From NCBI RefSeq assembly GCF_020892095.1, contig NZ_AP024845.1, positions 2,852,001-2,916,000 of the forward strand: a stretch of DNA of 64,000 nt, in the 5' to 3' direction. Of the stretch, positions 1-64,000 are shown one piece after another. Position numbers and translations under genes: made by a program. The notes beneath the pieces were generated by a model. It saw only the letters and a program-made list of their open reading frames with translations, was not told where the DNA came from and did not search any database. Numbering within the stretch: the stretch's first letter is position 1; each line of letters opens with the position of its first letter. Source of the stretch: Claveliimonas bilis (GTDB taxonomy: Bacteria; Bacillota; Clostridia; Lachnospirales; Lachnospiraceae).

Positions 1-181
1 GATCACGAAGAAAGGACAGTATGTCTATGGTATCGTGCTTGGTCTTTTGACAGGTCTGTTCCGTATTTTCGGCGGATCGGCAGAAGGTGTGTCCTATGCA
101 ATCATCATCAGTAACCTTCTGGTTCCGTTGATTGAGAAGGTTACTCTTCCAAAACCATTTGGTAAAGGAGGAGAGAAATAA
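1..181 (+). CDS. rnfD: Rnf complex subunit RnfD, C-terminal fragment
   Basis: The reading frame is open from the window edge (frame starting at base 2) to a TAA at 179-181. It encodes about 59 residues with a hydrophobic segment containing YGIVLGLLTGLFRIFG and the ending LVPLIEKVTLPKPFG, typical of the last membrane helices of RnfD. RnfD is a membrane subunit of the ferredoxin:NAD+ oxidoreductase (Rnf) that carries covalently bound FMN. The stop overlaps the rnfG start by one base, showing a tightly coupled operon. The flavinylation site and the rest of the gene, and presumably rnfC, lie upstream of the window. Confidence 0.88.
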   Translation, partial: ITKKGQYVYGIVLGLLTGLFRIFGGSAEGVSYAIIISNLLVPLIEKVTLPKPFGKGGEK

Positions 182-765
182 TGAACAAGATTATCAGAAA
201 TACGATTATCCTTACAGTTATCACATTGGTTTCCGGACTTTTGCTTGGAGTGGCATATGAAGTGACAAAGGATCCGATCGCTCAGGCGAACGAGGAGGCA
301 AAGAAGGAAGCATGGCAGGCGGTATTCCCGGACGCTGATATTGATGCGTTTGAGACAGTAGATGTAGATCAGGATATCGCAAAGCAGGCAATTTCCGACG
401 CGGGAATTGAGGGATCGATTGATGAAGTAAGCGCTGTGGACGGCGGTGAAGCAGGATATGTCATTACGGTTACAGACGGGGAAGGTTACGGCGGAGATAT
501 CCAGATGACAGTGGGTATCACAGCCGATGGAAGCATCAGCGGAATTTCTTTCCTTTCAATATCTGAGACAGCAGGTCTCGGTATGAAAGCAAGGGAAGAG
601 TCCTTTTACGGACAGTATGTAGGCGTACAGGCAGATCAGTTCTACGTTTCCAAAGACGGCGGAGAAGGGGAACCTATCGATGCTATCAGCGGTGCCACTA
701 TCACATCAAGAGCGGTGACAGGCGGTGTAAACGCAGCAATCGCTTATTTCCAGAATGCATTTTAG
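181..765 (+). CDS. rnfG: Rnf complex flavoprotein subunit RnfG
   Basis: 194 residues. RnfG carries covalent FMN and passes electrons within the Rnf complex, which couples reduced-ferredoxin oxidation by NAD+ to ion pumping. One N-terminal membrane helix (about residues 7-27) anchors an extracytoplasmic FMN-binding domain. The flavinylation motif SGATITS sits at residues 170-176, with Thr175 the expected FMN attachment site. It lies between rnfD (1-base overlap) and rnfE. The apbE gene at 3934-4917 encodes the enzyme type that attaches this FMN. Length and gene order match clostridial RnfG, so the call is firm. Confidence 0.95.
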   Translation: MNKIIRNTIILTVITLVSGLLLGVAYEVTKDPIAQANEEAKKEAWQAVFPDADIDAFETVDVDQDIAKQAISDAGIEGSIDEVSAVDGGEAGYVITVTDGEGYGGDIQMTVGITADGSISGISFLSISETAGLGMKAREESFYGQYVGVQADQFYVSKDGGEGEPIDAISGATITSRAVTGGVNAAIAYFQNAF

Positions 766-777
766 GAGGTAGTTGAG

Positions 778-1494
778 ATGAATACATGTGGCGAGAGACT
801 GAAAAATGGTATTATAGATGAAAACCCTATTTTTGTGTTGTTGCTCGGTATGTGTCCGACACTTGCTGTAACAACTTCTGCCATGAATGGTATCGGTATG
901 GGACTTTCCACCACCTTCGTGCTTGTTATGTCCAACATGCTGATTTCCATGCTGCGCAAGATTATTCCGGATTCTGTCCGGATGCCGGCTTTCATCGTAG
1001 TTGTAGCTTCTTTTGTAACAATTGTTGATTTCATGATGGAAGGATTTACCCCGGATCTTTACGATTCGCTGGGACTTTATATTCCGTTGATCGTAGTAAA
1101 CTGTATTATTCTGGGACGTGCAGAAAGCTATGCATCCAAAAATCCTGTCCTTCCGTCCATTTTTGACGGACTTGGAATGGGACTTGGATTCACAGTTGCC
1201 CTTATTGCTATCGGTATTGTGCGGGAAATCCTCGGAGCAGGACAGGCTTTTGGCTATCAGATCCTCCCTCTGGCAGATGAGGCGACAGGAGCAGCAGGAT
1301 ACACACCGATCACGATCTTTATCCTGGCGCCTGGGGCATTCCTTGTATTAGCGCTTCTTGCGGCAATCCAGAACAAAGTGAAGATCAACATGGAAAAGAA
1401 AGGCAAAGATGCGTCCAAGATTCAGTCAGGATGTGGCTCAGACTGTGCAACATGCGGCGGATGTCCGTCAGTGGCCGGAAAAGATAAGGAATAG
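778..1494 (+). CDS. rnfE: Rnf complex membrane subunit RnfE
   Basis: 238 residues, polytopic membrane protein of the RnfA/RnfE family (shared with NqrD/NqrE). Cys26 (LLGMCPTLAV) and Cys109 (VVNCIILG) are at the positions where RnfA and RnfE jointly hold an intramembrane iron-sulfur cluster in characterised Rnf complexes. The ATG follows a strong GGAGGT ribosome site. Unusually, the polar C-terminal tail after the last helix holds four more cysteines (Cys219, 223, 226, 229; C-x3-C-x2-C-x2-C), which the core family does not need. It sits in the rnfDGEAB order, 8 bases before rnfA. Confidence 0.94.
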   Translation: MNTCGERLKNGIIDENPIFVLLLGMCPTLAVTTSAMNGIGMGLSTTFVLVMSNMLISMLRKIIPDSVRMPAFIVVVASFVTIVDFMMEGFTPDLYDSLGLYIPLIVVNCIILGRAESYASKNPVLPSIFDGLGMGLGFTVALIAIGIVREILGAGQAFGYQILPLADEATGAAGYTPITIFILAPGAFLVLALLAAIQNKVKINMEKKGKDASKIQSGCGSDCATCGGCPSVAGKDKE

Positions 1495-1502
1495 GAGGGG
1501 AA

Positions 1503-2081
1503 ATGATGGGAAATTTGATTTTAATTGCAGTAGGTTCTGCACTTGTAAGTAACGTCGTGCTCAGCCAGTTCCTTGGAATCTGTTCCTTCCTCGGTGTTTC
1601 AAAAAAGACTGAGACTGCTGTCGGCATGGGCGGAGCTGTTATCTTTGTAATTACGCTGGCTTCTCTGGTTGCCAGCCTCCTGTATGATTTTATTTTGGAA
1701 CCGTTAGGATTTGATTACCTGAAGACAATTGTCTTTATTCTTGTAATCGCTGCTCTGGTTCAGATCGTGGAGATGTTCCTGAAAAAGTTTGTAAAATCTC
1801 TCTACAATGCATTGGGCGTTTATCTGCCGCTGATCACAACAAACTGTGCAGTGCTTGGTGTTGCGATCAACAATGCTCAGGACGGCTATAATCTGATCGA
1901 GAGTGTGGTAAACGGATTTGCCACCGGCGTTGGTTACCTGATCGCCATCGTACTTCTGGCAGGAATCAGAGAGAAAATGGAATACAATGATATTCCGGAG
2001 TCCTTTAAGGGAATGCCGATCGTGCTTTTGACTTCTACATTGATGGCGATTGCATTCTTCGGATTCTCAGGATTGATATAG
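1503..2081 (+). CDS. rnfA: Rnf complex membrane subunit RnfA
   Basis: 192 residues and almost entirely hydrophobic, with about six membrane helices. It is the paralogue of RnfE. Cys27 (FLGICSFLG) and Cys115 (ITTNCAVLG) are the conserved pair that, with the RnfE pair, would ligate the intramembrane iron-sulfur cluster. Two adjacent ATG codons (1503 and 1506) follow a GGAGGGG ribosome site; the first is chosen by spacing. It is co-transcribed with rnfE and rnfB. Confidence 0.95.
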   Translation: MMGNLILIAVGSALVSNVVLSQFLGICSFLGVSKKTETAVGMGGAVIFVITLASLVASLLYDFILEPLGFDYLKTIVFILVIAALVQIVEMFLKKFVKSLYNALGVYLPLITTNCAVLGVAINNAQDGYNLIESVVNGFATGVGYLIAIVLLAGIREKMEYNDIPESFKGMPIVLLTSTLMAIAFFGFSGLI

Positions 2082-2094
2082 GAGGAAGAGTAAC

Positions 2095-2886
2095 ATGAGT
2101 ATGACAGGAATTATTTTGGCTGCAGTCATTGTAGGCGGTACTGGTTTATTCATTGGTATCTTTCTCGGGCTTGCAGACAAAAAGTTTGCAGTAGAAGTGG
2201 ATGAAAAAGAAGAGGCAGTTCTTGGTGTACTGCCAGGAAACAACTGCGGTGGATGCGGTTATCCGGGATGTTCCGGACTTGCAGCAGCAATCGCAGCAGG
2301 GGAAGCTCCGGTAAATGCCTGCCCGGTAGGCGGCGCTCCGGTAGCTGCTAAAATTGCGGATATTATGGGCGTAGAAGCAGGAGAGCAGATACATGAGGTT
2401 GCATTTGTAAAATGCGGCGGAACATGTGAAAAGGCCAAACAGAGCTATGAGTATTACGGACTCCATGACTGTGTCATGATCAATATGATGCAGAACGGAG
2501 GACCGAAATCCTGTGCTTATGGCTGCCTGGGTGAAGGATCCTGTGTGAAAGCCTGTCCGTTTGATGCGATCCATGTTGTTGACGGAGTGGCAGTAGTAGA
2601 TAAAGATGCATGTAAGGCATGTGGAAAATGTATTGAAGTGTGTCCGAGACATTTGATCGAACTTGTTCCGTATGAACAGAAGCATCTCGTAAACTGCAGC
2701 TCCAAAGATAAAGGAAAAGATGTTATGAGCGTATGTTCTGTAGGATGTATCGGATGTAAGATGTGTGAAAAAGTCTGTGAATTCGACGCTGTTAAAGTAG
2801 TTGATAATATTGCACACATTGATCCGGCTAAATGTACAAACTGCGGAAAATGTGCAGAGAAATGTCCGAAAAAGATCATCTTATAG
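2095..2886 (+). CDS. rnfB: Rnf complex iron-sulfur subunit RnfB
   Basis: 263 residues. RnfB is the entry point for electrons from reduced ferredoxin. An N-terminal membrane helix (about residues 5-25) is followed by a Fe-S domain with NNCGGCGYPGCSG near residue 50. Then come ferredoxin-like clusters: CAYGCLGEGSCVKACPF, CKACGKCIEVCP, CSVGCIGCKMCEKVCEF and CTNCGKCAEKCP. The cluster content matches clostridial RnfB. It is the last gene of the rnf operon; only 19 bases separate it from the next reading frame. Confidence 0.95.
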   Translation: MSMTGIILAAVIVGGTGLFIGIFLGLADKKFAVEVDEKEEAVLGVLPGNNCGGCGYPGCSGLAAAIAAGEAPVNACPVGGAPVAAKIADIMGVEAGEQIHEVAFVKCGGTCEKAKQSYEYYGLHDCVMINMMQNGGPKSCAYGCLGEGSCVKACPFDAIHVVDGVAVVDKDACKACGKCIEVCPRHLIELVPYEQKHLVNCSSKDKGKDVMSVCSVGCIGCKMCEKVCEFDAVKVVDNIAHIDPAKCTNCGKCAEKCPKKIIL

Positions 2887-2905
2887 AATTTTCATACAAA
2901 AGCTT

Positions 2906-3361
2906 ATGAAAAAAGAAAATTGGAAGCTGATAGGCTATCGGGTAAAAAAAGATATTGCAGAATTAAAATGGGCGATTATTGCAGTAATCGCCTATTTTGC
3001 ATTGTCAGGAAGATTTTTGGGAAGTGTATGTCCGCTGGTATATATGACAGGATTTCCCTGCCCATCCTGTGGACTGACAAGAGCAGGACTTGCTGTTCTG
3101 CATCTGGATTTTAGCAGAGCGTGGGAAATGCATCCTTTTATATTTCTGATCGGCCTTTGGGTGCTTGCCGCCGCTTATGAAAGATATGGAAAGGGGAGAG
3201 ACGGGCTTTCCTTTCATCTGAAATTGGCGGGAGGAGCGCTGATTGCAGGTATGGTCCTGTTTTATATTTATCGTATGTATGTTTATTTTCCAAACTGCCC
3301 GCCTATGACTTATTATTATGACAATCTGCTGTATCATATTTGGGAGCTGGTGAAACAATAA
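2906..3361 (+). CDS. DUF2752 family small membrane protein
   Basis: About 151 residues. It carries the DUF2752 hallmark CPSCGLTRA after a hydrophobic segment, then two further hydrophobic segments and a short aromatic tail. The function of the family is unknown. The reading frame extends upstream into rnfB, but the ATG at 2906 is the first start past the rnfB stop. No convincing ribosome site precedes it, so translation may depend on readthrough from rnfB or the start may be wrong. Placement right behind rnfB suggests it is transcribed with the Rnf operon. Confidence 0.75.
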   Translation: MKKENWKLIGYRVKKDIAELKWAIIAVIAYFALSGRFLGSVCPLVYMTGFPCPSCGLTRAGLAVLHLDFSRAWEMHPFIFLIGLWVLAAAYERYGKGRDGLSFHLKLAGGALIAGMVLFYIYRMYVYFPNCPPMTYYYDNLLYHIWELVKQ

Positions 3362-3390
3362 TTGTATTTGTACCATACCTGTGATACAAT
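3362..3390 (+). promoter_or_regulatory. Candidate sigma-A promoter for the 140-residue membrane protein
   Basis: TTGTAT at 3362-3367 and TACAAT at 3385-3390 with a 17-base spacer. The -35 begins directly after the stop of the DUF2752 gene. It lies 34 bases upstream of the ATG at 3424. Confidence 0.5.
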
Positions 3391-3423
3391 AGGCGTGATA
3401 AAAGAAAACAGGAGGAGCTGCAA

Positions 3424-3846
3424 ATGGATAATAATTTTGAAAATACACCGGATATTTTAGAAAAGACAGACTCAGATAATCAGAATAAGCAAAGCAACCA
3501 GAACCAGACTTATACGGATCCAAATGCAGGTTATCAGTATAACAGCGGTTATCACTATTATCAGGGAGATAATGGAAACTATCATGTAGATAATCAGTTT
3601 AACATGGATCAAAGTCCGATGACTTTGGGAGACTGGGTGCTGACAATTCTTGCGTGGATGATTCCATGTGTCGGTCTGGTGCTGTATCTTGTGTGGGCAT
3701 TTGGAAAGAATGGAAATGTAAACAGAAGAAATTTCTGCCGGGCGTGGCTGATCATTTATGCAGTCGTATTTGTGCTGAGTATTATACTCTTTGTTATTCT
3801 CGGAGTTTCCGTGGCAACTATGATCCCGGAATATGGAGTTTATTAG
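3424..3846 (+). CDS. Small membrane protein with a hydrophilic Asn/Gln/Tyr-rich N-terminus
   Basis: 140 residues, not assigned to a named family with confidence. Residues 1-65 are hydrophilic and rich in Asn, Gln and Tyr, with repeated Tyr/Asp/Asn clusters. Residues 70-92 (LGDWVLTILAWMIPCVGLVL) and 108-132 form two membrane helices joined by a basic loop (KNGNVNRRNFCRAW). This architecture recurs in clostridial proteins of unknown function. AGGAGG precedes the ATG, and the gene has its own likely promoter and a strong terminator, so it is probably a single-gene transcript. Confidence 0.7.
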   Translation: MDNNFENTPDILEKTDSDNQNKQSNQNQTYTDPNAGYQYNSGYHYYQGDNGNYHVDNQFNMDQSPMTLGDWVLTILAWMIPCVGLVLYLVWAFGKNGNVNRRNFCRAWLIIYAVVFVLSIILFVILGVSVATMIPEYGVY

Positions 3847-3878
3847 ACAACGGTGAACAAAGAAAATTTCTAAAGAGA

Positions 3879-3922
3879 AGCTCTGCTTCAGAGGGGAAAT
3901 TCCTATCTGAAGCAGAGCTTTT
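3879..3922. terminator. Bidirectional intrinsic terminator
   Basis: A perfect 14-base stem (AGCTCTGCTTCAGA at 3879-3892 pairing with 3906-3919) with a 13-base loop, followed by T residues on the plus strand and A/T-rich sequence on the other. It lies between the converging ends of the small membrane protein gene and apbE and can serve both. Confidence 0.85.
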
Positions 3923-3933
3923 ACTGTATTCTC

Positions 3934-4917
3934 CTATTTCATAAAATTGGTAGAATAAGTGATTTCGTTTTCACTGTCTATAAAGACGGCGTCTACATTA
4001 TCCAGCTGATTGACAAGTTTCAGTCCGTCTTCAGGCCCCAGTACAAAGCAGGTGGTACTGAGGGCGTCGGCGGTCAGAGAGGAGTCTGTGATGATCGTAA
4101 CGCTGGAAAGACCATTTTGGCAGGGATAACCGGTCTTTGGATCAAGGATATGATGATAGATGGTTCCATCCTTTTCAAAATATCGCTGATAAGTCCCGGA
4201 AGTGACAATGGACTGGTCTTTGATCTTAACGGAAGTAAGAGGGATCCCGCTTTCGGAAAAGGGTTCCTGGATACCGATGTTGAAAGCGGAGCCATCAGGC
4301 TTTCCGCCGATTGTCTGAACATTTCCGCCGAGATTAATGTTGGCATGCCGTATTCCTTCTTCCTCCAAATAGTCCTTAAGACGGTCTGCAATATAGCCTT
4401 TGGCTATTGCACCCAGATCAATGGCAGCCTGAGAATCCTGCATGGTGACAGTGTTTCCGCTGACCAGTACTTTTTGATAGTCTACATGCTCAAGGGCGGA
4501 AGCAATAGCAGCGGAATCGGGGACTGACGGATTTTCTGCCTTGAAGTCCCACAGGCTGGAAACTTTACCGATGGTAATGTCAAAGGCGCCGTTAGAAAGC
4601 TTACCATAGTACAATCCTTTTTTGATCAGGGTTGCTGTCTCGGAAGACACCTCCACCGGATTGCCGCCTGCCTGGTTAATTCTGGATATCTCGCTGTCAG
4701 GATTTGTGGCAGAAAACATAGCGTCATATTTCTGGCACATCGATTTGCATTCATCCAGGATTTCCTGATCCGTGGAGTCATAGACAGTAATTGAAACTAC
4801 GGTGTCAAATACGGTATCCGTATAGGTCATGGGCTCTTTTGAAGCAGCCGCACATCCGGACAGAGATATGCATATGAAAGCTGCCGCGGTAAGAGCAGCA
4901 ATTATTCTGTTTTTCAT
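3934..4917 (-). CDS. apbE: FAD:protein FMN transferase ApbE (lipoprotein)
   Basis: 327 residues. It transfers FMN from FAD onto a Thr of SGATxT motifs, the modification needed by RnfG and RnfD. The ATG at 4917 follows AAGGAGAA. The N-terminus is a lipoprotein signal with lipobox SLSGC near residue 20, placing the enzyme on the outer face of the membrane where the RnfG domain lies. Family motifs are present: DLGAIAKGYIAD, INLGGNVQTIGG and HHILDPKTGYP. The frame is open further upstream (to 5022) but without a signal peptide or ribosome site. It is convergent with the rnf-side genes and has its own promoter. Confidence 0.95.
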   Translation of the reverse strand: MKNRIIAALTAAAFICISLSGCAAASKEPMTYTDTVFDTVVSITVYDSTDQEILDECKSMCQKYDAMFSATNPDSEISRINQAGGNPVEVSSETATLIKKGLYYGKLSNGAFDITIGKVSSLWDFKAENPSVPDSAAIASALEHVDYQKVLVSGNTVTMQDSQAAIDLGAIAKGYIADRLKDYLEEEGIRHANINLGGNVQTIGGKPDGSAFNIGIQEPFSESGIPLTSVKIKDQSIVTSGTYQRYFEKDGTIYHHILDPKTGYPCQNGLSSVTIITDSSLTADALSTTCFVLGPEDGLKLVNQLDNVDAVFIDSENEITYSTNFMK

Positions 4918-4992
4918 AAAGTTCTCCTTATAAATATCTTTAATAAAAACCAATTTATTCCCATAATTACGTATCCGGCAGGACACCATGCT

Positions 4993-5022
4993 ATTATAGC
5001 ATATTATTGCATTCTCCTGCAA
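4993..5022 (-). promoter_or_regulatory. Candidate sigma-A promoter for apbE
   Basis: Reading the minus strand: TTGCAG (plus-strand 5017-5022), an 18-base spacer, and a perfect TATAAT (plus-strand 4993-4998) preceded by TGC, an extended -10. It lies about 75 bases upstream of the apbE ATG. Confidence 0.6.
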
Positions 5023-5045
5023 TATGGAGGGAATCGAACATGTGA

Positions 5046-5074
5046 TTGCACAAAAAAGCCGGTTATGCTAAAAT
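5046..5074 (+). promoter_or_regulatory. Candidate sigma-A promoter for the NusG-domain-II gene
   Basis: TTGCAC at 5046-5051, a 17-base spacer, TAAAAT at 5069-5074, with TGC before the -10 (extended -10). It is divergent from the apbE promoter. A perfect palindrome begins six bases downstream. Confidence 0.55.
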
Positions 5075-5079
5075 AGGGT

Positions 5080-5095
5080 AGAATATCGATATTCT
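5080..5095. promoter_or_regulatory. Perfect 16-bp palindrome, candidate operator
   Basis: AGAATATCGATATTCT is identical to its reverse complement. It sits where transcription from the 5046-5074 promoter would start, a position suited to a repressor. No terminator-like T run follows, so an RNA hairpin terminator is less likely. The binding protein is unknown. Confidence 0.45.
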
Positions 5096-5153
5096 GCTTT
5101 TGAAAACGTCTTTTGACAGAGAAAAAGCGGGGTAGGAAAGTGGTAGCAAAAAC

Positions 5154-5525
5154 ATGAAAAAGGCATTAAGCAAAAAAGATATTGTATTGATCATTATTAT
5201 CCTTGTAGTTGCGGCTGGTGCATTTTTACTGCATCAGGTACTGAAAGATTCCGGTTCGGGAAGCGCTGTGGTCAAGGTGGATGGAAAAATAGAAGGGACC
5301 TATCCTTTGAATGAGGATCGGGAGATAACCATAAATAATGGAAGTAATATTCTGCAGATCAGAAACGGAAAGGCCAAGATGACGGAGGCGGATTGTCCGG
5401 ATCAGCTCTGTGTACATCAGAAGGCAGTGTCCGCCAGCGGAGAGAATATTATCTGCCTGCCTAATCGGGTTATTGTGGAAGTGGAATCAAATATCAACAG
5501 TGAGTTGGACGGCATGACGAACTAA
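5154..5525 (+). CDS. NusG domain II-containing membrane-anchored protein
   Basis: 123 residues: one N-terminal membrane helix (about residues 10-28) and an extracytoplasmic beta-rich domain of the NusG domain II type. It contains the pair of cysteines CPDQLC and a CLPNRVIVEV strand near the end. The family is often found next to Gx-transporter and ApbE/FMN-binding genes in Firmicutes, as here. Its molecular role is not established; a link to membrane flavin or quinone electron transfer is inference from neighbours. The gene is 12 bases upstream of the next gene. Confidence 0.82.
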   Translation: MKKALSKKDIVLIIIILVVAAGAFLLHQVLKDSGSGSAVVKVDGKIEGTYPLNEDREITINNGSNILQIRNGKAKMTEADCPDQLCVHQKAVSASGENIICLPNRVIVEVESNINSELDGMTN

Positions 5526-5537
5526 GGAGGGATATGT

Positions 5538-6026
5538 GTGAAAAGCCGGGTTGCATATTTCGGTGTTTTTACAGCGCTGGCCCTGATATTCAGCTATGTT
5601 GAATCACTGATCCCTATCCAGATCGGGATCCCTGGTGTGAAACTGGGACTTGCCAATCTGATGATCGTCATTGCGCTTTATAAGATGAGCCTGAAAGAGA
5701 CCTATCTTTTGTCCATAACAAGGGTTGTGTTGTCCGGCTTCCTGTTCGGAAATATGTTTGCTATCCTCTACAGCCTTGCAGGGGGACTTTTAAGTCTTAC
5801 TGTAATGGCAGTCTTGAAGAAGGCAGGAGGATTCAGTGTAATGGGAGTCAGTATAGCCGGAGGAGTATTTCACAATATCGGACAGCTGATCATCGCGATG
5901 ATCGTTGTAGAAACATTCAGTGTGGCGTACTATATTCCAGTCCTTTTAATTGCAGGGGTGATCACAGGGCTGCTGATAGGAATTGCTGCCAATGAAACGC
6001 TGAAAAGAATTAAGGAGCTGATATAA
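5538..6026 (+). CDS. Gx transporter family protein (heptaprenyl diphosphate synthase component I-like)
   Basis: 162 residues with five or six membrane helices and the motif [11 protein letters not shown]. The family is named from heptaprenyl diphosphate synthase component I but resembles small ECF-type substrate-binding membrane proteins. The start is GTG at 5538, six bases after AAGGAGGG; the ATG at 5534 is out of frame. It pairs with the NusG-domain-II gene and ends one base before ruvA. A direct transport substrate cannot be read from the sequence. Confidence 0.82.
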
Positions 6027-6027
6027 A

Positions 6028-6642
6028 ATGATTGCATATATACGGGGAGAACTGGCTTCTGTGGAAGAAGACAGGGTGATTGTTGATGTGGCGGGGGTGG
6101 GATATGGCATTTTTATGCCGGGAGCATCCATTGGACTGCTGCCCCCTGTAGGAACAGAGGTAAAGATCCATACTTATCTGAATGTGAAAGAAGACTGCAT
6201 GCAGCTGTTTGGCTTTCTCACCAGAGACGATCTGGAAGTATTCCGGCTTGTGATCGGTGTGAACGGGATCGGACCTAAAGGCGGACTGAACATCCTGTCC
6301 CAGCTTACGCCCGATGACCTGCGTTTTGCCGTGCTGTCGGGGGATGTAAAAGCGATATCGGCAGCTCCGGGAATCGGGAAAAAAACGGCGGAAAAATTGA
6401 TTTTAGAATTAAAAGACAAGTTGAAGCTGGAAGATACGCTGAACCATAATGACGGGAAAGAGGGAGCGGATCCGGTTTACGGGAATGTACAGGGAAATAT
6501 CCAAAGCGAGGCTGTGCAGGCTCTGGTTGCCCTTGGATATGGAAATACAGAGGCTCTTCGTGCTGTCAAGCAGATTGAGATCACAGAGGACACACAGGTG
6601 GAAGAGGTTCTGAAGCAGGCGCTGAAACTGATGGTGTTCTAA
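6028..6642 (+). CDS. ruvA: Holliday junction DNA helicase subunit RuvA
   Basis: 204 residues, the usual RuvA length. The N-terminal OB fold starts [25 protein letters not shown] (only the first part is diagnostic). Two helix-hairpin-helix elements follow ([11 protein letters not shown] and [19 protein letters not shown]), and a C-terminal domain that contacts RuvB ([16 protein letters not shown]). It binds four-way junctions as a tetramer and loads the RuvB motor. ruvB follows 16 bases later. Confidence 0.96.
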
Positions 6643-6658
6643 AGAGCAGGGGAGAAAT

Positions 6659-7666
6659 ATGAGCAGAAGAATCATTACAACAGAGAATCTGGAAGAAGAT
6701 ATCAAAATAGAAAACAGTCTGCGGCCGCAGTATTTAAAGGATTACATTGGCCAGGAAAAGGCAAAAGAAACTTTGAAAATCTATATAGAAGCAGCAAAAG
6801 GACGGAGGGAAGCGCTGGATCATGTTCTGTTTTACGGGCCTCCGGGTCTTGGAAAGACAACACTGGCCGGAATTATCGCCAATGAAATGCAGGTGAACTT
6901 GAAAGTGACATCCGGACCGGCGATTGAAAAACCGGGGGAGATGGCAGCGATCCTCAACAATCTGAAAGAAGGGGACGTTCTTTTTGTAGACGAGATCCAT
7001 CGACTGAACCGCCAGGTAGAGGAAGTTCTCTATCCGGCAATGGAAGACTACGCCATTGATATTGTGATCGGAAAAGGAGCCGGGGCGCGGTCGATCCGTC
7101 TGGATCTTCCTCACTTTACGCTGGTGGGGGCAACTACCCGTGCGGGTATGCTGACAGCTCCTTTGAGAGACAGATTTGGCGTCGTAAATCATCTGGAATT
7201 TTATACGGTTTCGGAACTGCAGACCATTATCCTACATTCGGCAAAGATTTTGGGTGTAGAAATCGAAGAAAAGGGGGCAACGGAGCTGGCCAGGCGTTCC
7301 AGAGGAACTCCGCGTCTGGCGAACCGTCTTTTAAAACGTGTCCGGGATTTTGCACAGGTGAAATATGATGGAGTTATTACAAAAGAGGTGGCGGACTATG
7401 CGCTGGATCTTTTGGATGTAGATAAATACGGGCTGGATCATATTGACAGAAACCTTCTTCTGACAATGATCGAGAAGTTTCAAGGAGGACCTGTGGGGCT
7501 GGATACGCTGGCGGCATCTGTAGGGGAAGATGCAGGTACGATAGAGGATGTATATGAACCGTATCTTCTGAAAAACGGATTTATACAGCGTACGCCCAGA
7601 GGCCGCGTGGTGACAGACCTGGCCTACAGTCATTTGGGAATTTCATATCAAAATCATGAAAAATAG
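6659..7666 (+). CDS. ruvB: Holliday junction branch migration ATPase RuvB
   Basis: 335 residues. AAA+ ATPase with Walker [10 protein letters not shown] at residues 60-68, Walker [11 protein letters not shown], the sensor region [10 protein letters not shown], and the C-terminal winged-helix domain ending [13 protein letters not shown]. With RuvA it drives branch migration during recombinational repair. The ATG lies just after a GGGGAG ribosome site. Length and motifs are standard. Confidence 0.97.
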
Positions 7667-7695
7667 TTGGTTTTTATTGACGAATAGTTTATAAT
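7667..7695 (+). promoter_or_regulatory. Candidate promoter for zapA
   Basis: TTGGTT at 7667-7672, a 17-base spacer and a perfect TATAAT at 7690-7695, in the gap between ruvB and zapA. It lies 36 bases before the ATG. Confidence 0.5.
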
Positions 7696-7731
7696 AAATC
7701 TCATATAAGAGGAAAGAGCGGGAGGTCTTTT

Positions 7732-8145
7732 ATGGCATCATCAAAAAATTTTACAGAAGTTCTCATAGGGGGAAAGGTTTTTACCCTGAGCGGATTTGAG
7801 AGCGAGGAATATCTGCAGAGGGTTTCCACCTATCTGAATCATAAACTGGAAGAATGTACGAACAGCGAAGGATACCGTAAACAGAGCGCGGAAACAAGAA
7901 GCATACTGCTGGCGCTGAATATTGCGGATGACTATTTTAAAGCAAAGAAGCAGGGAGGCACCCTGGAAAGTGATATTGAAGCAAAAGATAAAGAGATGTA
8001 TGATCTGAAGCACGAACTGATTTCTGTTCAGATCAAACTGGAAAATGCAGAGAAGGCTCTCGATAAAATGAAAGAAGAGAACAGAGAACTGCAGATGAAA
8101 ATTGTAAAACTGGAAACAGAAATGAAAAATAATCAGAAAAAATAG
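7732..8145 (+). CDS. zapA: Cell division protein ZapA
   Basis: 137 residues. The N-terminal ZapA fold (FTEVLIGGKVFTLSGFESEE, then YLNHKLEEC and ILLALNIADDYF) is followed by a long C-terminal coiled coil rich in Glu and Lys. ZapA promotes FtsZ filament bundling at midcell. It has its own promoter and a terminator-like hairpin directly after it, so it is probably monocistronic. The fold is short and divergent, but the pattern is characteristic. Confidence 0.85.
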   Translation: MASSKNFTEVLIGGKVFTLSGFESEEYLQRVSTYLNHKLEECTNSEGYRKQSAETRSILLALNIADDYFKAKKQGGTLESDIEAKDKEMYDLKHELISVQIKLENAEKALDKMKEENRELQMKIVKLETEMKNNQKK

Positions 8146-8168
8146 GCTGTCCAAGGACAGCTTATTTT
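8141..8168 (+). terminator. Terminator-like hairpin after zapA
   Basis: A stem GCTGTC-CAAG-GACAGC (8146-8161) extended by a G-T pair and AATA/TATT, followed by TTATTTTAT. It overlaps the zapA stop. The T tract is interrupted, so partial readthrough into the U32 gene is possible. Confidence 0.5.
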
Positions 8169-8202
8169 ATGATATGATTCGGATAGATATCGGAGGGAAA
8201 AC

Positions 8203-10485
8203 ATGGCGGGAACAACTGCAAAAACAGGAAACGGCGGAATAGAAATCTTATCTCCGGCAGGGTCCTATGATATTTTGAAAACAGCCATCAATGCCGGAGC
8301 AGATGCAGTGTATGCGGGAGGCAGCTGTTTCGGGGCCAGGGCATTTGCGCAGAATTTTACGGAAAAAGAATTGCTTGAGGCTATCGATTATGTGCATCTC
8401 CATGGAAAGAAACTGTATTTAACAGTCAATACTCTGGTAAAAGAACGGGAGATGGAAAATGTGTTCCGTTATCTTCTCCCTTTTTATAAGCAGGGATTGG
8501 ATGCAGTTATCGTGCAGGATCTTGGAGTTATGGATATGATCCGTCAGCGTTTCCCGGATCTTCCCATTCATGCAAGTACCCAGATGACGGTCACCCATTC
8601 TCTTATGGCCGGGTATTTAGAAGAACTGGGCGTGGTTCGTATCGTGCCGGCCAGGGAGCTTTCTTTGACGGAGATCCGAAAAATCGCAGACCGTACGAAT
8701 TTGGAGATCGAGTGTTTTGTGCATGGAGCTCTCTGCTATTGTTATTCTGGTCAATGTTTGTTAAGCAGCATGATCGGAGGGCGAAGCGGAAACCGCGGGC
8801 AGTGTGCTCAGCCCTGCAGACTTCCCTGGGCGATAAAAGGGAGCAGCGACAATAGTCAAAAAGAAGGTAGAAAAACAAATGAGAAATCAGGAGATTATTT
8901 AAGCCTTAAAGATCTGTGCACCATTGATCTGATACCGGAACTTATAGAGGCGGGCATCACTTCCTTCAAGATCGAAGGGAGAATGAAACAGGCTTCTTAC
9001 GTGAAAACAGTGGTGGAAATGTATCGAAAATATGTGGATTTGTATCTGGAACAGAAGGCTTCCGGAACTGAAAAGCAGTTTTTGGTGAGCAAGAATGACC
9101 TGGATATTTTACAGAGTGCTTACCAGAGAAGAGGCTATACGGATGGTTACTACCGCCGTCACAATGGAAAAGAGATGCTCTCTCTTGCCAGACCGGATGC
9201 CAGGGAGCCCTTAAAGAAAGCAGATGGCTGTAACGAAAGAGAATTGCAGGAAAAAATTAATGGGAAATTAATACTTTCCGAAGGGAAAAGTGCTAAACTA
9301 TATTTGTCTGTCGAGGGAGAATACGGATGGATCGAGACAGTGAGCGAGGGTGCATTGGTGCAAAAAGCTTTGAAACAGCCGATATCGGAAGAAAGGCTGG
9401 AGCGCCAGCTTAGAAAAACCGGTGGGACGCCTTTTGCATTCGAGGAACTTTCCATTGAGATGGATGGAGATGTATTTCTGCCAATACAGGGTGTTAATGA
9501 GCTGAGAAGAGCGGCGCTTGAAAGGCTTGAAAATGAGATTGTCGGAACATACCGCCGTGATCAGAAGATTACAGAGCGGGAGGAAAGAGAGGGTGCTTCG
9601 GCAGCATCCGGCGAAGAAGAGTCCTCTTCAAAGCAGTCAGATGACAATTCCAAAGAACGGGTGCCAATCTATGTATCTGTGGAGACAGAAGAGCAATTAA
9701 AATGTGCGGCCCGAATATCCTTCGTGGAAAGGATCTATGTGGAAGACACGCTCTATCTGGGAGTCTCAAATGAGAAAAAAGAAGAGTTAAAGACAGAGAT
9801 CTGCCAGGCGCAAACAGCAGGAAAAGAAGTCTTTTTTGCTATGGCAAGAATCTTCCGGAGCGAGGCAGAACATATCTACAGGCAAAGTTTGAAAATGTTA
9901 TGTTCCATTGCAGATGGTATGCTGATACGCAATATGGAAAGCCTGCGCATTCTGCGAGGAGAGGGATATGAAGGGATTATTATTGCAGATTCTTCGGCCT
10001 ATCAGTGGAACCGGAGATCACAGTATTTCTGGAAAACATCCGGGGCGGATGGATTTGTGGCCCCGCTGGAACTGAATGTGTCTGAACTTGAGGAATTGGA
10101 TCGAAGCAGGATGGAACTGCCTGTATATGGGTATGCACCTGTTATGGTAAGTGCCGGCTGTGTCCGCCGTCATACGTCCAAGTGTACGAAGAAAAGCGGC
10201 TGGCTTTCGATGTCAGATCGCTATCAAAAAGAATTTGCCGTAAAAAACGAATGTCTTTATTGTTATAATGTCATATATAATACAGCGCCCACACTGCTGG
10301 CAGATCAAGGAGAAGAGATTAAAAAGCTTCGTCCGTCAGCTCTCATTTTCGCCTTTTCCAGAGAAAGCAGCCGCCAGATGAGCCGTATTCTGGAATGGTT
10401 CAGTGAAGTGACAGAGGGGCAGAAAGATCCCGGCACATGGGAAGGCGACTTTACAAGAGGACATTTTAAGCGGGGAGTGAAGTAG
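8203..10485 (+). CDS. Peptidase U32 family protein (TrhP/RlhA-like, RNA hydroxylation type)
   Basis: 760 residues: an N-terminal U32 domain followed by a long second half (DUF3656-like region plus a TIM-barrel-like segment), as in large clostridial U32 proteins. The U32 signature ECFVHGALCYCYSGQCLLSS is near residues 170-190, with further cysteines at GNRGQCAQPCRLPW. Members of this family are annotated as proteases, but better studied relatives (TrhP, RlhA) take part in tRNA or rRNA hydroxylation with Fe-S clusters; a role in RNA modification is therefore more likely. It ends 8 bases before the SEDS gene. Confidence 0.85.
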   Translation: MAGTTAKTGNGGIEILSPAGSYDILKTAINAGADAVYAGGSCFGARAFAQNFTEKELLEAIDYVHLHGKKLYLTVNTLVKEREMENVFRYLLPFYKQGLDAVIVQDLGVMDMIRQRFPDLPIHASTQMTVTHSLMAGYLEELGVVRIVPARELSLTEIRKIADRTNLEIECFVHGALCYCYSGQCLLSSMIGGRSGNRGQCAQPCRLPWAIKGSSDNSQKEGRKTNEKSGDYLSLKDLCTIDLIPELIEAGITSFKIEGRMKQASYVKTVVEMYRKYVDLYLEQKASGTEKQFLVSKNDLDILQSAYQRRGYTDGYYRRHNGKEMLSLARPDAREPLKKADGCNERELQEKINGKLILSEGKSAKLYLSVEGEYGWIETVSEGALVQKALKQPISEERLERQLRKTGGTPFAFEELSIEMDGDVFLPIQGVNELRRAALERLENEIVGTYRRDQKITEREEREGASAASGEEESSSKQSDDNSKERVPIYVSVETEEQLKCAARISFVERIYVEDTLYLGVSNEKKEELKTEICQAQTAGKEVFFAMARIFRSEAEHIYRQSLKMLCSIADGMLIRNMESLRILRGEGYEGIIIADSSAYQWNRRSQYFWKTSGADGFVAPLELNVSELEELDRSRMELPVYGYAPVMVSAGCVRRHTSKCTKKSGWLSMSDRYQKEFAVKNECLYCYNVIYNTAPTLLADQGEEIKKLRPSALIFAFSRESSRQMSRILEWFSEVTEGQKDPGTWEGDFTRGHFKRGVK

Positions 10486-10493
10486 GTGAAAGT

Positions 10494-11969
10494 TTGGTAA
10501 ATATTATTGTAGAAATTTCAAAATATTTGATTATCCTTCTGATCATCATGTACACGTATCTTTGCTTTACGATATTCGGGTATCATGATATGGAAAAAAA
10601 GCAGGGAATGCTGCGGAGGCAGAATGTGCTTATGTTTCTGTTCCAACTGATCGCGTTTATCATTCTCTATCTGGAGACAGAAGATATCAAAATAGCAGCA
10701 TTCTATCTTGCACAGGTTGTCCTTCTTGGAGCTGCGATCCTTCTGTATACTCATATTTATCCGAAGGTATCCAGACTGGTAGTCAATAATATGTGCATGC
10801 TTCTTTGCATCGGACTTGTTATGCTGACGCGGCTGGATTATGAGACGGCAATGAAACAGTTTGTTTTTGCAACAGCAGGTATTGTGTTAAGTCTGATTGT
10901 TCCTGTCATTATCCGAAAAGTAAAAAGCCTGGCGAAGCTAAGGAGAATTTATGCCATTGCAGGAATGGTATCACTTGCAGTTGTAGCAGTTCTGGGACAG
11001 GTATCTTACGGAGCGAAGCTTGGATTTTCTATAGGCGGTATCAGCATCCAGCCTTCCGAGCTTGTGAAGATCATTTTTGTCTTTTATGTTGCGGCAAGTC
11101 TGAAGGAATCTATTGCTTTTAAAAACGTGGTGATCACAACGATGATCGCCGCCCTGCATGTGCTGATCCTTGTGGTTTCCACAGACCTTGGAGCTGCCTT
11201 GATCATTTTTGTTGTGTACCTTGTAATGCTCTATGTTGCCACCCGCCAGCCTCTTTATATGCTGGCCGGACTGGGAGCAGGGGCAGGGGCGTCTGTGATC
11301 GGATATTATTTGTTTGGTCATGTCCGGACGAGAGTAAATGTCTGGCGGGATCCATTTGCAACTTACGACAACGGGGGCTATCAGGTGGCGCAGTCGCTGT
11401 TTGCCATAGGGACAGGAAGCTGGTTTGGAATGGGCCTTTGCCAGGGATCGCCGGAAAGTATCCCTGTCAGAGATTCAGATTTTATTTTTTCGGCGATTGC
11501 CGAAGAGCTGGGACTTATATTTGCCCTGTGTCTGATCCTTATATTTGTCAGCTGCTATATAATGTTTCTTAACATTGCCATGCAGCTCCACAATCAATTT
11601 TATAAACTGGTGGCGCTGGGGCTTGGAACCTGTTATATTTTCCAGGTGTTTCTGAATATAGGCGGTGTTATAAAATTTATTCCGTCTACAGGAGTAACCC
11701 TTCCTTTGGTGAGCTATGGCGGAAGCTCTTTGCTCAGCACATTAATTATGTTTGCAATCATCCAGGGACTTTATATTGTAAGAGAGGACGAGGAAGAAAG
11801 CATTGAAAGAAAGAAAAAAGAACAACAGTTACGAGCTAAGAAAAGAAGAATTGCGACAGCAAAAGAAGCAGGAAAGATCGCAGATGAGCCGCAAAGAAAG
11901 AAAAGAACAGTCAAAACTGGAAAAGAAAGAGAAAAAGAAAAAGCGAGAAGTAAACAAAGAATTCGCTAG
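10494..11969 (+). CDS. SEDS-family peptidoglycan glycosyltransferase (FtsW/RodA/SpoVE)
   Basis: 491 residues, about ten or more membrane helices with an extra hydrophobic N-terminal region. Family motifs include LGFSIGGISIQPSELVKI, STDLGAALIIF and VTLPLVSYGGSS. SEDS proteins polymerise lipid II into glycan strands and work with a class B PBP; the next gene is such a PBP. TTG at 10494 is the earliest in-frame start after the U32 stop, with a weak ribosome site, so the exact start is uncertain. The C-terminal 50 residues are cytoplasmic, Lys/Arg/Glu-rich, and overlap the PBP gene in another frame. Which of FtsW, RodA or SpoVE it equals cannot be told. Confidence 0.9.
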   Translation: MVNIIVEISKYLIILLIIMYTYLCFTIFGYHDMEKKQGMLRRQNVLMFLFQLIAFIILYLETEDIKIAAFYLAQVVLLGAAILLYTHIYPKVSRLVVNNMCMLLCIGLVMLTRLDYETAMKQFVFATAGIVLSLIVPVIIRKVKSLAKLRRIYAIAGMVSLAVVAVLGQVSYGAKLGFSIGGISIQPSELVKIIFVFYVAASLKESIAFKNVVITTMIAALHVLILVVSTDLGAALIIFVVYLVMLYVATRQPLYMLAGLGAGAGASVIGYYLFGHVRTRVNVWRDPFATYDNGGYQVAQSLFAIGTGSWFGMGLCQGSPESIPVRDSDFIFSAIAEELGLIFALCLILIFVSCYIMFLNIAMQLHNQFYKLVALGLGTCYIFQVFLNIGGVIKFIPSTGVTLPLVSYGGSSLLSTLIMFAIIQGLYIVREDEEESIERKKKEQQLRAKKRRIATAKEAGKIADEPQRKKRTVKTGKEREKEKARSKQRIR

Positions 11970-13347
11970 GGTAACCTACGTATTCGTTGCATTGTTCCTT
12001 GTGCTGATGGGGTATATTGGCTATTTCAATGTAGTGGAGAGCGAGGATATTATCAACAGTCCCTATAATCCCCGTCTGGATTCTATGGCTGACCGGGTTG
12101 TGCGGGGAAAAATACTGGATAAAGACGGAAATGTTCTTGCCCAGACAGAAACAGCGGAAGACGGCAGCGAATACCGCTCTTATCCTTACGGAAATCTGTA
12201 TGCACATGTAGTAGGATATTCCTCCCAGGGAAAGTCCGGATTGGAATCTACAAGAAATTTTGAACTTCTTACTTCCAATGCTTTTTTCCTGGAAAAATTA
12301 AGCAATGAGTTTCAGGATCAGAAAAATACAGGAGACAACATAGTGACAACATTGGATACCTCACTTCAGCAGGCGGCATCCGACGCCATGGGGGACAGCA
12401 GGGGGGCAGTTGTGATTATGGAGCCTTCCACAGGGAAGATCCGTACGATGCTGTCTAAACCGGATTTCGACCCCAACACTGTAAGCGAAAACTGGGAATG
12501 GCTGAACACAGATGAAAGCAGCAGTCTTTTGAACCGTGCAACACAGGGACAGTATGCACCGGGATCCTCTTTTAAGATTGTTACTGCCTTGGAATATATG
12601 CGGGAACACAGCGATTATTCCTCTTATACTTACAATTGCAGCGGCTCTATCACCTATGACGGTGTGACGATCCCCTGTGCCGGAGGGCAGGTCCACGGGC
12701 AGGAAGATCTGGCAAGCTCCTTTGCCTATTCCTGTAACGCGTCTTTCTGCAATATCGGACTTCAGCTTGATCTGTCAAAATACAGTGATACCGCTAAAGA
12801 GCTGCTCTTCAATAGCGCTCTTCCCGGAAAAGATATCAGTTATAACAAAAGCAGTTTTGCACTGGATAATAATGCTACTTCCTCTGACCGGATGATGACG
12901 GCCATGGGACAGGGAGAAACCCTTGTAAGTCCTTATCATATGGCGCTTATCACTTCAGCGGTCGCAAATGGAGGCAGGCTGATGGAACCCTATCTTGTAG
13001 AAGAAGTGACAAACTATTCCGGCACAATTGTAGAAGAGACTGATCCGGAAAGCTATGGGCAACTGATGACCTCAGAGGAAGCGGCACAGCTTAAGGCTTA
13101 TATGCAGAATGTAACAGACTATGGAACAGGCTCTGTTTTTGCCGGATCGGGATACAGTGTCGCTGGAAAAACGGGAACAGCTGAGTACAGCGACGGCGAT
13201 TCATCCAAAAACCATTCCTGGTTTGTGGGATTTACTAATGTTGATAACCCGGAACTTGTGATCAGTGTGATCATTGAAGAAGCCGACGGAAATGTAAGAG
13301 CGGTTGATGTTGCAAAACAGATACTGGACAGTTATTATTATAACTAG
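11884..13347 (+). CDS. Class B penicillin-binding protein (transpeptidase), SEDS partner
   Basis: About 487 residues from the ATG at 11884 (SD AGGAAAG, spacing 7). A TTG at 11803 with SD GAGGAAG would add 27 charged residues. A Lys-rich cytoplasmic stretch precedes one membrane helix (VTYVFVALFLVLMGYIGYF), then a short N-terminal domain and the transpeptidase domain. The catalytic triad motifs are SSFK (Ser228 in this numbering), SCN and KTGTAE. The enzyme cross-links peptidoglycan outside the membrane. The start overlaps the SEDS gene by 86 bases (167 if TTG is used), a clear sign of coupled expression of the pair. It resembles the PbpA/FtsI-like group. Confidence 0.92.
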   Translation: MSRKERKEQSKLEKKEKKKKREVNKEFARVTYVFVALFLVLMGYIGYFNVVESEDIINSPYNPRLDSMADRVVRGKILDKDGNVLAQTETAEDGSEYRSYPYGNLYAHVVGYSSQGKSGLESTRNFELLTSNAFFLEKLSNEFQDQKNTGDNIVTTLDTSLQQAASDAMGDSRGAVVIMEPSTGKIRTMLSKPDFDPNTVSENWEWLNTDESSSLLNRATQGQYAPGSSFKIVTALEYMREHSDYSSYTYNCSGSITYDGVTIPCAGGQVHGQEDLASSFAYSCNASFCNIGLQLDLSKYSDTAKELLFNSALPGKDISYNKSSFALDNNATSSDRMMTAMGQGETLVSPYHMALITSAVANGGRLMEPYLVEEVTNYSGTIVEETDPESYGQLMTSEEAAQLKAYMQNVTDYGTGSVFAGSGYSVAGKTGTAEYSDGDSSKNHSWFVGFTNVDNPELVISVIIEEADGNVRAVDVAKQILDSYYYN

Positions 13348-13361
13348 AAAGGGTAAAAAAT

Positions 13362-13685
13362 ATGAGATTTGCAAGGTATCTGTATGTATCTGCGGAACTG
13401 GAAAAAAAAGAGAAAAAGATAGTCTCCCGGATCAGAGAGGGGAAATTAACAAGGCCCCTTTACTTTCTTGTGCTGACGGACTATGGGACAAGAAGGCTGG
13501 AAATCGTGTCCTCTCTTGAATTTATGCAGTACAGATGCCCGAAGGATAACATTTTGATTGCGGGAATGGCAGGGAACTATGATGATGCACTGGAATTGGT
13601 CAGAATAATCCTGCAGGATGCATATGAAAGCAAAATGGAAGACGATATATGCGCATTCTTAGAAAACAGGGAGCGGGAAAAATAA
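13362..13685 (+). CDS. Conserved protein of unknown function
   Basis: 107 residues with no family that I recognise with confidence. No signal peptide or membrane helix. The sequence has a basic N-terminal half (YVSAELEKKEKKIVSRIREG), a central beta-like segment (PLYFLVLTDYGTRRLEIVSS) and an acidic helix at the end. It is preceded by AAAGGG and followed one base later by the DUF2953 gene. Position inside a wall-synthesis and sporulation cluster is the only hint to its role. Confidence 0.7.
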   Translation: MRFARYLYVSAELEKKEKKIVSRIREGKLTRPLYFLVLTDYGTRRLEIVSSLEFMQYRCPKDNILIAGMAGNYDDALELVRIILQDAYESKMEDDICAFLENREREK

Positions 13686-13686
13686 T

Positions 13687-14670
13687 ATGCTTCATCTTTT
13701 ATTGTTGATTTTAAAAATTGCAGGTATCATACTGGCGATCATACTGGGTATACTGATAGTATTGCTCTGCATTGTACTTTTTGTGCCGGTTTGTTATCAG
13801 GTGTCGGGGAAAACGGACGGAACAGAAAAGGGGACAAAGGTAAGATGTAAGGTGACATGGCTTTTTTCCCTGTTGGAATTGAAAATCCTATATGGGAACA
13901 AGTCGAGTGTATTTTCCGCAAGAATAGGCTGGAAGCGGATCAAAGGAGGAGAGAGATCAGATGAAGAAAAAGGGAAGACTGATGAAGTCTGCAGGAAAGT
14001 CCATGAGGAAGCTCATGAAGAAGAGGAAATGGATACGCATCTGGAAACGGAGAAAGAAACTGATGCGCCGGATACGCAACCTGAACCGGAAGATTTTGAA
14101 GAACCGGAAGCAGATGAAAAAAATCCGTACGCGTATCCCGAAGACAGTCCGCCGCATGAAGAAAAACGGTCCGACAATATTGAGAAAAACAACAGAATTG
14201 CAAAAAAGATTCAGAAAGCAGGCGAGAAGATATCTTCGTTCTTTCAAAAGATAAAATGTACAATAAAAGCAATCTGTGATAAAATAAATCTATTCAGTGA
14301 AAAAAAAGAAAAACTGATAGATTTTCTGGAAGATGAGCTGCATAGAAAGGCCTTTGGCACTGGAAAGAAAGCTCTCATCCGCCTTTTAAGAGGCCTTTAT
14401 CCGGGAAGAGGAAGGATATTTTTAAGATACGGTCTGGGAGATCCGGCGCTGACAGGAACCAGCCTTGCGGGACTGGCGGTTGTTTATCCCTTTCTTCCGG
14501 GAGAGATTCAGATTGTTCCGGAATTTGAAGAAAAGATGTTTGAGGGAAAAGCGGATATACATGGAAGGCTTTATTTGATACATTTGCTGACTTTTGCACT
14601 TCGTCTTCTTGTCAGCAAAGCAGTGAGACAGACCTATAAGGATGTTCGGAAGTTTATCAGTGAATTTTAA
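13687..14670 (+). CDS. DUF2953 domain-containing membrane protein (YtfI-like)
   Basis: 327 residues. A long N-terminal membrane segment (about residues 3-40) is followed by a DUF2953-type beta region, a highly acidic linker (about residues 90-170, Glu/Asp/Pro-rich), a basic helical stretch and a C-terminal domain with RLLRGLYPGRGRIFLRYGLGDPALTG. In Bacillus the DUF2953 gene ytfI sits next to ytfJ, as here with the GerW gene 43 bases downstream, so a sporulation or germination role is likely but not proven. The long charged linker is strongly variable in this family. Confidence 0.82.
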   Translation: MLHLLLLILKIAGIILAIILGILIVLLCIVLFVPVCYQVSGKTDGTEKGTKVRCKVTWLFSLLELKILYGNKSSVFSARIGWKRIKGGERSDEEKGKTDEVCRKVHEEAHEEEEMDTHLETEKETDAPDTQPEPEDFEEPEADEKNPYAYPEDSPPHEEKRSDNIEKNNRIAKKIQKAGEKISSFFQKIKCTIKAICDKINLFSEKKEKLIDFLEDELHRKAFGTGKKALIRLLRGLYPGRGRIFLRYGLGDPALTGTSLAGLAVVYPFLPGEIQIVPEFEEKMFEGKADIHGRLYLIHLLTFALRLLVSKAVRQTYKDVRKFISEF

Positions 14671-14712
14671 AAGCCCTGACAGTAAGTTCAAAAGATTTGG
14701 GAGGATCATATT

Positions 14713-15102
14713 ATGGCAGATAATAATTTTAAAGGAACAGTAGAGGCTCTTTTTCACGGCATGGATGCCGTTATCTCATCACGGACAGTAGTGGGAGACG
14801 CCATCCATATCGGGGATACTATCATTCTTCCCCTTGTAGATGTTTCCTTTGCAATTGGAGCCGGAGCCTTTAATGGAGAAAAGAAGGAAAAAGGCGCAGG
14901 AGGTCTCGGCGGAAAGATGACTCCCAGTGCGGTTCTTGTTATCCAAAATGGCACAACAAGACTTGTAAATATCAGAAATCAGGATACAATGACAAAGATC
15001 CTTGATATGGTCCCGGATGTTCTGGACCGGTTCACTTCCAAAAATGGCAGCCGCATGACGGAAGAGGAGGTAAATGATATTCTTGACGAGGCAGATGAAT
15101 AA
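14713..15102 (+). CDS. ytfJ: GerW family sporulation protein (YtfJ)
   Basis: 129 residues, typical GerW/YtfJ length. Diagnostic features are the N-terminal DAVISSRTVVGDAI, the Gly-rich central part (FAIGAGAFNG then GAGGLGGKMTPSAVLVI) and the C-terminal helical tail. In Bacillus YtfJ (GerW) is a spore protein needed for normal germination. A GGGAGG site lies about 10 bases before the ATG. It follows the DUF2953 gene as in Bacillus. Supports the view that the host forms endospores. Confidence 0.93.
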   Translation: MADNNFKGTVEALFHGMDAVISSRTVVGDAIHIGDTIILPLVDVSFAIGAGAFNGEKKEKGAGGLGGKMTPSAVLVIQNGTTRLVNIRNQDTMTKILDMVPDVLDRFTSKNGSRMTEEEVNDILDEADE

Positions 15103-15183
15103 GCAAAGGATACCATGAGGAAAAGACATATTTCCGACTGGCAGGGCATAGAATAAAACAAGGCCCCGGCGGGAGGGATTCAG

Positions 15184-15333
15184 ATGAAAAGGGTGGCAGG
15201 ATTTGCCTTATTCTGGATCGCGGCAGGAATTACGATCAGCCTTTGGCTTCCTAATATGTTTGTGGAGATTTTATGTATCATATTGTGTCTCCTGGCAGCT
15301 TATGAGTTGTTTTTTTGCTGCAGAGATGACTGA
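15184..15333 (+). CDS. 49-residue membrane protein
   Basis: A short frame (ATG 15184, TGA 15331-15333) with a strong ribosome site GGGAGGG seven bases upstream. The product is almost wholly hydrophobic: residues 5-22 (AGFALFWIAAGITISLWL) and 27-42 (VEILCIILCLLAAYEL) would form two helices, ending FFCCRDD. I do not recognise a named family. The start signal, hydrophobic pattern and position after the GerW gene support a real gene, possibly a sporulation or envelope microprotein. Confidence 0.6.
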   Translation: MKRVAGFALFWIAAGITISLWLPNMFVEILCIILCLLAAYELFFCCRDD

Positions 15334-15377
15334 TCTGTTCTTTCCTCAATCTTTTTGTGAAATCTATGAAGAAATGC

Positions 15378-15406
15378 TTGCTTTTTTAAAAGTATTCTGA
15401 TAGAAT
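15378..15406 (+). promoter_or_regulatory. Candidate promoter for rpmB
   Basis: TTGCTT at 15378-15383, 17-base spacer, TAGAAT at 15401-15406; 56 bases before the rpmB ATG. The intervening leader shows no strong structure. Confidence 0.5.
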
Positions 15407-15461
15407 ATCATTGTTGCGAGTCTGGAGAACAGACTTATTTAGAGTGTTAGGAGGTGCAGTC

Positions 15462-15647
15462 ATGGCTAAATGTGCTATTTGCGAAAAGGGTGCTCACTTT
15501 GGTAACAGTGTCAGCCACTCTCATAGAAAGACACCAAAAATGTGGAAATCAAATGTAAAATCTGTTCGTGTAAAAACAGAGGGCGGATCTAAGAGAATGT
15601 ATGTATGTACTTCTTGTTTGAAGTCCGGAAAAGTAGAGCGCGCTTAA
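15462..15647 (+). CDS. rpmB: 50S ribosomal protein L28
   Basis: 61 residues from the ATG at 15462, which follows GGAGGTG. The product begins MAKCAICEKGAHFGN and has two CxxC pairs (CAIC and CTSC), the zinc-binding form of L28. The conserved SHRKTPKMWKSN and KRMYVCTSCLKSGKV segments are intact. The frame continues upstream, but the extension lacks homology and a ribosome site. It is flanked by its own promoter and terminator, so it is monocistronic. Confidence 0.97.
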   Translation: MAKCAICEKGAHFGNSVSHSHRKTPKMWKSNVKSVRVKTEGGSKRMYVCTSCLKSGKVERA

Positions 15648-15662
15648 TGAAAATCTGAAGAG

Positions 15663-15702
15663 AGACTAATTTTCCGCTAGTCAGGGAAGTTAGTCTTTTT
15701 TT
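15663..15702 (+). terminator. Intrinsic terminator of rpmB
   Basis: AGACTAA (15663-15669) pairs with TTAGTCT (15690-15696), followed by a run of seven T. It lies 16 bases after the rpmB stop. Confidence 0.75.
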
Positions 15703-15746
15703 GTACCGCAGAAGGATTTGCTGCCAAGCAGCCGCGCCTGGAGCGG

Positions 15747-15772
15747 GAGTTCCGCCGGCGGAACTCTTTTTT
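15747..15772 (+). terminator. Second intrinsic terminator upstream of the Gls24 gene
   Basis: A perfect 20-base palindrome, GAGTTCCG-CCGG-CGGAACTC (15747-15766), followed by six T. It lies about 45 bases beyond the rpmB terminator and immediately ahead of the next promoter, insulating that transcription unit. Confidence 0.7.
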
Positions 15773-15773
15773 C

Positions 15774-15802
15774 TTGTAAAAGGCGTGAAAACAGGGTATA
15801 AT
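15774..15802 (+). promoter_or_regulatory. Candidate sigma-A promoter for the Asp23/Gls24 - fakA - recG operon
   Basis: TTGTAA at 15774-15779, a 17-base spacer and a perfect TATAAT at 15797-15802. The leader to the ATG at 15872 is about 60 bases. Confidence 0.65.
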
Positions 15803-15871
15803 ACTTGTGTTAAACTGGAGTTTGCAAAAGGATCGACAGAAAATAAAATAGAGATAATTGGAGGGAACTAT

Positions 15872-16231
15872 ATGAAGGGAAGCATGAGCACAGATATGGG
15901 TATCATCACAGTAAGTACTGATGTGATCGCAAAGTATGCCGGCACCGTGGCAGTGGAATGCTTCGGAATTGTCGGAATGGCGGCAGTTAATGTAAAGGAC
16001 GGTCTGGTAAGACTGCTGAAGAAAGACAGCCTGACTCATGGAATCCAGGTGTCCATATCAGACGAAAATGAGATCACTATTGATTTTCACGTGATTGTAG
16101 CATATGGAGTCAGCATTTCTGCAGTGACGGATAATCTGATTAGCAATGTCAAATATAAGGTAGAAGAATTTTCCGGTATGAAAGTTGATAAAATCAATAT
16201 CTATATCGAGGGCGTCAGAGTCATCGATTAG
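15872..16231 (+). CDS. Asp23/Gls24 family envelope stress protein (YloU-like)
   Basis: 119 residues from ATG 15872, seven bases after GGAGGG. Typical family pattern: MGIITVSTDVIAKYAGTVAV, GIVGMA, and the closing VDKINIYIEGVRVID. Members are small cytoplasmic or membrane-associated proteins linked to envelope stress. In Firmicutes this gene regularly precedes the DAK2/FakA-type gene (yloU-yloV), as here, 17 bases upstream. The biochemical role is not settled. Confidence 0.93.
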   Translation: MKGSMSTDMGIITVSTDVIAKYAGTVAVECFGIVGMAAVNVKDGLVRLLKKDSLTHGIQVSISDENEITIDFHVIVAYGVSISAVTDNLISNVKYKVEEFSGMKVDKINIYIEGVRVID

Positions 16232-16248
16232 TTAAGGAGGATATTTAA

Positions 16249-17925
16249 GTGGCTGTAAAGACAATCAGTGTGGAAATGCTGGCTAAGATGTTTCTTGCCG
16301 GTGCACAGAATATTGAGGCGAAAAAAGAATTTATTAATGAGTTGAACGTATTTCCTGTTCCGGACGGGGATACGGGAACCAATATGTCTTTGACCATTAT
16401 GTCAGCGGCAAAAGAGGTGACCGCCCTTGAAAACATGGATATGAAATCATTGGCAAAAGCGATTTCATCCGGTTCCCTGCGCGGAGCCAGAGGAAATTCC
16501 GGTGTCATCCTCTCACAGCTCCTTCGGGGATTTACCAAGGCTGTACGTGATGAAAAAGAAGTGAATGTAAAAATACTGGCGGCAGCATGTGAAAGGGCAA
16601 AAGATACTGCTTATAAAGCAGTTATGAAGCCGAAAGAAGGAACGATTCTCACAGTTGCGAGGGGGATTGCAGAAAAAGCGGCAGTTCTTGCAGAAGAGAC
16701 AGAGGATCTGGAAGAATTTATTCCGGCTCTCCTTGAAGAGGGAGATGCGGTTCTTGCCCGTACGCCGGAAATGCTCCCTGTATTGAAAGAGGCAGGAGTG
16801 GTAGATTCCGGGGGACAGGGACTGATGGAAGTGCTTAAGGGCGCTTACGACGCCTTTCTTGGCAAGGAAGTGGATTACAGTGCGATTTCCGCGGAAGGAG
16901 CGGGAAGCAGCATGACAAAGGTTTCCGCTGAGGCAGCGGCAGACATTAAATTCGGATACTGCACGGAATTTATCATTATGACAGAGCGGGAATTTACAGA
17001 GAATGATGAGATGGAATTTAAGGCTTATCTGGAGTCTATCGGAGATTCCATTGTCTGTGTGGCAGACGATGATGTGGTAAAGATTCATGTCCATACCAAT
17101 GATCCGGGACTTGCTATCCAGAAAGCGCTGACTTACGGACAGCTGTCACGAATGAAAATTGACAATATGAGAGAAGAGCATCAGGAAAAACTGATCCGTG
17201 ATTCTCAGAAGCTTGCACAGCAGCAGAAGGAAGAAGATCAGAAGAAAAAGAGCGCCGAGCCGAGAAAACCGATGGGATTTATCACAGTTTCTATCGGAGA
17301 AGGGCTCAACAGTGTATTCCGTGAACTTGGTGCTGACTACATTATTGAAGGCGGTCAGACGATGAATCCCAGCACGGAAGATATGTTGAACGCCATTGAA
17401 CATGTAAACGCTGATGCAGTATTCATTCTTCCCAACAACAAAAATATTGTATTGGCGGCAAATCAGGCCAAGGCTCTTGTAAAAGACAAAGAGATCGTGG
17501 TCATTCCGACAAAAACTGTACCGCAGGGAATTACGGCGATCATCAGCTTCATGCCGGAGGCAGGCGTGCAGGAAAATGAAGAGACTATGCTGGAAGCGAT
17601 CAAGAATGTGAAATCAGGTCAGGTTACTTACGCCGTGCGGGATACCCGGATTGATGATAAAGAAATCCACGAAGGGGATATTATGGGAATCGGTGATTCC
17701 GGCATTCTTGCAGTGGGGCAGGACATCGAAAAGACGGCTGTGGAAATGCTGGAACAGCTGGTAGATGAAGATTCAGAGCTGATCAGCATTTACTATGGCG
17801 AGGAAGTCAATGAAGAGGCGGCACAGAATTTTGTCGCTGAAATCGAAGAGAAGTATCCGGATCTTGATGTGGATGCACATTATGGCGGCCAGCCCATTTA
17901 CTATTACGTGCTGGCAGTAGAGTAA
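16249..17925 (+). CDS. DAK2 domain fatty acid kinase FakA-type (YloV)
   Basis: 558 residues. The N-terminal DhaL/DAK2 kinase domain (about residues 1-200) shows the nucleotide-Mg motif FPVPDGDTGTNM and SGSLRGARGNSGVILSQLLRG. A middle domain and a DegV-like C-terminal domain follow. FakA phosphorylates fatty acids bound to a FakB (DegV) protein for membrane lipid synthesis; no FakB gene is in this window. The start is GTG at 16249 behind AAGGAGG. It ends directly before the recG ATG with no gap. Confidence 0.93.
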   Translation: MAVKTISVEMLAKMFLAGAQNIEAKKEFINELNVFPVPDGDTGTNMSLTIMSAAKEVTALENMDMKSLAKAISSGSLRGARGNSGVILSQLLRGFTKAVRDEKEVNVKILAAACERAKDTAYKAVMKPKEGTILTVARGIAEKAAVLAEETEDLEEFIPALLEEGDAVLARTPEMLPVLKEAGVVDSGGQGLMEVLKGAYDAFLGKEVDYSAISAEGAGSSMTKVSAEAAADIKFGYCTEFIIMTEREFTENDEMEFKAYLESIGDSIVCVADDDVVKIHVHTNDPGLAIQKALTYGQLSRMKIDNMREEHQEKLIRDSQKLAQQQKEEDQKKKSAEPRKPMGFITVSIGEGLNSVFRELGADYIIEGGQTMNPSTEDMLNAIEHVNADAVFILPNNKNIVLAANQAKALVKDKEIVVIPTKTVPQGITAIISFMPEAGVQENEETMLEAIKNVKSGQVTYAVRDTRIDDKEIHEGDIMGIGDSGILAVGQDIEKTAVEMLEQLVDEDSELISIYYGEEVNEEAAQNFVAEIEEKYPDLDVDAHYGGQPIYYYVLAVE

Positions 17926-19956
17926 ATGACAGAATATACACCGATTCATGAACTGAAAGGAATTGGAGAGAAAACTGAAAAGTTATTTTGGAAATTGGGG
18001 ATCAGGACCGTCGGGGACCTGATCCGCTATTATCCAAGGGCATACGATATCTATGAGGAAGCTGTACCAATCAGTGAAGCAGAAGAAGGGCGCGTACAGA
18101 CAGTTACCGGAGCGATTTACGGTAAAGTCCAGGTATCCGGGAACCGCGCTATGCAGGTGACTTCTTTGTATGTAAAAGATCTTACAGGTACACTGAAGGT
18201 TATTTGGTTTCGTATGCCTTTTCTGCGTACTACACTTTCAAGAGGCGGTGTTATCACGCTTCGGGGAATGATCGTCAGACGCCGGGATGTGCTTGTAATG
18301 GAGCACCCGGAAATTTTCTATCCTTCCGGGAAATACGAAGAGAAGCGCGGTACAATGCAGCCGGTCTATCCGCTGACGGCCGGCCTTTCCAATAATACAG
18401 TCATGAAAGCGGTGAAACAGGCTCTGGAAAGCCTCCCCCTTGAGCGGGAGCCGCTGCCGGAACAGATCCGGCTGAAATATCATCTGGCGGAGTATAATTA
18501 TGCGCTTCGCGGGATCCATTTTCCGGAGGACAAAGAGGTATTCTGCCATGCCAGGAAAAGGCTGGTATTCGATGAATTTGCCGCATTCATATATTCCCTT
18601 CGCAAGCTGAAGGAAGAAAGCGGGCGAAGCGAAAATCGTTTCCGGATCTCTCCTTCCGGGGAAGTGGAGCGCTTTATAAAAGAACTCCCCTATGAACTGA
18701 CAGAGGCACAGAAAAGAGTATGGCGTGAGATAGAGGCAGACCTTAAGAAGAATCTGTCCATGTCAAGACTGGTGCAAGGCGATGTTGGTTCAGGAAAGAC
18801 CGTGATCGCTCTGCTTGCCCTTCTGACTGTGGCTTACAGCGGATACCAGGGAGCTTTGATGGCGCCTACAGAAGTGCTTGCAAAACAACATTATGAATCC
18901 ATTACAAAACTCCTTGAAGAACACAGGATTCCATTTCAGACGGCGCTTTTGACCGGCTCCATGACGGCCAAAGAGAAACGGGAGGCATACCGCTGGATCC
19001 AGGGGGGAGAGGCGCAGATCATTATCGGCACTCATGCTCTGATCCAGGAGAAAGTTGCCTATCAGAATCTTGCACTTGTGGTGACGGACGAGCAGCACCG
19101 TTTCGGTGTACGGCAGAGAGAGATTTTTGCAGAAAAGGGAGAAATGCCCCATGTGCTTGTCATGAGCGCCACGCCGATTCCGAGAACACTGGCGATTATT
19201 CTGTACGGAGATCTGGATATTTCTGTCATTGACGAACTTCCCTCCAACCGTCTTCCGATCAAGAACTGCGTGGTGGACACCGGATATCGTCCCACTGCTT
19301 ACCGCTTTATTAAAAATCAGATTGAGGAAGGCAGACAGTGCTATATTATCTGTCCTATGGTCGAGGAAAGCGAACATCTGGAAGTGGAAAATGTGACCGA
19401 TTATTCCGCTATGCTTCAGGAAGAACTGGGAAACAAGATTGTAGTAGGCTGTCTTCACGGGAAAATGAAGCAGGAACAGAAAGATCGGATCATGGAAGAC
19501 TTTGGAGAGGGTAAAATTGATGTGCTCGTGTCCACTACCGTTATCGAGGTAGGAATCAATGTTCCTAATGCCACTGTAATGATGGTGGAAAACGCAGAGA
19601 GGTTTGGACTGGCGCAGCTTCACCAGCTTCGCGGCCGTGTGGGAAGAGGAAAATATCAGTCTTACTGCATTTTTATGACAGGATCTAAGGCGAAGGATAC
19701 AAAAGAAAGACTTGATATTTTAAATAAGAGCAATGACGGTTTTAAGATTGCATCAGAAGACCTGAAGCAGAGAGGACCGGGAGATCTTTTCGGTATCCGT
19801 CAGAGCGGGCTTATGAACTTCCGGCTGGGAGATGTGTTCCAGGATGCGGCTGTTTTGCAGATGGCCAGTGAGGCAGTATCCGTGCTTTCCAAGAAAGAAT
19901 GCGAATGGCTGAAAAAACTGGAAAATCATACAGGAAATTCTAGTGTAATTTTGTAA
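17926..19956 (+). CDS. recG: ATP-dependent DNA helicase RecG
   Basis: 676 residues, normal RecG length. An N-terminal OB/wedge domain (about residues 1-230) precedes the SF2 helicase core: Walker A QGDVGSGKTV, the DEQH box, VMSATPIPRTLAI, and the QLRGRVGRG motif near the end. RecG reverses stalled forks and processes branched DNA. The ATG abuts the fakA stop, so translation is coupled. This window therefore encodes RuvA, RuvB, RecG and RecU. Confidence 0.97.
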   Translation: MTEYTPIHELKGIGEKTEKLFWKLGIRTVGDLIRYYPRAYDIYEEAVPISEAEEGRVQTVTGAIYGKVQVSGNRAMQVTSLYVKDLTGTLKVIWFRMPFLRTTLSRGGVITLRGMIVRRRDVLVMEHPEIFYPSGKYEEKRGTMQPVYPLTAGLSNNTVMKAVKQALESLPLEREPLPEQIRLKYHLAEYNYALRGIHFPEDKEVFCHARKRLVFDEFAAFIYSLRKLKEESGRSENRFRISPSGEVERFIKELPYELTEAQKRVWREIEADLKKNLSMSRLVQGDVGSGKTVIALLALLTVAYSGYQGALMAPTEVLAKQHYESITKLLEEHRIPFQTALLTGSMTAKEKREAYRWIQGGEAQIIIGTHALIQEKVAYQNLALVVTDEQHRFGVRQREIFAEKGEMPHVLVMSATPIPRTLAIILYGDLDISVIDELPSNRLPIKNCVVDTGYRPTAYRFIKNQIEEGRQCYIICPMVEESEHLEVENVTDYSAMLQEELGNKIVVGCLHGKMKQEQKDRIMEDFGEGKIDVLVSTTVIEVGINVPNATVMMVENAERFGLAQLHQLRGRVGRGKYQSYCIFMTGSKAKDTKERLDILNKSNDGFKIASEDLKQRGPGDLFGIRQSGLMNFRLGDVFQDAAVLQMASEAVSVLSKKECEWLKKLENHTGNSSVIL

Positions 19957-20019
19957 ATCCTCCATATACTATCGTTGTAACACAAATAAAAAATGTTACA
20001 AAAAAGGAGGAGTATAGAA

Positions 20020-20226
20020 ATGACAAATCGTTCATCTAACAAAGCAGCTGTACCTGAAGCAAAGGGTGCATTAGACAAATTCAAATATGAGGTTGCAAGC
20101 GAGCTGGGAGTACCGCTCACAGACGGATACAATGGCGACCTTACTTCCAGACAGAATGGCTCTGTGGGAGGATATATGGTAAAAAAGATGATCGAACAGC
20201 AGGAAAGACAGATGGCAGGTAAATAA
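20020..20226 (+). CDS. Small acid-soluble spore protein, alpha/beta type
   Basis: 68 residues from the ATG at 20020, behind AAGGAGG. Two SASP signatures are visible: the GPR protease site region KFKYEVASELGV and the DNA-binding GYNGDLTSRQNGSVGGYMVKK segment. These proteins coat and protect spore DNA. The upstream 60 bases contain CATATACTA, which could be a sigma-G -10, but a clear -35 is not seen. A terminator follows. Strong evidence for a spore-former. Confidence 0.95.
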   Translation: MTNRSSNKAAVPEAKGALDKFKYEVASELGVPLTDGYNGDLTSRQNGSVGGYMVKKMIEQQERQMAGK

Positions 20227-20285
20227 CAGCCACCATCTTACCGATCAGTAAAAATTTTAACAAAACAGTAAAAACAAAAGGAGAG

Positions 20286-20326
20286 GCATCTGCCGAAAGC
20301 TTCATGCACGCCGGCAGGTGCTTTTT
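20286..20326 (+). terminator. Intrinsic terminator after the SASP gene
   Basis: GCATCTGCCG (20286-20295) pairs with CGGCAGGTGC (20312-20321) with one G-T pair, followed by five T. Confidence 0.8.
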
Positions 20327-20327
20327 C

Positions 20328-20356
20328 TTGACTTTTACAGCGCTGCTTCGTATAAT
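20328..20356 (+). promoter_or_regulatory. Strong sigma-A promoter for rsmD-coaD
   Basis: TTGACT at 20328-20333, a 17-base spacer, perfect TATAAT at 20351-20356. It begins immediately after the SASP terminator and lies 46 bases before the rsmD ATG. Confidence 0.75.
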
Positions 20357-20402
20357 GAACAGGAAATCTTTTGTATACATAACAAGTGGGGAGTGATAGT
20401 TT

Positions 20403-20972
20403 ATGCGTGTGATTGCAGGAAGTGCGAAACGGCTGCAGCTCAAGACTCTGGATGGGATGGATACCCGCCCGACAACAGACCGGATCAAGGAAACGTTGTT
20501 CAATATGCTTTCTCCGTATCTGTACGACTGCATTTTCCTGGATCTGTTCGCAGGAAGCGGCGGTATTGGGATCGAGGCTCTAAGCCGCGGCGCTATGGAG
20601 GCGGTCTTTGTAGAGAAGAATCCAAAGGCGATGGCGTGTATCAGAGAAAATTTGAAATATACCCGTCTGGACAGAAAGGCGCTTACCATATCTTCGGATG
20701 TTATGACAGCCCTTTATCGGCTGGAGGGAGAAAAGCAGTTTGATTTTATTTTCATGGATCCGCCCTACAATCAGGAACTGGAGAAAAAGGTACTGGAGTA
20801 TTTGGCAGACTCGCAGCTTCTTTCCGATGAGGGTGTGATCATCGTGGAGGCATCAAAGGATACTTCTTTTGATTATCTGGCCGAGCTTGGTTTTGCATTG
20901 ATCAAAGAGAAGGTTTACAAAACCAATAAACATGTGTTTATTGAACCGGCGGGGAGGAAAGAAATATGTTAA
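20403..20972 (+). CDS. rsmD: 16S rRNA (guanine(966)-N(2))-methyltransferase RsmD
   Basis: 189 residues. Starts [15 protein letters not shown], followed by the conserved [16 protein letters not shown], the SAM-binding [19 protein letters not shown] and the catalytic DPPY ([10 protein letters not shown]). It methylates G966 of 16S rRNA. The 3' end overlaps the coaD start by 7 bases. The rsmD-coaD-ylbJ neighbourhood matches ylbH-ylbI-ylbJ of Bacillus. Confidence 0.95.
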
Positions 20973-21457
20973 GAGCAATTTATCCGGGCAGTTTTGATCC
21001 GGTCACTTTCGGGCATCTGGATATGATCACCCGTTCGGCGAAGATCGTGGACGAATTAATTGTCGGAGTATTGTATAATAACGCAAAAAGTCCGTTGTTT
21101 TCCTTAGAAGAACGTGTTAAAATACTAGAGGAAACTGTTAAAAATATTCCGAATATCAGAGTAATACCATTTGAAGGATTGCTGGTAGATTTTGCGAAAA
21201 AAATGGAAGCGAAAATGATCATAAGAGGTCTGAGGGCCATTACGGATTTTGAGTATGAGCTTCAGATGGCGCAGACAAATCGCAAGCTGGACGGCGGACT
21301 GGAAACCGTCTTTTTGACAACCAGCCTGCAGTACTCGTATCTGAGCTCTTCTATGGTAAAAGAAGTGGCAGCTTTCGGGGGAGATATTTCGCAGTTTGTA
21401 CCGGACATCGTAATAGAAGAGATACAGAAGAAAATAGATAAAAAAAGGAGAGTGTAA
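20966..21457 (+). CDS. coaD: Phosphopantetheine adenylyltransferase CoaD
   Basis: 163 residues. Nucleotidyltransferase fold with [17 protein letters not shown] (the TxGH motif), [19 protein letters not shown] and the [13 protein letters not shown] motif. It makes dephospho-CoA from 4'-phosphopantetheine and ATP, the penultimate step of CoA synthesis. The ATG lies within the end of rsmD behind a GGAGG site, so the two are co-translated. Confidence 0.96.
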
Positions 21458-21460
21458 ATT

Positions 21461-22084
21461 ATGAGCAGCCGTATTGAACAGATTATTGAAGAAATTGAGG
21501 AGTACATTGACAGTTGTAAATTTCAGCCTCTGTCAACAACGAAGATTATTGTAAACAAAGATCAGATTGATGAGCTTCTTAGGGAGCTTCGTATGAAAAC
21601 TCCGGATGAGATCAAACGTTATCAGAAGATCATTGCAAATAAAGACGCTATTCTTGCAGACGCTCAGGCAAAGGCGGACAGCATGCTTCAGGAAGCGCAG
21701 ATCCAGACAACAGAGCTTGTCAGCGAGCATGAGATCATGCAGCAGGCCTATGCACAGGCAAATGAGATTGTCACTGCTGCCACAGAGCAGGCGCAGCAGA
21801 TTCTTGACAATGCCACCAGCGACGCTAACGACATCCGAATCGGAGCAATGCAGTATACAGACGATCTTCTTGCCAATGCTGAGAGCATTATCGGTCATAC
21901 TCTTGACAGCTATACGACCAAATATGACGGTTTGGTAAATTCGCTGCAGGAGTGCTATGATATGGTGCGCAACAACCGTTCAGAGCTGGAAATCCCTGAT
22001 CAGTCCTCCAGAGGTCTGGAAGCCGAATTTGGCTCTGTTCCGGAAGAAGCATATGAAGAAGAAACAGCAGAAGAATTAGAATAA
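21461..22084 (+). CDS. Coiled-coil protein, ATP-synthase b-subunit-like
   Basis: 207 residues. No signal or membrane segment. Residues about 50-165 form a long helical coiled coil, Ala/Gln/Glu-rich (ADAQAKADSML, AYAQANEIVTAATEQAQQIL), which resembles the stalk of F-type ATPase subunit b and DivIVA-like proteins. The N-terminus (MSSRIEQIIEEIEEYIDSC) and acidic C-terminus are distinct. Similar genes follow coaD in Lachnospiraceae. I cannot give it a function; a scaffold or division-related role is possible. It ends 9 bases inside the convergent ylbJ gene. Confidence 0.72.
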   Translation: MSSRIEQIIEEIEEYIDSCKFQPLSTTKIIVNKDQIDELLRELRMKTPDEIKRYQKIIANKDAILADAQAKADSMLQEAQIQTTELVSEHEIMQQAYAQANEIVTAATEQAQQILDNATSDANDIRIGAMQYTDDLLANAESIIGHTLDSYTTKYDGLVNSLQECYDMVRNNRSELEIPDQSSRGLEAEFGSVPEEAYEEETAEELE

Positions 22085-23017
22085 AATTCCAAAGATGCCG
22101 AGGCACAAAAGACTGGTTACGGACATAGTAACCAGTTTTTCTGTTAAGTAGGTAGAAATCTTAAGCCCTGTGCCCTGTATCATGCAGGAAGTCTGCGCGG
22201 CAGCGCACAAGCCGCCAAAGGAAGTCAGCCCTAAAAGGAGGGGCCAGCGGATTCGCCATGGAAGAACAGTGAGCTCTGAAATCATGGGGATTCCGGCAGT
22301 GATTTCCAGAAAAGAGAGCAGAAGGCGGTAGGGAAGCCAGTTTTTCCATGGCAGGAGGCAGGCCAGTTTGGTAATGACAGAAAAGAGCATTATGTAGCCT
22401 CCAACTTTTGTAATTGCTTCAAAGCTGTCCATCATACAAGTGTCCAGTATTGTCAGAGAAAAAGGGCGTTCTCTGGCAGGTGACAGTCCCGGAAAACGTG
22501 TGGATACGCTGCCTTTTCTGTAAAAAGGCAAAAAGATCCTGCTGCAGATAACAGGCGACAAAAAGAGAAGGACGACGGAAGGAAAAATCCAGGAGGCGGA
22601 AGGCGTGTTCTGCATAACCACATAGCTGATGATGAACATGGGACTGGTGTTGTTACAGAAGGAGAGAAGATAAGAAGCTTCCTCGAAAGAAATCCGTCCG
22701 GTCCTTAAAAGGTCGGATGTCACTTTCGCTCCCATAGGATATCCGCAGAGAAATCCCGCAATAACAGCAAAAGACCCGCTGTCTGACACAGCAAAGATTT
22801 TTCCCAGCAAAGGTCCGGTAATCCGGGAAATATAATAGACAGCGTTTGTCCGGATCATCAGGTTGGAGAGCAGAATGAATGGAAGCAGGGTGGGAAGGAC
22901 AATTTGAAACCACAGAAGGATTCCTTCACTTGCACCGTCGAATACAGGAGTTGGAAAGAAAAGCATTGTAATAAAAAGAAAAATAACCGATAGCATAAAC
23001 AAACGTCGTTTCATCAT
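22076..23017 (-). CDS. ylbJ: Sporulation integral membrane protein YlbJ
   Basis: 313 residues with seven or eight membrane helices and nucleoside-recognition (gate) domain features: GFLCGYPMGAKVTSDL and YLLSFCNNTSPMFIISYVV. YlbJ is required for spore coat or cortex steps in Bacillus. It is convergent with the coiled-coil gene and its last codons overlap that gene; the plus-strand terminator at 22112-22140 lies inside its 3' coding part. ATG at 23017 or 23014; the ribosome site is weak. Confidence 0.9.
   Translation of the reverse strand: MMKRRLFMLSVIFLFITMLFFPTPVFDGASEGILLWFQIVLPTLLPFILLSNLMIRTNAVYYISRITGPLLGKIFAVSDSGSFAVIAGFLCGYPMGAKVTSDLLRTGRISFEEASYLLSFCNNTSPMFIISYVVMQNTPSASWIFPSVVLLFLSPVICSRIFLPFYRKGSVSTRFPGLSPARERPFSLTILDTCMMDSFEAITKVGGYIMLFSVITKLACLLPWKNWLPYRLLLSFLEITAGIPMISELTVLPWRIRWPLLLGLTSFGGLCAAAQTSCMIQGTGLKISTYLTEKLVTMSVTSLLCLGIFGILF
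22112..22140 (+). terminator. Terminator of the rsmD-coaD operon inside antisense ylbJ
   Basis: ACTGGTTAC (22112-22120) pairs with GTAACCAGT (22128-22136), loop of seven, followed by five T on the plus strand. It lies within the ylbJ coding sequence, about 28 bases after the coiled-coil gene stop. Confidence 0.75.
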
Positions 23018-23114
23018 TCATTTCCAGAAAGAGACTTCAATTCATTGTATGGAAACTGCCGTCTTTTTATTCTATGGGAAAGTACGGCAAAATAGAAAAA
23101 GGAGGAGTATGCTA

Positions 23115-24569
23115 ATGTCAGTATTAAATCAGTTAATGCCAGAAAATGTGTTTCATTTTTTTGAAGAAATATGTCAGATTCCCCATGGATCCGGCAATCT
23201 GGATGCAATATGCAGGTACTGTGTCCGATTTGCCGAAGAAAGAGGACTGAAAGTACTTCGGGATGAAGGGGATAATATTTTAATATGGAAAGAAGCATCG
23301 CCGGGATATGAGGACAGAGAACCTGTTGTTTTACAGGGCCATCTGGATATGGTGTGTGAAAAGACGGCAGACTCTGGCCATGACTTTGCAAAGGATCCAT
23401 TGGAACTTTATGTGGAGGACGGATTTGTCAAGGCGAGAAATACGACCCTTGGCGGCGACGACGGGATTGCCGTGGCAATGATCCTTGCTCTGCTGGATGA
23501 AAAAGATGCAGTCCATCCTCCTATTGAGGCTGTTTTCACAGCTGACGAGGAGACAGGAATGGGCGGAGCAAAAGCGCTTGATCTCCAGCTTCTGAAAGGA
23601 AGAAAGCTGATCAATATTGATTCAGAGGAAGAGGGAATCCTGACGGTAGGATGCGCCGGAGGAATCAGCTGTCATACATCCTTCCCGCTGGACTTTTCCT
23701 CACGGGAAGGCGAGGTTGTAAAAATTACCATCAGCGGGCTTACGGGAGGCCATTCCGGATCGGAGATCAACCGGCAAAGAGCCAATGCTTTGAAGCTTTC
23801 AGGAAGGCTTCTTTACGAGGCGTCCCGCAGCACACAGCTTTTCCTCATGGATGCCGGGGGCGGCGGAAAGGAAAATGTCATAGCAAGCCAGGCAGAGATC
23901 CTTTTGATGGCGGAACATCCTTCTGCTCTTATGGAGGCGGCTGTGAAAATGGAGGCCTTGTGGAAGGAAGAATTTATGGATGAAGAACCGAATCTTTCTG
24001 TTCAGACAGAGAAAAGGGGGGTGCAGACGACGAATGTTGTTTCTGCAGAGACAACAAAGAAGATTGTTGCCTACCTGATGGCTGCGCCAGACGGTCCTGT
24101 GGGATATAACCGGACTTTGCCGGGACTGGTAGAGACCTCACTAAACCATGGCATCATGGCTGTAAGAGAGGGATATCTGACGATCGATACCCTTGTAAGA
24201 AGTTCCCTTGGAAGCAAGAAAGCAGAGCTGGCAGAGAGACTGAAGATCCTGGCCGGGCTGTGCGGCGCATCCTTCCGGGCGGATAATGAATATCCCGGAT
24301 GGGCCTATAAAAAGGAATCTTCCCTTCGGGAACTGATGACCCGGACATACCGGGAGATGTTCGGCAGGGATCCGGAGGTCCTTACGATCCACGCTGGTCT
24401 GGAATGCGGACTTTTCCTGGATAAAAAGAAAGATCTGGACTGTGTATCTTTCGGACCTGATATCTGGGATGTCCATTCAGTGAAAGAGAGGCTCTCGATC
24501 GAGTCCACAGAAAGAAGCTATGAATATCTGAAAGCAGTTCTTGCCGGATGCTGCCGGGAGGATATTTAA
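23115..24569 (+). CDS. pepD: Aminoacyl-histidine dipeptidase PepD (M20C)
   Basis: 484 residues, the normal size. Metal-binding motifs of the M20 family are clear: VLQGHLDMVCE, LGGDDGIAVAM and TADEETGMGGA, with HSGSEINRQRANA in the dimerisation region and HAGLECG near the end. It hydrolyses Xaa-His dipeptides such as carnosine-type substrates in the cytoplasm. The ATG at 23115 is nine bases from GGAGG; the ATG at 23109 is too close. A possible promoter (TTGTAT at 23045, TATTCT at 23068) lies in the divergent gap with ylbJ. Confidence 0.94.
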   Translation: MSVLNQLMPENVFHFFEEICQIPHGSGNLDAICRYCVRFAEERGLKVLRDEGDNILIWKEASPGYEDREPVVLQGHLDMVCEKTADSGHDFAKDPLELYVEDGFVKARNTTLGGDDGIAVAMILALLDEKDAVHPPIEAVFTADEETGMGGAKALDLQLLKGRKLINIDSEEEGILTVGCAGGISCHTSFPLDFSSREGEVVKITISGLTGGHSGSEINRQRANALKLSGRLLYEASRSTQLFLMDAGGGGKENVIASQAEILLMAEHPSALMEAAVKMEALWKEEFMDEEPNLSVQTEKRGVQTTNVVSAETTKKIVAYLMAAPDGPVGYNRTLPGLVETSLNHGIMAVREGYLTIDTLVRSSLGSKKAELAERLKILAGLCGASFRADNEYPGWAYKKESSLRELMTRTYREMFGRDPEVLTIHAGLECGLFLDKKKDLDCVSFGPDIWDVHSVKERLSIESTERSYEYLKAVLAGCCREDI

Positions 24570-24642
24570 AATCCGCCGTGAAAACAGACGGACATAAAAG
24601 AGAAAGGCAGGGGCATATAGTAAAAGAAAAAGGCAGAACGGT

Positions 24643-25344
24643 ATGTCTCGAAAAATACTGATCCTTTTACTGCTGCTTTCTCTTTTTTGTGCCATAGGGA
24701 TCCAGGAGATGTTTGAGAAGGCGGATCTTAATGACAGAGCCAGACAGGGAATTGACAACAGCGAGTACCGTCAGGAGTTTTTTGCGCCGGATATGCGTAA
24801 AAACAAAGATTTCCTGTCTGATGAATGCCGGATTTTTCTGAACAAAGTAGAAAAAGACAGCCTGTATTTTCCGATTCCATCTTCCACACTTGACGATTCC
24901 CTTACTGTTTCCTATGAAAATTCGTGGATGGCAGAGCGCAGCTATAAGAAAACAAATATGCACGAGGGGACAGATATTATGGCTTCCAGAAATGAAAGAG
25001 GTCTTTATCCCATTGTGAGTATCTCAGACGGTACGGTGACAAGTCTTGGCTGGCTGGAACTTGGTGGGTGGAGAGTCGGCATCACTTCCCCACAGGGCGT
25101 CTATTACTATTATGCCCATTTGGAATCCTATGGAGATATTCAAAAGGGAGATACAGTGAAAGCCGGACAGATCCTGGGATTTATGGGCGATTCAGGATAC
25201 GGAAAAGAGGGGACATACGGCAAATTCGCCGTACATCTGCATCTCGGCATTTACTGCTGGGACACCGGGGATGAGATCAGCGTCAATCCCTATTATGTTC
25301 TTCGGGAATTGGAAAAGAAAAAACTGAAATATGCCTATTCCTAG
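24643..25344 (+). CDS. M23 family metallopeptidase, membrane-anchored
   Basis: 233 residues. One N-terminal membrane helix (ILILLLLLSLFCAIGIQEMF) anchors an extracytoplasmic peptidase domain of the LytM/lysostaphin type. Zinc ligands are seen in the HEGTDIM motif and in HLHLGIY (the HxH motif), with the YYAHLESYGDI strand between. Such enzymes cut peptidoglycan peptides or help activate other hydrolases. There is no LysM or other wall-binding domain. A membrane-anchored form may act in growth or sporulation. Confidence 0.88.
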   Translation: MSRKILILLLLLSLFCAIGIQEMFEKADLNDRARQGIDNSEYRQEFFAPDMRKNKDFLSDECRIFLNKVEKDSLYFPIPSSTLDDSLTVSYENSWMAERSYKKTNMHEGTDIMASRNERGLYPIVSISDGTVTSLGWLELGGWRVGITSPQGVYYYYAHLESYGDIQKGDTVKAGQILGFMGDSGYGKEGTYGKFAVHLHLGIYCWDTGDEISVNPYYVLRELEKKKLKYAYS

Positions 25345-25399
25345 AAGATGTATAAAATGCTATAATAGCGTTGGTGTATATACAAAGGAGGATGACAGG

Positions 25400-26788
25400 A
25401 TGAACCTGCCAGAGACATTCCAGGAAAAAATGAAAGTACTTCTGAAGGAAGAGTACAATGACTATATTGCATGCTACGATGAGCCGAGATACTATGGACT
25501 TCGGGTAAATACCAAAAAAATAACAGAAGAAGAATTTCAAAAGATCTGTCCGTTTCCCATCCGGCCGATTCCGTGGATTGAAAACGGATTTTATTATGAT
25601 GGAGAAAAAGACTACCCGGCAAAACATCCTTACTATTTCGCCGGACTTTATTATTTGCAGGAGCCAAGCGCCATGACGCCGGCAAACCGTCTTCCCGTCG
25701 AACCGGGAGAGAGGGTGCTGGATCTGTGCGCTGCTCCCGGAGGGAAGGCCACAGAACTTGGCGCAAAGCTGAAAGGACGCGGCCTTCTGGTGGCAAATGA
25801 TATCAGCAGTTCCAGGGCAAAGGGACTTTTGAAGAATATTGAGCTGTTTGGTATCGGCAATGTGCTTGTGACCAGTGAAGAACCGGGAAACCTGACAGCG
25901 CATTTCCCGGAATATTTCGATAAAATACTCATCGATGCGCCCTGTTCCGGAGAAGGAATGTTCCGTAAAGACAAAAAGATGGTAAAAGCGTGGGAGGAAC
26001 ATGGGCCGGAATATTTCAGCCGTATTCAGAGAAATATTATTACCCAGGCGGCTTCCATGCTGCGGCCGGGCGGAATGCTTCTTTATTCCACCTGTACATT
26101 TGACCGCCGGGAAAATGAAGATATTATCGCTCATCTTTTGGAAGAATATCCGGAATTTCGTATTATGGATATGGAATCTTATGAAGGGTTTACACCCGGC
26201 CTTTCCGAAGAAGCGGCGGATGGAGAGGAAAGACACCTGGAAAAGACGGTGCGTATTTTCCCTCATAAGATGCATGGAGAAGGACATTATCTCGCCCTTG
26301 TGAAAAAGGGAGAGGGAGTACCTTTGCTGAAGGAAAAGGTCGGCGAAAAAAGGGGGAAAGAGCAGAAACTGCCGGATGAACTGAAAGAATTTTTACAGAA
26401 AATTAAGATAGATTTAAGCGGTGGCAGACTGGATATCCGCGGGGAAAAGGTTTATTATATGCCAGAGGGGATTCCTGATCTGAAAGGGGTACGTTTCCTA
26501 AGGACAGGTCTTCTTCTGGGAGAATTGAAGAAGAACCGGTTCGAGCCGAGTCAGGCTCTTGCCATGTGCTTAAGTAAGGAGGATTATCCCTTCACCCTGG
26601 ATCTTCCCGCAAAGGATGAGAGAGTGATCCGCTATCTGAAGGGAGAGACCATTGATCTTGATGATGTTGTCTCATCTAAAGAGAAAGGGTGGTATCTTTT
26701 TTGTGTGGACGGCTATCCTCTCGGATGGGGCAAGCTGGCAGGGGGCACATTAAAGAATAAGTATTTACCCGGATGGAGATGGCATTAA
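25400..26788 (+). CDS. RsmF/RsmB-type rRNA (cytosine-5) methyltransferase
   Basis: 462 residues from ATG 25400, behind AAGGAGG. NOL1/NOP2/Sun methyltransferase: SAM-binding VLDLCAAPGGKATELGA, the catalytic cysteine motifs IDAPCSGEGMFRKD and LLYSTCTFDRRENE. A C-terminal RNA-binding region (RsmF-like PUA-type) follows after about residue 300. It adds C5-methyl to rRNA or tRNA cytosine; the precise target cannot be read. It begins a block of RNA-modifying enzymes. Confidence 0.92.
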   Translation: MNLPETFQEKMKVLLKEEYNDYIACYDEPRYYGLRVNTKKITEEEFQKICPFPIRPIPWIENGFYYDGEKDYPAKHPYYFAGLYYLQEPSAMTPANRLPVEPGERVLDLCAAPGGKATELGAKLKGRGLLVANDISSSRAKGLLKNIELFGIGNVLVTSEEPGNLTAHFPEYFDKILIDAPCSGEGMFRKDKKMVKAWEEHGPEYFSRIQRNIITQAASMLRPGGMLLYSTCTFDRRENEDIIAHLLEEYPEFRIMDMESYEGFTPGLSEEAADGEERHLEKTVRIFPHKMHGEGHYLALVKKGEGVPLLKEKVGEKRGKEQKLPDELKEFLQKIKIDLSGGRLDIRGEKVYYMPEGIPDLKGVRFLRTGLLLGELKKNRFEPSQALAMCLSKEDYPFTLDLPAKDERVIRYLKGETIDLDDVVSSKEKGWYLFCVDGYPLGWGKLAGGTLKNKYLPGWRWH

Positions 26789-26789
26789 A

Positions 26790-27512
26790 ATGAAGATGCG
26801 TTTAGATAAATATCTGGCGGAAATGGGCGCCGGAACACGGCAGGAAGTAAAAAAGTATATACGAAAAGGCAGGGTCACTGTTGACGGCGAGACAGAAAAA
26901 GCACCGGAATGCAAGGTGGATCCCCAGCAGAAAATCTGCCTGGACGGTCAGGAAGTGTCCTATGAGGCAGTAGAGTATTATATGCTAAACAAGCCTTCCG
27001 GAGTCGTGTCTGCCACAGAAGATACGAAAGATGTCACAGTGGTAGAGCTGATCGGGGACAGAAAACGAAAAGATCTTTTCCCGGCAGGCCGTCTTGACAA
27101 AGACACAGAGGGGCTGCTTCTCCTTACCAATGACGGGAAGCTGGCCCATCAGCTTTTGTCTCCCCGACGGCATGTGGATAAGACTTATTATGCCAGGATT
27201 GAAGGAAATGTGACGGAGGATCTCGTTCCTCTGTTTCAAAGCGGAGTGGATATCGGAACAGAAGATGCTCCGGAAATGACTCTTCCTGCCAGGCTTGTGA
27301 TCCTGGAAAGCGGTCCGGTATCCTGTGTTCGTCTTACCATTCAGGAGGGGAAATATCATCAGATCAAGCGGATGTTTCAGGCAGTGGGAATGAAAGTTGT
27401 CTATCTGAAAAGGGAGACAATGGGACCCCTTGTGCTGGATCCTGACTTAAAGCCGGGAGAATACCGGCCGCTGACGCTTGAAGAGAAGAAAAAATTAGGA
27501 GTTTTAGAATGA
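26790..27512 (+). CDS. RsuA-family 16S rRNA pseudouridine synthase
   Basis: 240 residues: an N-terminal S4 RNA-binding domain (MRLDKYLAEMGAGTRQEVKK) and an RsuA/RluB-type catalytic domain with GRLDKDTEGLLLLTNDGKLA holding the active Asp. The ending ...GQYHQ-like EGKYHQIKRMFQAVG is also a family motif. It isomerises a uridine in rRNA, probably U516 of 16S. One base separates it from the methyltransferase, and its stop overlaps the next start (ATGA). Confidence 0.92.
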   Translation: MKMRLDKYLAEMGAGTRQEVKKYIRKGRVTVDGETEKAPECKVDPQQKICLDGQEVSYEAVEYYMLNKPSGVVSATEDTKDVTVVELIGDRKRKDLFPAGRLDKDTEGLLLLTNDGKLAHQLLSPRRHVDKTYYARIEGNVTEDLVPLFQSGVDIGTEDAPEMTLPARLVILESGPVSCVRLTIQEGKYHQIKRMFQAVGMKVVYLKRETMGPLVLDPDLKPGEYRPLTLEEKKKLGVLE

Positions 27513-29389
27513 AACAGGGATTTTTACCCATCTGCAGACAGGATATGAAGGAGAGAGGATGGAGCGAGGCTGATTTTGTCTATGTATCCGGAGATGCCTA
27601 TGTGGATCATCCTTCTTTCGGCCATGCAATTATCACAAGGCTTTTGGAGGCTCACGGCTATCGGGTCTGCATCATTGCACAGCCAGACTGGCGGCGTAAG
27701 GAGAGCATTATGGAGTACGGGAAGCCAAGACTTGGCTTTCTTGTATCTGCCGGGAATATGGATTCCATGGTGAATCACTATTCTGTGTCAAAGAAGCGGA
27801 GGAAAACAGATGCCTATACGCCGGGAGGGGTTATGGGAAAACGACCGGATCACGCAGCTGTTGTATACAGCAATCTGATCCGGCAGGTTTATAAAGACGT
27901 TCCTGTCATACTGGGAGGAATCGAGGCAAGTCTTAGACGGCTTGCCCATTATGATTACTGGTCAGACAAGCTGAAACGTTCAATCCTTCTTGATTCCGGG
28001 GCAGATCTGATCTCTTACGGAATGGGAGAGAGATCCATTCTGGAGATTGCGGAAGCTTTGGACTCAGGTATTGATATCAAGGACATTACCTATATTGACG
28101 GAACGGTATGTAAAGTAAAGGATCCGGGCATTGCCTATGATGCGGTTATGCTGCCCTCTTACGAGGAACTTTTGGCGGACAAACTGAATTATGCAAGGAG
28201 CTTTTATACCCAGTACTGCAATACGGATCCGTTTTCGGGAAAGCGTCTGGTGGAGCCTTATTCCGATCATCTCTATGTGGTGCAGAATCCGGCGGCAAAA
28301 CCATTGTCTCAAAGTGAGATGGATCAGGTGTACAGTCTTCCTTATATGCGTACCTACCATCCGTCTTATGAGAAAGAAGGGGGCGTGCCTGCTATTCAGG
28401 AAATCCGGTTTTCCCTTGTCAGCAACAGGGGTTGTTTTGGAGGCTGCAGTTTCTGCGCCCTGACCTTTCATCAGGGAAGGATCCTGCAGACAAGAAGCCA
28501 TGAATCCTTGCTGAAAGAAGCGGAAGCATTTACAAAAGAGAAGGACTTTAAAGGCTATATCCACGACGTGGGCGGACCAACGGCAAATTTCAGGCAGCCA
28601 TCCTGCCAGAAGCAAATGGAAAAGGGCGTATGTCCAACGAAACAATGTCTCTTTCCGAAGCCCTGCAGAAACCTCCGGGCCGACCACAGAGATTACATAA
28701 AATTATTACGGAAACTAAGAGAACTTCCGGGAGTGAAGAAAGTGTTTATCCGTTCCGGAATCCGTTTTGATTATGTCATGGCAGATCCGGATGACAGTTT
28801 TCTCTGGGAACTGTGCCGGCATCATGTCAGCGGACAGCTGAAGGTAGCGCCGGAACATGTATCCGATGCGGTGCTGTCCAAAATGGGGAAGCCGGAGCAT
28901 AAGGTATACCAGGCATTTGCAGACAAGTACAGAAGCATCAATCAGAAAATCGGAAAAGACCAGTATCTTGTGCCTTATCTTATGTCCTCCCATCCCGGCT
29001 CTACCTTGAAGGAAGCCATTAAGCTGGCGGAATACCTAAGAGATCTTGGCTATATGCCGGAGCAGGTGCAGGATTTCTATCCGACGCCTTCCACGATCTC
29101 AACTTGTATGTACTATACCGGAGTGGATCCGCGGGATATGAAACCGGTTTATGTGCCGAAGAGCCCTCATGAAAAGGCAATGCAGCGCGCGCTTATCCAA
29201 TACCGGAGACCGGAAAATTATGATCTGGTCTTAGAGGCGCTGAAAAAGGGAGGGAGAATGGACCTGGTAGGATACGGCAGGAACTGTCTGATCCGTCCCA
29301 AAAAGGAACAGGGGGAGAAAAGAAAACAAAAGAGAACCGGAAAGAAAAAGACGATCCGGCATGTCCATAAAAAGAGTAGAAATAATTAG
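27509..29389 (+). CDS. YgiQ family radical SAM protein
   Basis: 626 residues. An N-terminal domain (about 1-290) precedes a radical SAM domain with the CFGGCSFCA motif (CxxxCxxC), which binds the Fe-S cluster that cleaves SAM. Further conserved parts include CPTKQCLFPKPCRNLRADH and the basic tail after about 600. Members (YgiQ, UPF0313) are widespread; the reaction is unknown. It starts in an ATGA overlap with the RsuA-type gene. Function can only be given at family level. Confidence 0.93.
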   Translation: MKQGFLPICRQDMKERGWSEADFVYVSGDAYVDHPSFGHAIITRLLEAHGYRVCIIAQPDWRRKESIMEYGKPRLGFLVSAGNMDSMVNHYSVSKKRRKTDAYTPGGVMGKRPDHAAVVYSNLIRQVYKDVPVILGGIEASLRRLAHYDYWSDKLKRSILLDSGADLISYGMGERSILEIAEALDSGIDIKDITYIDGTVCKVKDPGIAYDAVMLPSYEELLADKLNYARSFYTQYCNTDPFSGKRLVEPYSDHLYVVQNPAAKPLSQSEMDQVYSLPYMRTYHPSYEKEGGVPAIQEIRFSLVSNRGCFGGCSFCALTFHQGRILQTRSHESLLKEAEAFTKEKDFKGYIHDVGGPTANFRQPSCQKQMEKGVCPTKQCLFPKPCRNLRADHRDYIKLLRKLRELPGVKKVFIRSGIRFDYVMADPDDSFLWELCRHHVSGQLKVAPEHVSDAVLSKMGKPEHKVYQAFADKYRSINQKIGKDQYLVPYLMSSHPGSTLKEAIKLAEYLRDLGYMPEQVQDFYPTPSTISTCMYYTGVDPRDMKPVYVPKSPHEKAMQRALIQYRRPENYDLVLEALKKGGRMDLVGYGRNCLIRPKKEQGEKRKQKRTGKKKTIRHVHKKSRNN

Positions 29390-29405
29390 TAAAGAAGGGA
29401 TTTTT

Positions 29406-30194
29406 ATGAGAATAGCAGTCATCACAGGAGCGTCCATGGGACTTGGAAGAGAATTTGCAAGACAGATTCCGAAATGCTACCGCAGTCTGGATGAAATCTG
29501 GCTTATTGCCAGAAATACGGATAAACTGGAAGAAGTAAAGCAGGAGCTTACATCTGTAAATGGGGTTTACTGCCGTCTCTATAACAGTGATCTTCTGCAG
29601 GATGAAGTCTATAATCATCTGCAGAGAGATATGGAGGCACTGAAGCCGGATATCCGTATTCTTGTCAATGCGGCAGGATTTGGGAAAAATGCATCGGTCA
29701 TGGCGACAGATGTGAAGATACTTACAGATATGATCCAGCTGAACTGCCAGGCACTGACACGGCTGACAAGCCAGTGTATTCCTTTCATGTCAGGAGGAAG
29801 CCGTATTGTAAATCTTGCTTCGGCGGCAGCTTTCGCCCCGCAGCCGGGAGCTGCTGTGTATGCAGCGACAAAGGCATATGTATTAAACTACAGCCGGGCT
29901 TTGGGCAAGGAACTTGCAGAGAACGGGATTTTTGTGACGGCCGTGTGCCCTGGACCGGTAGATACGAATTTCTTTGATACGGCGGGTACTCTTAAGATTC
30001 CTGCCAAACAAAAGCTGATGGCAAAGCCGGAGCAGGTTGTGCGGAAAGCCCTGCTGGATGTGCGGCGCAGGCGCAGTATTTCCATTTACGGAGCAGCCAT
30101 GAAGGGGGCAAAACTGGCCGTGCGTCTGTCACCGGACCGCGTGACGGACTGGTTTATGAACAGAATGAATAACAAGGAGTACAATGTAAGATGA
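29406..30194 (+). CDS. SDR family NAD(P)-dependent oxidoreductase
   Basis: 262 residues from ATG 29406 behind AAGAAGGG. Classical short-chain dehydrogenase: nucleotide motif TGASMGLGREFA, VNAAGFGKN, the catalytic Ser in VNLASAAAFAPQPG and the YAATK motif (Tyr and Lys). The NAAG stretch and the C-terminal substrate region do not identify the substrate. Short C-terminal basic extension. Stop overlaps the next ATG by four bases. Confidence 0.88.
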   Translation: MRIAVITGASMGLGREFARQIPKCYRSLDEIWLIARNTDKLEEVKQELTSVNGVYCRLYNSDLLQDEVYNHLQRDMEALKPDIRILVNAAGFGKNASVMATDVKILTDMIQLNCQALTRLTSQCIPFMSGGSRIVNLASAAAFAPQPGAAVYAATKAYVLNYSRALGKELAENGIFVTAVCPGPVDTNFFDTAGTLKIPAKQKLMAKPEQVVRKALLDVRRRRSISIYGAAMKGAKLAVRLSPDRVTDWFMNRMNNKEYNVR

Positions 30195-30766
30195 AAATAG
30201 AAAAAGGACAGCCCGGATATATCCGCGCCAGGAAGCAGAAGCTGCTTCTTATGACTGTGCTGGAATTTGCAGTGGTCATTGCTCTTTTAGTTCTTGGCAT
30301 TATGCAGACGGGCACAAGATTGAATCTTCTGACTGTAGTAGCGATCGTAGGGTGCCTGCCGGCATGTAAAATGCTGGTGGGACTGATCACGATCCTGCCT
30401 TACCGGACCATAGATCCGGAAATTGTAGATGAGATAGAAGATAAGGCTTCTCTTCTTACAACAGCTTATGATATGGTCCTTACAAGCAGGGAAAAGATTA
30501 TGCCCGTGACAGCAGTTGTGATTGCCGGTAATACCGTGTTCGGCTATGCACCGGATAAAAAGACAGATCCGGAAGAAGCAGCAAAGCATATCAAAAATAT
30601 TCTGGAAGAAAACAGAATGTCAAAAATCACCGTAAAGATATTAAATGATTACACTCCCTTTCTCGCACGGGTGGAGGGCCTCAATAATATTGCGCAGGTT
30701 GAAAAGGAGGACCGCAGGAAGCGGGAAAGGAAAATACGCAGGATTATTTTAAATATTTCCATGTAG
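30191..30766 (+). CDS. Membrane protein of unknown function, Lachnospiraceae-type
   Basis: 191 residues, not in a family I can name. Two membrane helices occupy residues about 20-40 and 46-68, followed by a cytoplasmic domain of mixed alpha/beta pattern (YDMVLTSREKIMPVTAVVIAGNTVFGY, first and last parts notable) and a very basic end (KEDRRKRERKIRRII). It overlaps the SDR stop, so the two may be co-translated. Confidence 0.68.
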   Translation: MKIEKGQPGYIRARKQKLLLMTVLEFAVVIALLVLGIMQTGTRLNLLTVVAIVGCLPACKMLVGLITILPYRTIDPEIVDEIEDKASLLTTAYDMVLTSREKIMPVTAVVIAGNTVFGYAPDKKTDPEEAAKHIKNILEENRMSKITVKILNDYTPFLARVEGLNNIAQVEKEDRRKRERKIRRIILNISM

Positions 30767-30794
30767 CAAAAAAGATGCAGAGGATAAAGAATAT

Positions 30795-31790
30795 ATGAGA
30801 GAAATTGTCATTGGCGAAAATGAGGCGGAGCAGAGACTGGATAAATTTCTGGCTAAATATATGAAAAAGGCGCCCAAAAGTTTTTTCTATAAAATGCTGC
30901 GTAAAAAAAATATTGTACTTAACGGGAAAAAAGCGTCAGGAAACGAGAAACTGGCCATTGGTGATCAGGTACGCCTTTTCCTGGCCGAGGAGACGATCCG
31001 GGGATTTTCTGAAGCAGAAGAACTCATGGAAAAAAAGCTTTCTCAAAAGAAAGGAACATTAGAGAAAAGCCAGATCATCTATGAAGATAAGGATATTTTG
31101 CTGATCAACAAGCCGGCGGGTATCCTGTCCCAGAGAGCAGACACAAAAGAGGAATCTCTGGTGGAGTGGATTCTTAGATACCTTTTGAGTACAGGGGCAC
31201 TTTCCAAAGAGGATCTCCGAACATTTCGTCCTTCTGTCTGCAACCGTCTTGACCGCAATACAAGCGGCCTGATCGCCGCCGGAAAGAGCCTTGCAGGACT
31301 TCAGGTTCTAAGCCGCCTTTTTAAAGAGCGGGATCTGAAAAAATATTACCGATGCATTGTATCCGGAAAAATAGGGACAGGAGATCATATAAAAGGATAT
31401 CTCTCAAAGGATGAACGGACAAATAAAGTGACGATCAGTGAGAGGCCTCTCAAAGAGGGAGATGCATGGATCGAGACATCTTACCGGCCTCTTTCCATGA
31501 CAGATGGCGCCACTTATCTGGAAGTACATCTTATTACCGGGCGCCCTCATCAGATCCGGGCCCACCTTGCTTCCATTGGTCATCCCCTCATTGGAGATTA
31601 TAAATATGGAAGCCGGAAAGTAAATGAGGAGTACCGCAGAAAATATGGACTGGATTCCCAGCTGCTCCATGCCTGCCGTCTGGAATTTCCGCAGATGGAG
31701 GGAAGACTGGACCATTTGTCCAAGCAGATATTTGAAGCGCCGATTCCGCCTGTTTTTGAAAAAATCTTAAAAGAGGAAGGGCTGGCTTAA
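30795..31790 (+). CDS. RluA family pseudouridine synthase
   Basis: 331 residues: an N-terminal S4 domain (EQRLDKFLAKYMKKAPKSFF) and an RluA catalytic domain with CNRLDRNTSGLIAAGKS, holding the catalytic Asp, and HLITGRPHQIRAHLASIGHP. It modifies one or more uridines in 23S rRNA or tRNA. The insert between residues 75 and 105 is typical of the RluC/RluD-like clostridial group; the exact site is not readable. Confidence 0.93.
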   Translation: MREIVIGENEAEQRLDKFLAKYMKKAPKSFFYKMLRKKNIVLNGKKASGNEKLAIGDQVRLFLAEETIRGFSEAEELMEKKLSQKKGTLEKSQIIYEDKDILLINKPAGILSQRADTKEESLVEWILRYLLSTGALSKEDLRTFRPSVCNRLDRNTSGLIAAGKSLAGLQVLSRLFKERDLKKYYRCIVSGKIGTGDHIKGYLSKDERTNKVTISERPLKEGDAWIETSYRPLSMTDGATYLEVHLITGRPHQIRAHLASIGHPLIGDYKYGSRKVNEEYRRKYGLDSQLLHACRLEFPQMEGRLDHLSKQIFEAPIPPVFEKILKEEGLA

Positions 31791-31823
31791 AAGAAAGAAA
31801 TAACAGAGAAAGAGCGAACACAC

Positions 31824-32369
31824 ATGGGGACATGGAATACAAGAGGACTTAGAGGTTCTACACTGGAGGAATTGATCAACCGCACAAATGAGCAGTATCT
31901 GGAGAAGAATCTGGCTTTGATCCAGAAAATACCTACTCCTATTACTCCGGTGCGCATGGATAAGGAGCACCGACAGATTACCCTTGCCTATTTTGAACAG
32001 CGAAGTACAGTGGATTATATCGGTGCGGTACAGGGGATACCGGTATGTTTCGATGCAAAGGAATGTGCCGGAAGCACGTTTCCTATTCAGAATATCCATG
32101 AACACCAGGTCGTTTTCATGGAACAATTTGAGCGCCAGGGCGGGATTGCTTTCCTCCTGATCTACTATACGGGAGAGGGAACTGCCTACTATATGAGATT
32201 TGAGGAATTGAAACAATTCTGGAACCGTTCCATGGAAGGGGGACGCAAAAGTTTCCGAATGGAAGAGCTGGATCCCCGTTTCTTTATAAACCTGAAACAA
32301 AATTACTATATCCCTTATTTGGATTATATGAATCTGGATCTTGACATTCGCGATTCTCTTGACAAGTAA
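31824..32369 (+). CDS. recU: Holliday junction resolvase RecU
   Basis: 181 residues. RecU fold with N-terminal RGSTLEELINRTNEQY, the catalytic STVDYIGAVQG and CFDAKEC (metal-binding Asp/Lys), and the HQVVFMEQFERQGGIAFLLI block. RecU is the Firmicute resolvase replacing RuvC. It works with RuvAB, which is encoded at 6028-7666. The last 11 bases overlap the his promoter. The N-terminal disordered region of Bacillus RecU is shorter here. Confidence 0.9.
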   Translation: MGTWNTRGLRGSTLEELINRTNEQYLEKNLALIQKIPTPITPVRMDKEHRQITLAYFEQRSTVDYIGAVQGIPVCFDAKECAGSTFPIQNIHEHQVVFMEQFERQGGIAFLLIYYTGEGTAYYMRFEELKQFWNRSMEGGRKSFRMEELDPRFFINLKQNYYIPYLDYMNLDLDIRDSLDK

Positions 32370-32387
32370 ACGTAAAATGCGTATAAT
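32359..32387 (+). promoter_or_regulatory. Strong sigma-A promoter for the histidine operon
   Basis: Perfect TTGACA at 32359-32364, a 17-base spacer and perfect TATAAT at 32382-32387. It overlaps the recU stop codon. The leader to hisZ is short (about 50 bases), with no room for a T-box or a His-codon attenuator. Confidence 0.85.
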
Positions 32388-32443
32388 TCAATAAGGTTTT
32401 AACGTATTAGCATGATAAAGTGCCAAGGGAGGATACACATTAT

Positions 32444-33691
32444 ATGGAACAACAATTACATACACCGGAGGGTGTACGGGATATTTGCAATATTGAATGC
32501 GGCAAGAAACTTTCTTTGGAGAACCGCCTTCATAAAGTGCTCCAGCTGTATGGCTATCATGACATTCAGACACCTACCTTTGAATATTTTGATGTTTTTC
32601 GTAAAGAGATCGGTACGATCCCTTCCAGAGAGTTGTATAAATTTTTTGATAAAGAAGGAAACACCCTTGTTTTAAGGCCGGATATTACGCCTTCTATTGC
32701 AAGAGCGGCAGCTACTTTATTTAAAGATGAGGATATTCCGATCCGGCTGTGCTATACAGGGAATACTTTTGTAAACCATTCCAGCTATCAGGGGCGGCTC
32801 CGTGAAAATACCCAGATGGGGGCGGAGCTCATCGGAGTGGATTCCATTGAGGCGGATGCGGAAATGCTGGCCATGGTGGCAGATTGTCTGACGACTATCG
32901 GACTGCGGGATTTTCAGCTGAGTGTGGGGAATGTGGATTTCTTTCAGAGCCTGATTGAAGACGCTGCCCTCAACGAGGAAGAAGAAGAGAGAGTCCGGGA
33001 ACTGATCAATAACCGGAATTATTTCGGCCTGGAGGAATATCTTGACGGCATTCAGGTGAAACGGAGTTCCAAGGAGGCTTTGGTGGCGCTGGGCGATTTG
33101 TACGGCGGTGTGGAAATACTTGCACAGGCAAGGAACTTTGCGCCAAATTCCAAAGGGATCAAGGCGGTGCGCCGCCTGGAACAGATTTATGACATGTTGA
33201 AATACTATGGTGCGGAGCAATATATTCAGTTTGATTTCAGCATGAGCGGAACTTATGGATACTATACCGGAATTATTTTCCGAGGATATACGTTTGGAAC
33301 AGGGGATGCAGTAGTCAAAGGCGGCCGTTATGACCATCTGTTGGAAAAATTCGGCAAGGAATCTCCGTCCATCGGTTTTGCCCTTGTTATCGATGAGTTG
33401 ATGAGCGCTCTGACAAGACAGCATATCCGTATCACCTATTCCCGCAAAAATACTTTGATCCTGTATGATAAAGGAATGGAAAAAAAGGCAATTCGTATTG
33501 CCAGCGACTTCCGGGAAAAATGTAAAAATACAGAGCTGCTGCGAAAGGCGCCTGACAAGACGCTGGAAGATTATATGCAGTACGGAAAAGAATATTATGC
33601 CGGAAACATGATTTATATTCAGGAAGATGATCAGATCCAAATGTTCAACCTGGTTACCGGTGAAACAAAAACAATAAATACGAAGGAGTAA
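32444..33691 (+). CDS. hisZ: ATP phosphoribosyltransferase regulatory subunit HisZ
   Basis: 415 residues from ATG 32444, behind AAGGGAGG. It is a histidyl-tRNA synthetase-like protein lacking tRNA-binding; the HisRS-like core starts TPEGVRDI, with LRPDITPSIARAAAT and GRLRENTQMGAELIGVDS. HisZ activates and confers feedback control on the short form of HisG, which is the next gene. It heads the his operon after a strong promoter. Confidence 0.93.
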   Translation: MEQQLHTPEGVRDICNIECGKKLSLENRLHKVLQLYGYHDIQTPTFEYFDVFRKEIGTIPSRELYKFFDKEGNTLVLRPDITPSIARAAATLFKDEDIPIRLCYTGNTFVNHSSYQGRLRENTQMGAELIGVDSIEADAEMLAMVADCLTTIGLRDFQLSVGNVDFFQSLIEDAALNEEEEERVRELINNRNYFGLEEYLDGIQVKRSSKEALVALGDLYGGVEILAQARNFAPNSKGIKAVRRLEQIYDMLKYYGAEQYIQFDFSMSGTYGYYTGIIFRGYTFGTGDAVVKGGRYDHLLEKFGKESPSIGFALVIDELMSALTRQHIRITYSRKNTLILYDKGMEKKAIRIASDFREKCKNTELLRKAPDKTLEDYMQYGKEYYAGNMIYIQEDDQIQMFNLVTGETKTINTKE

Positions 33692-33699
33692 AATACATC

Positions 33700-34335
33700 A
33701 TGAGATACTTGACATTTGCTCTCGGAAAGGGGCGTCTTGCAAAACAGACGCTGGAAATATTCGAAAAAATCGGTGTCACCTGCGAGGAAATGAAAAACAA
33801 AGATTCCAGGAAACTGATTTTTGTCAACGAGGATTTGAAACTCCGGTTTTTCCTTTCAAAGGGTCCAGATGTGCCTACTTATGTGGAATACGGCGCGGCT
33901 GATATTGGAATCGTAGGGAAGGATACGATTCTGGAGGAAGGGCGGAAGGTTCATGAAGTACTGGATCTGGGATACGGCACCTGCAGGATGTGTGTGTGCG
34001 GGCCCAAAAGCGCCGCTCCCCTTCTTTTGCATCATGAACGGATCCGGGTCGCTACCAAATATCCCAATATTGCGAAGGATTACTTTTATAATACCAAGCA
34101 CCAGACTGTGGAGATCATTAAGCTGAACGGCTCTATTGAGCTGGCGCCTATTGTAGGTCTTGCAGAGGTTATTGTAGATATTGTGGAAACAGGATCCACT
34201 CTGAGGGAAAACGGACTTACTGTTCTGGAGGAAGTATGTCCGCTCTCAGCGCGGATGATCGTAAATCCTGTCAGTATGAGAATGGAAAGTGACCGGATCA
34301 AGGATCTGATATCCAGACTGCGTACGGTAATATAG
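33700..34335 (+). CDS. hisG: ATP phosphoribosyltransferase catalytic subunit HisG (short form)
   Basis: 211 residues. The N-terminal motif LTFALGKGRLAKQTLEIFEKIG and the PRPP-binding loop IVDIVETGSTLRENGL are diagnostic. The protein lacks the C-terminal regulatory domain of long HisG, consistent with dependence on HisZ. It catalyses the first step of histidine synthesis, ATP plus PRPP. Eight bases separate it from hisZ. Confidence 0.96.
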   Translation: MRYLTFALGKGRLAKQTLEIFEKIGVTCEEMKNKDSRKLIFVNEDLKLRFFLSKGPDVPTYVEYGAADIGIVGKDTILEEGRKVHEVLDLGYGTCRMCVCGPKSAAPLLLHHERIRVATKYPNIAKDYFYNTKHQTVEIIKLNGSIELAPIVGLAEVIVDIVETGSTLRENGLTVLEEVCPLSARMIVNPVSMRMESDRIKDLISRLRTVI

Positions 34336-34351
34336 AAAGGGATGAAGAAAG

Positions 34352-35653
34352 ATGAGAATACAGAAGCTGGACAGCCGTTCCAAGAAAAATCTGCTGGAGG
34401 ATCTTTTAAAACGAAGCCCCAATCAGTACGGACAATATGAAGAAGGGGTTGCAAAGATCCTAAGCCGTATAAAAGAAGAGGGGGACAATGCCCTGTTTGC
34501 CTATACAGAGGAGTTTGACCATGCTAAGATAGATAAGAACAATATCAGGGTCACAGAAGAAGAAATCCGGGAGGCTTATGAACAAATAGACAGCGGCCTT
34601 GTGGACATTATCCGGGAGGCCATGGAAAATATCCGGGTCTATCATGAGAAACAGAAACAGTACAGCTGGTTTGACAGCAAAAGCGACGGAACCATTCTGG
34701 GACAAAAAGTTACGCCGCTTCAGAGAGTCGGCGTCTATGTGCCGGGCGGGAAAGCCGCTTATCCTTCCTCTGTGCTTATGAATGTGATTCCAGCGAAAGT
34801 GGCAGGAGTGGATGAGATTGTCATGACTACTCCCCCGGGGAGAGACGGAAAAGTAACGCCTACCACTTTGGTTGCAGCACATGAAGCAGGAGTGGATGTG
34901 ATCTATAAAGCAGGCGGAGCACAGGCAATCGGAGCTTTGGCATACGGAACGGAAAGTATTAAAAGAGTAGATAAGATCGTAGGACCGGGAAACATCTATG
35001 TGGCATTGGCTAAGAAAGCAGTTTACGGTCATGTCAGCATTGATGCTGTGGCAGGACCAAGTGAAATCCTGGTTATTGCCGATGAGACAGCAAATCCGCG
35101 GTATGTAGCGGCAGATCTTCTGTCCCAGGCAGAGCATGATGAGCTGGCGTCCGCCATACTGGTAACTACCAGTGAAACGCTGGCAGAAAAGGTATCAGAA
35201 GAAGTGGACCGCTTTCTTGAAACACTTTCAAGAAGCGAGATCATCCGGAAATCCCTGGACAACTATGGGTATATCCTTGTGGCGGAAACTATGGAGGATG
35301 CCATAGATATCGCAAACGAAATTGCGTCCGAGCATCTGGAGATCCAGACAAAGGATCCCTACAATGTAATGACGAAAATACGCAATGCAGGAGCTATTTT
35401 CATAGGAGAATATGCAAGTGAACCTTTGGGAGATTATTTTGCAGGGCCGAACCATGTACTTCCTACCAACGGTACCGCCCGCTTTTTCTCTCCATTGTCT
35501 GTAGATGACTTTATTAAAAAGTCCAGTATTATCGGATATTCCAGGGAAGCGCTGGAAAAGATCCATACAAAAATTGAGGCATTTGCCGAGGCGGAGCACC
35601 TTACTGCACACGCAAATTCCATCAAGGTCCGCTTTGAAGAGCAGGAGGGGTAA
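34352..35653 (+). CDS. hisD: Histidinol dehydrogenase HisD
   Basis: 433 residues. Motifs: VYVPGGKAAYPSSVLMN, GGAQAIGALAYGT, AGPSEILVIADETANP and SQAEHDELASAIL (the Glu-His pair used in catalysis and zinc binding). It makes histidine from histidinol in two NAD-dependent steps. The ATG follows GGGATGAAG. It is third in the operon and two bases before hisB. Confidence 0.97.
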   Translation: MRIQKLDSRSKKNLLEDLLKRSPNQYGQYEEGVAKILSRIKEEGDNALFAYTEEFDHAKIDKNNIRVTEEEIREAYEQIDSGLVDIIREAMENIRVYHEKQKQYSWFDSKSDGTILGQKVTPLQRVGVYVPGGKAAYPSSVLMNVIPAKVAGVDEIVMTTPPGRDGKVTPTTLVAAHEAGVDVIYKAGGAQAIGALAYGTESIKRVDKIVGPGNIYVALAKKAVYGHVSIDAVAGPSEILVIADETANPRYVAADLLSQAEHDELASAILVTTSETLAEKVSEEVDRFLETLSRSEIIRKSLDNYGYILVAETMEDAIDIANEIASEHLEIQTKDPYNVMTKIRNAGAIFIGEYASEPLGDYFAGPNHVLPTNGTARFFSPLSVDDFIKKSSIIGYSREALEKIHTKIEAFAEAEHLTAHANSIKVRFEEQEG

Positions 35654-35655
35654 AT

Positions 35656-36246
35656 ATGGAGAGGACAGCGTCAGTAAAACGAACTACAAAAGAAACAGAT
35701 ATTGAGATCATCTTGAATCTGGACGGCACCGGAAAAACAGATATTCAGACCGGTATCGGATTTTTCGACCACATGCTGGATGGATTTGCGCGTCACGGGC
35801 TTTTTGATCTTACTGTGCGTGCAAAAGGAGATCTTGAGGTGGACTGCCATCATACGGTGGAGGATACAGGGATTGTCCTTGGGACTGCCATCATTCAGGC
35901 ACTTGGCGATAAGGCAGGTATTTGCCGTTATGGGAATTTTATGCTGCCTATGGATGAAACACTGATCCTCTGCGCAGTGGATCTGTCGGGACGTCCTTAT
36001 CTGAATTTTGACGCGGCATTTACGCCGGGAAGGATCGGGGATCTTGATACGGAAATGATCCGTGAATTTTTCTATGCCGTCTCTTACAGTGCAAAGATGA
36101 ACCTGCACTTAAAGATGCTGGACGGCGGCAACAATCATCATATTGCTGAAGCGCTGTTTAAAGGTTTCGGAAGAGCGCTTTTGCAGGCGGTTAGAAAAGA
36201 AGAGCGCATTGAAGGCGCCTGGACAACGAAAGGAACCCTTGCATAA
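35656..36246 (+). CDS. hisB: Imidazoleglycerol-phosphate dehydratase HisB
   Basis: 196 residues, monofunctional form. Paired His-His motifs that bind manganese are seen at DCHHTVEDTGI and GGNNHHIAEALFKGFGRAL, with GIGFFDHMLDGFARHG near the start. It dehydrates imidazole glycerol phosphate. It lies between hisD and the hisIE fusion. There is no phosphatase domain. Confidence 0.97.
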   Translation: MERTASVKRTTKETDIEIILNLDGTGKTDIQTGIGFFDHMLDGFARHGLFDLTVRAKGDLEVDCHHTVEDTGIVLGTAIIQALGDKAGICRYGNFMLPMDETLILCAVDLSGRPYLNFDAAFTPGRIGDLDTEMIREFFYAVSYSAKMNLHLKMLDGGNNHHIAEALFKGFGRALLQAVRKEERIEGAWTTKGTLA

Positions 36247-36265
36247 CGAAGGAGGGATAAGATAA

Positions 36266-37549
36266 ATGAGTTATAAAAGAGTCATACCATGTATTTTTAT
36301 AGATTCCGGGAAGGCAGTAAAATGGTTCGACGACCGCACGGTTTTAAGTGAGGACGTCCTCTCACTTGCCCGGTATTACAGCGAACACGGAGCAGATGAG
36401 CTGCTTGTATTTGATCTGTCTGAATCAGATGAAGAGCACGACGAGGCCATTGACCTGATGAAAAAAATCAACCGCATCATCCGTATTCCCATGGTGGCGG
36501 GCGGAAATATCAAACGGCAGGAGGATGTAAAGAAAATCCTCTACGCCGGAGCAAAAAGAGCCATGCTGAATTTTTCCAAATCTGACAATCAGAAGCTGAT
36601 TGAAGATGTGGCAAAGCGGTTCGGCAAAGAAAAGCTTGCAGTCTCTCTGAATGATTTCGATGCGCTGTTTAAACACCAGCACATTATCAATGAGTATGCC
36701 AGCGAGATTATCTTCATGCATCGTCTGGATCTGGATTCTGTTGTTAATGTTACGGACATTCCCTGCGTAGTGGTGACAGATACCATGGAGGAACCTGAAC
36801 TTTTCAAAATATTGAAATGTTCCGGCGTACGGGGATTGTCAGGGAAGTATGTCAGTCAGACAGATATGGATTTTGCAGAATTTAAAAATCGATGTGAGCA
36901 GGAAGATATCCAGATGACTACCTTTGAGAGTATTATGGATTTCTCAGAATTTAAAACAGATGAGAAAGGTTTGATTCCGGTCATTGTGCAGCATTATAAG
37001 ACTCAGGAAGTGCTGATGATGGCCTATATGAATGAGGAATCCTTTGATCAGACTATCAAGACAGGGCGAATGACCTATTTTAGCAGAAGCAGGCAATGTC
37101 TGTGGGTGAAAGGAGAGACAAGCGGGCATTTCCAGTACGTCCGTTCGCTTACGATTGACTGTGACAAAGACACATTGCTTGCCAAAGTGGATCAGGTAGG
37201 GGCAGCCTGCCATACCGGTAATCCTACTTGCTTCTTTCAACCGCTTGTCGGTTCAGATTATGATGAAACGAATCCTCTTCAGGTATTTGAAAGTGTATAT
37301 CAGACCATTGTGGACCGACGGGAACATCCGAAGGAAGGATCTTACACCAATTATCTGTTTGAAAAGGGAATTGACAAGATCCTTAAAAAAGTGGGAGAAG
37401 AAGCAACTGAGATCATTATTGCCGCCAAGAACCCAAATCCGGAAGAGATCAAATATGAACTGGCCGATTTTCTCTATCATGCTATGGTGCTGATGGTGGA
37501 AAGAGGTATTAACTGGGAAGATATTGTAAGGGAATTAGCGGATCGGTAA
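36266..37549 (+). CDS. hisIE: HisF-like domain fused to HisIE (PRA-cyclohydrolase/PRA-pyrophosphohydrolase)
   Basis: 427 residues in three parts. Residues 1 to about 225 resemble the HisA/HisF TIM barrel, beginning [18 protein letters not shown]. The catalytic first Asp of HisF (in PCLDV) is replaced by Phe here. Residues about 230-330 are HisI ([18 protein letters not shown] and [15 protein letters not shown]), and 335-427 HisE ([15 protein letters not shown]). The HisI and HisE parts convert phosphoribosyl-ATP to ProFAR. The N-terminal barrel may be a degenerate or structural domain. The operon ends here; no hisA, hisF, hisH or hisC is nearby. Confidence 0.9.
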
Positions 37550-37558
37550 TTCTTTTAT

Positions 37559-37593
37559 AAGGGGACAGGAGATGAAGATTATCCTGTCTCCTT
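37559..37593 (+). terminator. Possible terminator of the his operon
   Basis: AAGGGGACAGGA (37559-37570) pairs with TCCTGTCTCCTT (37582-37593) with one G-T pair. The following tract (ATTGCTTG) has few T residues, so it may be weak or be an mRNA-stabilising hairpin. Confidence 0.4.
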
Positions 37594-37686
37594 ATTGCTT
37601 GTTCGGATGATTCTAAACATGCCTCTGCCCGCATAAATATGAACAAAAGAGGAACGGAACCAAATAGGGAAACGGAGGCAGACAGA

Positions 37687-38007
37687 TTGGAAAGAGGAGA
37701 GAGCGCAAGGCGGAGAAAAGAGCTTCTTGACAGGACCAGGAGTCTTTATGGAGACAGAGAAGTACCCGCCATTCATCCCAGATACTGGGCTGCATATCAT
37801 AAAATATATGAGGAGGACGGGGCAGAAAACACAGAAACATTCGGCGTCAGGACTGTTCTTTGCATTTTACTTTTTATGGCATTTGTTTTGATGGACAATC
37901 AAGATATCGATATTGCGCAGGTCAGTACAGATCAGATCGTTTCGGCGGTGGAAGAAGAGACACAGGTGCAGGATGTGTGGATGGATCTGGCGGAAAGTGT
38001 CAGATAA
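37687..38007 (+). CDS. Small single-helix membrane protein, unknown function
   Basis: About 106 residues from TTG 37687, which has GGAGG seven bases upstream; an in-frame ATG at 37639 would add 16 residues but has no ribosome site. The N-terminus is Arg/Glu-rich, then a segment with VPAIHPRYWAAYHKIY, one membrane helix (VRTVLCILLFMAFVLM) and an acidic tail. I do not recognise a family. It lies between the his operon and the accessory region. Confidence 0.55.
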   Translation: MERGESARRRKELLDRTRSLYGDREVPAIHPRYWAAYHKIYEEDGAENTETFGVRTVLCILLFMAFVLMDNQDIDIAQVSTDQIVSAVEEETQVQDVWMDLAESVR

Positions 38008-38022
38008 TTCTTGTGTTTTTCT

Positions 38023-38050
38023 TTGTTTTTTGATACATTGAGAGTATAAT
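38023..38050 (+). promoter_or_regulatory. Candidate promoter before the 84-residue protein
   Basis: A perfect TATAAT at 38045-38050 and TTGTTT at 38023-38028 with a 16-base spacer. The -35 is poor, so this is tentative. It would transcribe the 84-residue gene and possibly the sensor kinase behind it. Confidence 0.35.
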
Positions 38051-38132
38051 AAATATATTATTTTGTTTTTCTCTCTTTATGGATCGTATATACCCTTATA
38101 AAGAGAGAGAATGGGACAAAGGAGGAGGTCGT

Positions 38133-38387
38133 ATGAAATATGACACTTGCCTGATCAAGACAGATTCTCTGGATCAGATTCTGCAGTTGAAATACCAGCT
38201 GGATGAGCAGGGGATTCCTTATCGGGAGAAGGTACAATCCGGAAATGGTCTGAGAGATTTTGCTGCTCTTTTGTTCATAACCGGGCAGGGCAGTTATGGA
38301 ACAAACGGAGAGCGGCAAACTACCTATGAATTGTTTGTTTCCAAGGAAGATTATGAACGGGCGCAGCAGTTAATATGCGGGAGATAA
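38133..38387 (+). CDS. Small conserved protein, DUF2007-like
   Basis: 84 residues from ATG 38133, behind GGAGGAGG. No membrane helix. The order of a beta strand, a helix carrying LDQILQLKYQLDEQGIPY, then a beta-rich part ending YELFVSKEDYERAQQLI resembles the DUF2007 putative signal-transducing family, but the match is from memory of the fold pattern only. It ends three bases before the histidine kinase gene. Confidence 0.6.
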   Translation: MKYDTCLIKTDSLDQILQLKYQLDEQGIPYREKVQSGNGLRDFAALLFITGQGSYGTNGERQTTYELFVSKEDYERAQQLICGR

Positions 38388-38390
38388 AAA

Positions 38391-40124
38391 ATGAAGGAGA
38401 CAAAGCCGACATTATTTAAGTTATTGATTTGCTATTTTATGCTTGCATGCTTTGTAGTTACAATTTTATCCATACTTCCATACATTATGATGAAAAATGT
38501 CTTCAGTAATCAGATTGTAAAAAGTGAAAAGAAAGCAACAGCAGAAGCGAATGAAAAGCTTTCTTTTTTACTGGAAGATTTGGAGGGCTTGGCAGACCGA
38601 GTTTATATAAATACGGCTGTCCAAGATCAGCTAAACCAGAAAATCGAGGGAAATTTGACAGGAGATTCACTGGAAGTAAAGGATGTTTTTTCAAACAATC
38701 GGGCATTATACAAAATCAATCAGTATGATGCCTATATTTTAGGATTTAATGGATATAGTTATCGATATTCATATACTGGAAGCTATGAGACAGATTTAGA
38801 TTTAAATTTGATACAGGAAAGTCAATGGTACCAGGATATTATAAAGGAGAATGGAAGATGCATGCTGGTGAACGGTCAATCTACCGGTCTTCCCGGCATG
38901 GAAGATAAGATTATTTTTGGAAGAAGGTTGAATAATACAAGTGGAAATAATCCAGTGGGGATTTTTTTGATCGTCTTTCAAAAAGAAGTAGTAGATGATG
39001 TTTATTCAACACTTACACAAGACGACTATGTAACACTTTATATCATAGATGAAACAGGAAGTCAGATTACTACACTTTCAGAAGAATTAATGTTAAACCC
39101 CGAAGTAATAGAACAGGCAGAAAGAGAAAGCGCTCTGTTTTTGGAACAGGGCGCGAAGCAGGTTGTCTTGACAGATATAAAGAATACAGATTGGACGGTT
39201 GTGGAGATATTAAATCTGGATTTTTTGATGTCTACACTGGAAGCGTTGCGGATAGTTATTATCGGACTTGCAGTTTTTATGGTAATTATAGCTGCTGCTA
39301 TATCATATTTGCTGTTAAATAAACTTTATCGTCCGATTGATCAACTACGTCATGCAATGGCAAAGGTAGAGCAGGGAGATTTTGAGATTGATTTTTTAGA
39401 GACTGAGAAAAAGAATGAAATCAGTCGGTTAAATCAGAGCCTGCTTGACATGGTAAAAGCTCTGGAGACATCTTTTGATAATTTGTATCGGGAACAAAGA
39501 GAAAGAAGAGAAGCGGAGATCAAAATGCTTCAGGCACAGATAAAGCCGCATTTTCTCTACAATACTCTTACATCCGTGCGGATATTGATACGGACAGATA
39601 AAAAAGAAGAGGCAGATCAGATGATAATTTTCCTGATCAAACTTTTGAAAAATACCTTTGACAATAAAGAGATGGTATCTATTGGAGAGGAACTTAGTAT
39701 TTTGGAATGCTACAGTGGTATTTTAAAATACAGGTATCAAAATTTCCACCTGGAATTTAATGTCGATGAAGCAATTCTTAATTGTATGATCCCTAAATTG
39801 CTTTTACAGCCCTTAGTAGAAAATTCAATCGTGCACAATTTAGATGTTCCTGAGAAATTTCTAATGATTAAAGTAGTGGGAAAAAGAGAGAAAGATCGTT
39901 TGATCTTGAATGTGATTGATAATGGAAAGGGAATTGATAAAGAGACGGAAAATCGGATGGTCAATGAAAATGGGCGGATTCAGTGGAAATCAGATTCTAT
40001 AGGGATGCAAAATGTACAGGACAGAATCATACATTGTTTTGGTGAAGAATATGGTCTTTGCATTGAACACAACGAGAAATCTGGTGCAAAAATCAGAGTA
40101 GAAATACCGGTTTTATTTTCTTAA
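38391..40124 (+). CDS. YesM-type sensor histidine kinase
   Basis: 577 residues. One helix near residues 12-32, an extracytoplasmic sensing region to about 285, a second helix (286-308), HAMP domain, a His_kinase domain with LQAQIKPHFLYNTLTSV (phospho-acceptor His), and an ATPase domain with DNGKGID and SIGMQNVQDRI. This is the LytS/YesM family that usually detects sugars or solutes with the partner YesN. It pairs with the AraC-type regulator 14 bases downstream. Codon use and base composition become AT-rich from here. Confidence 0.94.
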   Translation: MKETKPTLFKLLICYFMLACFVVTILSILPYIMMKNVFSNQIVKSEKKATAEANEKLSFLLEDLEGLADRVYINTAVQDQLNQKIEGNLTGDSLEVKDVFSNNRALYKINQYDAYILGFNGYSYRYSYTGSYETDLDLNLIQESQWYQDIIKENGRCMLVNGQSTGLPGMEDKIIFGRRLNNTSGNNPVGIFLIVFQKEVVDDVYSTLTQDDYVTLYIIDETGSQITTLSEELMLNPEVIEQAERESALFLEQGAKQVVLTDIKNTDWTVVEILNLDFLMSTLEALRIVIIGLAVFMVIIAAAISYLLLNKLYRPIDQLRHAMAKVEQGDFEIDFLETEKKNEISRLNQSLLDMVKALETSFDNLYREQRERREAEIKMLQAQIKPHFLYNTLTSVRILIRTDKKEEADQMIIFLIKLLKNTFDNKEMVSIGEELSILECYSGILKYRYQNFHLEFNVDEAILNCMIPKLLLQPLVENSIVHNLDVPEKFLMIKVVGKREKDRLILNVIDNGKGIDKETENRMVNENGRIQWKSDSIGMQNVQDRIIHCFGEEYGLCIEHNEKSGAKIRVEIPVLFS

Positions 40125-40138
40125 GAGAGGGTGAGAAA

Positions 40139-41725
40139 ATGCGGGAAAAGTTGAAAGTTATTATTGTGGATGATGAGAGGATTATCCGAGAATGGATTGC
40201 AATGATAATAGAAAAACATTCAGATGATTATATTGTTTTAGATACAGGGGGAAGTAGTAAGAAAGCAATTGAGATGTGTGTACAAGAACAGGTAGATATT
40301 GTAATAACAGATATCAAAATGAAACCTATGGATGGATTGGAATTAATCCGTGAAATTCAGAAAATATCCCAAAATATTTATTTCATCATTGTCAGTAATT
40401 ATGATGATTTTGCTTATGCAAAACAGGGATTAAAACTGGGGATTACGGATTATCTGCTTAAAGGCGAAATTACTGATGAACAATTAATGAACTGCCTTGA
40501 GGATATACGTAGTCAAATTGAAGAAAAGGGAAATAATAACTTTTTTGAGGCGGAATTAGAAGAACAGATCTTAATACGTCAAAATTACTGGCATCAGATT
40601 TTTAAAGAGAAGGAAAATACAGATGAAATATTAGCTAAACTTGGCTCTGCATTGACAAATGACAATCTTTTTATGATTATCTTTTCAGCAGACCAAATGG
40701 AGAAAATGCCATATGATGAGCAGGTCAGTATAGTAAAAATCATCCATAAACGCATTATGACTCGATTTTCTTGTAATGAAATTTTTGTTCATGAAGATGG
40801 AAACATAGTTGTCCTTTTGAACGTGATATATGATGGGACAAAATCCAGTCTGGAACAGTTGTACACTCTTGCAAGTTTAATTATTAATGATGTGGGTAGT
40901 AAAGGCAGAAGCATATCCTGTGTGATTACAATACCTTTTTCCAGTTTGAAAGAGAGCTGTAAAATTTATCAGGAATATCAAGAATATTTTTTATATCGAT
41001 TCTATTCCGAGGGTGGCAAGATTATAACTAATTCCGCATTACAAAATAAGTGGGATAAAATTGACAGCAAAAGGAAACTATCTATGGAATACCTATCCTC
41101 CATTCTTTATCGTCGTGATTATGCGCAGGTATATCACTGTCTCAGAGAGCAGGGAGAAGAGTTGATGAAAAATCATAAAACTTCCCCTGAAGCAGTAAGA
41201 GAATGGTATCAAAAACTTTTCCTTTTGTTGCTGCATTATTTTTCAGATTATAAACAGGAAAAACTTATAGAAAAGGCATCCTCTGTAATGGAAATCATTA
41301 TGAGGGCGCCGTTGTTCAGAGATATTCTGGAGGCTATTTATGGATTTTACGAAAGTGCGGTACAGGAAATAGCGAATATGGATATTATGCAGGATGTGGT
41401 AAATGAAGTAATCGATTATATCACACATCATTATGAAGAAAAAATTACTCTTGCCTCCATGGCGGAAAAAGTATATTTGTCGGAAAATTATCTGGGAAAG
41501 ATTTTTAAGCGGCGGACAGGAGAAAATTTTAATAGTTACCTTACGGAATTGCGCATAAATATCGCAAAGCAAAAATTAAAAAACCCCAATATGAAAATCT
41601 ATCAGATTGCCGAGGATATAGGATTTCAAAACGTAGGCTATTTTACACAGGTATTTAAAAAAGTGACCGGAAGTTCGCCAAAAGAATATAGGCAGAGTAT
41701 AGCAGAACACGACTTTGAGCTGTAG
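40139..41725 (+). CDS. YesN-type response regulator with AraC DNA-binding domain
   Basis: 528 residues. The N-terminal receiver domain contains IIVDDERIIREW and VITDIKMKPMDGLEL, where Asp58 is the phosphorylation site, plus a Lys near YLLKGEI. A middle region of about 300 residues has no recognised fold. The last 100 residues form an AraC/XylS helix-turn-helix (LASMAEKVYLSENYLGKIF then IYQIAEDIGFQNVGYFTQVFKK). It is co-transcribed with the YesM-type kinase and likely activates the genes downstream. A terminator follows. Confidence 0.94.
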   Translation: MREKLKVIIVDDERIIREWIAMIIEKHSDDYIVLDTGGSSKKAIEMCVQEQVDIVITDIKMKPMDGLELIREIQKISQNIYFIIVSNYDDFAYAKQGLKLGITDYLLKGEITDEQLMNCLEDIRSQIEEKGNNNFFEAELEEQILIRQNYWHQIFKEKENTDEILAKLGSALTNDNLFMIIFSADQMEKMPYDEQVSIVKIIHKRIMTRFSCNEIFVHEDGNIVVLLNVIYDGTKSSLEQLYTLASLIINDVGSKGRSISCVITIPFSSLKESCKIYQEYQEYFLYRFYSEGGKIITNSALQNKWDKIDSKRKLSMEYLSSILYRRDYAQVYHCLREQGEELMKNHKTSPEAVREWYQKLFLLLLHYFSDYKQEKLIEKASSVMEIIMRAPLFRDILEAIYGFYESAVQEIANMDIMQDVVNEVIDYITHHYEEKITLASMAEKVYLSENYLGKIFKRRTGENFNSYLTELRINIAKQKLKNPNMKIYQIAEDIGFQNVGYFTQVFKKVTGSSPKEYRQSIAEHDFEL

Positions 41726-41738
41726 TCCAGAAGAAGAT

Positions 41739-41770
41739 AGCAGGGAGAATCTCTCTCTGCTTTTTCTTTT
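41739..41770 (+). terminator. Terminator after the two-component system genes
   Basis: AGCAGGGAGA (41739-41748) pairs with TCTCTCTGCT (41752-41761) with one G-T pair, followed by TTTTCTTTT. It separates the regulator genes from the transport operon, so the latter needs its own promoter in the 41771-42013 gap. Confidence 0.7.
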
Positions 41771-41861
41771 GCTTTATCTAAAATTTAAGATTTCTTAATC
41801 CTAAACAAAAATCCCTTAATTTCACATCAAAAAGCGGAATATTAGAATAAAATAACCGATA

Positions 41862-41878
41862 ATTGTAATAAATACAAT
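41862..41878. promoter_or_regulatory. Inverted repeat in the leader region of the transport operon
   Basis: ATTGTA-ATAAA-TACAAT (arms 41862-41867 and 41873-41878) in a very AT-rich gap between the regulators and the transport operon. No convincing -35/-10 pair could be chosen; TATAAT at 41952-41957 has no good -35. It could be an activator or repressor site, or chance in AT-rich DNA. Confidence 0.3.
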
Positions 41879-42013
41879 AAATCTTCTTAACAAGACAGAA
41901 AATTAAAGTAAAAACACAATAAAACGGATGTGATTTTTAAAAATGGAATTTTATAATTAGAATATAAATCATTATATGCGCGCAAAGGATTTATAGAAAA
42001 TAAGGAGGTTATA

Positions 42014-43336
42014 GTGAATAATTCCAGATGGAAACATATAGTCGGGATAACAGGAGCTATTTGCTTGCTTTTGGTGTTAATTGCGTCCTGCAGCATCAAT
42101 CAAAATGATGGAGAAAGATCAAATGAAAAAGATCCGATAGTACTGCGGGTATTGTTGGAAGCAAGCGCGAGAAGCGAAGCAATTGTAGAAAATGTAGAAT
42201 CGTTTGAAAAGCAGCATAATGTCGATGTAGAAATTTCCATGCTGGGGCGTGAAAATTTAGACGAAAAAACGCTCATCGATCTTTCGACAGAATCAGGAGA
42301 GTCAGATGTAATCTATATCTTTCGAGAAACATTTGCACAATACGCAAAGAATGGATGGCTCATGCCTCTGGACTCTTATATGGAGAAATCAAAAAAGGAA
42401 CTTATGAAAGAAGATTTTTTAGAAGGGTCTCTGGATATGTGCGAATATGAGGAAAATACGTATGGTCTTCCAATATATTTAACCACATGTATGATGTACT
42501 ATAGAACGGATCTGTTTGAAAAAGCAGGGATTGAAGCAGTTCCGCAGACATGGGAAGAATTGAAAGAAGCGTGTCAGAAGTTAAAAGACATAGGCGTTTA
42601 TCCTCTTGCGATGCGCGGTAACAATTATTCCTATGGTGGAGGTGCAGACTGGCATTTGGGAATGTTGGTATACAGTTTTGGCGCTCAATATTATCTTAAT
42701 TATCCAGAGGATCTGACTCCAGTACTTGATTCAAAAGAATTTGTAGAAGCTGTCAGTTTTTATGCAGATCTGCTAAATGAATATGGTGTCCCCGGTACAC
42801 AGACGAATAACTATACAGATAATATCCTGGCTGTAAAAAATGGAAATGTCGGAATTTGGATTGATGGAGCAGGATTAGTTACAGATTATCTAACGTCTGA
42901 TTCGGCAGTGACAGAAGAGAATATAGGATTTGCCTCTATTCCGGCAGGAAAGGCAGGAAAAGTAGCACCCAAAAATGTGCATATGCTTTCTATAAATGCG
43001 AAATCCGAACACCCAAAAATGGCATATAAGTTTATTGAATGGGTAACAAGCATAGAGCATCAAATGGAAAGTACATTTATTGGCACAACTCGAAGAAGTG
43101 TATTTGAAAGCACAGCATATAAAGAAAAGCATAATTATGGGTCGGGCGCATGGTTGGAAGTCTATAAGGATAGTTTAAAATACGCTCAAAATGATTATTT
43201 TCCGGTTACACCTGAATGGCCACAGGTTTCTAAGGAAATTTCAGAAGCATTTGCGGATATTTTAATGGGAGAAAATGCCGGATCAAGAATGCACCAGGCA
43301 AATGAAAAAGTCAAAAGAATCTTTATCAGTAGGTAA
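42014..43336 (+). CDS. Extracellular solute-binding protein, family 1, lipoprotein
   Basis: 440 residues. GTG start at 42014 behind AAGGAGG. A lipoprotein signal with LLVLIASC gives Cys26 as the lipid-modified residue. The mature protein has the two-domain pattern of carbohydrate-binding family 1 proteins, with MPLDSYMEKSKKELMKEDFL and VPQTWEELKEACQKLKDIG. No matching CUT1-type permeases follow; the downstream permeases are of the other (NitT/TauT) type. It may feed a transporter elsewhere or serve as a sensor partner for the YesM-type kinase encoded before it. Confidence 0.88.
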   Translation: MNNSRWKHIVGITGAICLLLVLIASCSINQNDGERSNEKDPIVLRVLLEASARSEAIVENVESFEKQHNVDVEISMLGRENLDEKTLIDLSTESGESDVIYIFRETFAQYAKNGWLMPLDSYMEKSKKELMKEDFLEGSLDMCEYEENTYGLPIYLTTCMMYYRTDLFEKAGIEAVPQTWEELKEACQKLKDIGVYPLAMRGNNYSYGGGADWHLGMLVYSFGAQYYLNYPEDLTPVLDSKEFVEAVSFYADLLNEYGVPGTQTNNYTDNILAVKNGNVGIWIDGAGLVTDYLTSDSAVTEENIGFASIPAGKAGKVAPKNVHMLSINAKSEHPKMAYKFIEWVTSIEHQMESTFIGTTRRSVFESTAYKEKHNYGSGAWLEVYKDSLKYAQNDYFPVTPEWPQVSKEISEAFADILMGENAGSRMHQANEKVKRIFISR

Positions 43337-43350
43337 GAGGAGGTTTACAG

Positions 43351-44427
43351 ATGAGAAAGAAAATAATCAGTATCATTTTAACGGCAGTTATGGTTTTAGG
43401 AATTTTAGCAGGATGTTCGTCCAGTGAAAAGGAAGCAGCGGAAGGATCAGGCGGTTCTTCTTCTGAACCGTTAAGAGTGGCCTTGCAGCCGGTATGTCTG
43501 GGAGCCCCGGTGGGCTATGCATATGAAAAAGGGTATTATGAAGACGAAGGACTAGATGTTGAACTCACATATTTTGACACAGGAGCACCTGAAAATGAAG
43601 CCTTTGCAGCCGGCCAGATTGATATCGCTGCAAGTGGACTTGCTTCTGTGTTTTCTCTGGCTACAGGTAATGCAACATGGGTAGGAGAAATTAATACCAC
43701 AGGAGGACAGGGGATTTATTTCAGACCTGATAATCCGGCAGCACAGGTAACGACCACTACAGAGCAGGGAGTAGAAATACTTGGCGATGCAGAAACAGTA
43801 AAAGGAATGAAATTTCTTGCTCCACTTGGAACATCGGCGCAGTATCTGGTAATGAATTATTGTGAACAACTTGGACTATCTTCCTCTGATTATGAGATTG
43901 TATCCATGGAATTTGGACCTGCTCTCCAGGCATTTAAATCAGGAGAAGGCGACGCTATTTCCTGTGATATCTGGTATGCTATTGAGGCAGAAGAGGCTGG
44001 ATTCTCAAGGGCTGCTACTTTTGAAGAGGCCTGTGGAATTGAACCTAATGATGGAATTTTTGTCTCTAATACGCTGATAGAAGAACGCCGTGATGACGTA
44101 GTGAAATTTTTACGTGCAACATATAAAGCATTAGAAGAGCTTTCTGATGATTCTGTAAGACATGAGTTCTGTCTCCGGTGGTATGCTGAAAATGGCCGTG
44201 AATTTACAGAAGAACAGATGGATAAAGAAATTGAACGGCGGTGGTATATTACATCGGAAATCATGGAGCAGGAAGACTATATCATGGGTGAGGGTGTTAC
44301 GGCTATGGCAGAATTTTATGTGGAAGATGGAAAGATTTCAGAAGACATGTTCCCGAACGTACAGAAATCTTATGATCCTTCTTTATTAGAAGAAGCGCTG
44401 GGAATAACAATACAATGTGATAACTAA
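43351..44427 (+). CDS. NitT/TauT-type ABC importer solute-binding lipoprotein
   Basis: 358 residues. Signal peptide with lipobox LGILAGC (Cys22). The mature part has the SsuA/TauA/THI5-like pattern: VALQPVCLGAPVGYAYEKG, YEDEGLDVELTYFD and AAGQIDIAASGLASVFSLATG. Such proteins bind nitrate, taurine, sulfonates, sulfate esters or pyrimidine precursors. It fits the two permeases and ATPases following. A strong hairpin after its stop could raise its level relative to the permeases. Confidence 0.9.
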   Translation: MRKKIISIILTAVMVLGILAGCSSSEKEAAEGSGGSSSEPLRVALQPVCLGAPVGYAYEKGYYEDEGLDVELTYFDTGAPENEAFAAGQIDIAASGLASVFSLATGNATWVGEINTTGGQGIYFRPDNPAAQVTTTTEQGVEILGDAETVKGMKFLAPLGTSAQYLVMNYCEQLGLSSSDYEIVSMEFGPALQAFKSGEGDAISCDIWYAIEAEEAGFSRAATFEEACGIEPNDGIFVSNTLIEERRDDVVKFLRATYKALEELSDDSVRHEFCLRWYAENGREFTEEQMDKEIERRWYITSEIMEQEDYIMGEGVTAMAEFYVEDGKISEDMFPNVQKSYDPSLLEEALGITIQCDN

Positions 44428-44433
44428 AAAGCA

Positions 44434-44459
44434 TGACAGGGCCTTATTTGGCTCTGTCA
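44434..44459 (+). other. Intra-operon hairpin after the solute-binding protein gene
   Basis: TGACAGGGCC (44434-44443) pairs with GGCTCTGTCA (44450-44459) with one G-T pair and a 6-base loop, and is not followed by a T run. Such hairpins after binding-protein genes often protect the upstream mRNA or reduce readthrough. Confidence 0.5.
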
Positions 44460-44492
44460 ATATAACAGTTATAGTTCAGTAGGTGGTTTTAT

Positions 44493-45281
44493 ATGAAGAA
44501 AAGTAAAGAAAAGATGGGAAAATATAAGATCGTATCGGTTATCTCTATTGCTGTTTTTCTGGCAATATGGGAAATATGCACAGACATTCTGCATCTTGCT
44601 CCCGCTTCAATGCTTCCAAGTCCGATCTCTGTTCTGGAAACATTTATTCAGAAATTATATGATCCCAGCCCGGATGGGGCGACGATGATAGAACATATGG
44701 CAGCGAGTATGGAAATCGCATTGATAGGATATGTGCTGGGAGCGCTGGTCGGAATTCCACTGGCAATATTGATGGGATGGTATGAAAATATAGATATGTT
44801 TGTTCGCCCATTGTTTGACCTATTACGTCCGATTCCAGGAATTGCCTGGATTCCTATTTTTATCATTTTGTTCGGAATTGGAACTTTTTCCAGAGCGGTT
44901 GTCATTTTTATATCTTCGTTCATATCTTGTGTTGTAAATACATATACAGGGATAAAGCAAACGAAACAGGTTCATTTGTGGGTGGGACAAACGTTTGGTG
45001 CTTCTAATACACAACTTCTTATAAGAGTGGCAATTCCATCAGCGCTTCCAATGATTATTACCGGATTGAAAGTGGCTTTAGGAGCATCCTGGAGCGCATT
45101 GGTTGCTGCAGAACTTTTAGCATCAACAAAGGGGTTAGGATTTATGATCCAACAATGCAGAGGGATTTTCAGGCCAGATGTTATTATAGCAGGAATGATT
45201 GCAATTGGAGGAATAGGTGCATTTTTAACTTATCTATTATCACTGCTTGAAAAAGCTATATTAAAAGGGGGCAGATGGTAG
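44493..45281 (+). CDS. NitT/TauT-type ABC importer permease 1
   Basis: 262 residues, about six membrane helices of the BPD_transp_1 type. The coupling (EAA) loop is visible as VGQTFGASNTQLLIRVAIPSA, and the family-typical LLRPIPGIAWIPIFIILFGIG and GLGFMIQQCRG are present. The ATG at 44493 follows AGGTGG. It ends where the second permease starts, so the two permeases form one translational unit and probably a heterodimer. Confidence 0.92.
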   Translation: MKKSKEKMGKYKIVSVISIAVFLAIWEICTDILHLAPASMLPSPISVLETFIQKLYDPSPDGATMIEHMAASMEIALIGYVLGALVGIPLAILMGWYENIDMFVRPLFDLLRPIPGIAWIPIFIILFGIGTFSRAVVIFISSFISCVVNTYTGIKQTKQVHLWVGQTFGASNTQLLIRVAIPSALPMIITGLKVALGASWSALVAAELLASTKGLGFMIQQCRGIFRPDVIIAGMIAIGGIGAFLTYLLSLLEKAILKGGRW

Positions 45282-46055
45282 ATGAAAAAAAGAGGAAAGG
45301 CTATTCTGATAGGAGTTTTTGCATTTTTAAGTTTTTTGGCTTTGTGGCATTTCGGAACGAGCAAAACAATCTTTGGCGAACTGATCCCAGGTCCGATTAT
45401 CGTTTTTCAGGCATTCTTTCAGTCCTTTTCTGAACCGATAGGACCCTGCACAATCTTAGGACATATTGGATGGAGTTTATCTAGGGTGGCCATCGCATAC
45501 GTTCTGGCCGCCGCCGCAGGAATTATATTAGGAGTACTTATGGGGTGGAATAAATATATAGAAGCCATTTTCATGCCGCTTTATAACATGATACGACCCA
45601 TTCCCCCCATTGCATGGATTCCACTGGCAATTCTGTGGTTTGGCCTAGCAGAGCTTCCGAAATATTTTTTAATTTTTTTAGCTGCATTTTGTACAATAAC
45701 CATGAATGCCTATCAAGGTGCAAAGACAGTAGATCCTACTTTGATAGGCGCTTCAAAAATGTTAGGAGCAAATAACATACAGGTATTTTTTACCATTATT
45801 CTTCCATCGTCTGTTCCAACGATTTTTGCAGGACTTCAAGTTGCTGTTTCCGTATGTTGGACTACTGTCGTAGCAGCAGAAATGGTTCGTTCAGCGGAAG
45901 GACTGGGATGGATCATTATAAGTGCTCAATCAAATAATGATACGACACAAATGCTGGTGGGAATCCTTGCAATTGGAATCATAGGTTTTATTTTGGCATT
46001 TGTTATGAGAAAGGCGGAGGAATATTTATGTGCATGGAACAGAAGCGAGAAGTAA
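45282..46055 (+). CDS. NitT/TauT-type ABC importer permease 2
   Basis: 257 residues, same fold as its neighbour with clear paralogy (IRPIPPIAWIPLAILWFGLAE, then GASKMLGANNIQVFFTIILP as the EAA loop, and SAEGLGWIIISAQSNN). The ATG follows the first permease stop directly. Most NitT/TauT importers encode only one permease that homodimerises; two suggest a heterodimeric pore. It overlaps the next start by 28 bases. Confidence 0.92.
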   Translation: MKKRGKAILIGVFAFLSFLALWHFGTSKTIFGELIPGPIIVFQAFFQSFSEPIGPCTILGHIGWSLSRVAIAYVLAAAAGIILGVLMGWNKYIEAIFMPLYNMIRPIPPIAWIPLAILWFGLAELPKYFLIFLAAFCTITMNAYQGAKTVDPTLIGASKMLGANNIQVFFTIILPSSVPTIFAGLQVAVSVCWTTVVAAEMVRSAEGLGWIIISAQSNNDTTQMLVGILAIGIIGFILAFVMRKAEEYLCAWNRSEK

Positions 46056-46810
46056 AAAAAATGATAGAATGTAACAGCCTCAGCAAAATTTATTTAGACA
46101 GAGCAACAAAGACAGAAAACCATGTAGTAGAAAAAATTGATTTATCTGTAAATGAAAACGAATTTCTTGTTTTGTTCGGACCGGGGCAGTGTGGAAAAAC
46201 AACAATATTAAATATGCTGGCAGGCCTGGAAACACCTACATCCGGTGAAATAGAAGTAAATGGAAAAAAGGTGGAAGGGCCGGATCCTGAAAGAGGAGTT
46301 GTCTATCAGTCGATTTCTTTATTCCCGTGGCTTACAACAATGGGAAATGTGGAATATGGACCCAAAATGCGACGAATAAAAAAAGAAGAAAGACAGAAAC
46401 GGGCACAATATTATATTGATTTAGTAGGCTTAAGTGGATTCGAAAGATCTTATCCGATCCAACTGTCAGGCGGGATGAAACAAAGAGTCGGCATTGCGAG
46501 AGCTTACTGCAATAATCCGGTCGTAATGTTTATGGACGAACCTTTTGGAGCGCTGGATGCACAGACAAGATATTTAATGCAGGAAGAGTTAGAAAAAATA
46601 TGTCAGAAAGAAAAAAAGACAGTAGTATTTGTTACTAATAATATCGAGGAAGCAATTTATCTGGCGGATCGGATTGTTGTATTAAGGAATTGCCCGACGA
46701 GTATAAAGGCAGAATATAAGATTACATTACCTCGTCCAAGAGATAATACATCGCCGGAATTTTTGGCATTGCGCAAAGAAATATCTTCAATTGTAGATAT
46801 TACATTGTAG
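46028..46810 (+). CDS. NitT/TauT-type ABC importer ATPase 1 (switch His replaced)
   Basis: 260 residues. Walker A GPGQCGKTT (residues 51-59), Q-loop VYQSISLFPW, intact signature LSGGM (146-150), Walker B VVMFMDEPFGALD with the catalytic Glu171. The switch histidine of canonical FVTHD is replaced: the sequence is FVTNN, so residue 204 is Asn. This is expected to lower ATP hydrolysis at the site using this Walker A. The ATG at 46028 follows GGAGG and overlaps permease 2; an ATG at 46061 has a weaker site. Confidence 0.92.
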   Translation: MCMEQKREVKKMIECNSLSKIYLDRATKTENHVVEKIDLSVNENEFLVLFGPGQCGKTTILNMLAGLETPTSGEIEVNGKKVEGPDPERGVVYQSISLFPWLTTMGNVEYGPKMRRIKKEERQKRAQYYIDLVGLSGFERSYPIQLSGGMKQRVGIARAYCNNPVVMFMDEPFGALDAQTRYLMQEELEKICQKEKKTVVFVTNNIEEAIYLADRIVVLRNCPTSIKAEYKITLPRPRDNTSPEFLALRKEISSIVDITL

Positions 46811-46825
46811 GGAAGGTGGGATTTT

Positions 46826-47569
46826 ATGAAGGAAGATACAATTGTAGAAGTAAAGAATCTCACAAAAAAGTTTGGAGATCTGCTGGTGCTGGATAATATC
46901 TCTTTCGAAATCAAAAGAGGCGATCTCTTATGTGTTGTAGGACCTACAGGCTGTGGAAAAACGACATTTTTGAACAGCCTCACGAAATTATATGATATTA
47001 CATCCGGACAAATTCTTTTAGATGGGGAAACAGTAAACTTATCAAAGCATAATATTGCATACATTTTTCAGGAAACATCTACAATGCCATGGCTGACTGT
47101 AGAAAAAAATGTATCTTTTGGTCTTGATATTAAGCATGTTCCGGAAGCAGAGAAGAAAAAAAGGGTAGAAGAGGTATTGGAGATAGTCGGTTTAATAGAT
47201 TATCGGAAATATTATCCACGACAATTATCCTCAAGCATGCAGCAAAGAGTAGTAATTGCAAGAGCATTTGCCACAAAACCGGAGTTATTATTAATGGATG
47301 AACCATATGCGCAATTAGATGTAGAACTACGTTTCCGATTAGAAGATGAATTGGTAAAATTGTGGGAACAAACCGGGACAACAGTATTATTTATTACACA
47401 TAATATCGAAGAAGCGGTCTATTTAGGGGAAAATATTATGATCTTGACGAATAAACCTACCAAGGTAAAAAAGACTCTCCCTAATTCAATACCAAGACCC
47501 CGTGATATTTCAGCTCCAGAATTTGTGAAACTAAGAAACCAGGTAACAGAATTAATCAAGTGGTGGTAA
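46826..47569 (+). CDS. NitT/TauT-type ABC importer ATPase 2 (degenerate signature)
   Basis: 247 residues. Walker A GPTGCGKTT (39-47), Q-loop FQETSTMPW, Walker B ELLLMDEPYAQLD with Glu159, and an intact switch His192 (FITHN). The ABC signature is degenerate: LSSSM (134-138) in place of LSGGM/Q. Combined with ATPase 1, one composite ATP site would hold both defects and the other none. The stop lies two bases before the sulfatase ATG. Confidence 0.92.
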   Translation: MKEDTIVEVKNLTKKFGDLLVLDNISFEIKRGDLLCVVGPTGCGKTTFLNSLTKLYDITSGQILLDGETVNLSKHNIAYIFQETSTMPWLTVEKNVSFGLDIKHVPEAEKKKRVEEVLEIVGLIDYRKYYPRQLSSSMQQRVVIARAFATKPELLLMDEPYAQLDVELRFRLEDELVKLWEQTGTTVLFITHNIEEAVYLGENIMILTNKPTKVKKTLPNSIPRPRDISAPEFVKLRNQVTELIKWW

Positions 47570-47571
47570 AA

Positions 47572-49044
47572 ATGAAAGAGAAATTGAATATTGTATGGTT
47601 TTGCACAGATCAGCAAAGATATGATACAATCCATTCTCTTGGGAATCCGTACATACACACACCAAATTTAGACAGGCTGGTCAGGGAAGGAGTCGCTTTT
47701 ACAAAAGCTTATACACAATGTCCAATATGTACACCAAGCCGTTCTTCCTTCTTAACAGGGCGGTACCCAAGAACAACAAGGGCCTTTTATAATGGAAATG
47801 ATAAATATTCAAAAGATGAAGTACTTGTTACAAAACTATTGCAGGAAACCGGATATACCTGTGGATTGACAGGAAAATTGCATCTGACTTCTCCGCAGGG
47901 ACGCATGGAAAAACGCACCGATGACGGATATACGTATTTTCAATGGAGTCACCATCCGCATAACGATTGGCCAAATGGTGAAAATGATTACCAGAACTGG
48001 TTAAAGCAAAAAGGTATCTGCTGGGAAGAAGTATACGGTGGAAGATATACCAGTATGTCACGGTGGCCTCCCATTGAAAATGAAAATTTTTCCGGAAAGG
48101 AAGTAGGCGTTCCTGCTGAATATCATCAGACAACTTGGTGTGTAGAAAAGGCAATTGAATTTATAGATCAAAATAAAGAAACTCCATGGCTGATTAGTAT
48201 CAACCCATTTGATCCGCATCCTCCGCTAGATCCACCGCAGGAGTATAAGGACAGGTTGAAAATAGAAGATATGCCTCTTCCACTGTGGAAAGACGGAGAA
48301 TTGAAGAATAAACCTTCTCATCAGCAGCTGGATTATAAAATCGGCGGTCAGAACGGAGCAACTGATTCTATTGTCGGGATGAGTGATGATGACAAGAGAG
48401 AAAAAATACGGGATTATTATGCAGAGATCGAGCTTATTGATGATCAGCTGGGTAGATTGATGGAATATTTAGACCGCACAGGACAGAGAGAAAATACTAT
48501 GATCATTTTTATGAGTGATCACGGAGAAATGAATGGAGATCACGGATTATACTGGAAAGGAGCTTATTTTTATGAGGCATTGGTGCATGTTCCGTTGATC
48601 ATTTCATGTCCATCGAGATTTCAGCAAAATGTTATTTGCGATGCATTGGTGGAACTGGTAGATATTGCGCCGACGATTCTGGAAACAATTGGAGAAGAAA
48701 TCCCGTTTTATATGCAGGGAAAAAGTTTATATTCTATTTTGACGGGAGCAACATCCTTGCATCACCATAAAGACTCTGTCTATAGTGAGTTCTATTACTG
48801 CCTGAAAGGATGTCATGAGGATAGATTTGCAACCATGTATTTTGATGGGCGGTATAAAATTGTAACTTACTGTAATATGGATGAGGGAGAGCTTTATGAT
48901 CTGGAAACAGATCCGTCTGAATTTGACAATTTGTGGGATGATCCAACTTATCACAGTCTGCGGGAAGAAATGATTAAAAAGAATTTTGATAAAGCGTTAA
49001 TGTGTAATATGGATTTTTCCATGAACCCCCTTTATGAATATTAG
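47572..49044 (+). CDS. Cys-type sulfatase, predicted cytoplasmic
   Basis: 490 residues from ATG 47572, behind GGTGG; GTG codons at 47560 and 47563 are in frame but overlap the ATPase gene. Type I sulfatase: metal-binding DQQ near residue 13, and the formylglycine motif CTPSR at 53-57, where Cys53 would be oxidised. A metal-binding MSDHGEMNGDH segment lies near residue 315. There is no signal peptide or helix at the N-terminus (MKEKLNIVWFCTDQQ), so it should act in the cytoplasm on imported sulfate esters. The class and substrate cannot be told. Confidence 0.92.
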   Translation: MKEKLNIVWFCTDQQRYDTIHSLGNPYIHTPNLDRLVREGVAFTKAYTQCPICTPSRSSFLTGRYPRTTRAFYNGNDKYSKDEVLVTKLLQETGYTCGLTGKLHLTSPQGRMEKRTDDGYTYFQWSHHPHNDWPNGENDYQNWLKQKGICWEEVYGGRYTSMSRWPPIENENFSGKEVGVPAEYHQTTWCVEKAIEFIDQNKETPWLISINPFDPHPPLDPPQEYKDRLKIEDMPLPLWKDGELKNKPSHQQLDYKIGGQNGATDSIVGMSDDDKREKIRDYYAEIELIDDQLGRLMEYLDRTGQRENTMIIFMSDHGEMNGDHGLYWKGAYFYEALVHVPLIISCPSRFQQNVICDALVELVDIAPTILETIGEEIPFYMQGKSLYSILTGATSLHHHKDSVYSEFYYCLKGCHEDRFATMYFDGRYKIVTYCNMDEGELYDLETDPSEFDNLWDDPTYHSLREEMIKKNFDKALMCNMDFSMNPLYEY

Positions 49045-49113
49045 TTCCAGAAGATAGATGTGTTTTATGTAGGGGAGGAATGAACAACGAATAGACGGGA
49101 AGTATTATATTTA

Positions 49114-50184
49114 TTGATAAAACCTGCCTCTGGTGCCTGTAACCTGCAGTGTACCTACTGCTTCTACAGAGATGAAATTAAAAAAAGGAAAGTGGAATAT
49201 TGTGGTAAAATGTCAGAGAAGACCTTAAGAAATATTATAAAAAAGGCCTCTTATCATGAATGCAAAGAGTGTGTACTCGCATTTCAGGGAGGGGAGCCTA
49301 CATTGGCTGGTCTCGACTTTTTCCAAAAAGCAGTGGAATATGAAAAAGAGCTTGCAGAACAGGATATACGATTTGTGAATACTATTCAGACAAATGGATA
49401 CGGACTGGATAAAGAATGGGTAAAATTTTTTGCTGAAAATCAATTTCTTGTAGGAGTTTCGTTAGACGGGACATCTTATACACATAATGCATATAGACGA
49501 ACCAAAGAAGAATTGGAAACATTTGAACCTGTAATGCAGTTTATTGGCTGGTTGAAAGAGTATAATGTGAAATTTAACATTTTAACAGTTGTAACGGAAA
49601 AGATGGCATTTTCAGCAAAAAGAATATATCGTTTTTTTACAAAAAACCAGTTTTATAATATGCAATTTATTCCATGTATCGATCCTTTAGATGGAGAAAG
49701 ATCTGAATGCAGTCTGACAGCTAAAGGCTATGGACGCTTTCTATGTGAATTATTCGATGAATGGTATGCAGATATTCTTGCAGGAAAGAGAATTTATATC
49801 CGGCAATTTGAAGATTATTTATTGCTGGCAAAATGTGGAAGGGCAGAAAGCTGCGGTACAAATGGCAGCTGTGGTATTCAATATGTAATTGAAGCTGATG
49901 GTGGAATTTACCCATGCGACTTTTATGTGTTAGATCAATATTGTCTGGGAAATATTAACCAAATCAGCTATCAAGAGAGCGAAAAAAGAGGTCAGCAGAT
50001 TGAATTTTTTCAAAAATCGAGAGAAATACCTCCCGAATGTAGCGATTGTCCATATTACTTATTATGCAGGAATGGATGCTTCCGTTATAGAGAGAAGGAT
50101 TTTCTAAAAAACAAGTTCTGTGAATCTTACAAAGATTTTTTTGCATATGCAGGGGATAGGCTGATCTGGATGAGTAGATGGTAA
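49114..50184 (+). CDS. Anaerobic sulfatase-maturating enzyme (radical SAM, anSME)
   Basis: 356 residues from TTG 49114. Radical SAM motif CNLQCTYCFY (Cys9, Cys13, Cys16) and SPASM-type extra cysteines (CGRAESCGTNGSCG, CDFYVLDQYC, CSDCPYYLLCRNGC). It oxidises the sulfatase Cys to formylglycine without oxygen. The start is doubtful: the conserved-looking N-terminus continues in frame to a TGA at 49081, and the strongest ribosome site precedes an ATG at 49080 in another frame that stops after four codons. A frameshift or very rare start may be involved. It is the natural partner of the sulfatase gene. Confidence 0.9.
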   Translation: MIKPASGACNLQCTYCFYRDEIKKRKVEYCGKMSEKTLRNIIKKASYHECKECVLAFQGGEPTLAGLDFFQKAVEYEKELAEQDIRFVNTIQTNGYGLDKEWVKFFAENQFLVGVSLDGTSYTHNAYRRTKEELETFEPVMQFIGWLKEYNVKFNILTVVTEKMAFSAKRIYRFFTKNQFYNMQFIPCIDPLDGERSECSLTAKGYGRFLCELFDEWYADILAGKRIYIRQFEDYLLLAKCGRAESCGTNGSCGIQYVIEADGGIYPCDFYVLDQYCLGNINQISYQESEKRGQQIEFFQKSREIPPECSDCPYYLLCRNGCFRYREKDFLKNKFCESYKDFFAYAGDRLIWMSRW

Positions 50185-50212
50185 TATAGTATAAAAGCAA
50201 AAAGAGGCGTTT

Positions 50213-50243
50213 CCTCCCGTCTTTCAATAGACGGGAGGTTTTT
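50213..50243 (+). terminator. Terminator of the transport and sulfatase operon
   Basis: CCTCCCGTCT (50213-50222) pairs with AGACGGGAGG (50229-50238), loop of six, followed by five T. It lies 28 bases after the anSME stop and marks the end of the AT-rich region. Confidence 0.85.
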
Positions 50244-50372
50244 GTGTGTATAATCATAAAACTATTTATAGAAATTAAATAAAATTTGAAAATCTTTTCA
50301 TAATACGTTACACTACTAAGTGTTTACAAAGTATAGAGTACTTTCATAAAACAATATGAAACAGGAGTATAT

Positions 50373-52238
50373 ATGAGAAAATTAGCATTAGATGATGAAA
50401 TATTATTGAAAATCGAGAAGCCGGCCCGTTACATTGGCGGTGAGGTTAATTCTGTGATGAAGGATAAAGATAAAGTGGAAGTCCGCTTTGCCATGTGCTT
50501 CCCCGACGTTTACGAAATTGGAATGTCTCACCTGGGCATCCAGATTCTTTATGATATGTTTAATCGGATGGAAGATGTGTGGTGTGAACGGGTATATTCC
50601 CCCTGGGTGGACTTAGATGAGATCATGCGCCGGGAAGACATTCCTCTTTTTGCGCTGGAATCCCAGGATCCTATCCGGGATTTTGATTTCCTGGGCATTA
50701 CGATCCAGTACGAAATGTGTTACACAAACATTCTTCAGGTACTGGATCTTAGTCATATTCCGCTGCGTTCTTTGGAACGGACAGAGGAGGACCCAATTGT
50801 CATAGGAGGAGGCCCCTGTGCCTACAATCCGGAGCCTCTTGCGCCATTCTTCGACCTTTTCTATATCGGTGAGGGCGAGACGGTATACCGGCAGCTTCTG
50901 GATCTTTATAAAGAGAATAAGAAAAGAGGCGGAAACCGTATGGATTTTCTTGAGATGGCGGCAAGTGTAGAGGGGATTTATGTGCCTGCTTTCTATACCG
51001 TTTCCTATCATGAGGACGGAACTCTTGCTTCCTTTACTCCTGACCGTTCCTGTGCACCGGTAACCATAAAGAAACAGGTTGTGATGGATATGGAGGAAAC
51101 AACATATCCGGAAGCTCCGGTAGTTCCTTTTATCAAAGTGACCCAGGACCGGGTTGTGCTGGAGATCCAGAGGGGCTGTATCCGGGGGTGCCGTTTCTGT
51201 CAGGCCGGAATGCTTTACCGTCCTACCCGGGAGAGAAACGTAGAAGATTTAAAAGAATATGCATGGAAAATGCTGAAAAATACGGGACATGAGGAGATTT
51301 CATTAAGTTCGTTAAGTTCCAGCGATTACAGCCAATTAAAAGAAATTGTTACTTTTCTGATTGAAGAATTTAAGGATGCGGGAATCAATATTTCTCTTCC
51401 ATCGCTTAGAATAGACGCGTTCTCTTTGGATGTAATGAGCAAAGTACAGGATATTCGTAAAAGCAGTCTTACCTTCGCACCGGAGGCAGGCTCTCAGCGT
51501 ATGCGCAATGTCATTAACAAAGGGCTGACAGAGGAAGATATTCTGGGAGGAGCAGGAGCGGCATTTGAAGGAGGATGGAATAAAGTAAAGCTTTACTTTA
51601 TGCTGGGGCTTCCAACCGAAACACAGGAAGATATGGAAGCTATTGCTGTTCTTGCAGACAAGGTGGCAAGGCGTTACTATGAGATTCCCAAGGAACAAAG
51701 AAATGGAAAATGTCAGATTACGGCCAGTTCTTCTTTCTTCATTCCCAAACCTTTTACTCCGTTTCAGTGGGCTAAGATGTATAAGAATGAAGAATATATT
51801 GCCAGGGCGGCAATTGTAAAACATGCGTTCCAGAATCAGCTGAACCGTAAAAGTCTGAAATACAATTGGCACGATGCGGAAGTGACTGTTCTGGAAGGCG
51901 TTCTTGCCAGAGGAGACAGAAGGGTTGCGGATGTCATTATGACTGCCTATCAGATGGGGTGCATTTACGATGCCTGGACAGAACATTTTGATTATGAAAA
52001 ATGGCTGAAAGCTTTTGAGGACAACGGGCTGGATATTGCTTTTTATAATGAGAGGGAACGCTCCCTGGACGAGCTTTTCCCCTGGGATTTTATTGATATC
52101 GGCGTGACAAAAGAGTTTTTAAAACGAGAGTGGGAACATGCTATGAAAGGAGAAGTTACTCCAAACTGCCGCCAGCAATGTTCCGGATGCGGTGTGGCAA
52201 AATGGAAAGGAGGTGTCTGTGTTGAAGGTAAGAATTAA
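50373..52238 (+). CDS. TIGR03960 family B12-binding-type radical SAM protein
   Basis: 621 residues. The B12-binding-like N-terminal half is followed by a radical SAM domain with CIRGCRFCQ (CxxxCxxC) near residue 270 and ends CRQQCSGCGVAKWKGG with extra cysteines. The family occurs next to a TIGR03936 (DUF2344) partner, as here. Function unknown; a role in RNA or protein modification is guessed from neighbourhood in other genomes. It overlaps the partner's start. Confidence 0.9.
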   Translation: MRKLALDDEILLKIEKPARYIGGEVNSVMKDKDKVEVRFAMCFPDVYEIGMSHLGIQILYDMFNRMEDVWCERVYSPWVDLDEIMRREDIPLFALESQDPIRDFDFLGITIQYEMCYTNILQVLDLSHIPLRSLERTEEDPIVIGGGPCAYNPEPLAPFFDLFYIGEGETVYRQLLDLYKENKKRGGNRMDFLEMAASVEGIYVPAFYTVSYHEDGTLASFTPDRSCAPVTIKKQVVMDMEETTYPEAPVVPFIKVTQDRVVLEIQRGCIRGCRFCQAGMLYRPTRERNVEDLKEYAWKMLKNTGHEEISLSSLSSSDYSQLKEIVTFLIEEFKDAGINISLPSLRIDAFSLDVMSKVQDIRKSSLTFAPEAGSQRMRNVINKGLTEEDILGGAGAAFEGGWNKVKLYFMLGLPTETQEDMEAIAVLADKVARRYYEIPKEQRNGKCQITASSSFFIPKPFTPFQWAKMYKNEEYIARAAIVKHAFQNQLNRKSLKYNWHDAEVTVLEGVLARGDRRVADVIMTAYQMGCIYDAWTEHFDYEKWLKAFEDNGLDIAFYNERERSLDELFPWDFIDIGVTKEFLKREWEHAMKGEVTPNCRQQCSGCGVAKWKGGVCVEGKN

Positions 52239-52938
52239 ATTCCGTAAATACGGCATTATGCGTTTTATCGGACATCTGGATGTAATGCGTTTTTTTCAGA
52301 AAGCGATGAGAAGGGCACAAATTCCCATTGCTTTTACAGGCGGATACAGTCCCCATATGATCATGTCTTTTGCACAGCCGTTGGGGATTGGGCTTACCAG
52401 CGACGCAGAATACATGGATATTGAGCTGGCAGGAGAGATTTCTTCTTCAGAGGCATTACAGGCGTTAAATCAGGTAATGGCAGAAGGAATTGAAGTTTTA
52501 AGCTTTCGTCAGATCGCGGAGGATAAGAAAAGCAGCGGCATGACCATTGTTGCGGCGGCAGATTATCTTGTGACGGTCAAAGAAAGCGACAGTAAAGGAC
52601 AAGGATTCCCGGATTTCTGGAAAAATGAGCTGAAAACTTTCCTTGACAGTCCGGAAATTCTGATCATGAAGAAAACAAAGCGCAGTGAGAAAGAGACAGA
52701 TATCCGGCCTTTGATCTATCAGATGGAGCTCAGAGAGCAGGGCATGTACCTGAAACTGGCTGCCGGAAGTGAAGCAAATCTGAAGCCGGATCTTGTCATG
52801 GATGCTTTCTATGAAAAGAGCGGGCATGACAAGAAAGAAAAGCTCCATTTTCACAGACTGGAATTGTATGCAGAGAATCCGGGCAGTCAGGAAAGCCGTT
52901 TCTGTACGCTGGAATCTCTTGGGACAGACATTGTATAA
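52219..52938 (+). CDS. TIGR03936/DUF2344 radical SAM-associated protein
   Basis: About 239 residues. Starts KVRIKFRKYGIMRFIGHLD after a GTG at 52219 (or TTG at 52222), behind AAGGAGG. The conserved AFTGGYSPHMIMSFAQPLGIGL region is diagnostic of DUF2344. It overlaps the radical SAM gene's last 20 bases, so the two are co-translated. It has no catalytic cysteine motif of its own. Role unknown. Confidence 0.9.
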   Translation: MLKVRIKFRKYGIMRFIGHLDVMRFFQKAMRRAQIPIAFTGGYSPHMIMSFAQPLGIGLTSDAEYMDIELAGEISSSEALQALNQVMAEGIEVLSFRQIAEDKKSSGMTIVAAADYLVTVKESDSKGQGFPDFWKNELKTFLDSPEILIMKKTKRSEKETDIRPLIYQMELREQGMYLKLAAGSEANLKPDLVMDAFYEKSGHDKKEKLHFHRLELYAENPGSQESRFCTLESLGTDIV

Positions 52939-52946
52939 GCTGATAC

Positions 52947-52976
52947 TTGCGCAAAGCACGGAATTAGTGGTATGAT
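52947..52976 (+). promoter_or_regulatory. Candidate promoter before the YbaK-type gene
   Basis: TTGCGC (52947-52952), an 18-base spacer and TATGAT (52971-52976), 17 bases before the ATG at 52994. Only moderate agreement with the consensus. Confidence 0.4.
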
Positions 52977-52993
52977 AGGAAACTGGAGGAGTT

Positions 52994-53473
52994 ATGGGTA
53001 AAAAAGAGTTAAAGACAAATGCGATGCGCATTCTTGACAGGGAAAAAGTCTCTTATACATATCAGACTTATGAATGCAGCGAATTTACAGACGGAATCCA
53101 TGTAGCTGACCAGCTGGGGCTTCCCCATGAACAGGTGTTTAAAACACTGGTTACGATTGGAAAGACAGGTGGTCATTATGTTTTTGTCATTCCAATTGCC
53201 AGAGAAATTGATCTGAAAAAAGCAGCCCGCGCGGTACATGAAAAGTCTCTGGAAATGCTTCCTTTAAAAGAGCTTACCAAAGTAACTGGTTATGTGCGGG
53301 GAGGATGTACCTCAATAGGTATGAAGAAACCGTTTCCAACTGTCATACAAAGGGAGGCACAGGAAATGGAATGGATCTATATCAGCGGCGGTAAGCTGGG
53401 AATGCAGCTTCGGCTTTCTCCGCTGGATCTGAAAAAAGTAACTTCGGCTGAATTTGCCGATGTTACAGTTTAA
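52994..53473 (+). CDS. YbaK/Cys-tRNA(Pro) deacylase
   Basis: 159 residues, typical YbaK/EbsC length. Motifs: DGIHVADQLGLPHEQVFKTLV, VFVIPIAREIDLKKAARAV, and VTGYVRGGCTSIGMKKPFPT. It hydrolyses Cys wrongly attached to tRNA(Pro). The start follows a GGAGG site. It is a stand-alone editing protein. Confidence 0.93.
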   Translation: MGKKELKTNAMRILDREKVSYTYQTYECSEFTDGIHVADQLGLPHEQVFKTLVTIGKTGGHYVFVIPIAREIDLKKAARAVHEKSLEMLPLKELTKVTGYVRGGCTSIGMKKPFPTVIQREAQEMEWIYISGGKLGMQLRLSPLDLKKVTSAEFADVTV

Positions 53474-53498
53474 AAATCAAGGACAGCGGAGATAAAAA

Positions 53499-54170
53499 AT
53501 GGAAAGTGTCAAGATCACAAATAGAGGAGAAGATATTGTATCTGTTCTGAAAAGGACAGATACCATAATTTTTGATATCGGAAATGTACTTCTTGCCTAT
53601 GACTGGAGGAGCTATCTTCAGGAATTTGATTTCTCGCCGGAGGTCTTTCGGATCATTGCAGAGGCAGTGTTCCTGAATGAAGACTGGGAAAGGGGAGATC
53701 AGGGCGGGATTACTTCCCGGCAGTGGGAAGAGCTTTTTCTGGAAAATGCTCCGGGATATGAGAAGGAAATCCGGCAGGTTTTTGACGGACTTTCCCATAC
53801 GATCCGTCCTCTTCCCTATACAACGGAACTGACGGAAGGATTGAAAAGGCAGGGATACCGGCTTTTCTATCTTTCCAATTATTCAGAACACCTCTATCAT
53901 GCTACGAAACATCTGATGGGCTTTCTGGATATTTTTGACGGAGGGATTTTTTCTTACAAGGCGGGATGCATTAAACCGGACAGACATATATACAGGCTCC
54001 TGTTGGAGACATATTCTATTTCTCCGTACAACGCTCTTTTCCTGGATGACCGCGAGGAAAATGTGAAGGCGGCGTTGGATATAGGGCTGAATGGGGCGGT
54101 GTTTACTTCGGAAACCCCATATCATATACTGGAATATTTGAGAAGCAAGGACAAGACAAAGGAGACTTAA
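53499..54170 (+). CDS. HAD superfamily phosphatase (YihX-like)
   Basis: 223 residues. Motif I is IIFDIGNVLLAYDW with the nucleophile Asp26; the next motifs are YLSNYSE (motif II), GCIKPDRHIY (motif III Lys) and ALFLDDREENVKAA (motif IV acidic pair). Subfamily IA with a helical cap. Phosphatase of a small sugar phosphate or nucleotide is likely but the substrate is unknown. Three bases separate it from the aspartate kinase gene. Confidence 0.88.
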   Translation: MESVKITNRGEDIVSVLKRTDTIIFDIGNVLLAYDWRSYLQEFDFSPEVFRIIAEAVFLNEDWERGDQGGITSRQWEELFLENAPGYEKEIRQVFDGLSHTIRPLPYTTELTEGLKRQGYRLFYLSNYSEHLYHATKHLMGFLDIFDGGIFSYKAGCIKPDRHIYRLLLETYSISPYNALFLDDREENVKAALDIGLNGAVFTSETPYHILEYLRSKDKTKET

Positions 54171-54173
54171 CAG

Positions 54174-55508
54174 ATGAAGAAAGTTGTAAAATTTGGCGGC
54201 AGCTCTCTGGCAAGTGCCGAACAGTTTAAAAAAGTAGGATATATCATCCGGCAGGATGATACAAGGCGATATGTTGTCCCCTCGGCGCCGGGGAAACGTT
54301 TTGCAGGAGACACCAAGGTGACAGATATGCTGTACAGCTGTTATCTTCTGGCACTTCGGGAGGAAGAAGAACAGGAAGAGGAATTTGAGGCTTTGCTGCA
54401 GGCCATCAAGGAGAGGTATGATGAGATTATCAGCGGTCTGGGACTTCACCTGGATCTGGAACCGGAATTTCGTGTGATCCGTGAAAACTTCAGCCGGAAG
54501 ATCGGACGTGATTATGCCGCATCGCGTGGAGAGTATTTAAATGGTCTTGTGATGGCAGAATATCTGGGATATGAATTTATTGATGCGGCAGAAGTGATTT
54601 TCTTTAAGGAATCCGGCAATTTTGACGCAAGAAAGACAAACCGTGTTCTTTCAGAGAGGCTATCTTCCTGTGAAAGAGCAGTTATTCCGGGATTTTACGG
54701 AGCCCTTCCCAATGGAAAGATCAAAACCTTCTCCAGAGGCGGATCCGATGTGACAGGATCTATTGTAGCAAAAGCGGTACATGCGGATCTTTATGAAAAC
54801 TGGACAGATGTTTCCGGATTTCTTGTGGCGGATCCGGGTATTGTTAAAAACCCTAAAGCCATTGATGTGATTACCTACCGTGAGCTTCGCGAGCTTTCCT
54901 ACATGGGAGCTACTGTGCTCCACGAGGACGCTATTTTTCCGGTACGCGGCGAAGGAATCCCTATTAATATCAGGAATACCAATGCCCCGGAAGATAAGGG
55001 GACTCTGATCGTGGAGGCAACCTGCCGTACTCCGCGCTTTACTATCACTGGCATTGCCGGAAAAAGAGATTTTGCTTCCATCACAATAGAAAAAGCCATG
55101 ATGAACGGGCAGGTGGGATTCTGCCACAAAGTGCTCGGCGTCTTTGCAGAGAATGATATTTCCATTGAACATATGCCTTCAGGGATTGATACCCTGACAG
55201 TTTTCGTACATCAGGATGAGTTTGAGGAAAAAGAACAGAAAGTCATTGCCGGCATTCACAGGGCGGTGGAACCGGATCTGGTAGAACTGGAATCAGATCT
55301 TGCTTTGATCGCTGTTGTGGGAAGAGGCATGAAAGCAACAAGAGGAACCTCGGGGCGCATCTTTTCTGCCCTGGCCCATGCCAATGTCAATGTCAAAATG
55401 ATCGATCAGGGGTCCAGTGAGCTTAATATTATAATCGGAGTCCGCAATCATGATTTTGATGCAGCAATACGGGCTATTTATGATATTTTCGTTACCACTC
55501 AGATTTAA
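54174..55508 (+). CDS. Aspartate kinase
   Basis: 444 residues. N-terminal kinase domain starts VVKFGGSSLAS, with AAEVIFFKESGN and FSRGGSDVTGS, and the C-terminal part carries two ACT domains (about 310-444) for feedback control by lysine or threonine. It phosphorylates aspartate for lysine, methionine and threonine synthesis. It is next to AsnA and the amidohydrolase gene. Confidence 0.94.
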   Translation: MKKVVKFGGSSLASAEQFKKVGYIIRQDDTRRYVVPSAPGKRFAGDTKVTDMLYSCYLLALREEEEQEEEFEALLQAIKERYDEIISGLGLHLDLEPEFRVIRENFSRKIGRDYAASRGEYLNGLVMAEYLGYEFIDAAEVIFFKESGNFDARKTNRVLSERLSSCERAVIPGFYGALPNGKIKTFSRGGSDVTGSIVAKAVHADLYENWTDVSGFLVADPGIVKNPKAIDVITYRELRELSYMGATVLHEDAIFPVRGEGIPINIRNTNAPEDKGTLIVEATCRTPRFTITGIAGKRDFASITIEKAMMNGQVGFCHKVLGVFAENDISIEHMPSGIDTLTVFVHQDEFEEKEQKVIAGIHRAVEPDLVELESDLALIAVVGRGMKATRGTSGRIFSALAHANVNVKMIDQGSSELNIIIGVRNHDFDAAIRAIYDIFVTTQI

Positions 55509-55536
55509 GCGTTAAAGGAGTAGAAACAGAGAAGAA

Positions 55537-55962
55537 ATGAAAAACATATTATTTTTTCTGAAGCCGAAAGCAGAGATTGCTTACATATATGATTATCATA
55601 CGATGCGGCAGGCGCTGGAGATCATGGAACATCACAAATATTCCTGTGTGCCTATTTTGAACCGTTATGGCAAATATGTAGGATCCATTACAGAAGGAGA
55701 CCTTTTGTGGGATATTAAGAAAAGAGGGCTTTCCAGCATCCGCGATGCGGAAAATATAAGCATTATGAAAGTGGCGCGCCGCTTTGACTATCAAAGTGTC
55801 AGCGCCGAGTCAAGAATGGAAGATATGATAGGCAGGGCTATGGAGCAGAATTTTGTCCCTGTAGTAGATGATCAGGAAAACTTTATCGGAATTATTACAA
55901 GAAGAGATATCATCAGCTACTGTTACAGCCAGATGATGATGCAGGGAGGCGATTTGTTGTGA
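55537..55962 (+). CDS. CBS domain-containing protein
   Basis: 141 residues with two CBS motifs: an N-terminal one around MRQALEIMEHHKYSCVPILNRYGKYVGSITEGD (only its first part is listed) and a C-terminal one at MIGRAMEQNFVPVVDD followed by FIGIITRRDI. CBS pairs bind adenosine nucleotides and serve as sensors; here no enzymatic domain is attached. The stop overlaps the next start (GTGA), so it is co-translated with the amidohydrolase-type gene. Confidence 0.88.
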   Translation: MKNILFFLKPKAEIAYIYDYHTMRQALEIMEHHKYSCVPILNRYGKYVGSITEGDLLWDIKKRGLSSIRDAENISIMKVARRFDYQSVSAESRMEDMIGRAMEQNFVPVVDDQENFIGIITRRDIISYCYSQMMMQGGDLL

Positions 55963-56747
55963 TTGATTTTCATACACATATTTTCCCTGAAAAAATTGCA
56001 GAGAAAACACTGAAATTCCTGGCATCAAGATGTCATATTGATCCTTACACGGACGGAACCGCCCCGGGACTTTCAGCTTCAACAAAAGAGGCAGGACTGG
56101 AAATGTCTGTCATTCTTCCGGTAGTAACAAAACCGTCACAATTTCAGTCTATTAATCGCTTTGCCATGCAGTTTCAGGAAGGATCCCTTTTATCTTTTGG
56201 AGGAATCCATCCTGATAATGAGGATTACAAAGAGAAGCTGAAAGAATTGAAACATATGGGGTTTAAGGGCATCAAACTTCATCCCGACTACCAGGAGACT
56301 TTTATTGACGATATACGCTATAAACGGATCATCAGCTATGCTTCAGAGCTGGATTTGATCGTCAGTGTGCATGCAGGATTTGATCCGGGATATCCGGACT
56401 GCATCCACTGTCCTCCCCAAAAAGCGCTTGATGTTATTCGGGATGTACAGCCCCAAAATCTGGTGCTTGCGCATATGGGCGGCTTTATGATGTGGGATGA
56501 GGTGGAAGCGTATCTTACAGGAGAAAATATATGGATGGATACGGCGGCTGTCTTTGGACACATACCGGAAGAGCAGTTTGTACGTATCGTGCGTGCCCAC
56601 GGTGCAGACAAGATTCTTTTTGCAACAGATTCCCCATGGGGAGGACAGAAAGAATTTGCAGAATATTTCAGGAATCTTCCGCTGTCTGATGAGGAAAAGG
56701 AAGCGATTGCCAGAGGAAATGCAAGAAAGCTTCTTGGAATGTCCTGA
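55959..56747 (+). CDS. Amidohydrolase family protein (TIM barrel metal hydrolase)
   Basis: 262 residues. Starts at GTG 55959 overlapping the CBS gene stop. Metal-ligand motifs of the amidohydrolase superfamily are seen: DFHTHIFPEK, GIKLHPDYQ, VHAGFDPG and FATDSPWGGQ. The second half resembles the amidohydrolase-2 and TatD-like groups. The substrate cannot be read; candidates are small carboxylates or nucleotide-like compounds. Confidence 0.86.
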   Translation: MIDFHTHIFPEKIAEKTLKFLASRCHIDPYTDGTAPGLSASTKEAGLEMSVILPVVTKPSQFQSINRFAMQFQEGSLLSFGGIHPDNEDYKEKLKELKHMGFKGIKLHPDYQETFIDDIRYKRIISYASELDLIVSVHAGFDPGYPDCIHCPPQKALDVIRDVQPQNLVLAHMGGFMMWDEVEAYLTGENIWMDTAAVFGHIPEEQFVRIVRAHGADKILFATDSPWGGQKEFAEYFRNLPLSDEEKEAIARGNARKLLGMS

Positions 56748-56807
56748 TTTTTCCATTGCACTGCTTCCGGAAACAGATGAAAATTACAAAAAAAGGAGAG
56801 AATACAT

Positions 56808-57818
56808 ATGAGCAGTCTGATCAAACCAGAGGGATATTCTTCCCCGCTTACTATAAGAGAGACAGAGGTTGCCATCAAAGAAGTGAAAGACCATTTTGAA
56901 CGTTCTCTTGCCAAGTCTTTGCATTTGACGAGAGTATCCGCCCCTCTGTTTGTTAAACCGGCCACCGGACTTAATGATAATCTTAACGGGGTGGAACGGC
57001 CGGTTGCATTCGGTATCAAAGAACAGGATGATGATGTGGCAGAGATCGTACATTCCCTTGCAAAGTGGAAAAGATACGCTCTGAAGCGCTACGGATTCCA
57101 TTCCGGAGAAGGGCTTTATACAGATATGAATGCCATCCGCCGGGATGAGGATACAGACAACATTCATTCTATTTATGTGGATCAGTGGGACTGGGAGAAG
57201 GTTATTTCCAAAGAGGAAAGAAACATGGAGACACTTCAGTATACTGTCCGTAAAGTATATGAGGCATTGAAGGATACAGAGGCCTATATGTCAAGAAGAT
57301 ATAACTATATCGAGCCTCTTCTTCCGGATGAGATCTTCTTTATCACCTCACAGGAGCTGGAAGATATGTATCCGGACCTTACACCAAAGGAGAGAGAAAA
57401 GGCAATTGCCAGAGCAAAAAAAGCAGTATTTATCGCCCAGATAGGAAAAACGCTTGCTTCAGGCGAGAAGCATGACGGACGGGCGCCGGACTATGATGAT
57501 TGGGAACTGAACGGAGATATCATTGTCTATTATCCGGTACTTGACATTGCCCTGGAGCTTTCTTCCATGGGGATCCGTGTAGATGAGGAAGCGCTCAAAA
57601 GCCAGCTTAAGGCAGCCGGATGTGAAGACCGCGCAAATCTTGCCTTCCAGAAAGCTCTGCTTGCAGGGGAGCTTCCCTATACGATAGGCGGCGGAATCGG
57701 TCAGTCCCGTATCTGTATGTACTGCCTTAGAAAAGCACATATCGGAGAGGTACAGTCCTCCATCTGGCCGGATGAGATGGTGGCAGATGCAGAGGCGCAT
57801 CAGATACCGCTTTTGTAA
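56808..57818 (+). CDS. asnA: Aspartate-ammonia ligase AsnA
   Basis: 336 residues, the usual length. It makes asparagine from aspartate, ATP and ammonia. The aspartyl-tRNA synthetase-like core is recognised by [20 protein letters not shown], the [16 protein letters not shown] block and [11 protein letters not shown] near the end. AAAGGAG precedes the ATG. It closes a group with aspartate kinase, suggesting a local aspartate-use cluster, though they could be separately transcribed. Confidence 0.95.
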
Positions 57819-57847
57819 TAATTCGGGTAATTATTTGTACAAAAACT

Positions 57848-57876
57848 CTTGATTTTATAAATGCTTTATGCTACAC
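57848..57876 (+). promoter_or_regulatory. Candidate promoter for rplU-prp-rpmA
   Basis: TTGATT (57848-57853), 17-base spacer, TACACT (57871-57876) with TGC in front (extended -10). Confidence 0.5.
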
Positions 57877-57969
57877 TTCAATAGTATGCCGCACAGCGGG
57901 GTTTTAAAGTGCTGTCCAGATACGGATATGCCACCGAAGCTGGCGAGTAATGATAATAGGAGGTGCCAT
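57877..57969 (+). promoter_or_regulatory. rplU: Probable L21 leader (r-protein autoregulation)
   Basis: About 93 bases of transcribed leader before rplU containing paired segments (GCCGCACAGCGGGG and CCACCGAAGCTGGCGAG). Firmicute rplU genes commonly carry an L21 leader that binds excess L21. The identification rests on position and size; a covariance model search was not possible here. Confidence 0.45.
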
Positions 57970-58278
57970 ATGTACGCGATTATAGCAACAGGTGGTAAAC
58001 AGTACAAAGTAGCCGAAGGCGATATCATTAAAGTAGAAAAACTTGGTGTGGAAGCTGGAGAGACTTATACATTTGACCAGGTGCTTGCAGTAAGCGATAA
58101 CGAACTGAAGATCGGAAATCCCACTGTAGCAGGTGCAACTGTTGAGGCGTCCGTAGTAGAAAACGGAAAAGCTAAAAAAGTTATTGTTTACAAGTATAAG
58201 AGAAAAACCGGTTATCACAAGAAAAACGGTCACAGACAGCAGTACACAGCAGTTAAGATTGAAAAGATCAATGCTTAA
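57970..58278 (+). CDS. rplU: 50S ribosomal protein L21
   Basis: 102 residues from ATG 57970, behind AGGAGGTG. Begins [18 protein letters not shown] and ends [20 protein letters not shown], the hallmark basic tail. It is the first gene of rplU-prp-rpmA-obgE. The frame stays open for 34 codons upstream, but these belong to the leader. Confidence 0.97.
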
Positions 58279-58296
58279 TCTTCCTGGAGGAATTTT

Positions 58297-58629
58297 ATGA
58301 TCCAGGTGACGATTTATCGTAATGAAAAAGAAGAGTGTTCGGGTTTCCTGGCAAGAGGGCATGCGGGCTTCAGCGAAGAAGGACAGGATATTGTCTGTGC
58401 AGCGGCTTCCGTTCTGATGATCAATACCGTCAATGCGATTGAAGCATTTGCCAGTGATAAAACCTCCCTCGTATCTGATGATATGGAGGGACTGATCGAC
58501 TACCGGCTTAACGGCAGACCTTCCAGGGAAGCGTCACTGCTTTTAAAAGCCATGATTCTTGGTCTTACAGACATGGCAGACGATGAAAACTATTCAGAAT
58601 ATATTCAGGTAAGATTTGAGGAGGTGTAA
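58297..58629 (+). CDS. prp: Ribosomal-processing cysteine protease Prp
   Basis: 110 residues. The catalytic His and Cys are seen in [19 protein letters not shown]: His22 and Cys34, with Asp31. Prp removes the N-terminal extension from L27 in Firmicutes; the L27 gene follows 5 bases later and carries exactly such an extension. The ORF is in its expected place between rplU and rpmA. Confidence 0.95.
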
Positions 58630-58634
58630 AGACC

Positions 58635-58919
58635 ATGATGAAATTAAACCTTCAGTTTTTCGCTCATAAAAAAGGGGTAGGTTCTACAAAGAACGGACGT
58701 GACTCCGAGTCTAAGAGATTAGGTGCTAAAAGAGCTGACGGACAGTTTGTAAAAGCTGGAAACATCCTTTACAGACAGCGCGGTACAAAGATCCATCCGG
58801 GTGTCAATGTAGGACGCGGTGGAGATGACACACTGTTCGCTTTAGTAGATGGTGTTGTCAGATTTGAAAGAAAAGGAAGAGATAAGAAACAGGTTTCTAT
58901 CTATCCGGTAGCACAGTAA
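58635..58919 (+). CDS. rpmA: 50S ribosomal protein L27 precursor
   Basis: 94 residues. Starts MMKLNLQFF, the 9-residue leader cut by Prp between Phe9 and Ala10 (FF-AHKKG), and continues with the normal mature L27 ([19 protein letters not shown]). Two ATG codons (58635, 58638); the first gives the family-typical leader length. GAGGAGG lies upstream. A terminator follows. Confidence 0.97.
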
Positions 58920-58934
58920 TCATCGATGGTATGA

Positions 58935-60313
<1,379 letters not shown>

Positions 60314-60325
60314 AAGGAGACTGTT

Positions 60326-60616
60326 ATGACGACAAAGCAAAGAGCCTATCTGAAAAGTCTTGCCATGACAATGGATCCGATTTTTCAGATTGGGAAAAAC
60401 AGTATGACTCCGGAGCTTACAAAGGCCGTTTCCGAAGCGCTTGAAGCCCGGGAGCTCATTAAGATAAGTGTTCTTCAAAACTGTGCGGATGATCCAAAAG
60501 AACTTGCCGCAGTGCTGGCTGAGCGGACCCGCTCCCAGGTGGTACAGGTCATCGGAAAGAAGATCGTCCTTTATAAAGAAGGAAAAGACGAAAAGAAAAA
60601 AATTGAGTTGCCATAA
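60326..60616 (+). CDS. yhbY: YhbY-family ribosome assembly RNA-binding protein
   Basis: 96 residues, CRS1/YhbY (CRM) domain. Family pattern: LTT-like TTKQRAYLKSLAMTMDPIFQIGK, then the GxxG-like TRSQVVQVIGKKIVLYK. YhbY binds the large-subunit precursor and is often encoded with obgE. It starts 12 bases after the obgE stop. Confidence 0.94.
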   Translation: MTTKQRAYLKSLAMTMDPIFQIGKNSMTPELTKAVSEALEARELIKISVLQNCADDPKELAAVLAERTRSQVVQVIGKKIVLYKEGKDEKKKIELP

Positions 60617-60648
60617 TTATTTTATGTAACTCATCGTAAAGGAGACCT

Positions 60649-61257
60649 ATGAAAATCGGAATTATGGGCGGAACTTTTGATCCCATTCACAATGGACATC
60701 TGATGCTGGGAGACTATGCCTGCAGGGAATATTTCCTGGATGAAGTCTGGTTCATGCCAAATGGAAATCCGCCTCACAAAGACAATGCTTCTATTGAGCT
60801 TTCAGCCGAAGAGAGGGCCAGGATGGTATCTCTGGCAATCAGGGAATATCCAAGTTTCCGTCTGGAGGATTATGAGATAAAGAGAAGCTGTGTCAGCTGT
60901 TCCTATGAAACGATGGAACATCTGACGAAACTTTATCCAAAAGACAGTTTTTATTTTATCATCGGCGCGGATTCTCTCTTTGCCATTGAAACGTGGAGGT
61001 CGCCGGAGCGTCTTTTCGCAACCTGTACGATTCTGGCAGCCTTTCGAGGGGACAAGAACAGCCGGGCTATCATGAACGGGAAGATCAGAAGGCTTAGACG
61101 GAAATATGACGCAGATATCCGGCTTTTGGATACACCTGTCATGGATGTTTCTTCTCATGAACTCCGCAGATGGATACGTGAGGGAAAGGATGTGAGTGCA
61201 CTTCTCCCTAAGACGGTAGAAGCATATATAGATGAACATCAGTTATACAGACAGTGA
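60649..61257 (+). CDS. nadD: Nicotinate-nucleotide adenylyltransferase NadD
   Basis: 202 residues. Motifs: MGGTFDPIHNGHLML (the GxFxPxHxGH signature), FMPNGNPPHKD, FIIGADSLFAIETW and DVSSHELRRWIREG. It makes deamido-NAD from nicotinate mononucleotide and ATP. It is in the obgE operon, with yqeK following. Confidence 0.96.
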   Translation: MKIGIMGGTFDPIHNGHLMLGDYACREYFLDEVWFMPNGNPPHKDNASIELSAEERARMVSLAIREYPSFRLEDYEIKRSCVSCSYETMEHLTKLYPKDSFYFIIGADSLFAIETWRSPERLFATCTILAAFRGDKNSRAIMNGKIRRLRRKYDADIRLLDTPVMDVSSHELRRWIREGKDVSALLPKTVEAYIDEHQLYRQ

Positions 61258-61277
61258 CGATAAAGAAGGTGAAACTA

Positions 61278-61865
61278 ATGAATGAAACGATCACCAAAAT
61301 GCAGAAGAGGCTGAAAAAGCATCTTGATCGTGAGAGATATGAGCACACTCTCGGCGTTATGTATACAGCGGGAGCTCTTGCAATGCGTTATGAGTGTGAC
61401 CTGGAGCAGGCACTGACAGCCGGACTGCTTCACGACTGTGCCAAATGTATACCGGGAGAAAAGAAGATCCGGATGTGCGACAAATATCATCTCCACGTGT
61501 CGGAGGTAGAGCTTGCGAATCCTTCTTTGCTGCATGCAAGGCTGGGCGCTTTTCTTGCAGCGAAAAGATATCATGTGGATGATAAAACGGTGATCAATGC
61601 AATTGCATGTCATACGACAGGGCGGCCGGAAATGACTTTGCTTGACAAGATCATCTATATTGCGGACTATATCGAGCCTGGGCGTCAGGAACTTCCAAAC
61701 ATGGCTGTTGTCCGTCGTCTGGCATTTGAAGATATTGATGAATGCCTTTATCGTATCTTGAAGGATTCCCTTGTTTATCTCAATTCAAGAGGAATCCCCA
61801 TTGATCCTATGACAGAAAAGACTTATTTATATTATAAAAAATATCTGGGAAAGGAGGAGGCGTAG
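61278..61865 (+). CDS. yqeK: YqeK-type HD phosphohydrolase (diadenosine tetraphosphatase)
   Basis: 195 residues from ATG 61278, behind AAGGTG; a GTG at 61254 overlapping the nadD stop is also in frame but lacks a ribosome site. The HD motif (GLLHDCAKC) and further histidines (ACHTTGRPEM) give a metal site, with DKIIYIADYIEPGRQELP typical of YqeK. It hydrolyses bis(5'-nucleosyl)tetraphosphates. Its gene is regularly next to nadD and rsfS. Confidence 0.93.
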   Translation: MNETITKMQKRLKKHLDRERYEHTLGVMYTAGALAMRYECDLEQALTAGLLHDCAKCIPGEKKIRMCDKYHLHVSEVELANPSLLHARLGAFLAAKRYHVDDKTVINAIACHTTGRPEMTLLDKIIYIADYIEPGRQELPNMAVVRRLAFEDIDECLYRILKDSLVYLNSRGIPIDPMTEKTYLYYKKYLGKEEA

Positions 61866-61868
61866 TAT

Positions 61869-62225
61869 ATGACCGAAAGTTCAAAGAAAATGGCCCTTGC
61901 TGCATACCGTGCACTGGACGAAAAAAAGGGAAGTGAGATCCGTGTCATTGATATTTCCAATGTTTCCGTCATTGCCGATTATTTCGTGATCGCAACCGGA
62001 AACAGTTCCAGCCAGGTAAACGCTTTGGTGGACAGTGTGGAAGAGAAGATGCACAAAGCTGGATTTTCCTTAAGACAGAAAGAAGGACGGGCAGGCGGAA
62101 GCTGGGTTCTTCTGGATTATAATGATATTATCGTTCATATTTTTGATAAGGAGAACCGTTCTTTCTATAACCTGGAACACGTGTGGAGCGACGGCCAGGC
62201 AGTAGATCCGGAGACGTTAGCATAA
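61869..62225 (+). CDS. rsfS: Ribosome silencing factor RsfS
   Basis: 118 residues, typical DUF143 family: DISNVSVIADYFVIATGNSSSQVNALVDSVEEK (start of the family block) and VLLDYNDIIVHIF, FYNLEHVWSDGQAV near the end. It binds L14 and blocks subunit joining in starved cells. It is the last gene of the obgE operon. Confidence 0.96.
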   Translation: MTESSKKMALAAYRALDEKKGSEIRVIDISNVSVIADYFVIATGNSSSQVNALVDSVEEKMHKAGFSLRQKEGRAGGSWVLLDYNDIIVHIFDKENRSFYNLEHVWSDGQAVDPETLA

Positions 62226-62230
62226 CTATA

Positions 62231-62276
62231 AAAGAGCAGGAATATCTGTTTTATGATACAGATGTTTCTGCTCTTT
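62231..62276 (+). terminator. Likely terminator of the obgE-rsfS operon
   Basis: A long two-part stem: AAAGAGCAG (62231-62239) with CTGCTCTTT (62268-62276), and an inner ATCTG/CAGAT pair. The downstream tract (GTTCTG) is T-poor, so efficiency is uncertain. Confidence 0.55.
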
Positions 62277-62419
62277 GTTCTGATCGGCACTTCTTTAAAT
62301 ATAGTGCAGTAACTAATCGCCATTGTACTTTTTTGGGTTTCATCCTCCAAAATATATTTAAAAGCAAAGAAACAGAAAATCCTTTTTACACAAATATAAT
62401 GCGAGGAGGTAATTATATA

Positions 62420-62769
62420 GTGAAACGCTCGTTTATGGCAACTTTCCTGATACTTTTGATTGCTGTCAGTATGGTGGCCTGTGGTCGGGCGAACGATAAT
62501 ATTGGCAATGATAATGGAAACGCATCTACAGCATCACAGAAACAGACAGAATATCTAGAAGCGATTCCAGAGGAGTATTTTGAAAATGCAGAACAACAGG
62601 GCCAGGTCTTCAGGTGACTTATCAAAGTCAGGATTATACCGGGAACGATACTGCTATCACAAAACCTGCTTTTGTCTATTTGCCCTATGGATACGATGAG
62701 AATGACACGGATACCCGGTACGATATTCTTTATCGGTTTATCACTTGGAAGAACTTTTATGCTGTTTAG
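62420..62769 (+). pseudogene. Broken lipoprotein/esterase gene
   Basis: GTG at 62420 behind GAGGAGGT starts a lipoprotein signal (FLILLIAVSMVACG, Cys about 21) and a hydrophilic stretch. The frame stops at 62617 after VFR. Continuing in another frame gives QVTYQSQDYTGNDTAI and PAFVYLPYGYDENDTD then TRYDILY, the start of an esterase-like fold, which then runs into unrelated-looking sequence and a stop at 62767-62769. So at least one frameshift and a truncation are present. The intact version would be a lipoprotein alpha/beta-hydrolase. The 62770-62820 remainder shows a further coding-like frame (LGIFQYTGKKELDKN) of unknown origin. Confidence 0.6.
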
Positions 62770-62826
62770 GCATTTTTCAATACACAGGCAAGAAGGAGCT
62801 TGACAAGAATCAGTTTTTTACGCATA

Positions 62827-62856
62827 ATATATCTAAGATACATAGCTAAGATATAT
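62827..62856. promoter_or_regulatory. Candidate operator of the TetR-type gene
   Basis: Outer arms ATATATCT (62827-62834) and AGATATAT (62849-62856) form an inverted repeat; inside, CTAAGATA occurs twice (62833-62840 and 62846-62853), 13 bases apart. It lies just upstream of the TetR gene's ribosome site, as expected for self-regulation. Confidence 0.45.
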
Positions 62857-62873
62857 GAAGGAGGGGATTCGGC

Positions 62874-63500
62874 ATGGAAATACCTGAAACGCAGCAGAAG
62901 ATCCTGAACAGTGCCAAACGCTGGTTTTTGGAAAAAGGTTTCAAATCGGCTCCACTGCGCAAGATTGTGAATGATGTGGGCTTTACTCTTGGTGCGTTCT
63001 ATGGCTACTACAAAAATAAAGAGGAACTGTTCTACGCCTTAACGGACGAGACGGCGCAGGGCCTTGCCACCATTATACGCTCCATCGGGGAGGATATGCA
63101 GAAACTCCCACCAGAACAGATGCTCTATTCCATGCTGGACTGCTATCTGCGTCGCCTTCCGGAGTTGGCAGATTATCTTTGCGCTCACCGGGAAGAAATG
63201 GTGTTACTACTTCGCTGTGCTGAGGGAACGAAGTATGAAAACTTCTTTGACAGTTTCCGCATAATGAACATCGAACGGATTACGCAGGGGGTGGAAACTG
63301 CTGAGCATACGCCAAAGGCTCTGCTAGGCATCGACCCCGGTTCCCTTGACCTGATGATGCGGGGCTATTTTGATATGCTCGCCCACATCATTCTGGAAAC
63401 CGAGGATAAGGAAACAATCATCCGGCGGATGCGTGACGTCGCACTGGTATACCGCAACGGAATGCTCAGTTTAATGGAGGAGGAAACGGATCATGCATGA
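62874..63500 (+). CDS. TetR/AcrR family transcriptional regulator
   Basis: 208 residues. The N-terminal helix-turn-helix (about residues 7-55, with GFKSAPLRKIVNDVGFTLGAFYGYYKNKEELF, first part diagnostic) is followed by a ligand-binding helical domain. AAGGAGGGG precedes the ATG. Its stop overlaps the ATC-hydrolase-like gene start by 8 bases, so it may control that gene. A repeat-rich candidate operator is upstream. Confidence 0.9.
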   Translation: MEIPETQQKILNSAKRWFLEKGFKSAPLRKIVNDVGFTLGAFYGYYKNKEELFYALTDETAQGLATIIRSIGEDMQKLPPEQMLYSMLDCYLRRLPELADYLCAHREEMVLLLRCAEGTKYENFFDSFRIMNIERITQGVETAEHTPKALLGIDPGSLDLMMRGYFDMLAHIILETEDKETIIRRMRDVALVYRNGMLSLMEEETDHA

Positions 63501-64000
63501 ATATTATCGGAACAATATCCTGAAATTAAAAAAGGAAAACGAGGGTTATCTTCGCTTTGTGAAAGTGGAACTGGAACAGAACGCCGGCAAACCTTACAGC
63601 GAGGTATGGGAGGAAATCTGGGGCTTCTATGAAAAGAATCTGCTGGAGCATTTCCCTTACATCGGCGGTGACAAAGTCAGCGGGACAAAGAACCTCACTG
63701 GCGCTTACATTTTTGTGGCGATGGGCGAGGTACTTAAACGCTACGGTGTTTCTGTGGAGGGTTCGGCACGTCTGATGGTGCTGGCTTATGAGCGAAAGTA
63801 TCAGGCTATCCCACACCCCGTCCGGGCAGTTATGAGGAAGATATTTTCCTCGCCCAGGCTTGTCACGAAGATGTATCGAAAGAAAGACCGGGAGAATACG
63901 GAGAACGCTGCAAAATATCCCGGCAGCTTTGAAACAAAAACCATGCAGCCGCCTGCAGAGGGCTGCGTCTTTACTTATCATACTCTCGTTTGCCCACTGT
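63493..64000 (+). CDS. L-2-amino-thiazoline-4-carboxylic acid hydrolase-like protein, partial
   Basis: ATG at 63493, inside the end of the TetR gene, behind GGAGGAGG. The frame is open to the window end (about 169 residues). Segments FYEKNLLEHFPYIGGDKVSGTKNLTGAY, KRYGVSVE and RKIFSSPRLV resemble the ATC-hydrolase family, whose members often sit beside a TetR-type gene. Family naming comes from a cysteine-synthesis enzyme; most members have unknown substrates. The C-terminus is missing, so the catalytic residues cannot be checked. Confidence 0.62.
   Translation, partial: MHEYYRNNILKLKKENEGYLRFVKVELEQNAGKPYSEVWEEIWGFYEKNLLEHFPYIGGDKVSGTKNLTGAYIFVAMGEVLKRYGVSVEGSARLMVLAYERKYQAIPHPVRAVMRKIFSSPRLVTKMYRKKDRENTENAAKYPGSFETKTMQPPAEGCVFTYHTLVCPL

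Follow-up and report, generated by a model that had tools for sequence, protein, structure and literature searches.

A candidate organosulfate uptake and cytoplasmic desulfation island in Claveliimonas bilis

The window, a stretch of 64,000 nucleotides from the genome of Claveliimonas bilis, contains a cluster in which a NitT/TauT-type ABC importer, a formylglycine sulfatase that lacks an export signal, and an anaerobic sulfatase-maturating enzyme (anSME) are encoded downstream of a YesM/YesN pair (Table 1). We propose that this cluster imports an intact organosulfate and desulfates it in the cytoplasm, and we assign a probability of roughly 0.8 to this mechanism as a whole. A first-pass annotation of the same DNA had suggested such a role, which is supported here by the repeated linkage of related importers to sulfatases. 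This recurrence of related clusters within the family suggests that the arrangement is a real, little-studied nutrient-uptake system.

According to the proposed mechanism, the NMT1-type lipoprotein would capture a small sulfated compound extracellularly, and the heteromeric importer, composed of two different permeases and two different ATPases, would carry the intact ester into the cell in an ATP-driven manner. The adjoining oxygen-independent radical SAM maturase would turn the active-site Cys of the sulfatase into formylglycine, and the cytoplasmic sulfatase would hydrolyze the sulfate ester. The desulfated organic part would be put to use, most likely to supply carbon. The sulfate would be either assimilated or exported, the latter perhaps via an adjoining TauE/SafE-type protein in some relatives. 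The operon would be switched on by YesMN in response to the substrate or to a related cue.

Table 1 Features of the candidate island, in window coordinates
Feature	Coordinates	Strand	Evidence or remark
Island without counterpart in same-species genome G001	38373..50281	.	DNA match ends at 38372, restarts at 50282
YesM-type sensor histidine kinase	38391..40124	+	PF06580 (His_kinase), PF00672 (HAMP)
YesN-type response regulator with AraC HTH	40139..41725	+	PF00072, PF12833
Terminator-like hairpin after yesN	41739..41761	+	10 pairs; pattern scan only
MalE-like solute-binding lipoprotein, orphan	42014..43336	+	PF01547 (SBP_bac_1)
NMT1/SsuA-TauA-type solute-binding lipoprotein	43351..44427	+	PF09084; recurs beside related permeases
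TauC-like permease 1	44493..45281	+	PF00528 (BPD_transp_1); placed in permease tree
TauC-like permease 2	45282..46055	+	PF00528 (BPD_transp_1)
ABC ATPase 1 (ATP1)	46028..46810	+	PF00005 (ABC_tran)
ABC ATPase 2 (ATP2)	46826..47569	+	NCBIfam ABC ATPase models
Cys-type formylglycine sulfatase without export signal	47560..49044	+	PF00884 (163 bits), SGSH_C
Anaerobic sulfatase-maturating enzyme (anSME), radical SAM and SPASM	49114..50184	+	TIGR03942
Terminator-like hairpin closing the run	50213..50238	+	10 pairs, 7 GC, T-run; pattern scan only

The open reading frames and Pfam matches agree with the YesM/YesN pair of the first-pass annotation, and dCache_1 and HATPase_c were also matched in YesM, both below the cut-off. 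The genes from the MalE-like lipoprotein through the maturase (42014-50184) share one orientation, with -28 to +69 bases between neighboring genes, which confirms that the transport-to-maturase genes form one run. Because a hairpin sits after yesN, yesMN is probably transcribed separately from this run; the pattern scan found 10 such hairpins, which are weak evidence, against 7.0 +/- 2.7 expected. Rfam gave no match at gathering scores within 36000-52000.

Two lipoprotein binding proteins had been announced, and both are present, each with a lipobox as judged by eye (IASC and LAGC). The model of the NMT1-type protein (mean pLDDT 84.6) has SsuA and TauA as its nearest folds, with Thi5/HMP-type proteins close behind. 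The expected importer, with its two permeases and two ATPases, is likewise in place, and by its scores it resembles the TauABC/SsuABC sulfonate importers without being a member of them (TauC about 171 (170.8) vs 342 bits, SsuA_fam 62.9 vs 163.5); the TauC model match of permease 2 (G000:C1:2897294-2898040) is below the cut-off. The Sao transporter was also rejected (SaoA 251.3 for ATP1 and 207.1 for ATP2 vs 360, SaoP 138.3 vs 295, SaoX 26.4 vs 300).

We searched a drawn, not exhaustive, sample of 397 genomes of the family for permease 1 and found it at E<=1e-70 at 36 places in 21 genomes. A sulfatase ORF (BLAST) lies within -8/+9 kb at 23 of the 35 places outside the window, where 1.82 would be expected given how densely these genomes carry sulfatases (249 PF00884 matches). 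This corresponds to P of about 3e-24 if the places are treated as independent, which they are not fully, as there are near-copies (G025/G349) and the importer pairs in G224 and G263 share neighbors. At 18/35 places, the sulfatase follows directly after ATP2 on the same strand. Conservation of the gene order in the family was a test set beforehand, and this linkage bears it out. Since 12 of the 35 places have no sulfatase nearby, one of these being cut by a contig end (G254), the importer family as a whole is not exclusively for sulfate esters.

In the permease tree (36 rows), the window falls into a clade of 26 rows (support 100/100), 23 of which are linked to a sulfatase, window included, compared to 1/10 rows in the sister clade. 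When sulfatases within 10 kb were counted among 150 of the 249 matches listed, at least 20/26 clade loci, at least 1/10 sister loci, and at least 2/64 other TauC-like loci of the same genomes had one (Fisher 9e-13 for the clade against the other TauC-like loci, with the sulfatases listed). Members of the 26-row clade could thus be annotated as probable organosulfate importers. In a draw of 398 genomes across the phylum at E<=1e-80, one genome matched besides the window's own; it belongs to another family and shows YesM-YesN-NMT1-Perm-Perm-ATP-ATP-Sulf-TauE in one run, with TauE identified as PF01925.

The genes around related importers bear on the fate of the products. By analogy with the ats genes of Pseudomonas, which serve sulfur supply, the system might scavenge sulfur rather than supply carbon. 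We consider this unlikely, though it is the strongest of the alternatives, as TauE/SafE-type genes are found at 9/35 places (BLAST; two, L144 and L152, confirmed as PF01925), suggesting that sulfur is often discarded, and as polyol/uronate-type dehydrogenases, a PfkB kinase, an aldolase, GH43, or glycerate-kinase-type genes occur near several relatives. TauE is missing from the island itself. In L025, the sulfatases are followed by a mannitol-dehydrogenase-type enzyme, in L022 by a zinc dehydrogenase, and in L101 by an aldolase and a PfkB kinase; L100 has a MOFRL glycerate-kinase-type gene beside the sulfatase, and L103 and L177 have GH43 there. These neighbors hint at sugar-like products, which remain a lead only because they are not conserved between loci; that the substrate is a small sugar-like sulfate is our guess.

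The sulfatase, starting at GTG 47560 or ATG 47572, carries the motif C-T-P-S-R and matches the C-x-[PA]-x-R signature and the metal and catalytic residues of S1 formylglycine sulfatases. In an alignment of 32 sulfatase rows, a few of them near-duplicates and with one sulfatase counted from two places, the Cys, the Arg, D13 (numbered from ATG 47572, presumably the first metal Asp), H216, and D316 are invariant, H317 is found in 29, K329 in 30 (2 with R), and K102/H104 in 23 (9 gapped); we take these residues to have the catalytic and metal-binding roles known from this class. The protein has no hydrophobic N-terminal stretch, and the 29 sulfatase rows beside relatives also look non-exported, because the highest 15-residue hydrophobic mean of their first 50 residues never exceeds 1.12 (Kyte-Doolittle). 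We reject an exported sulfatase on these grounds, in agreement with the Cys-type enzyme without export signal that had been described from the letters. The structural model is of moderate quality (mean pLDDT 72.2), with segments such as 49-56, which includes the active-site Cys, under 50.

Among solved folds, this model comes closest to the dimeric sulfatase SpAS1 and to phosphonate monoester hydrolases (PMHs), followed by S1_7, carrageenan, and host-glycan sulfatases. For each curated specific model that it matched, the sulfatase stays below the cut-off, and no substrate-specific model was reached: choline sulfatase (S1_12; TIGR03417, 205.8 vs 433.45 bits), arylsulfatase PRK13759, and Mn-arylsulfatase were all rejected, even if the choline sulfatase BetC belongs to the same superfamily and has the CxPxR motif in common. 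The enzyme could instead be a formylglycine phosphonate monoester or phosphodiester hydrolase, with the importer bringing in a phosphonate or phosphodiester, since PMHs from Burkholderia and Rhizobium rank among the closest folds as well as the PDB sequence matches, and the metal site contains D-Q, a Gln being used there by Rhizobium PMH as well as by choline sulfatase, according to the available text of PMC5870055. Nevertheless, the score for PehA is far under its cut-off despite the similar fold (NF045661, 241.2 vs 900), SpAS1 (4upi) is the top match in both the PDB sequence and fold searches, and TauE/SafE-type genes recur beside relatives, which makes this hydrolase quite improbable and leaves a sulfatase as the preferred assignment.

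A scan of named genomes with the window sulfatase gave 45 loci. In 8 of them, the encoded sulfatase is 71-76% identical to that of the window, and these 8 come from Hungatella hathewayi, two Clostridium sp., four entries labeled Lachnospiraceae, and one labeled Provencibacterium. Two of them are also among the 36 importer places (L025 = G056; L028 = L104 = G263:C33). In 6/8 close loci, the sulfatase lies downstream of NMT1-Perm1-Perm2-ATP1-ATP2 with a second sulfatase intervening (for L024, the ATP1 row is absent from the list and a long ATP2 ORF overlaps its place), and a second sulfatase gene is found upstream in all 8. The other two have a sugar-type ABC importer (L021) or a tripartite tricarboxylate transporter (L022) instead, the latter being found likewise in L027, which holds a 50% relative. 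All 8 have a LacI-type regulator upstream, at the place of the YesMN genes of the window (checked in L020, the other seven by N-terminal likeness), and L024 has a YesN/YesM pair further downstream besides. Within the drawn family sample, the sulfatase is present at about 70% identity or more in 3/397 genomes, the window's own included, and two more hold only a 48% copy.

It is very improbable that the importer is devoted to an unrelated compound, or only to a sulfonate-type one, and that the sulfatase is a neighbor with another target, as the linkage is far over chance and over the same-genome controls and the ATP2 and sulfatase genes overlap or abut, even if the sister permease clade is mostly sulfatase-free (9/10), several of its importers adjoin other catabolic genes, and orthologous sulfatases occur with other transporters in L021 and L022. 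Beside one sister-clade importer (L163) there is a glycyl radical enzyme, for which an assignment as sulfopropanediol lyase is unsupported, the HpsG/HpfG cut-offs being missed.

No ATG occurs in the maturase frame, whose start codon is irregular, probably TTG 49114 or one just upstream. As proposed in the first-pass annotation, this protein is classified as an anSME: it passes TIGR03942 (about 353.7-354.4 vs 349.45 bits), stays under a second model, PRK13758 (364.2 vs 441), and matches the solved anSME 4k37 over its full length in a search (E 3.3e-93). It also keeps CX3CX2C, the SPASM-region cysteines, and the YPCDFY Asp in an alignment with 4 relatives, residues that we take to have the roles established for anSMEs. 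Its predicted reaction is the conversion of Cys into formylglycine.

The position of the maturase beside the importer and sulfatase applies to the window and not to most relatives, in which it is mostly encoded elsewhere in the genome. An anSME lies near 3/35 importer places (2 within standard reach, the third being G254, whose contig was read to its end), a fourth was found at +9.5 kb from the importer in G211, and 1/8 close sulfatase loci has one within the fetched stretch (L024, 46%). At the genome level, an anSME (E<=1e-60) is present in 17/21 importer genomes, namely G254 and every one of the 16 whose importer is linked to a sulfatase, and 16 of the 17 are over the curated cut-off, that of G241 being under it. 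No anSME was found at E<=1e-60 in G069, G143, G347, and G401, whose importers are all unlinked.

Two further components differ in their conservation. YesMN is a frequent but not universal part of the system, a YesM-YesN pair being found near 17/35 importer places (the pairs between two importers in G224 and G263 are counted from both). The MalE-like lipoprotein, which had been listed as part of the system, is rejected as a conserved component: a search at E<=1e-60 found no relative in the 396 other family genomes (1/397, the window's own). No sugar-type permeases adjoin its gene, and this orphan protein might act together with YesM in sensing.

Several known systems resemble the cluster. In Pseudomonas, the atsRBC importer, the atsA arylsulfatase, and atsK join a sulfonate-type ABC importer with a cytoplasmic sulfatase, a likeness drawn by description and not by sequence; to our knowledge, these genes rely on aerobic maturation and include neither an anSME nor YesMN. 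The ats1 and ats2 clusters of Bifidobacterium breve, an anaerobe, join glycosulfatases with anSMEs, transport systems, and a regulator in the available text of PMC9239261, which names neither the transporter type nor YesMN, so that the comparison is by description only. The composition of the island (sulfatase, anSME, transporter, and regulator) fits such a cluster, the glycosulfatase activity being only putative. The acesulfame clusters of Bosea and Chelatococcus, as excerpted from PMC10413263, comprise an ABC importer with a TauA-like binding protein, cytoplasmic hydrolysis, and a TauE/SafE exporter, but the sulfatase of Bosea is of the MBL class, unlike the formylglycine type of the window. 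The Shinella acesulfame cluster encodes a 502 aa formylglycine sulfatase with CxPxR, with oxygen-dependent maturation and an unsettled importer (PMC11500405, excerpt); YesMN goes unmentioned for the acesulfame clusters in these excerpts.

Because the B. breve ats clusters, the acesulfame clusters, and the Pseudomonas ats genes exist, the principle is already known, and the earlier view that a version from a gut anaerobe would be new was too strong given the B. breve precedent. The apparently new elements are the importer clade, the fact that it is paired repeatedly with sulfatases of several classes, and the frequent YesMN neighbors. Searches of open-licence PMC papers listed none whose title or abstract opening describes this importer-sulfatase pairing in such bacteria, which does not imply its absence from print, and the searched words yielded no mention of Firmicutes, transport, or anSME in the available text of a sulfatase review (PMC10154612).

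Partner exchange is visible when L144 and L104 are compared: L144, one of the nearest importers to that of the window (62% permease identity), has a sulfatase 28% identical to the window's, while L104, with 59% permease identity to the window, has one that is 75% identical. A broader possibility, which we put forward tentatively and with some doubt, is that the importer is a modular organosulfate-uptake platform, paired repeatedly across the family with at least three classes of cytoplasmic sulfatases and often under YesMN, each pairing importing a different host or diet sulfate conjugate intact, with the organic part kept and the sulfate released to the community.

What is known about how sulfated glycans are used in the gut is biased toward Bacteroides, which cleaves sulfate outside the cytoplasm. 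The glycosaminoglycan (GAG) loci of gut Firmicutes are described as uncharacterized in the available part of a review (PMC9067506). If import precedes desulfation as proposed, both products would be private to the owner, and the route would predict which sulfated metabolites the owner removes, giving a testable link between named genes and the uptake of sulfate conjugates. The bacterium that carries the island may be a gut anaerobe, as suggested by its relatives and by the anSME.

Finally, the gene coordinates of the region first delimited (38391-50184) are correct, and the stretch that lacks a match in the same-species genome extends slightly beyond this region (Table 1). The region has a GC content of 37.3%, compared to 45.2% on each flank, and is flanked by what we take to be his genes and a radical SAM gene, presumably TIGR03960-like. 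The island genes were found at this site in 0/7 other fetched genomes of the genus. A search of 11 genomes of the genus with the window sulfatase gave matches in 6, the window's own included, with at most 41% identity for the non-self matches and hence no orthologous sulfatase in these other genomes. Because it is AT-rich, absent from the same-species genome and the genus relatives, and located at a variable site, the island was probably acquired laterally. At the corresponding site, G001 has two other genes, probably encoding membrane proteins, and the contents of the site vary among the 7 genomes, some genes being common to several of them.

The sulfatase island lies in a variable site, bounded by the his genes on one side and the next radical SAM gene on the other; both the content and the length of this interval differ among the seven other genomes of the genus that were fetched. 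The window's genome carries a second sulfatase locus, comprising an AraC-type regulator, a sulfatase with the motif CIAAR, a TauE/SafE protein, and a second anaerobic sulfatase maturase. A sulfatase of the same-species genome G001, 31% identical to that of the window, is probably the counterpart of this second-locus sulfatase.

Upstream of the island's maturase gene, the ATG behind GGAGG opens a reading frame of only 4 codons, as read by eye, and the maturase's own frame contains no ATG.

Methyltransferase-like genes adjoin two of the sulfatase-linked importers; the L143 protein, the one covered by the scan, gave MtaA/CmuA-type matches below the cut-offs. In the other relative, three sulfatases and a TauE/SafE-like gene lie 3' of the importer (L148:9130-15477).

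Several sister-clade importers have other neighbors. L163 and L164 encode, next to the importer, a fructose-6-phosphate-aldolase-like protein as well as a glycyl radical enzyme together with its activase; in a scan of L163's proteins, none reached the specific glycyl radical enzyme cut-offs. A LarA-like protein adjoins the importer at L165 and a diphosphate-type phosphofructokinase that at L167. Class II aldolase-, triosephosphate isomerase-, or zinc dehydrogenase-like genes were also seen by eye in the group L165, L167, and L170, whose neighboring genes may possibly represent an unusual sugar or sulfo-sugar pathway.

Coordinates of the features discussed (L-numbers, fetched loci; G000, the window's genome)
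Feature	Coordinates	Remark
his-to-radical SAM interval	window 38007-50373	equivalents in L105-L111
Second sulfatase locus of the window's genome	G000:C1:1633373-1637711 = L099:7373-11710	
Ribosome-binding-like GGAGG and ATG 5' of maturase	window 49076-49116	by eye
MtaA/CmuA-like methyltransferase genes	L143:3587-4876; L148:10681-11784	adjoin sulfatase-linked importers
Sister-clade importer loci with glycyl radical enzyme	L163:744-9112; L164:752-9185
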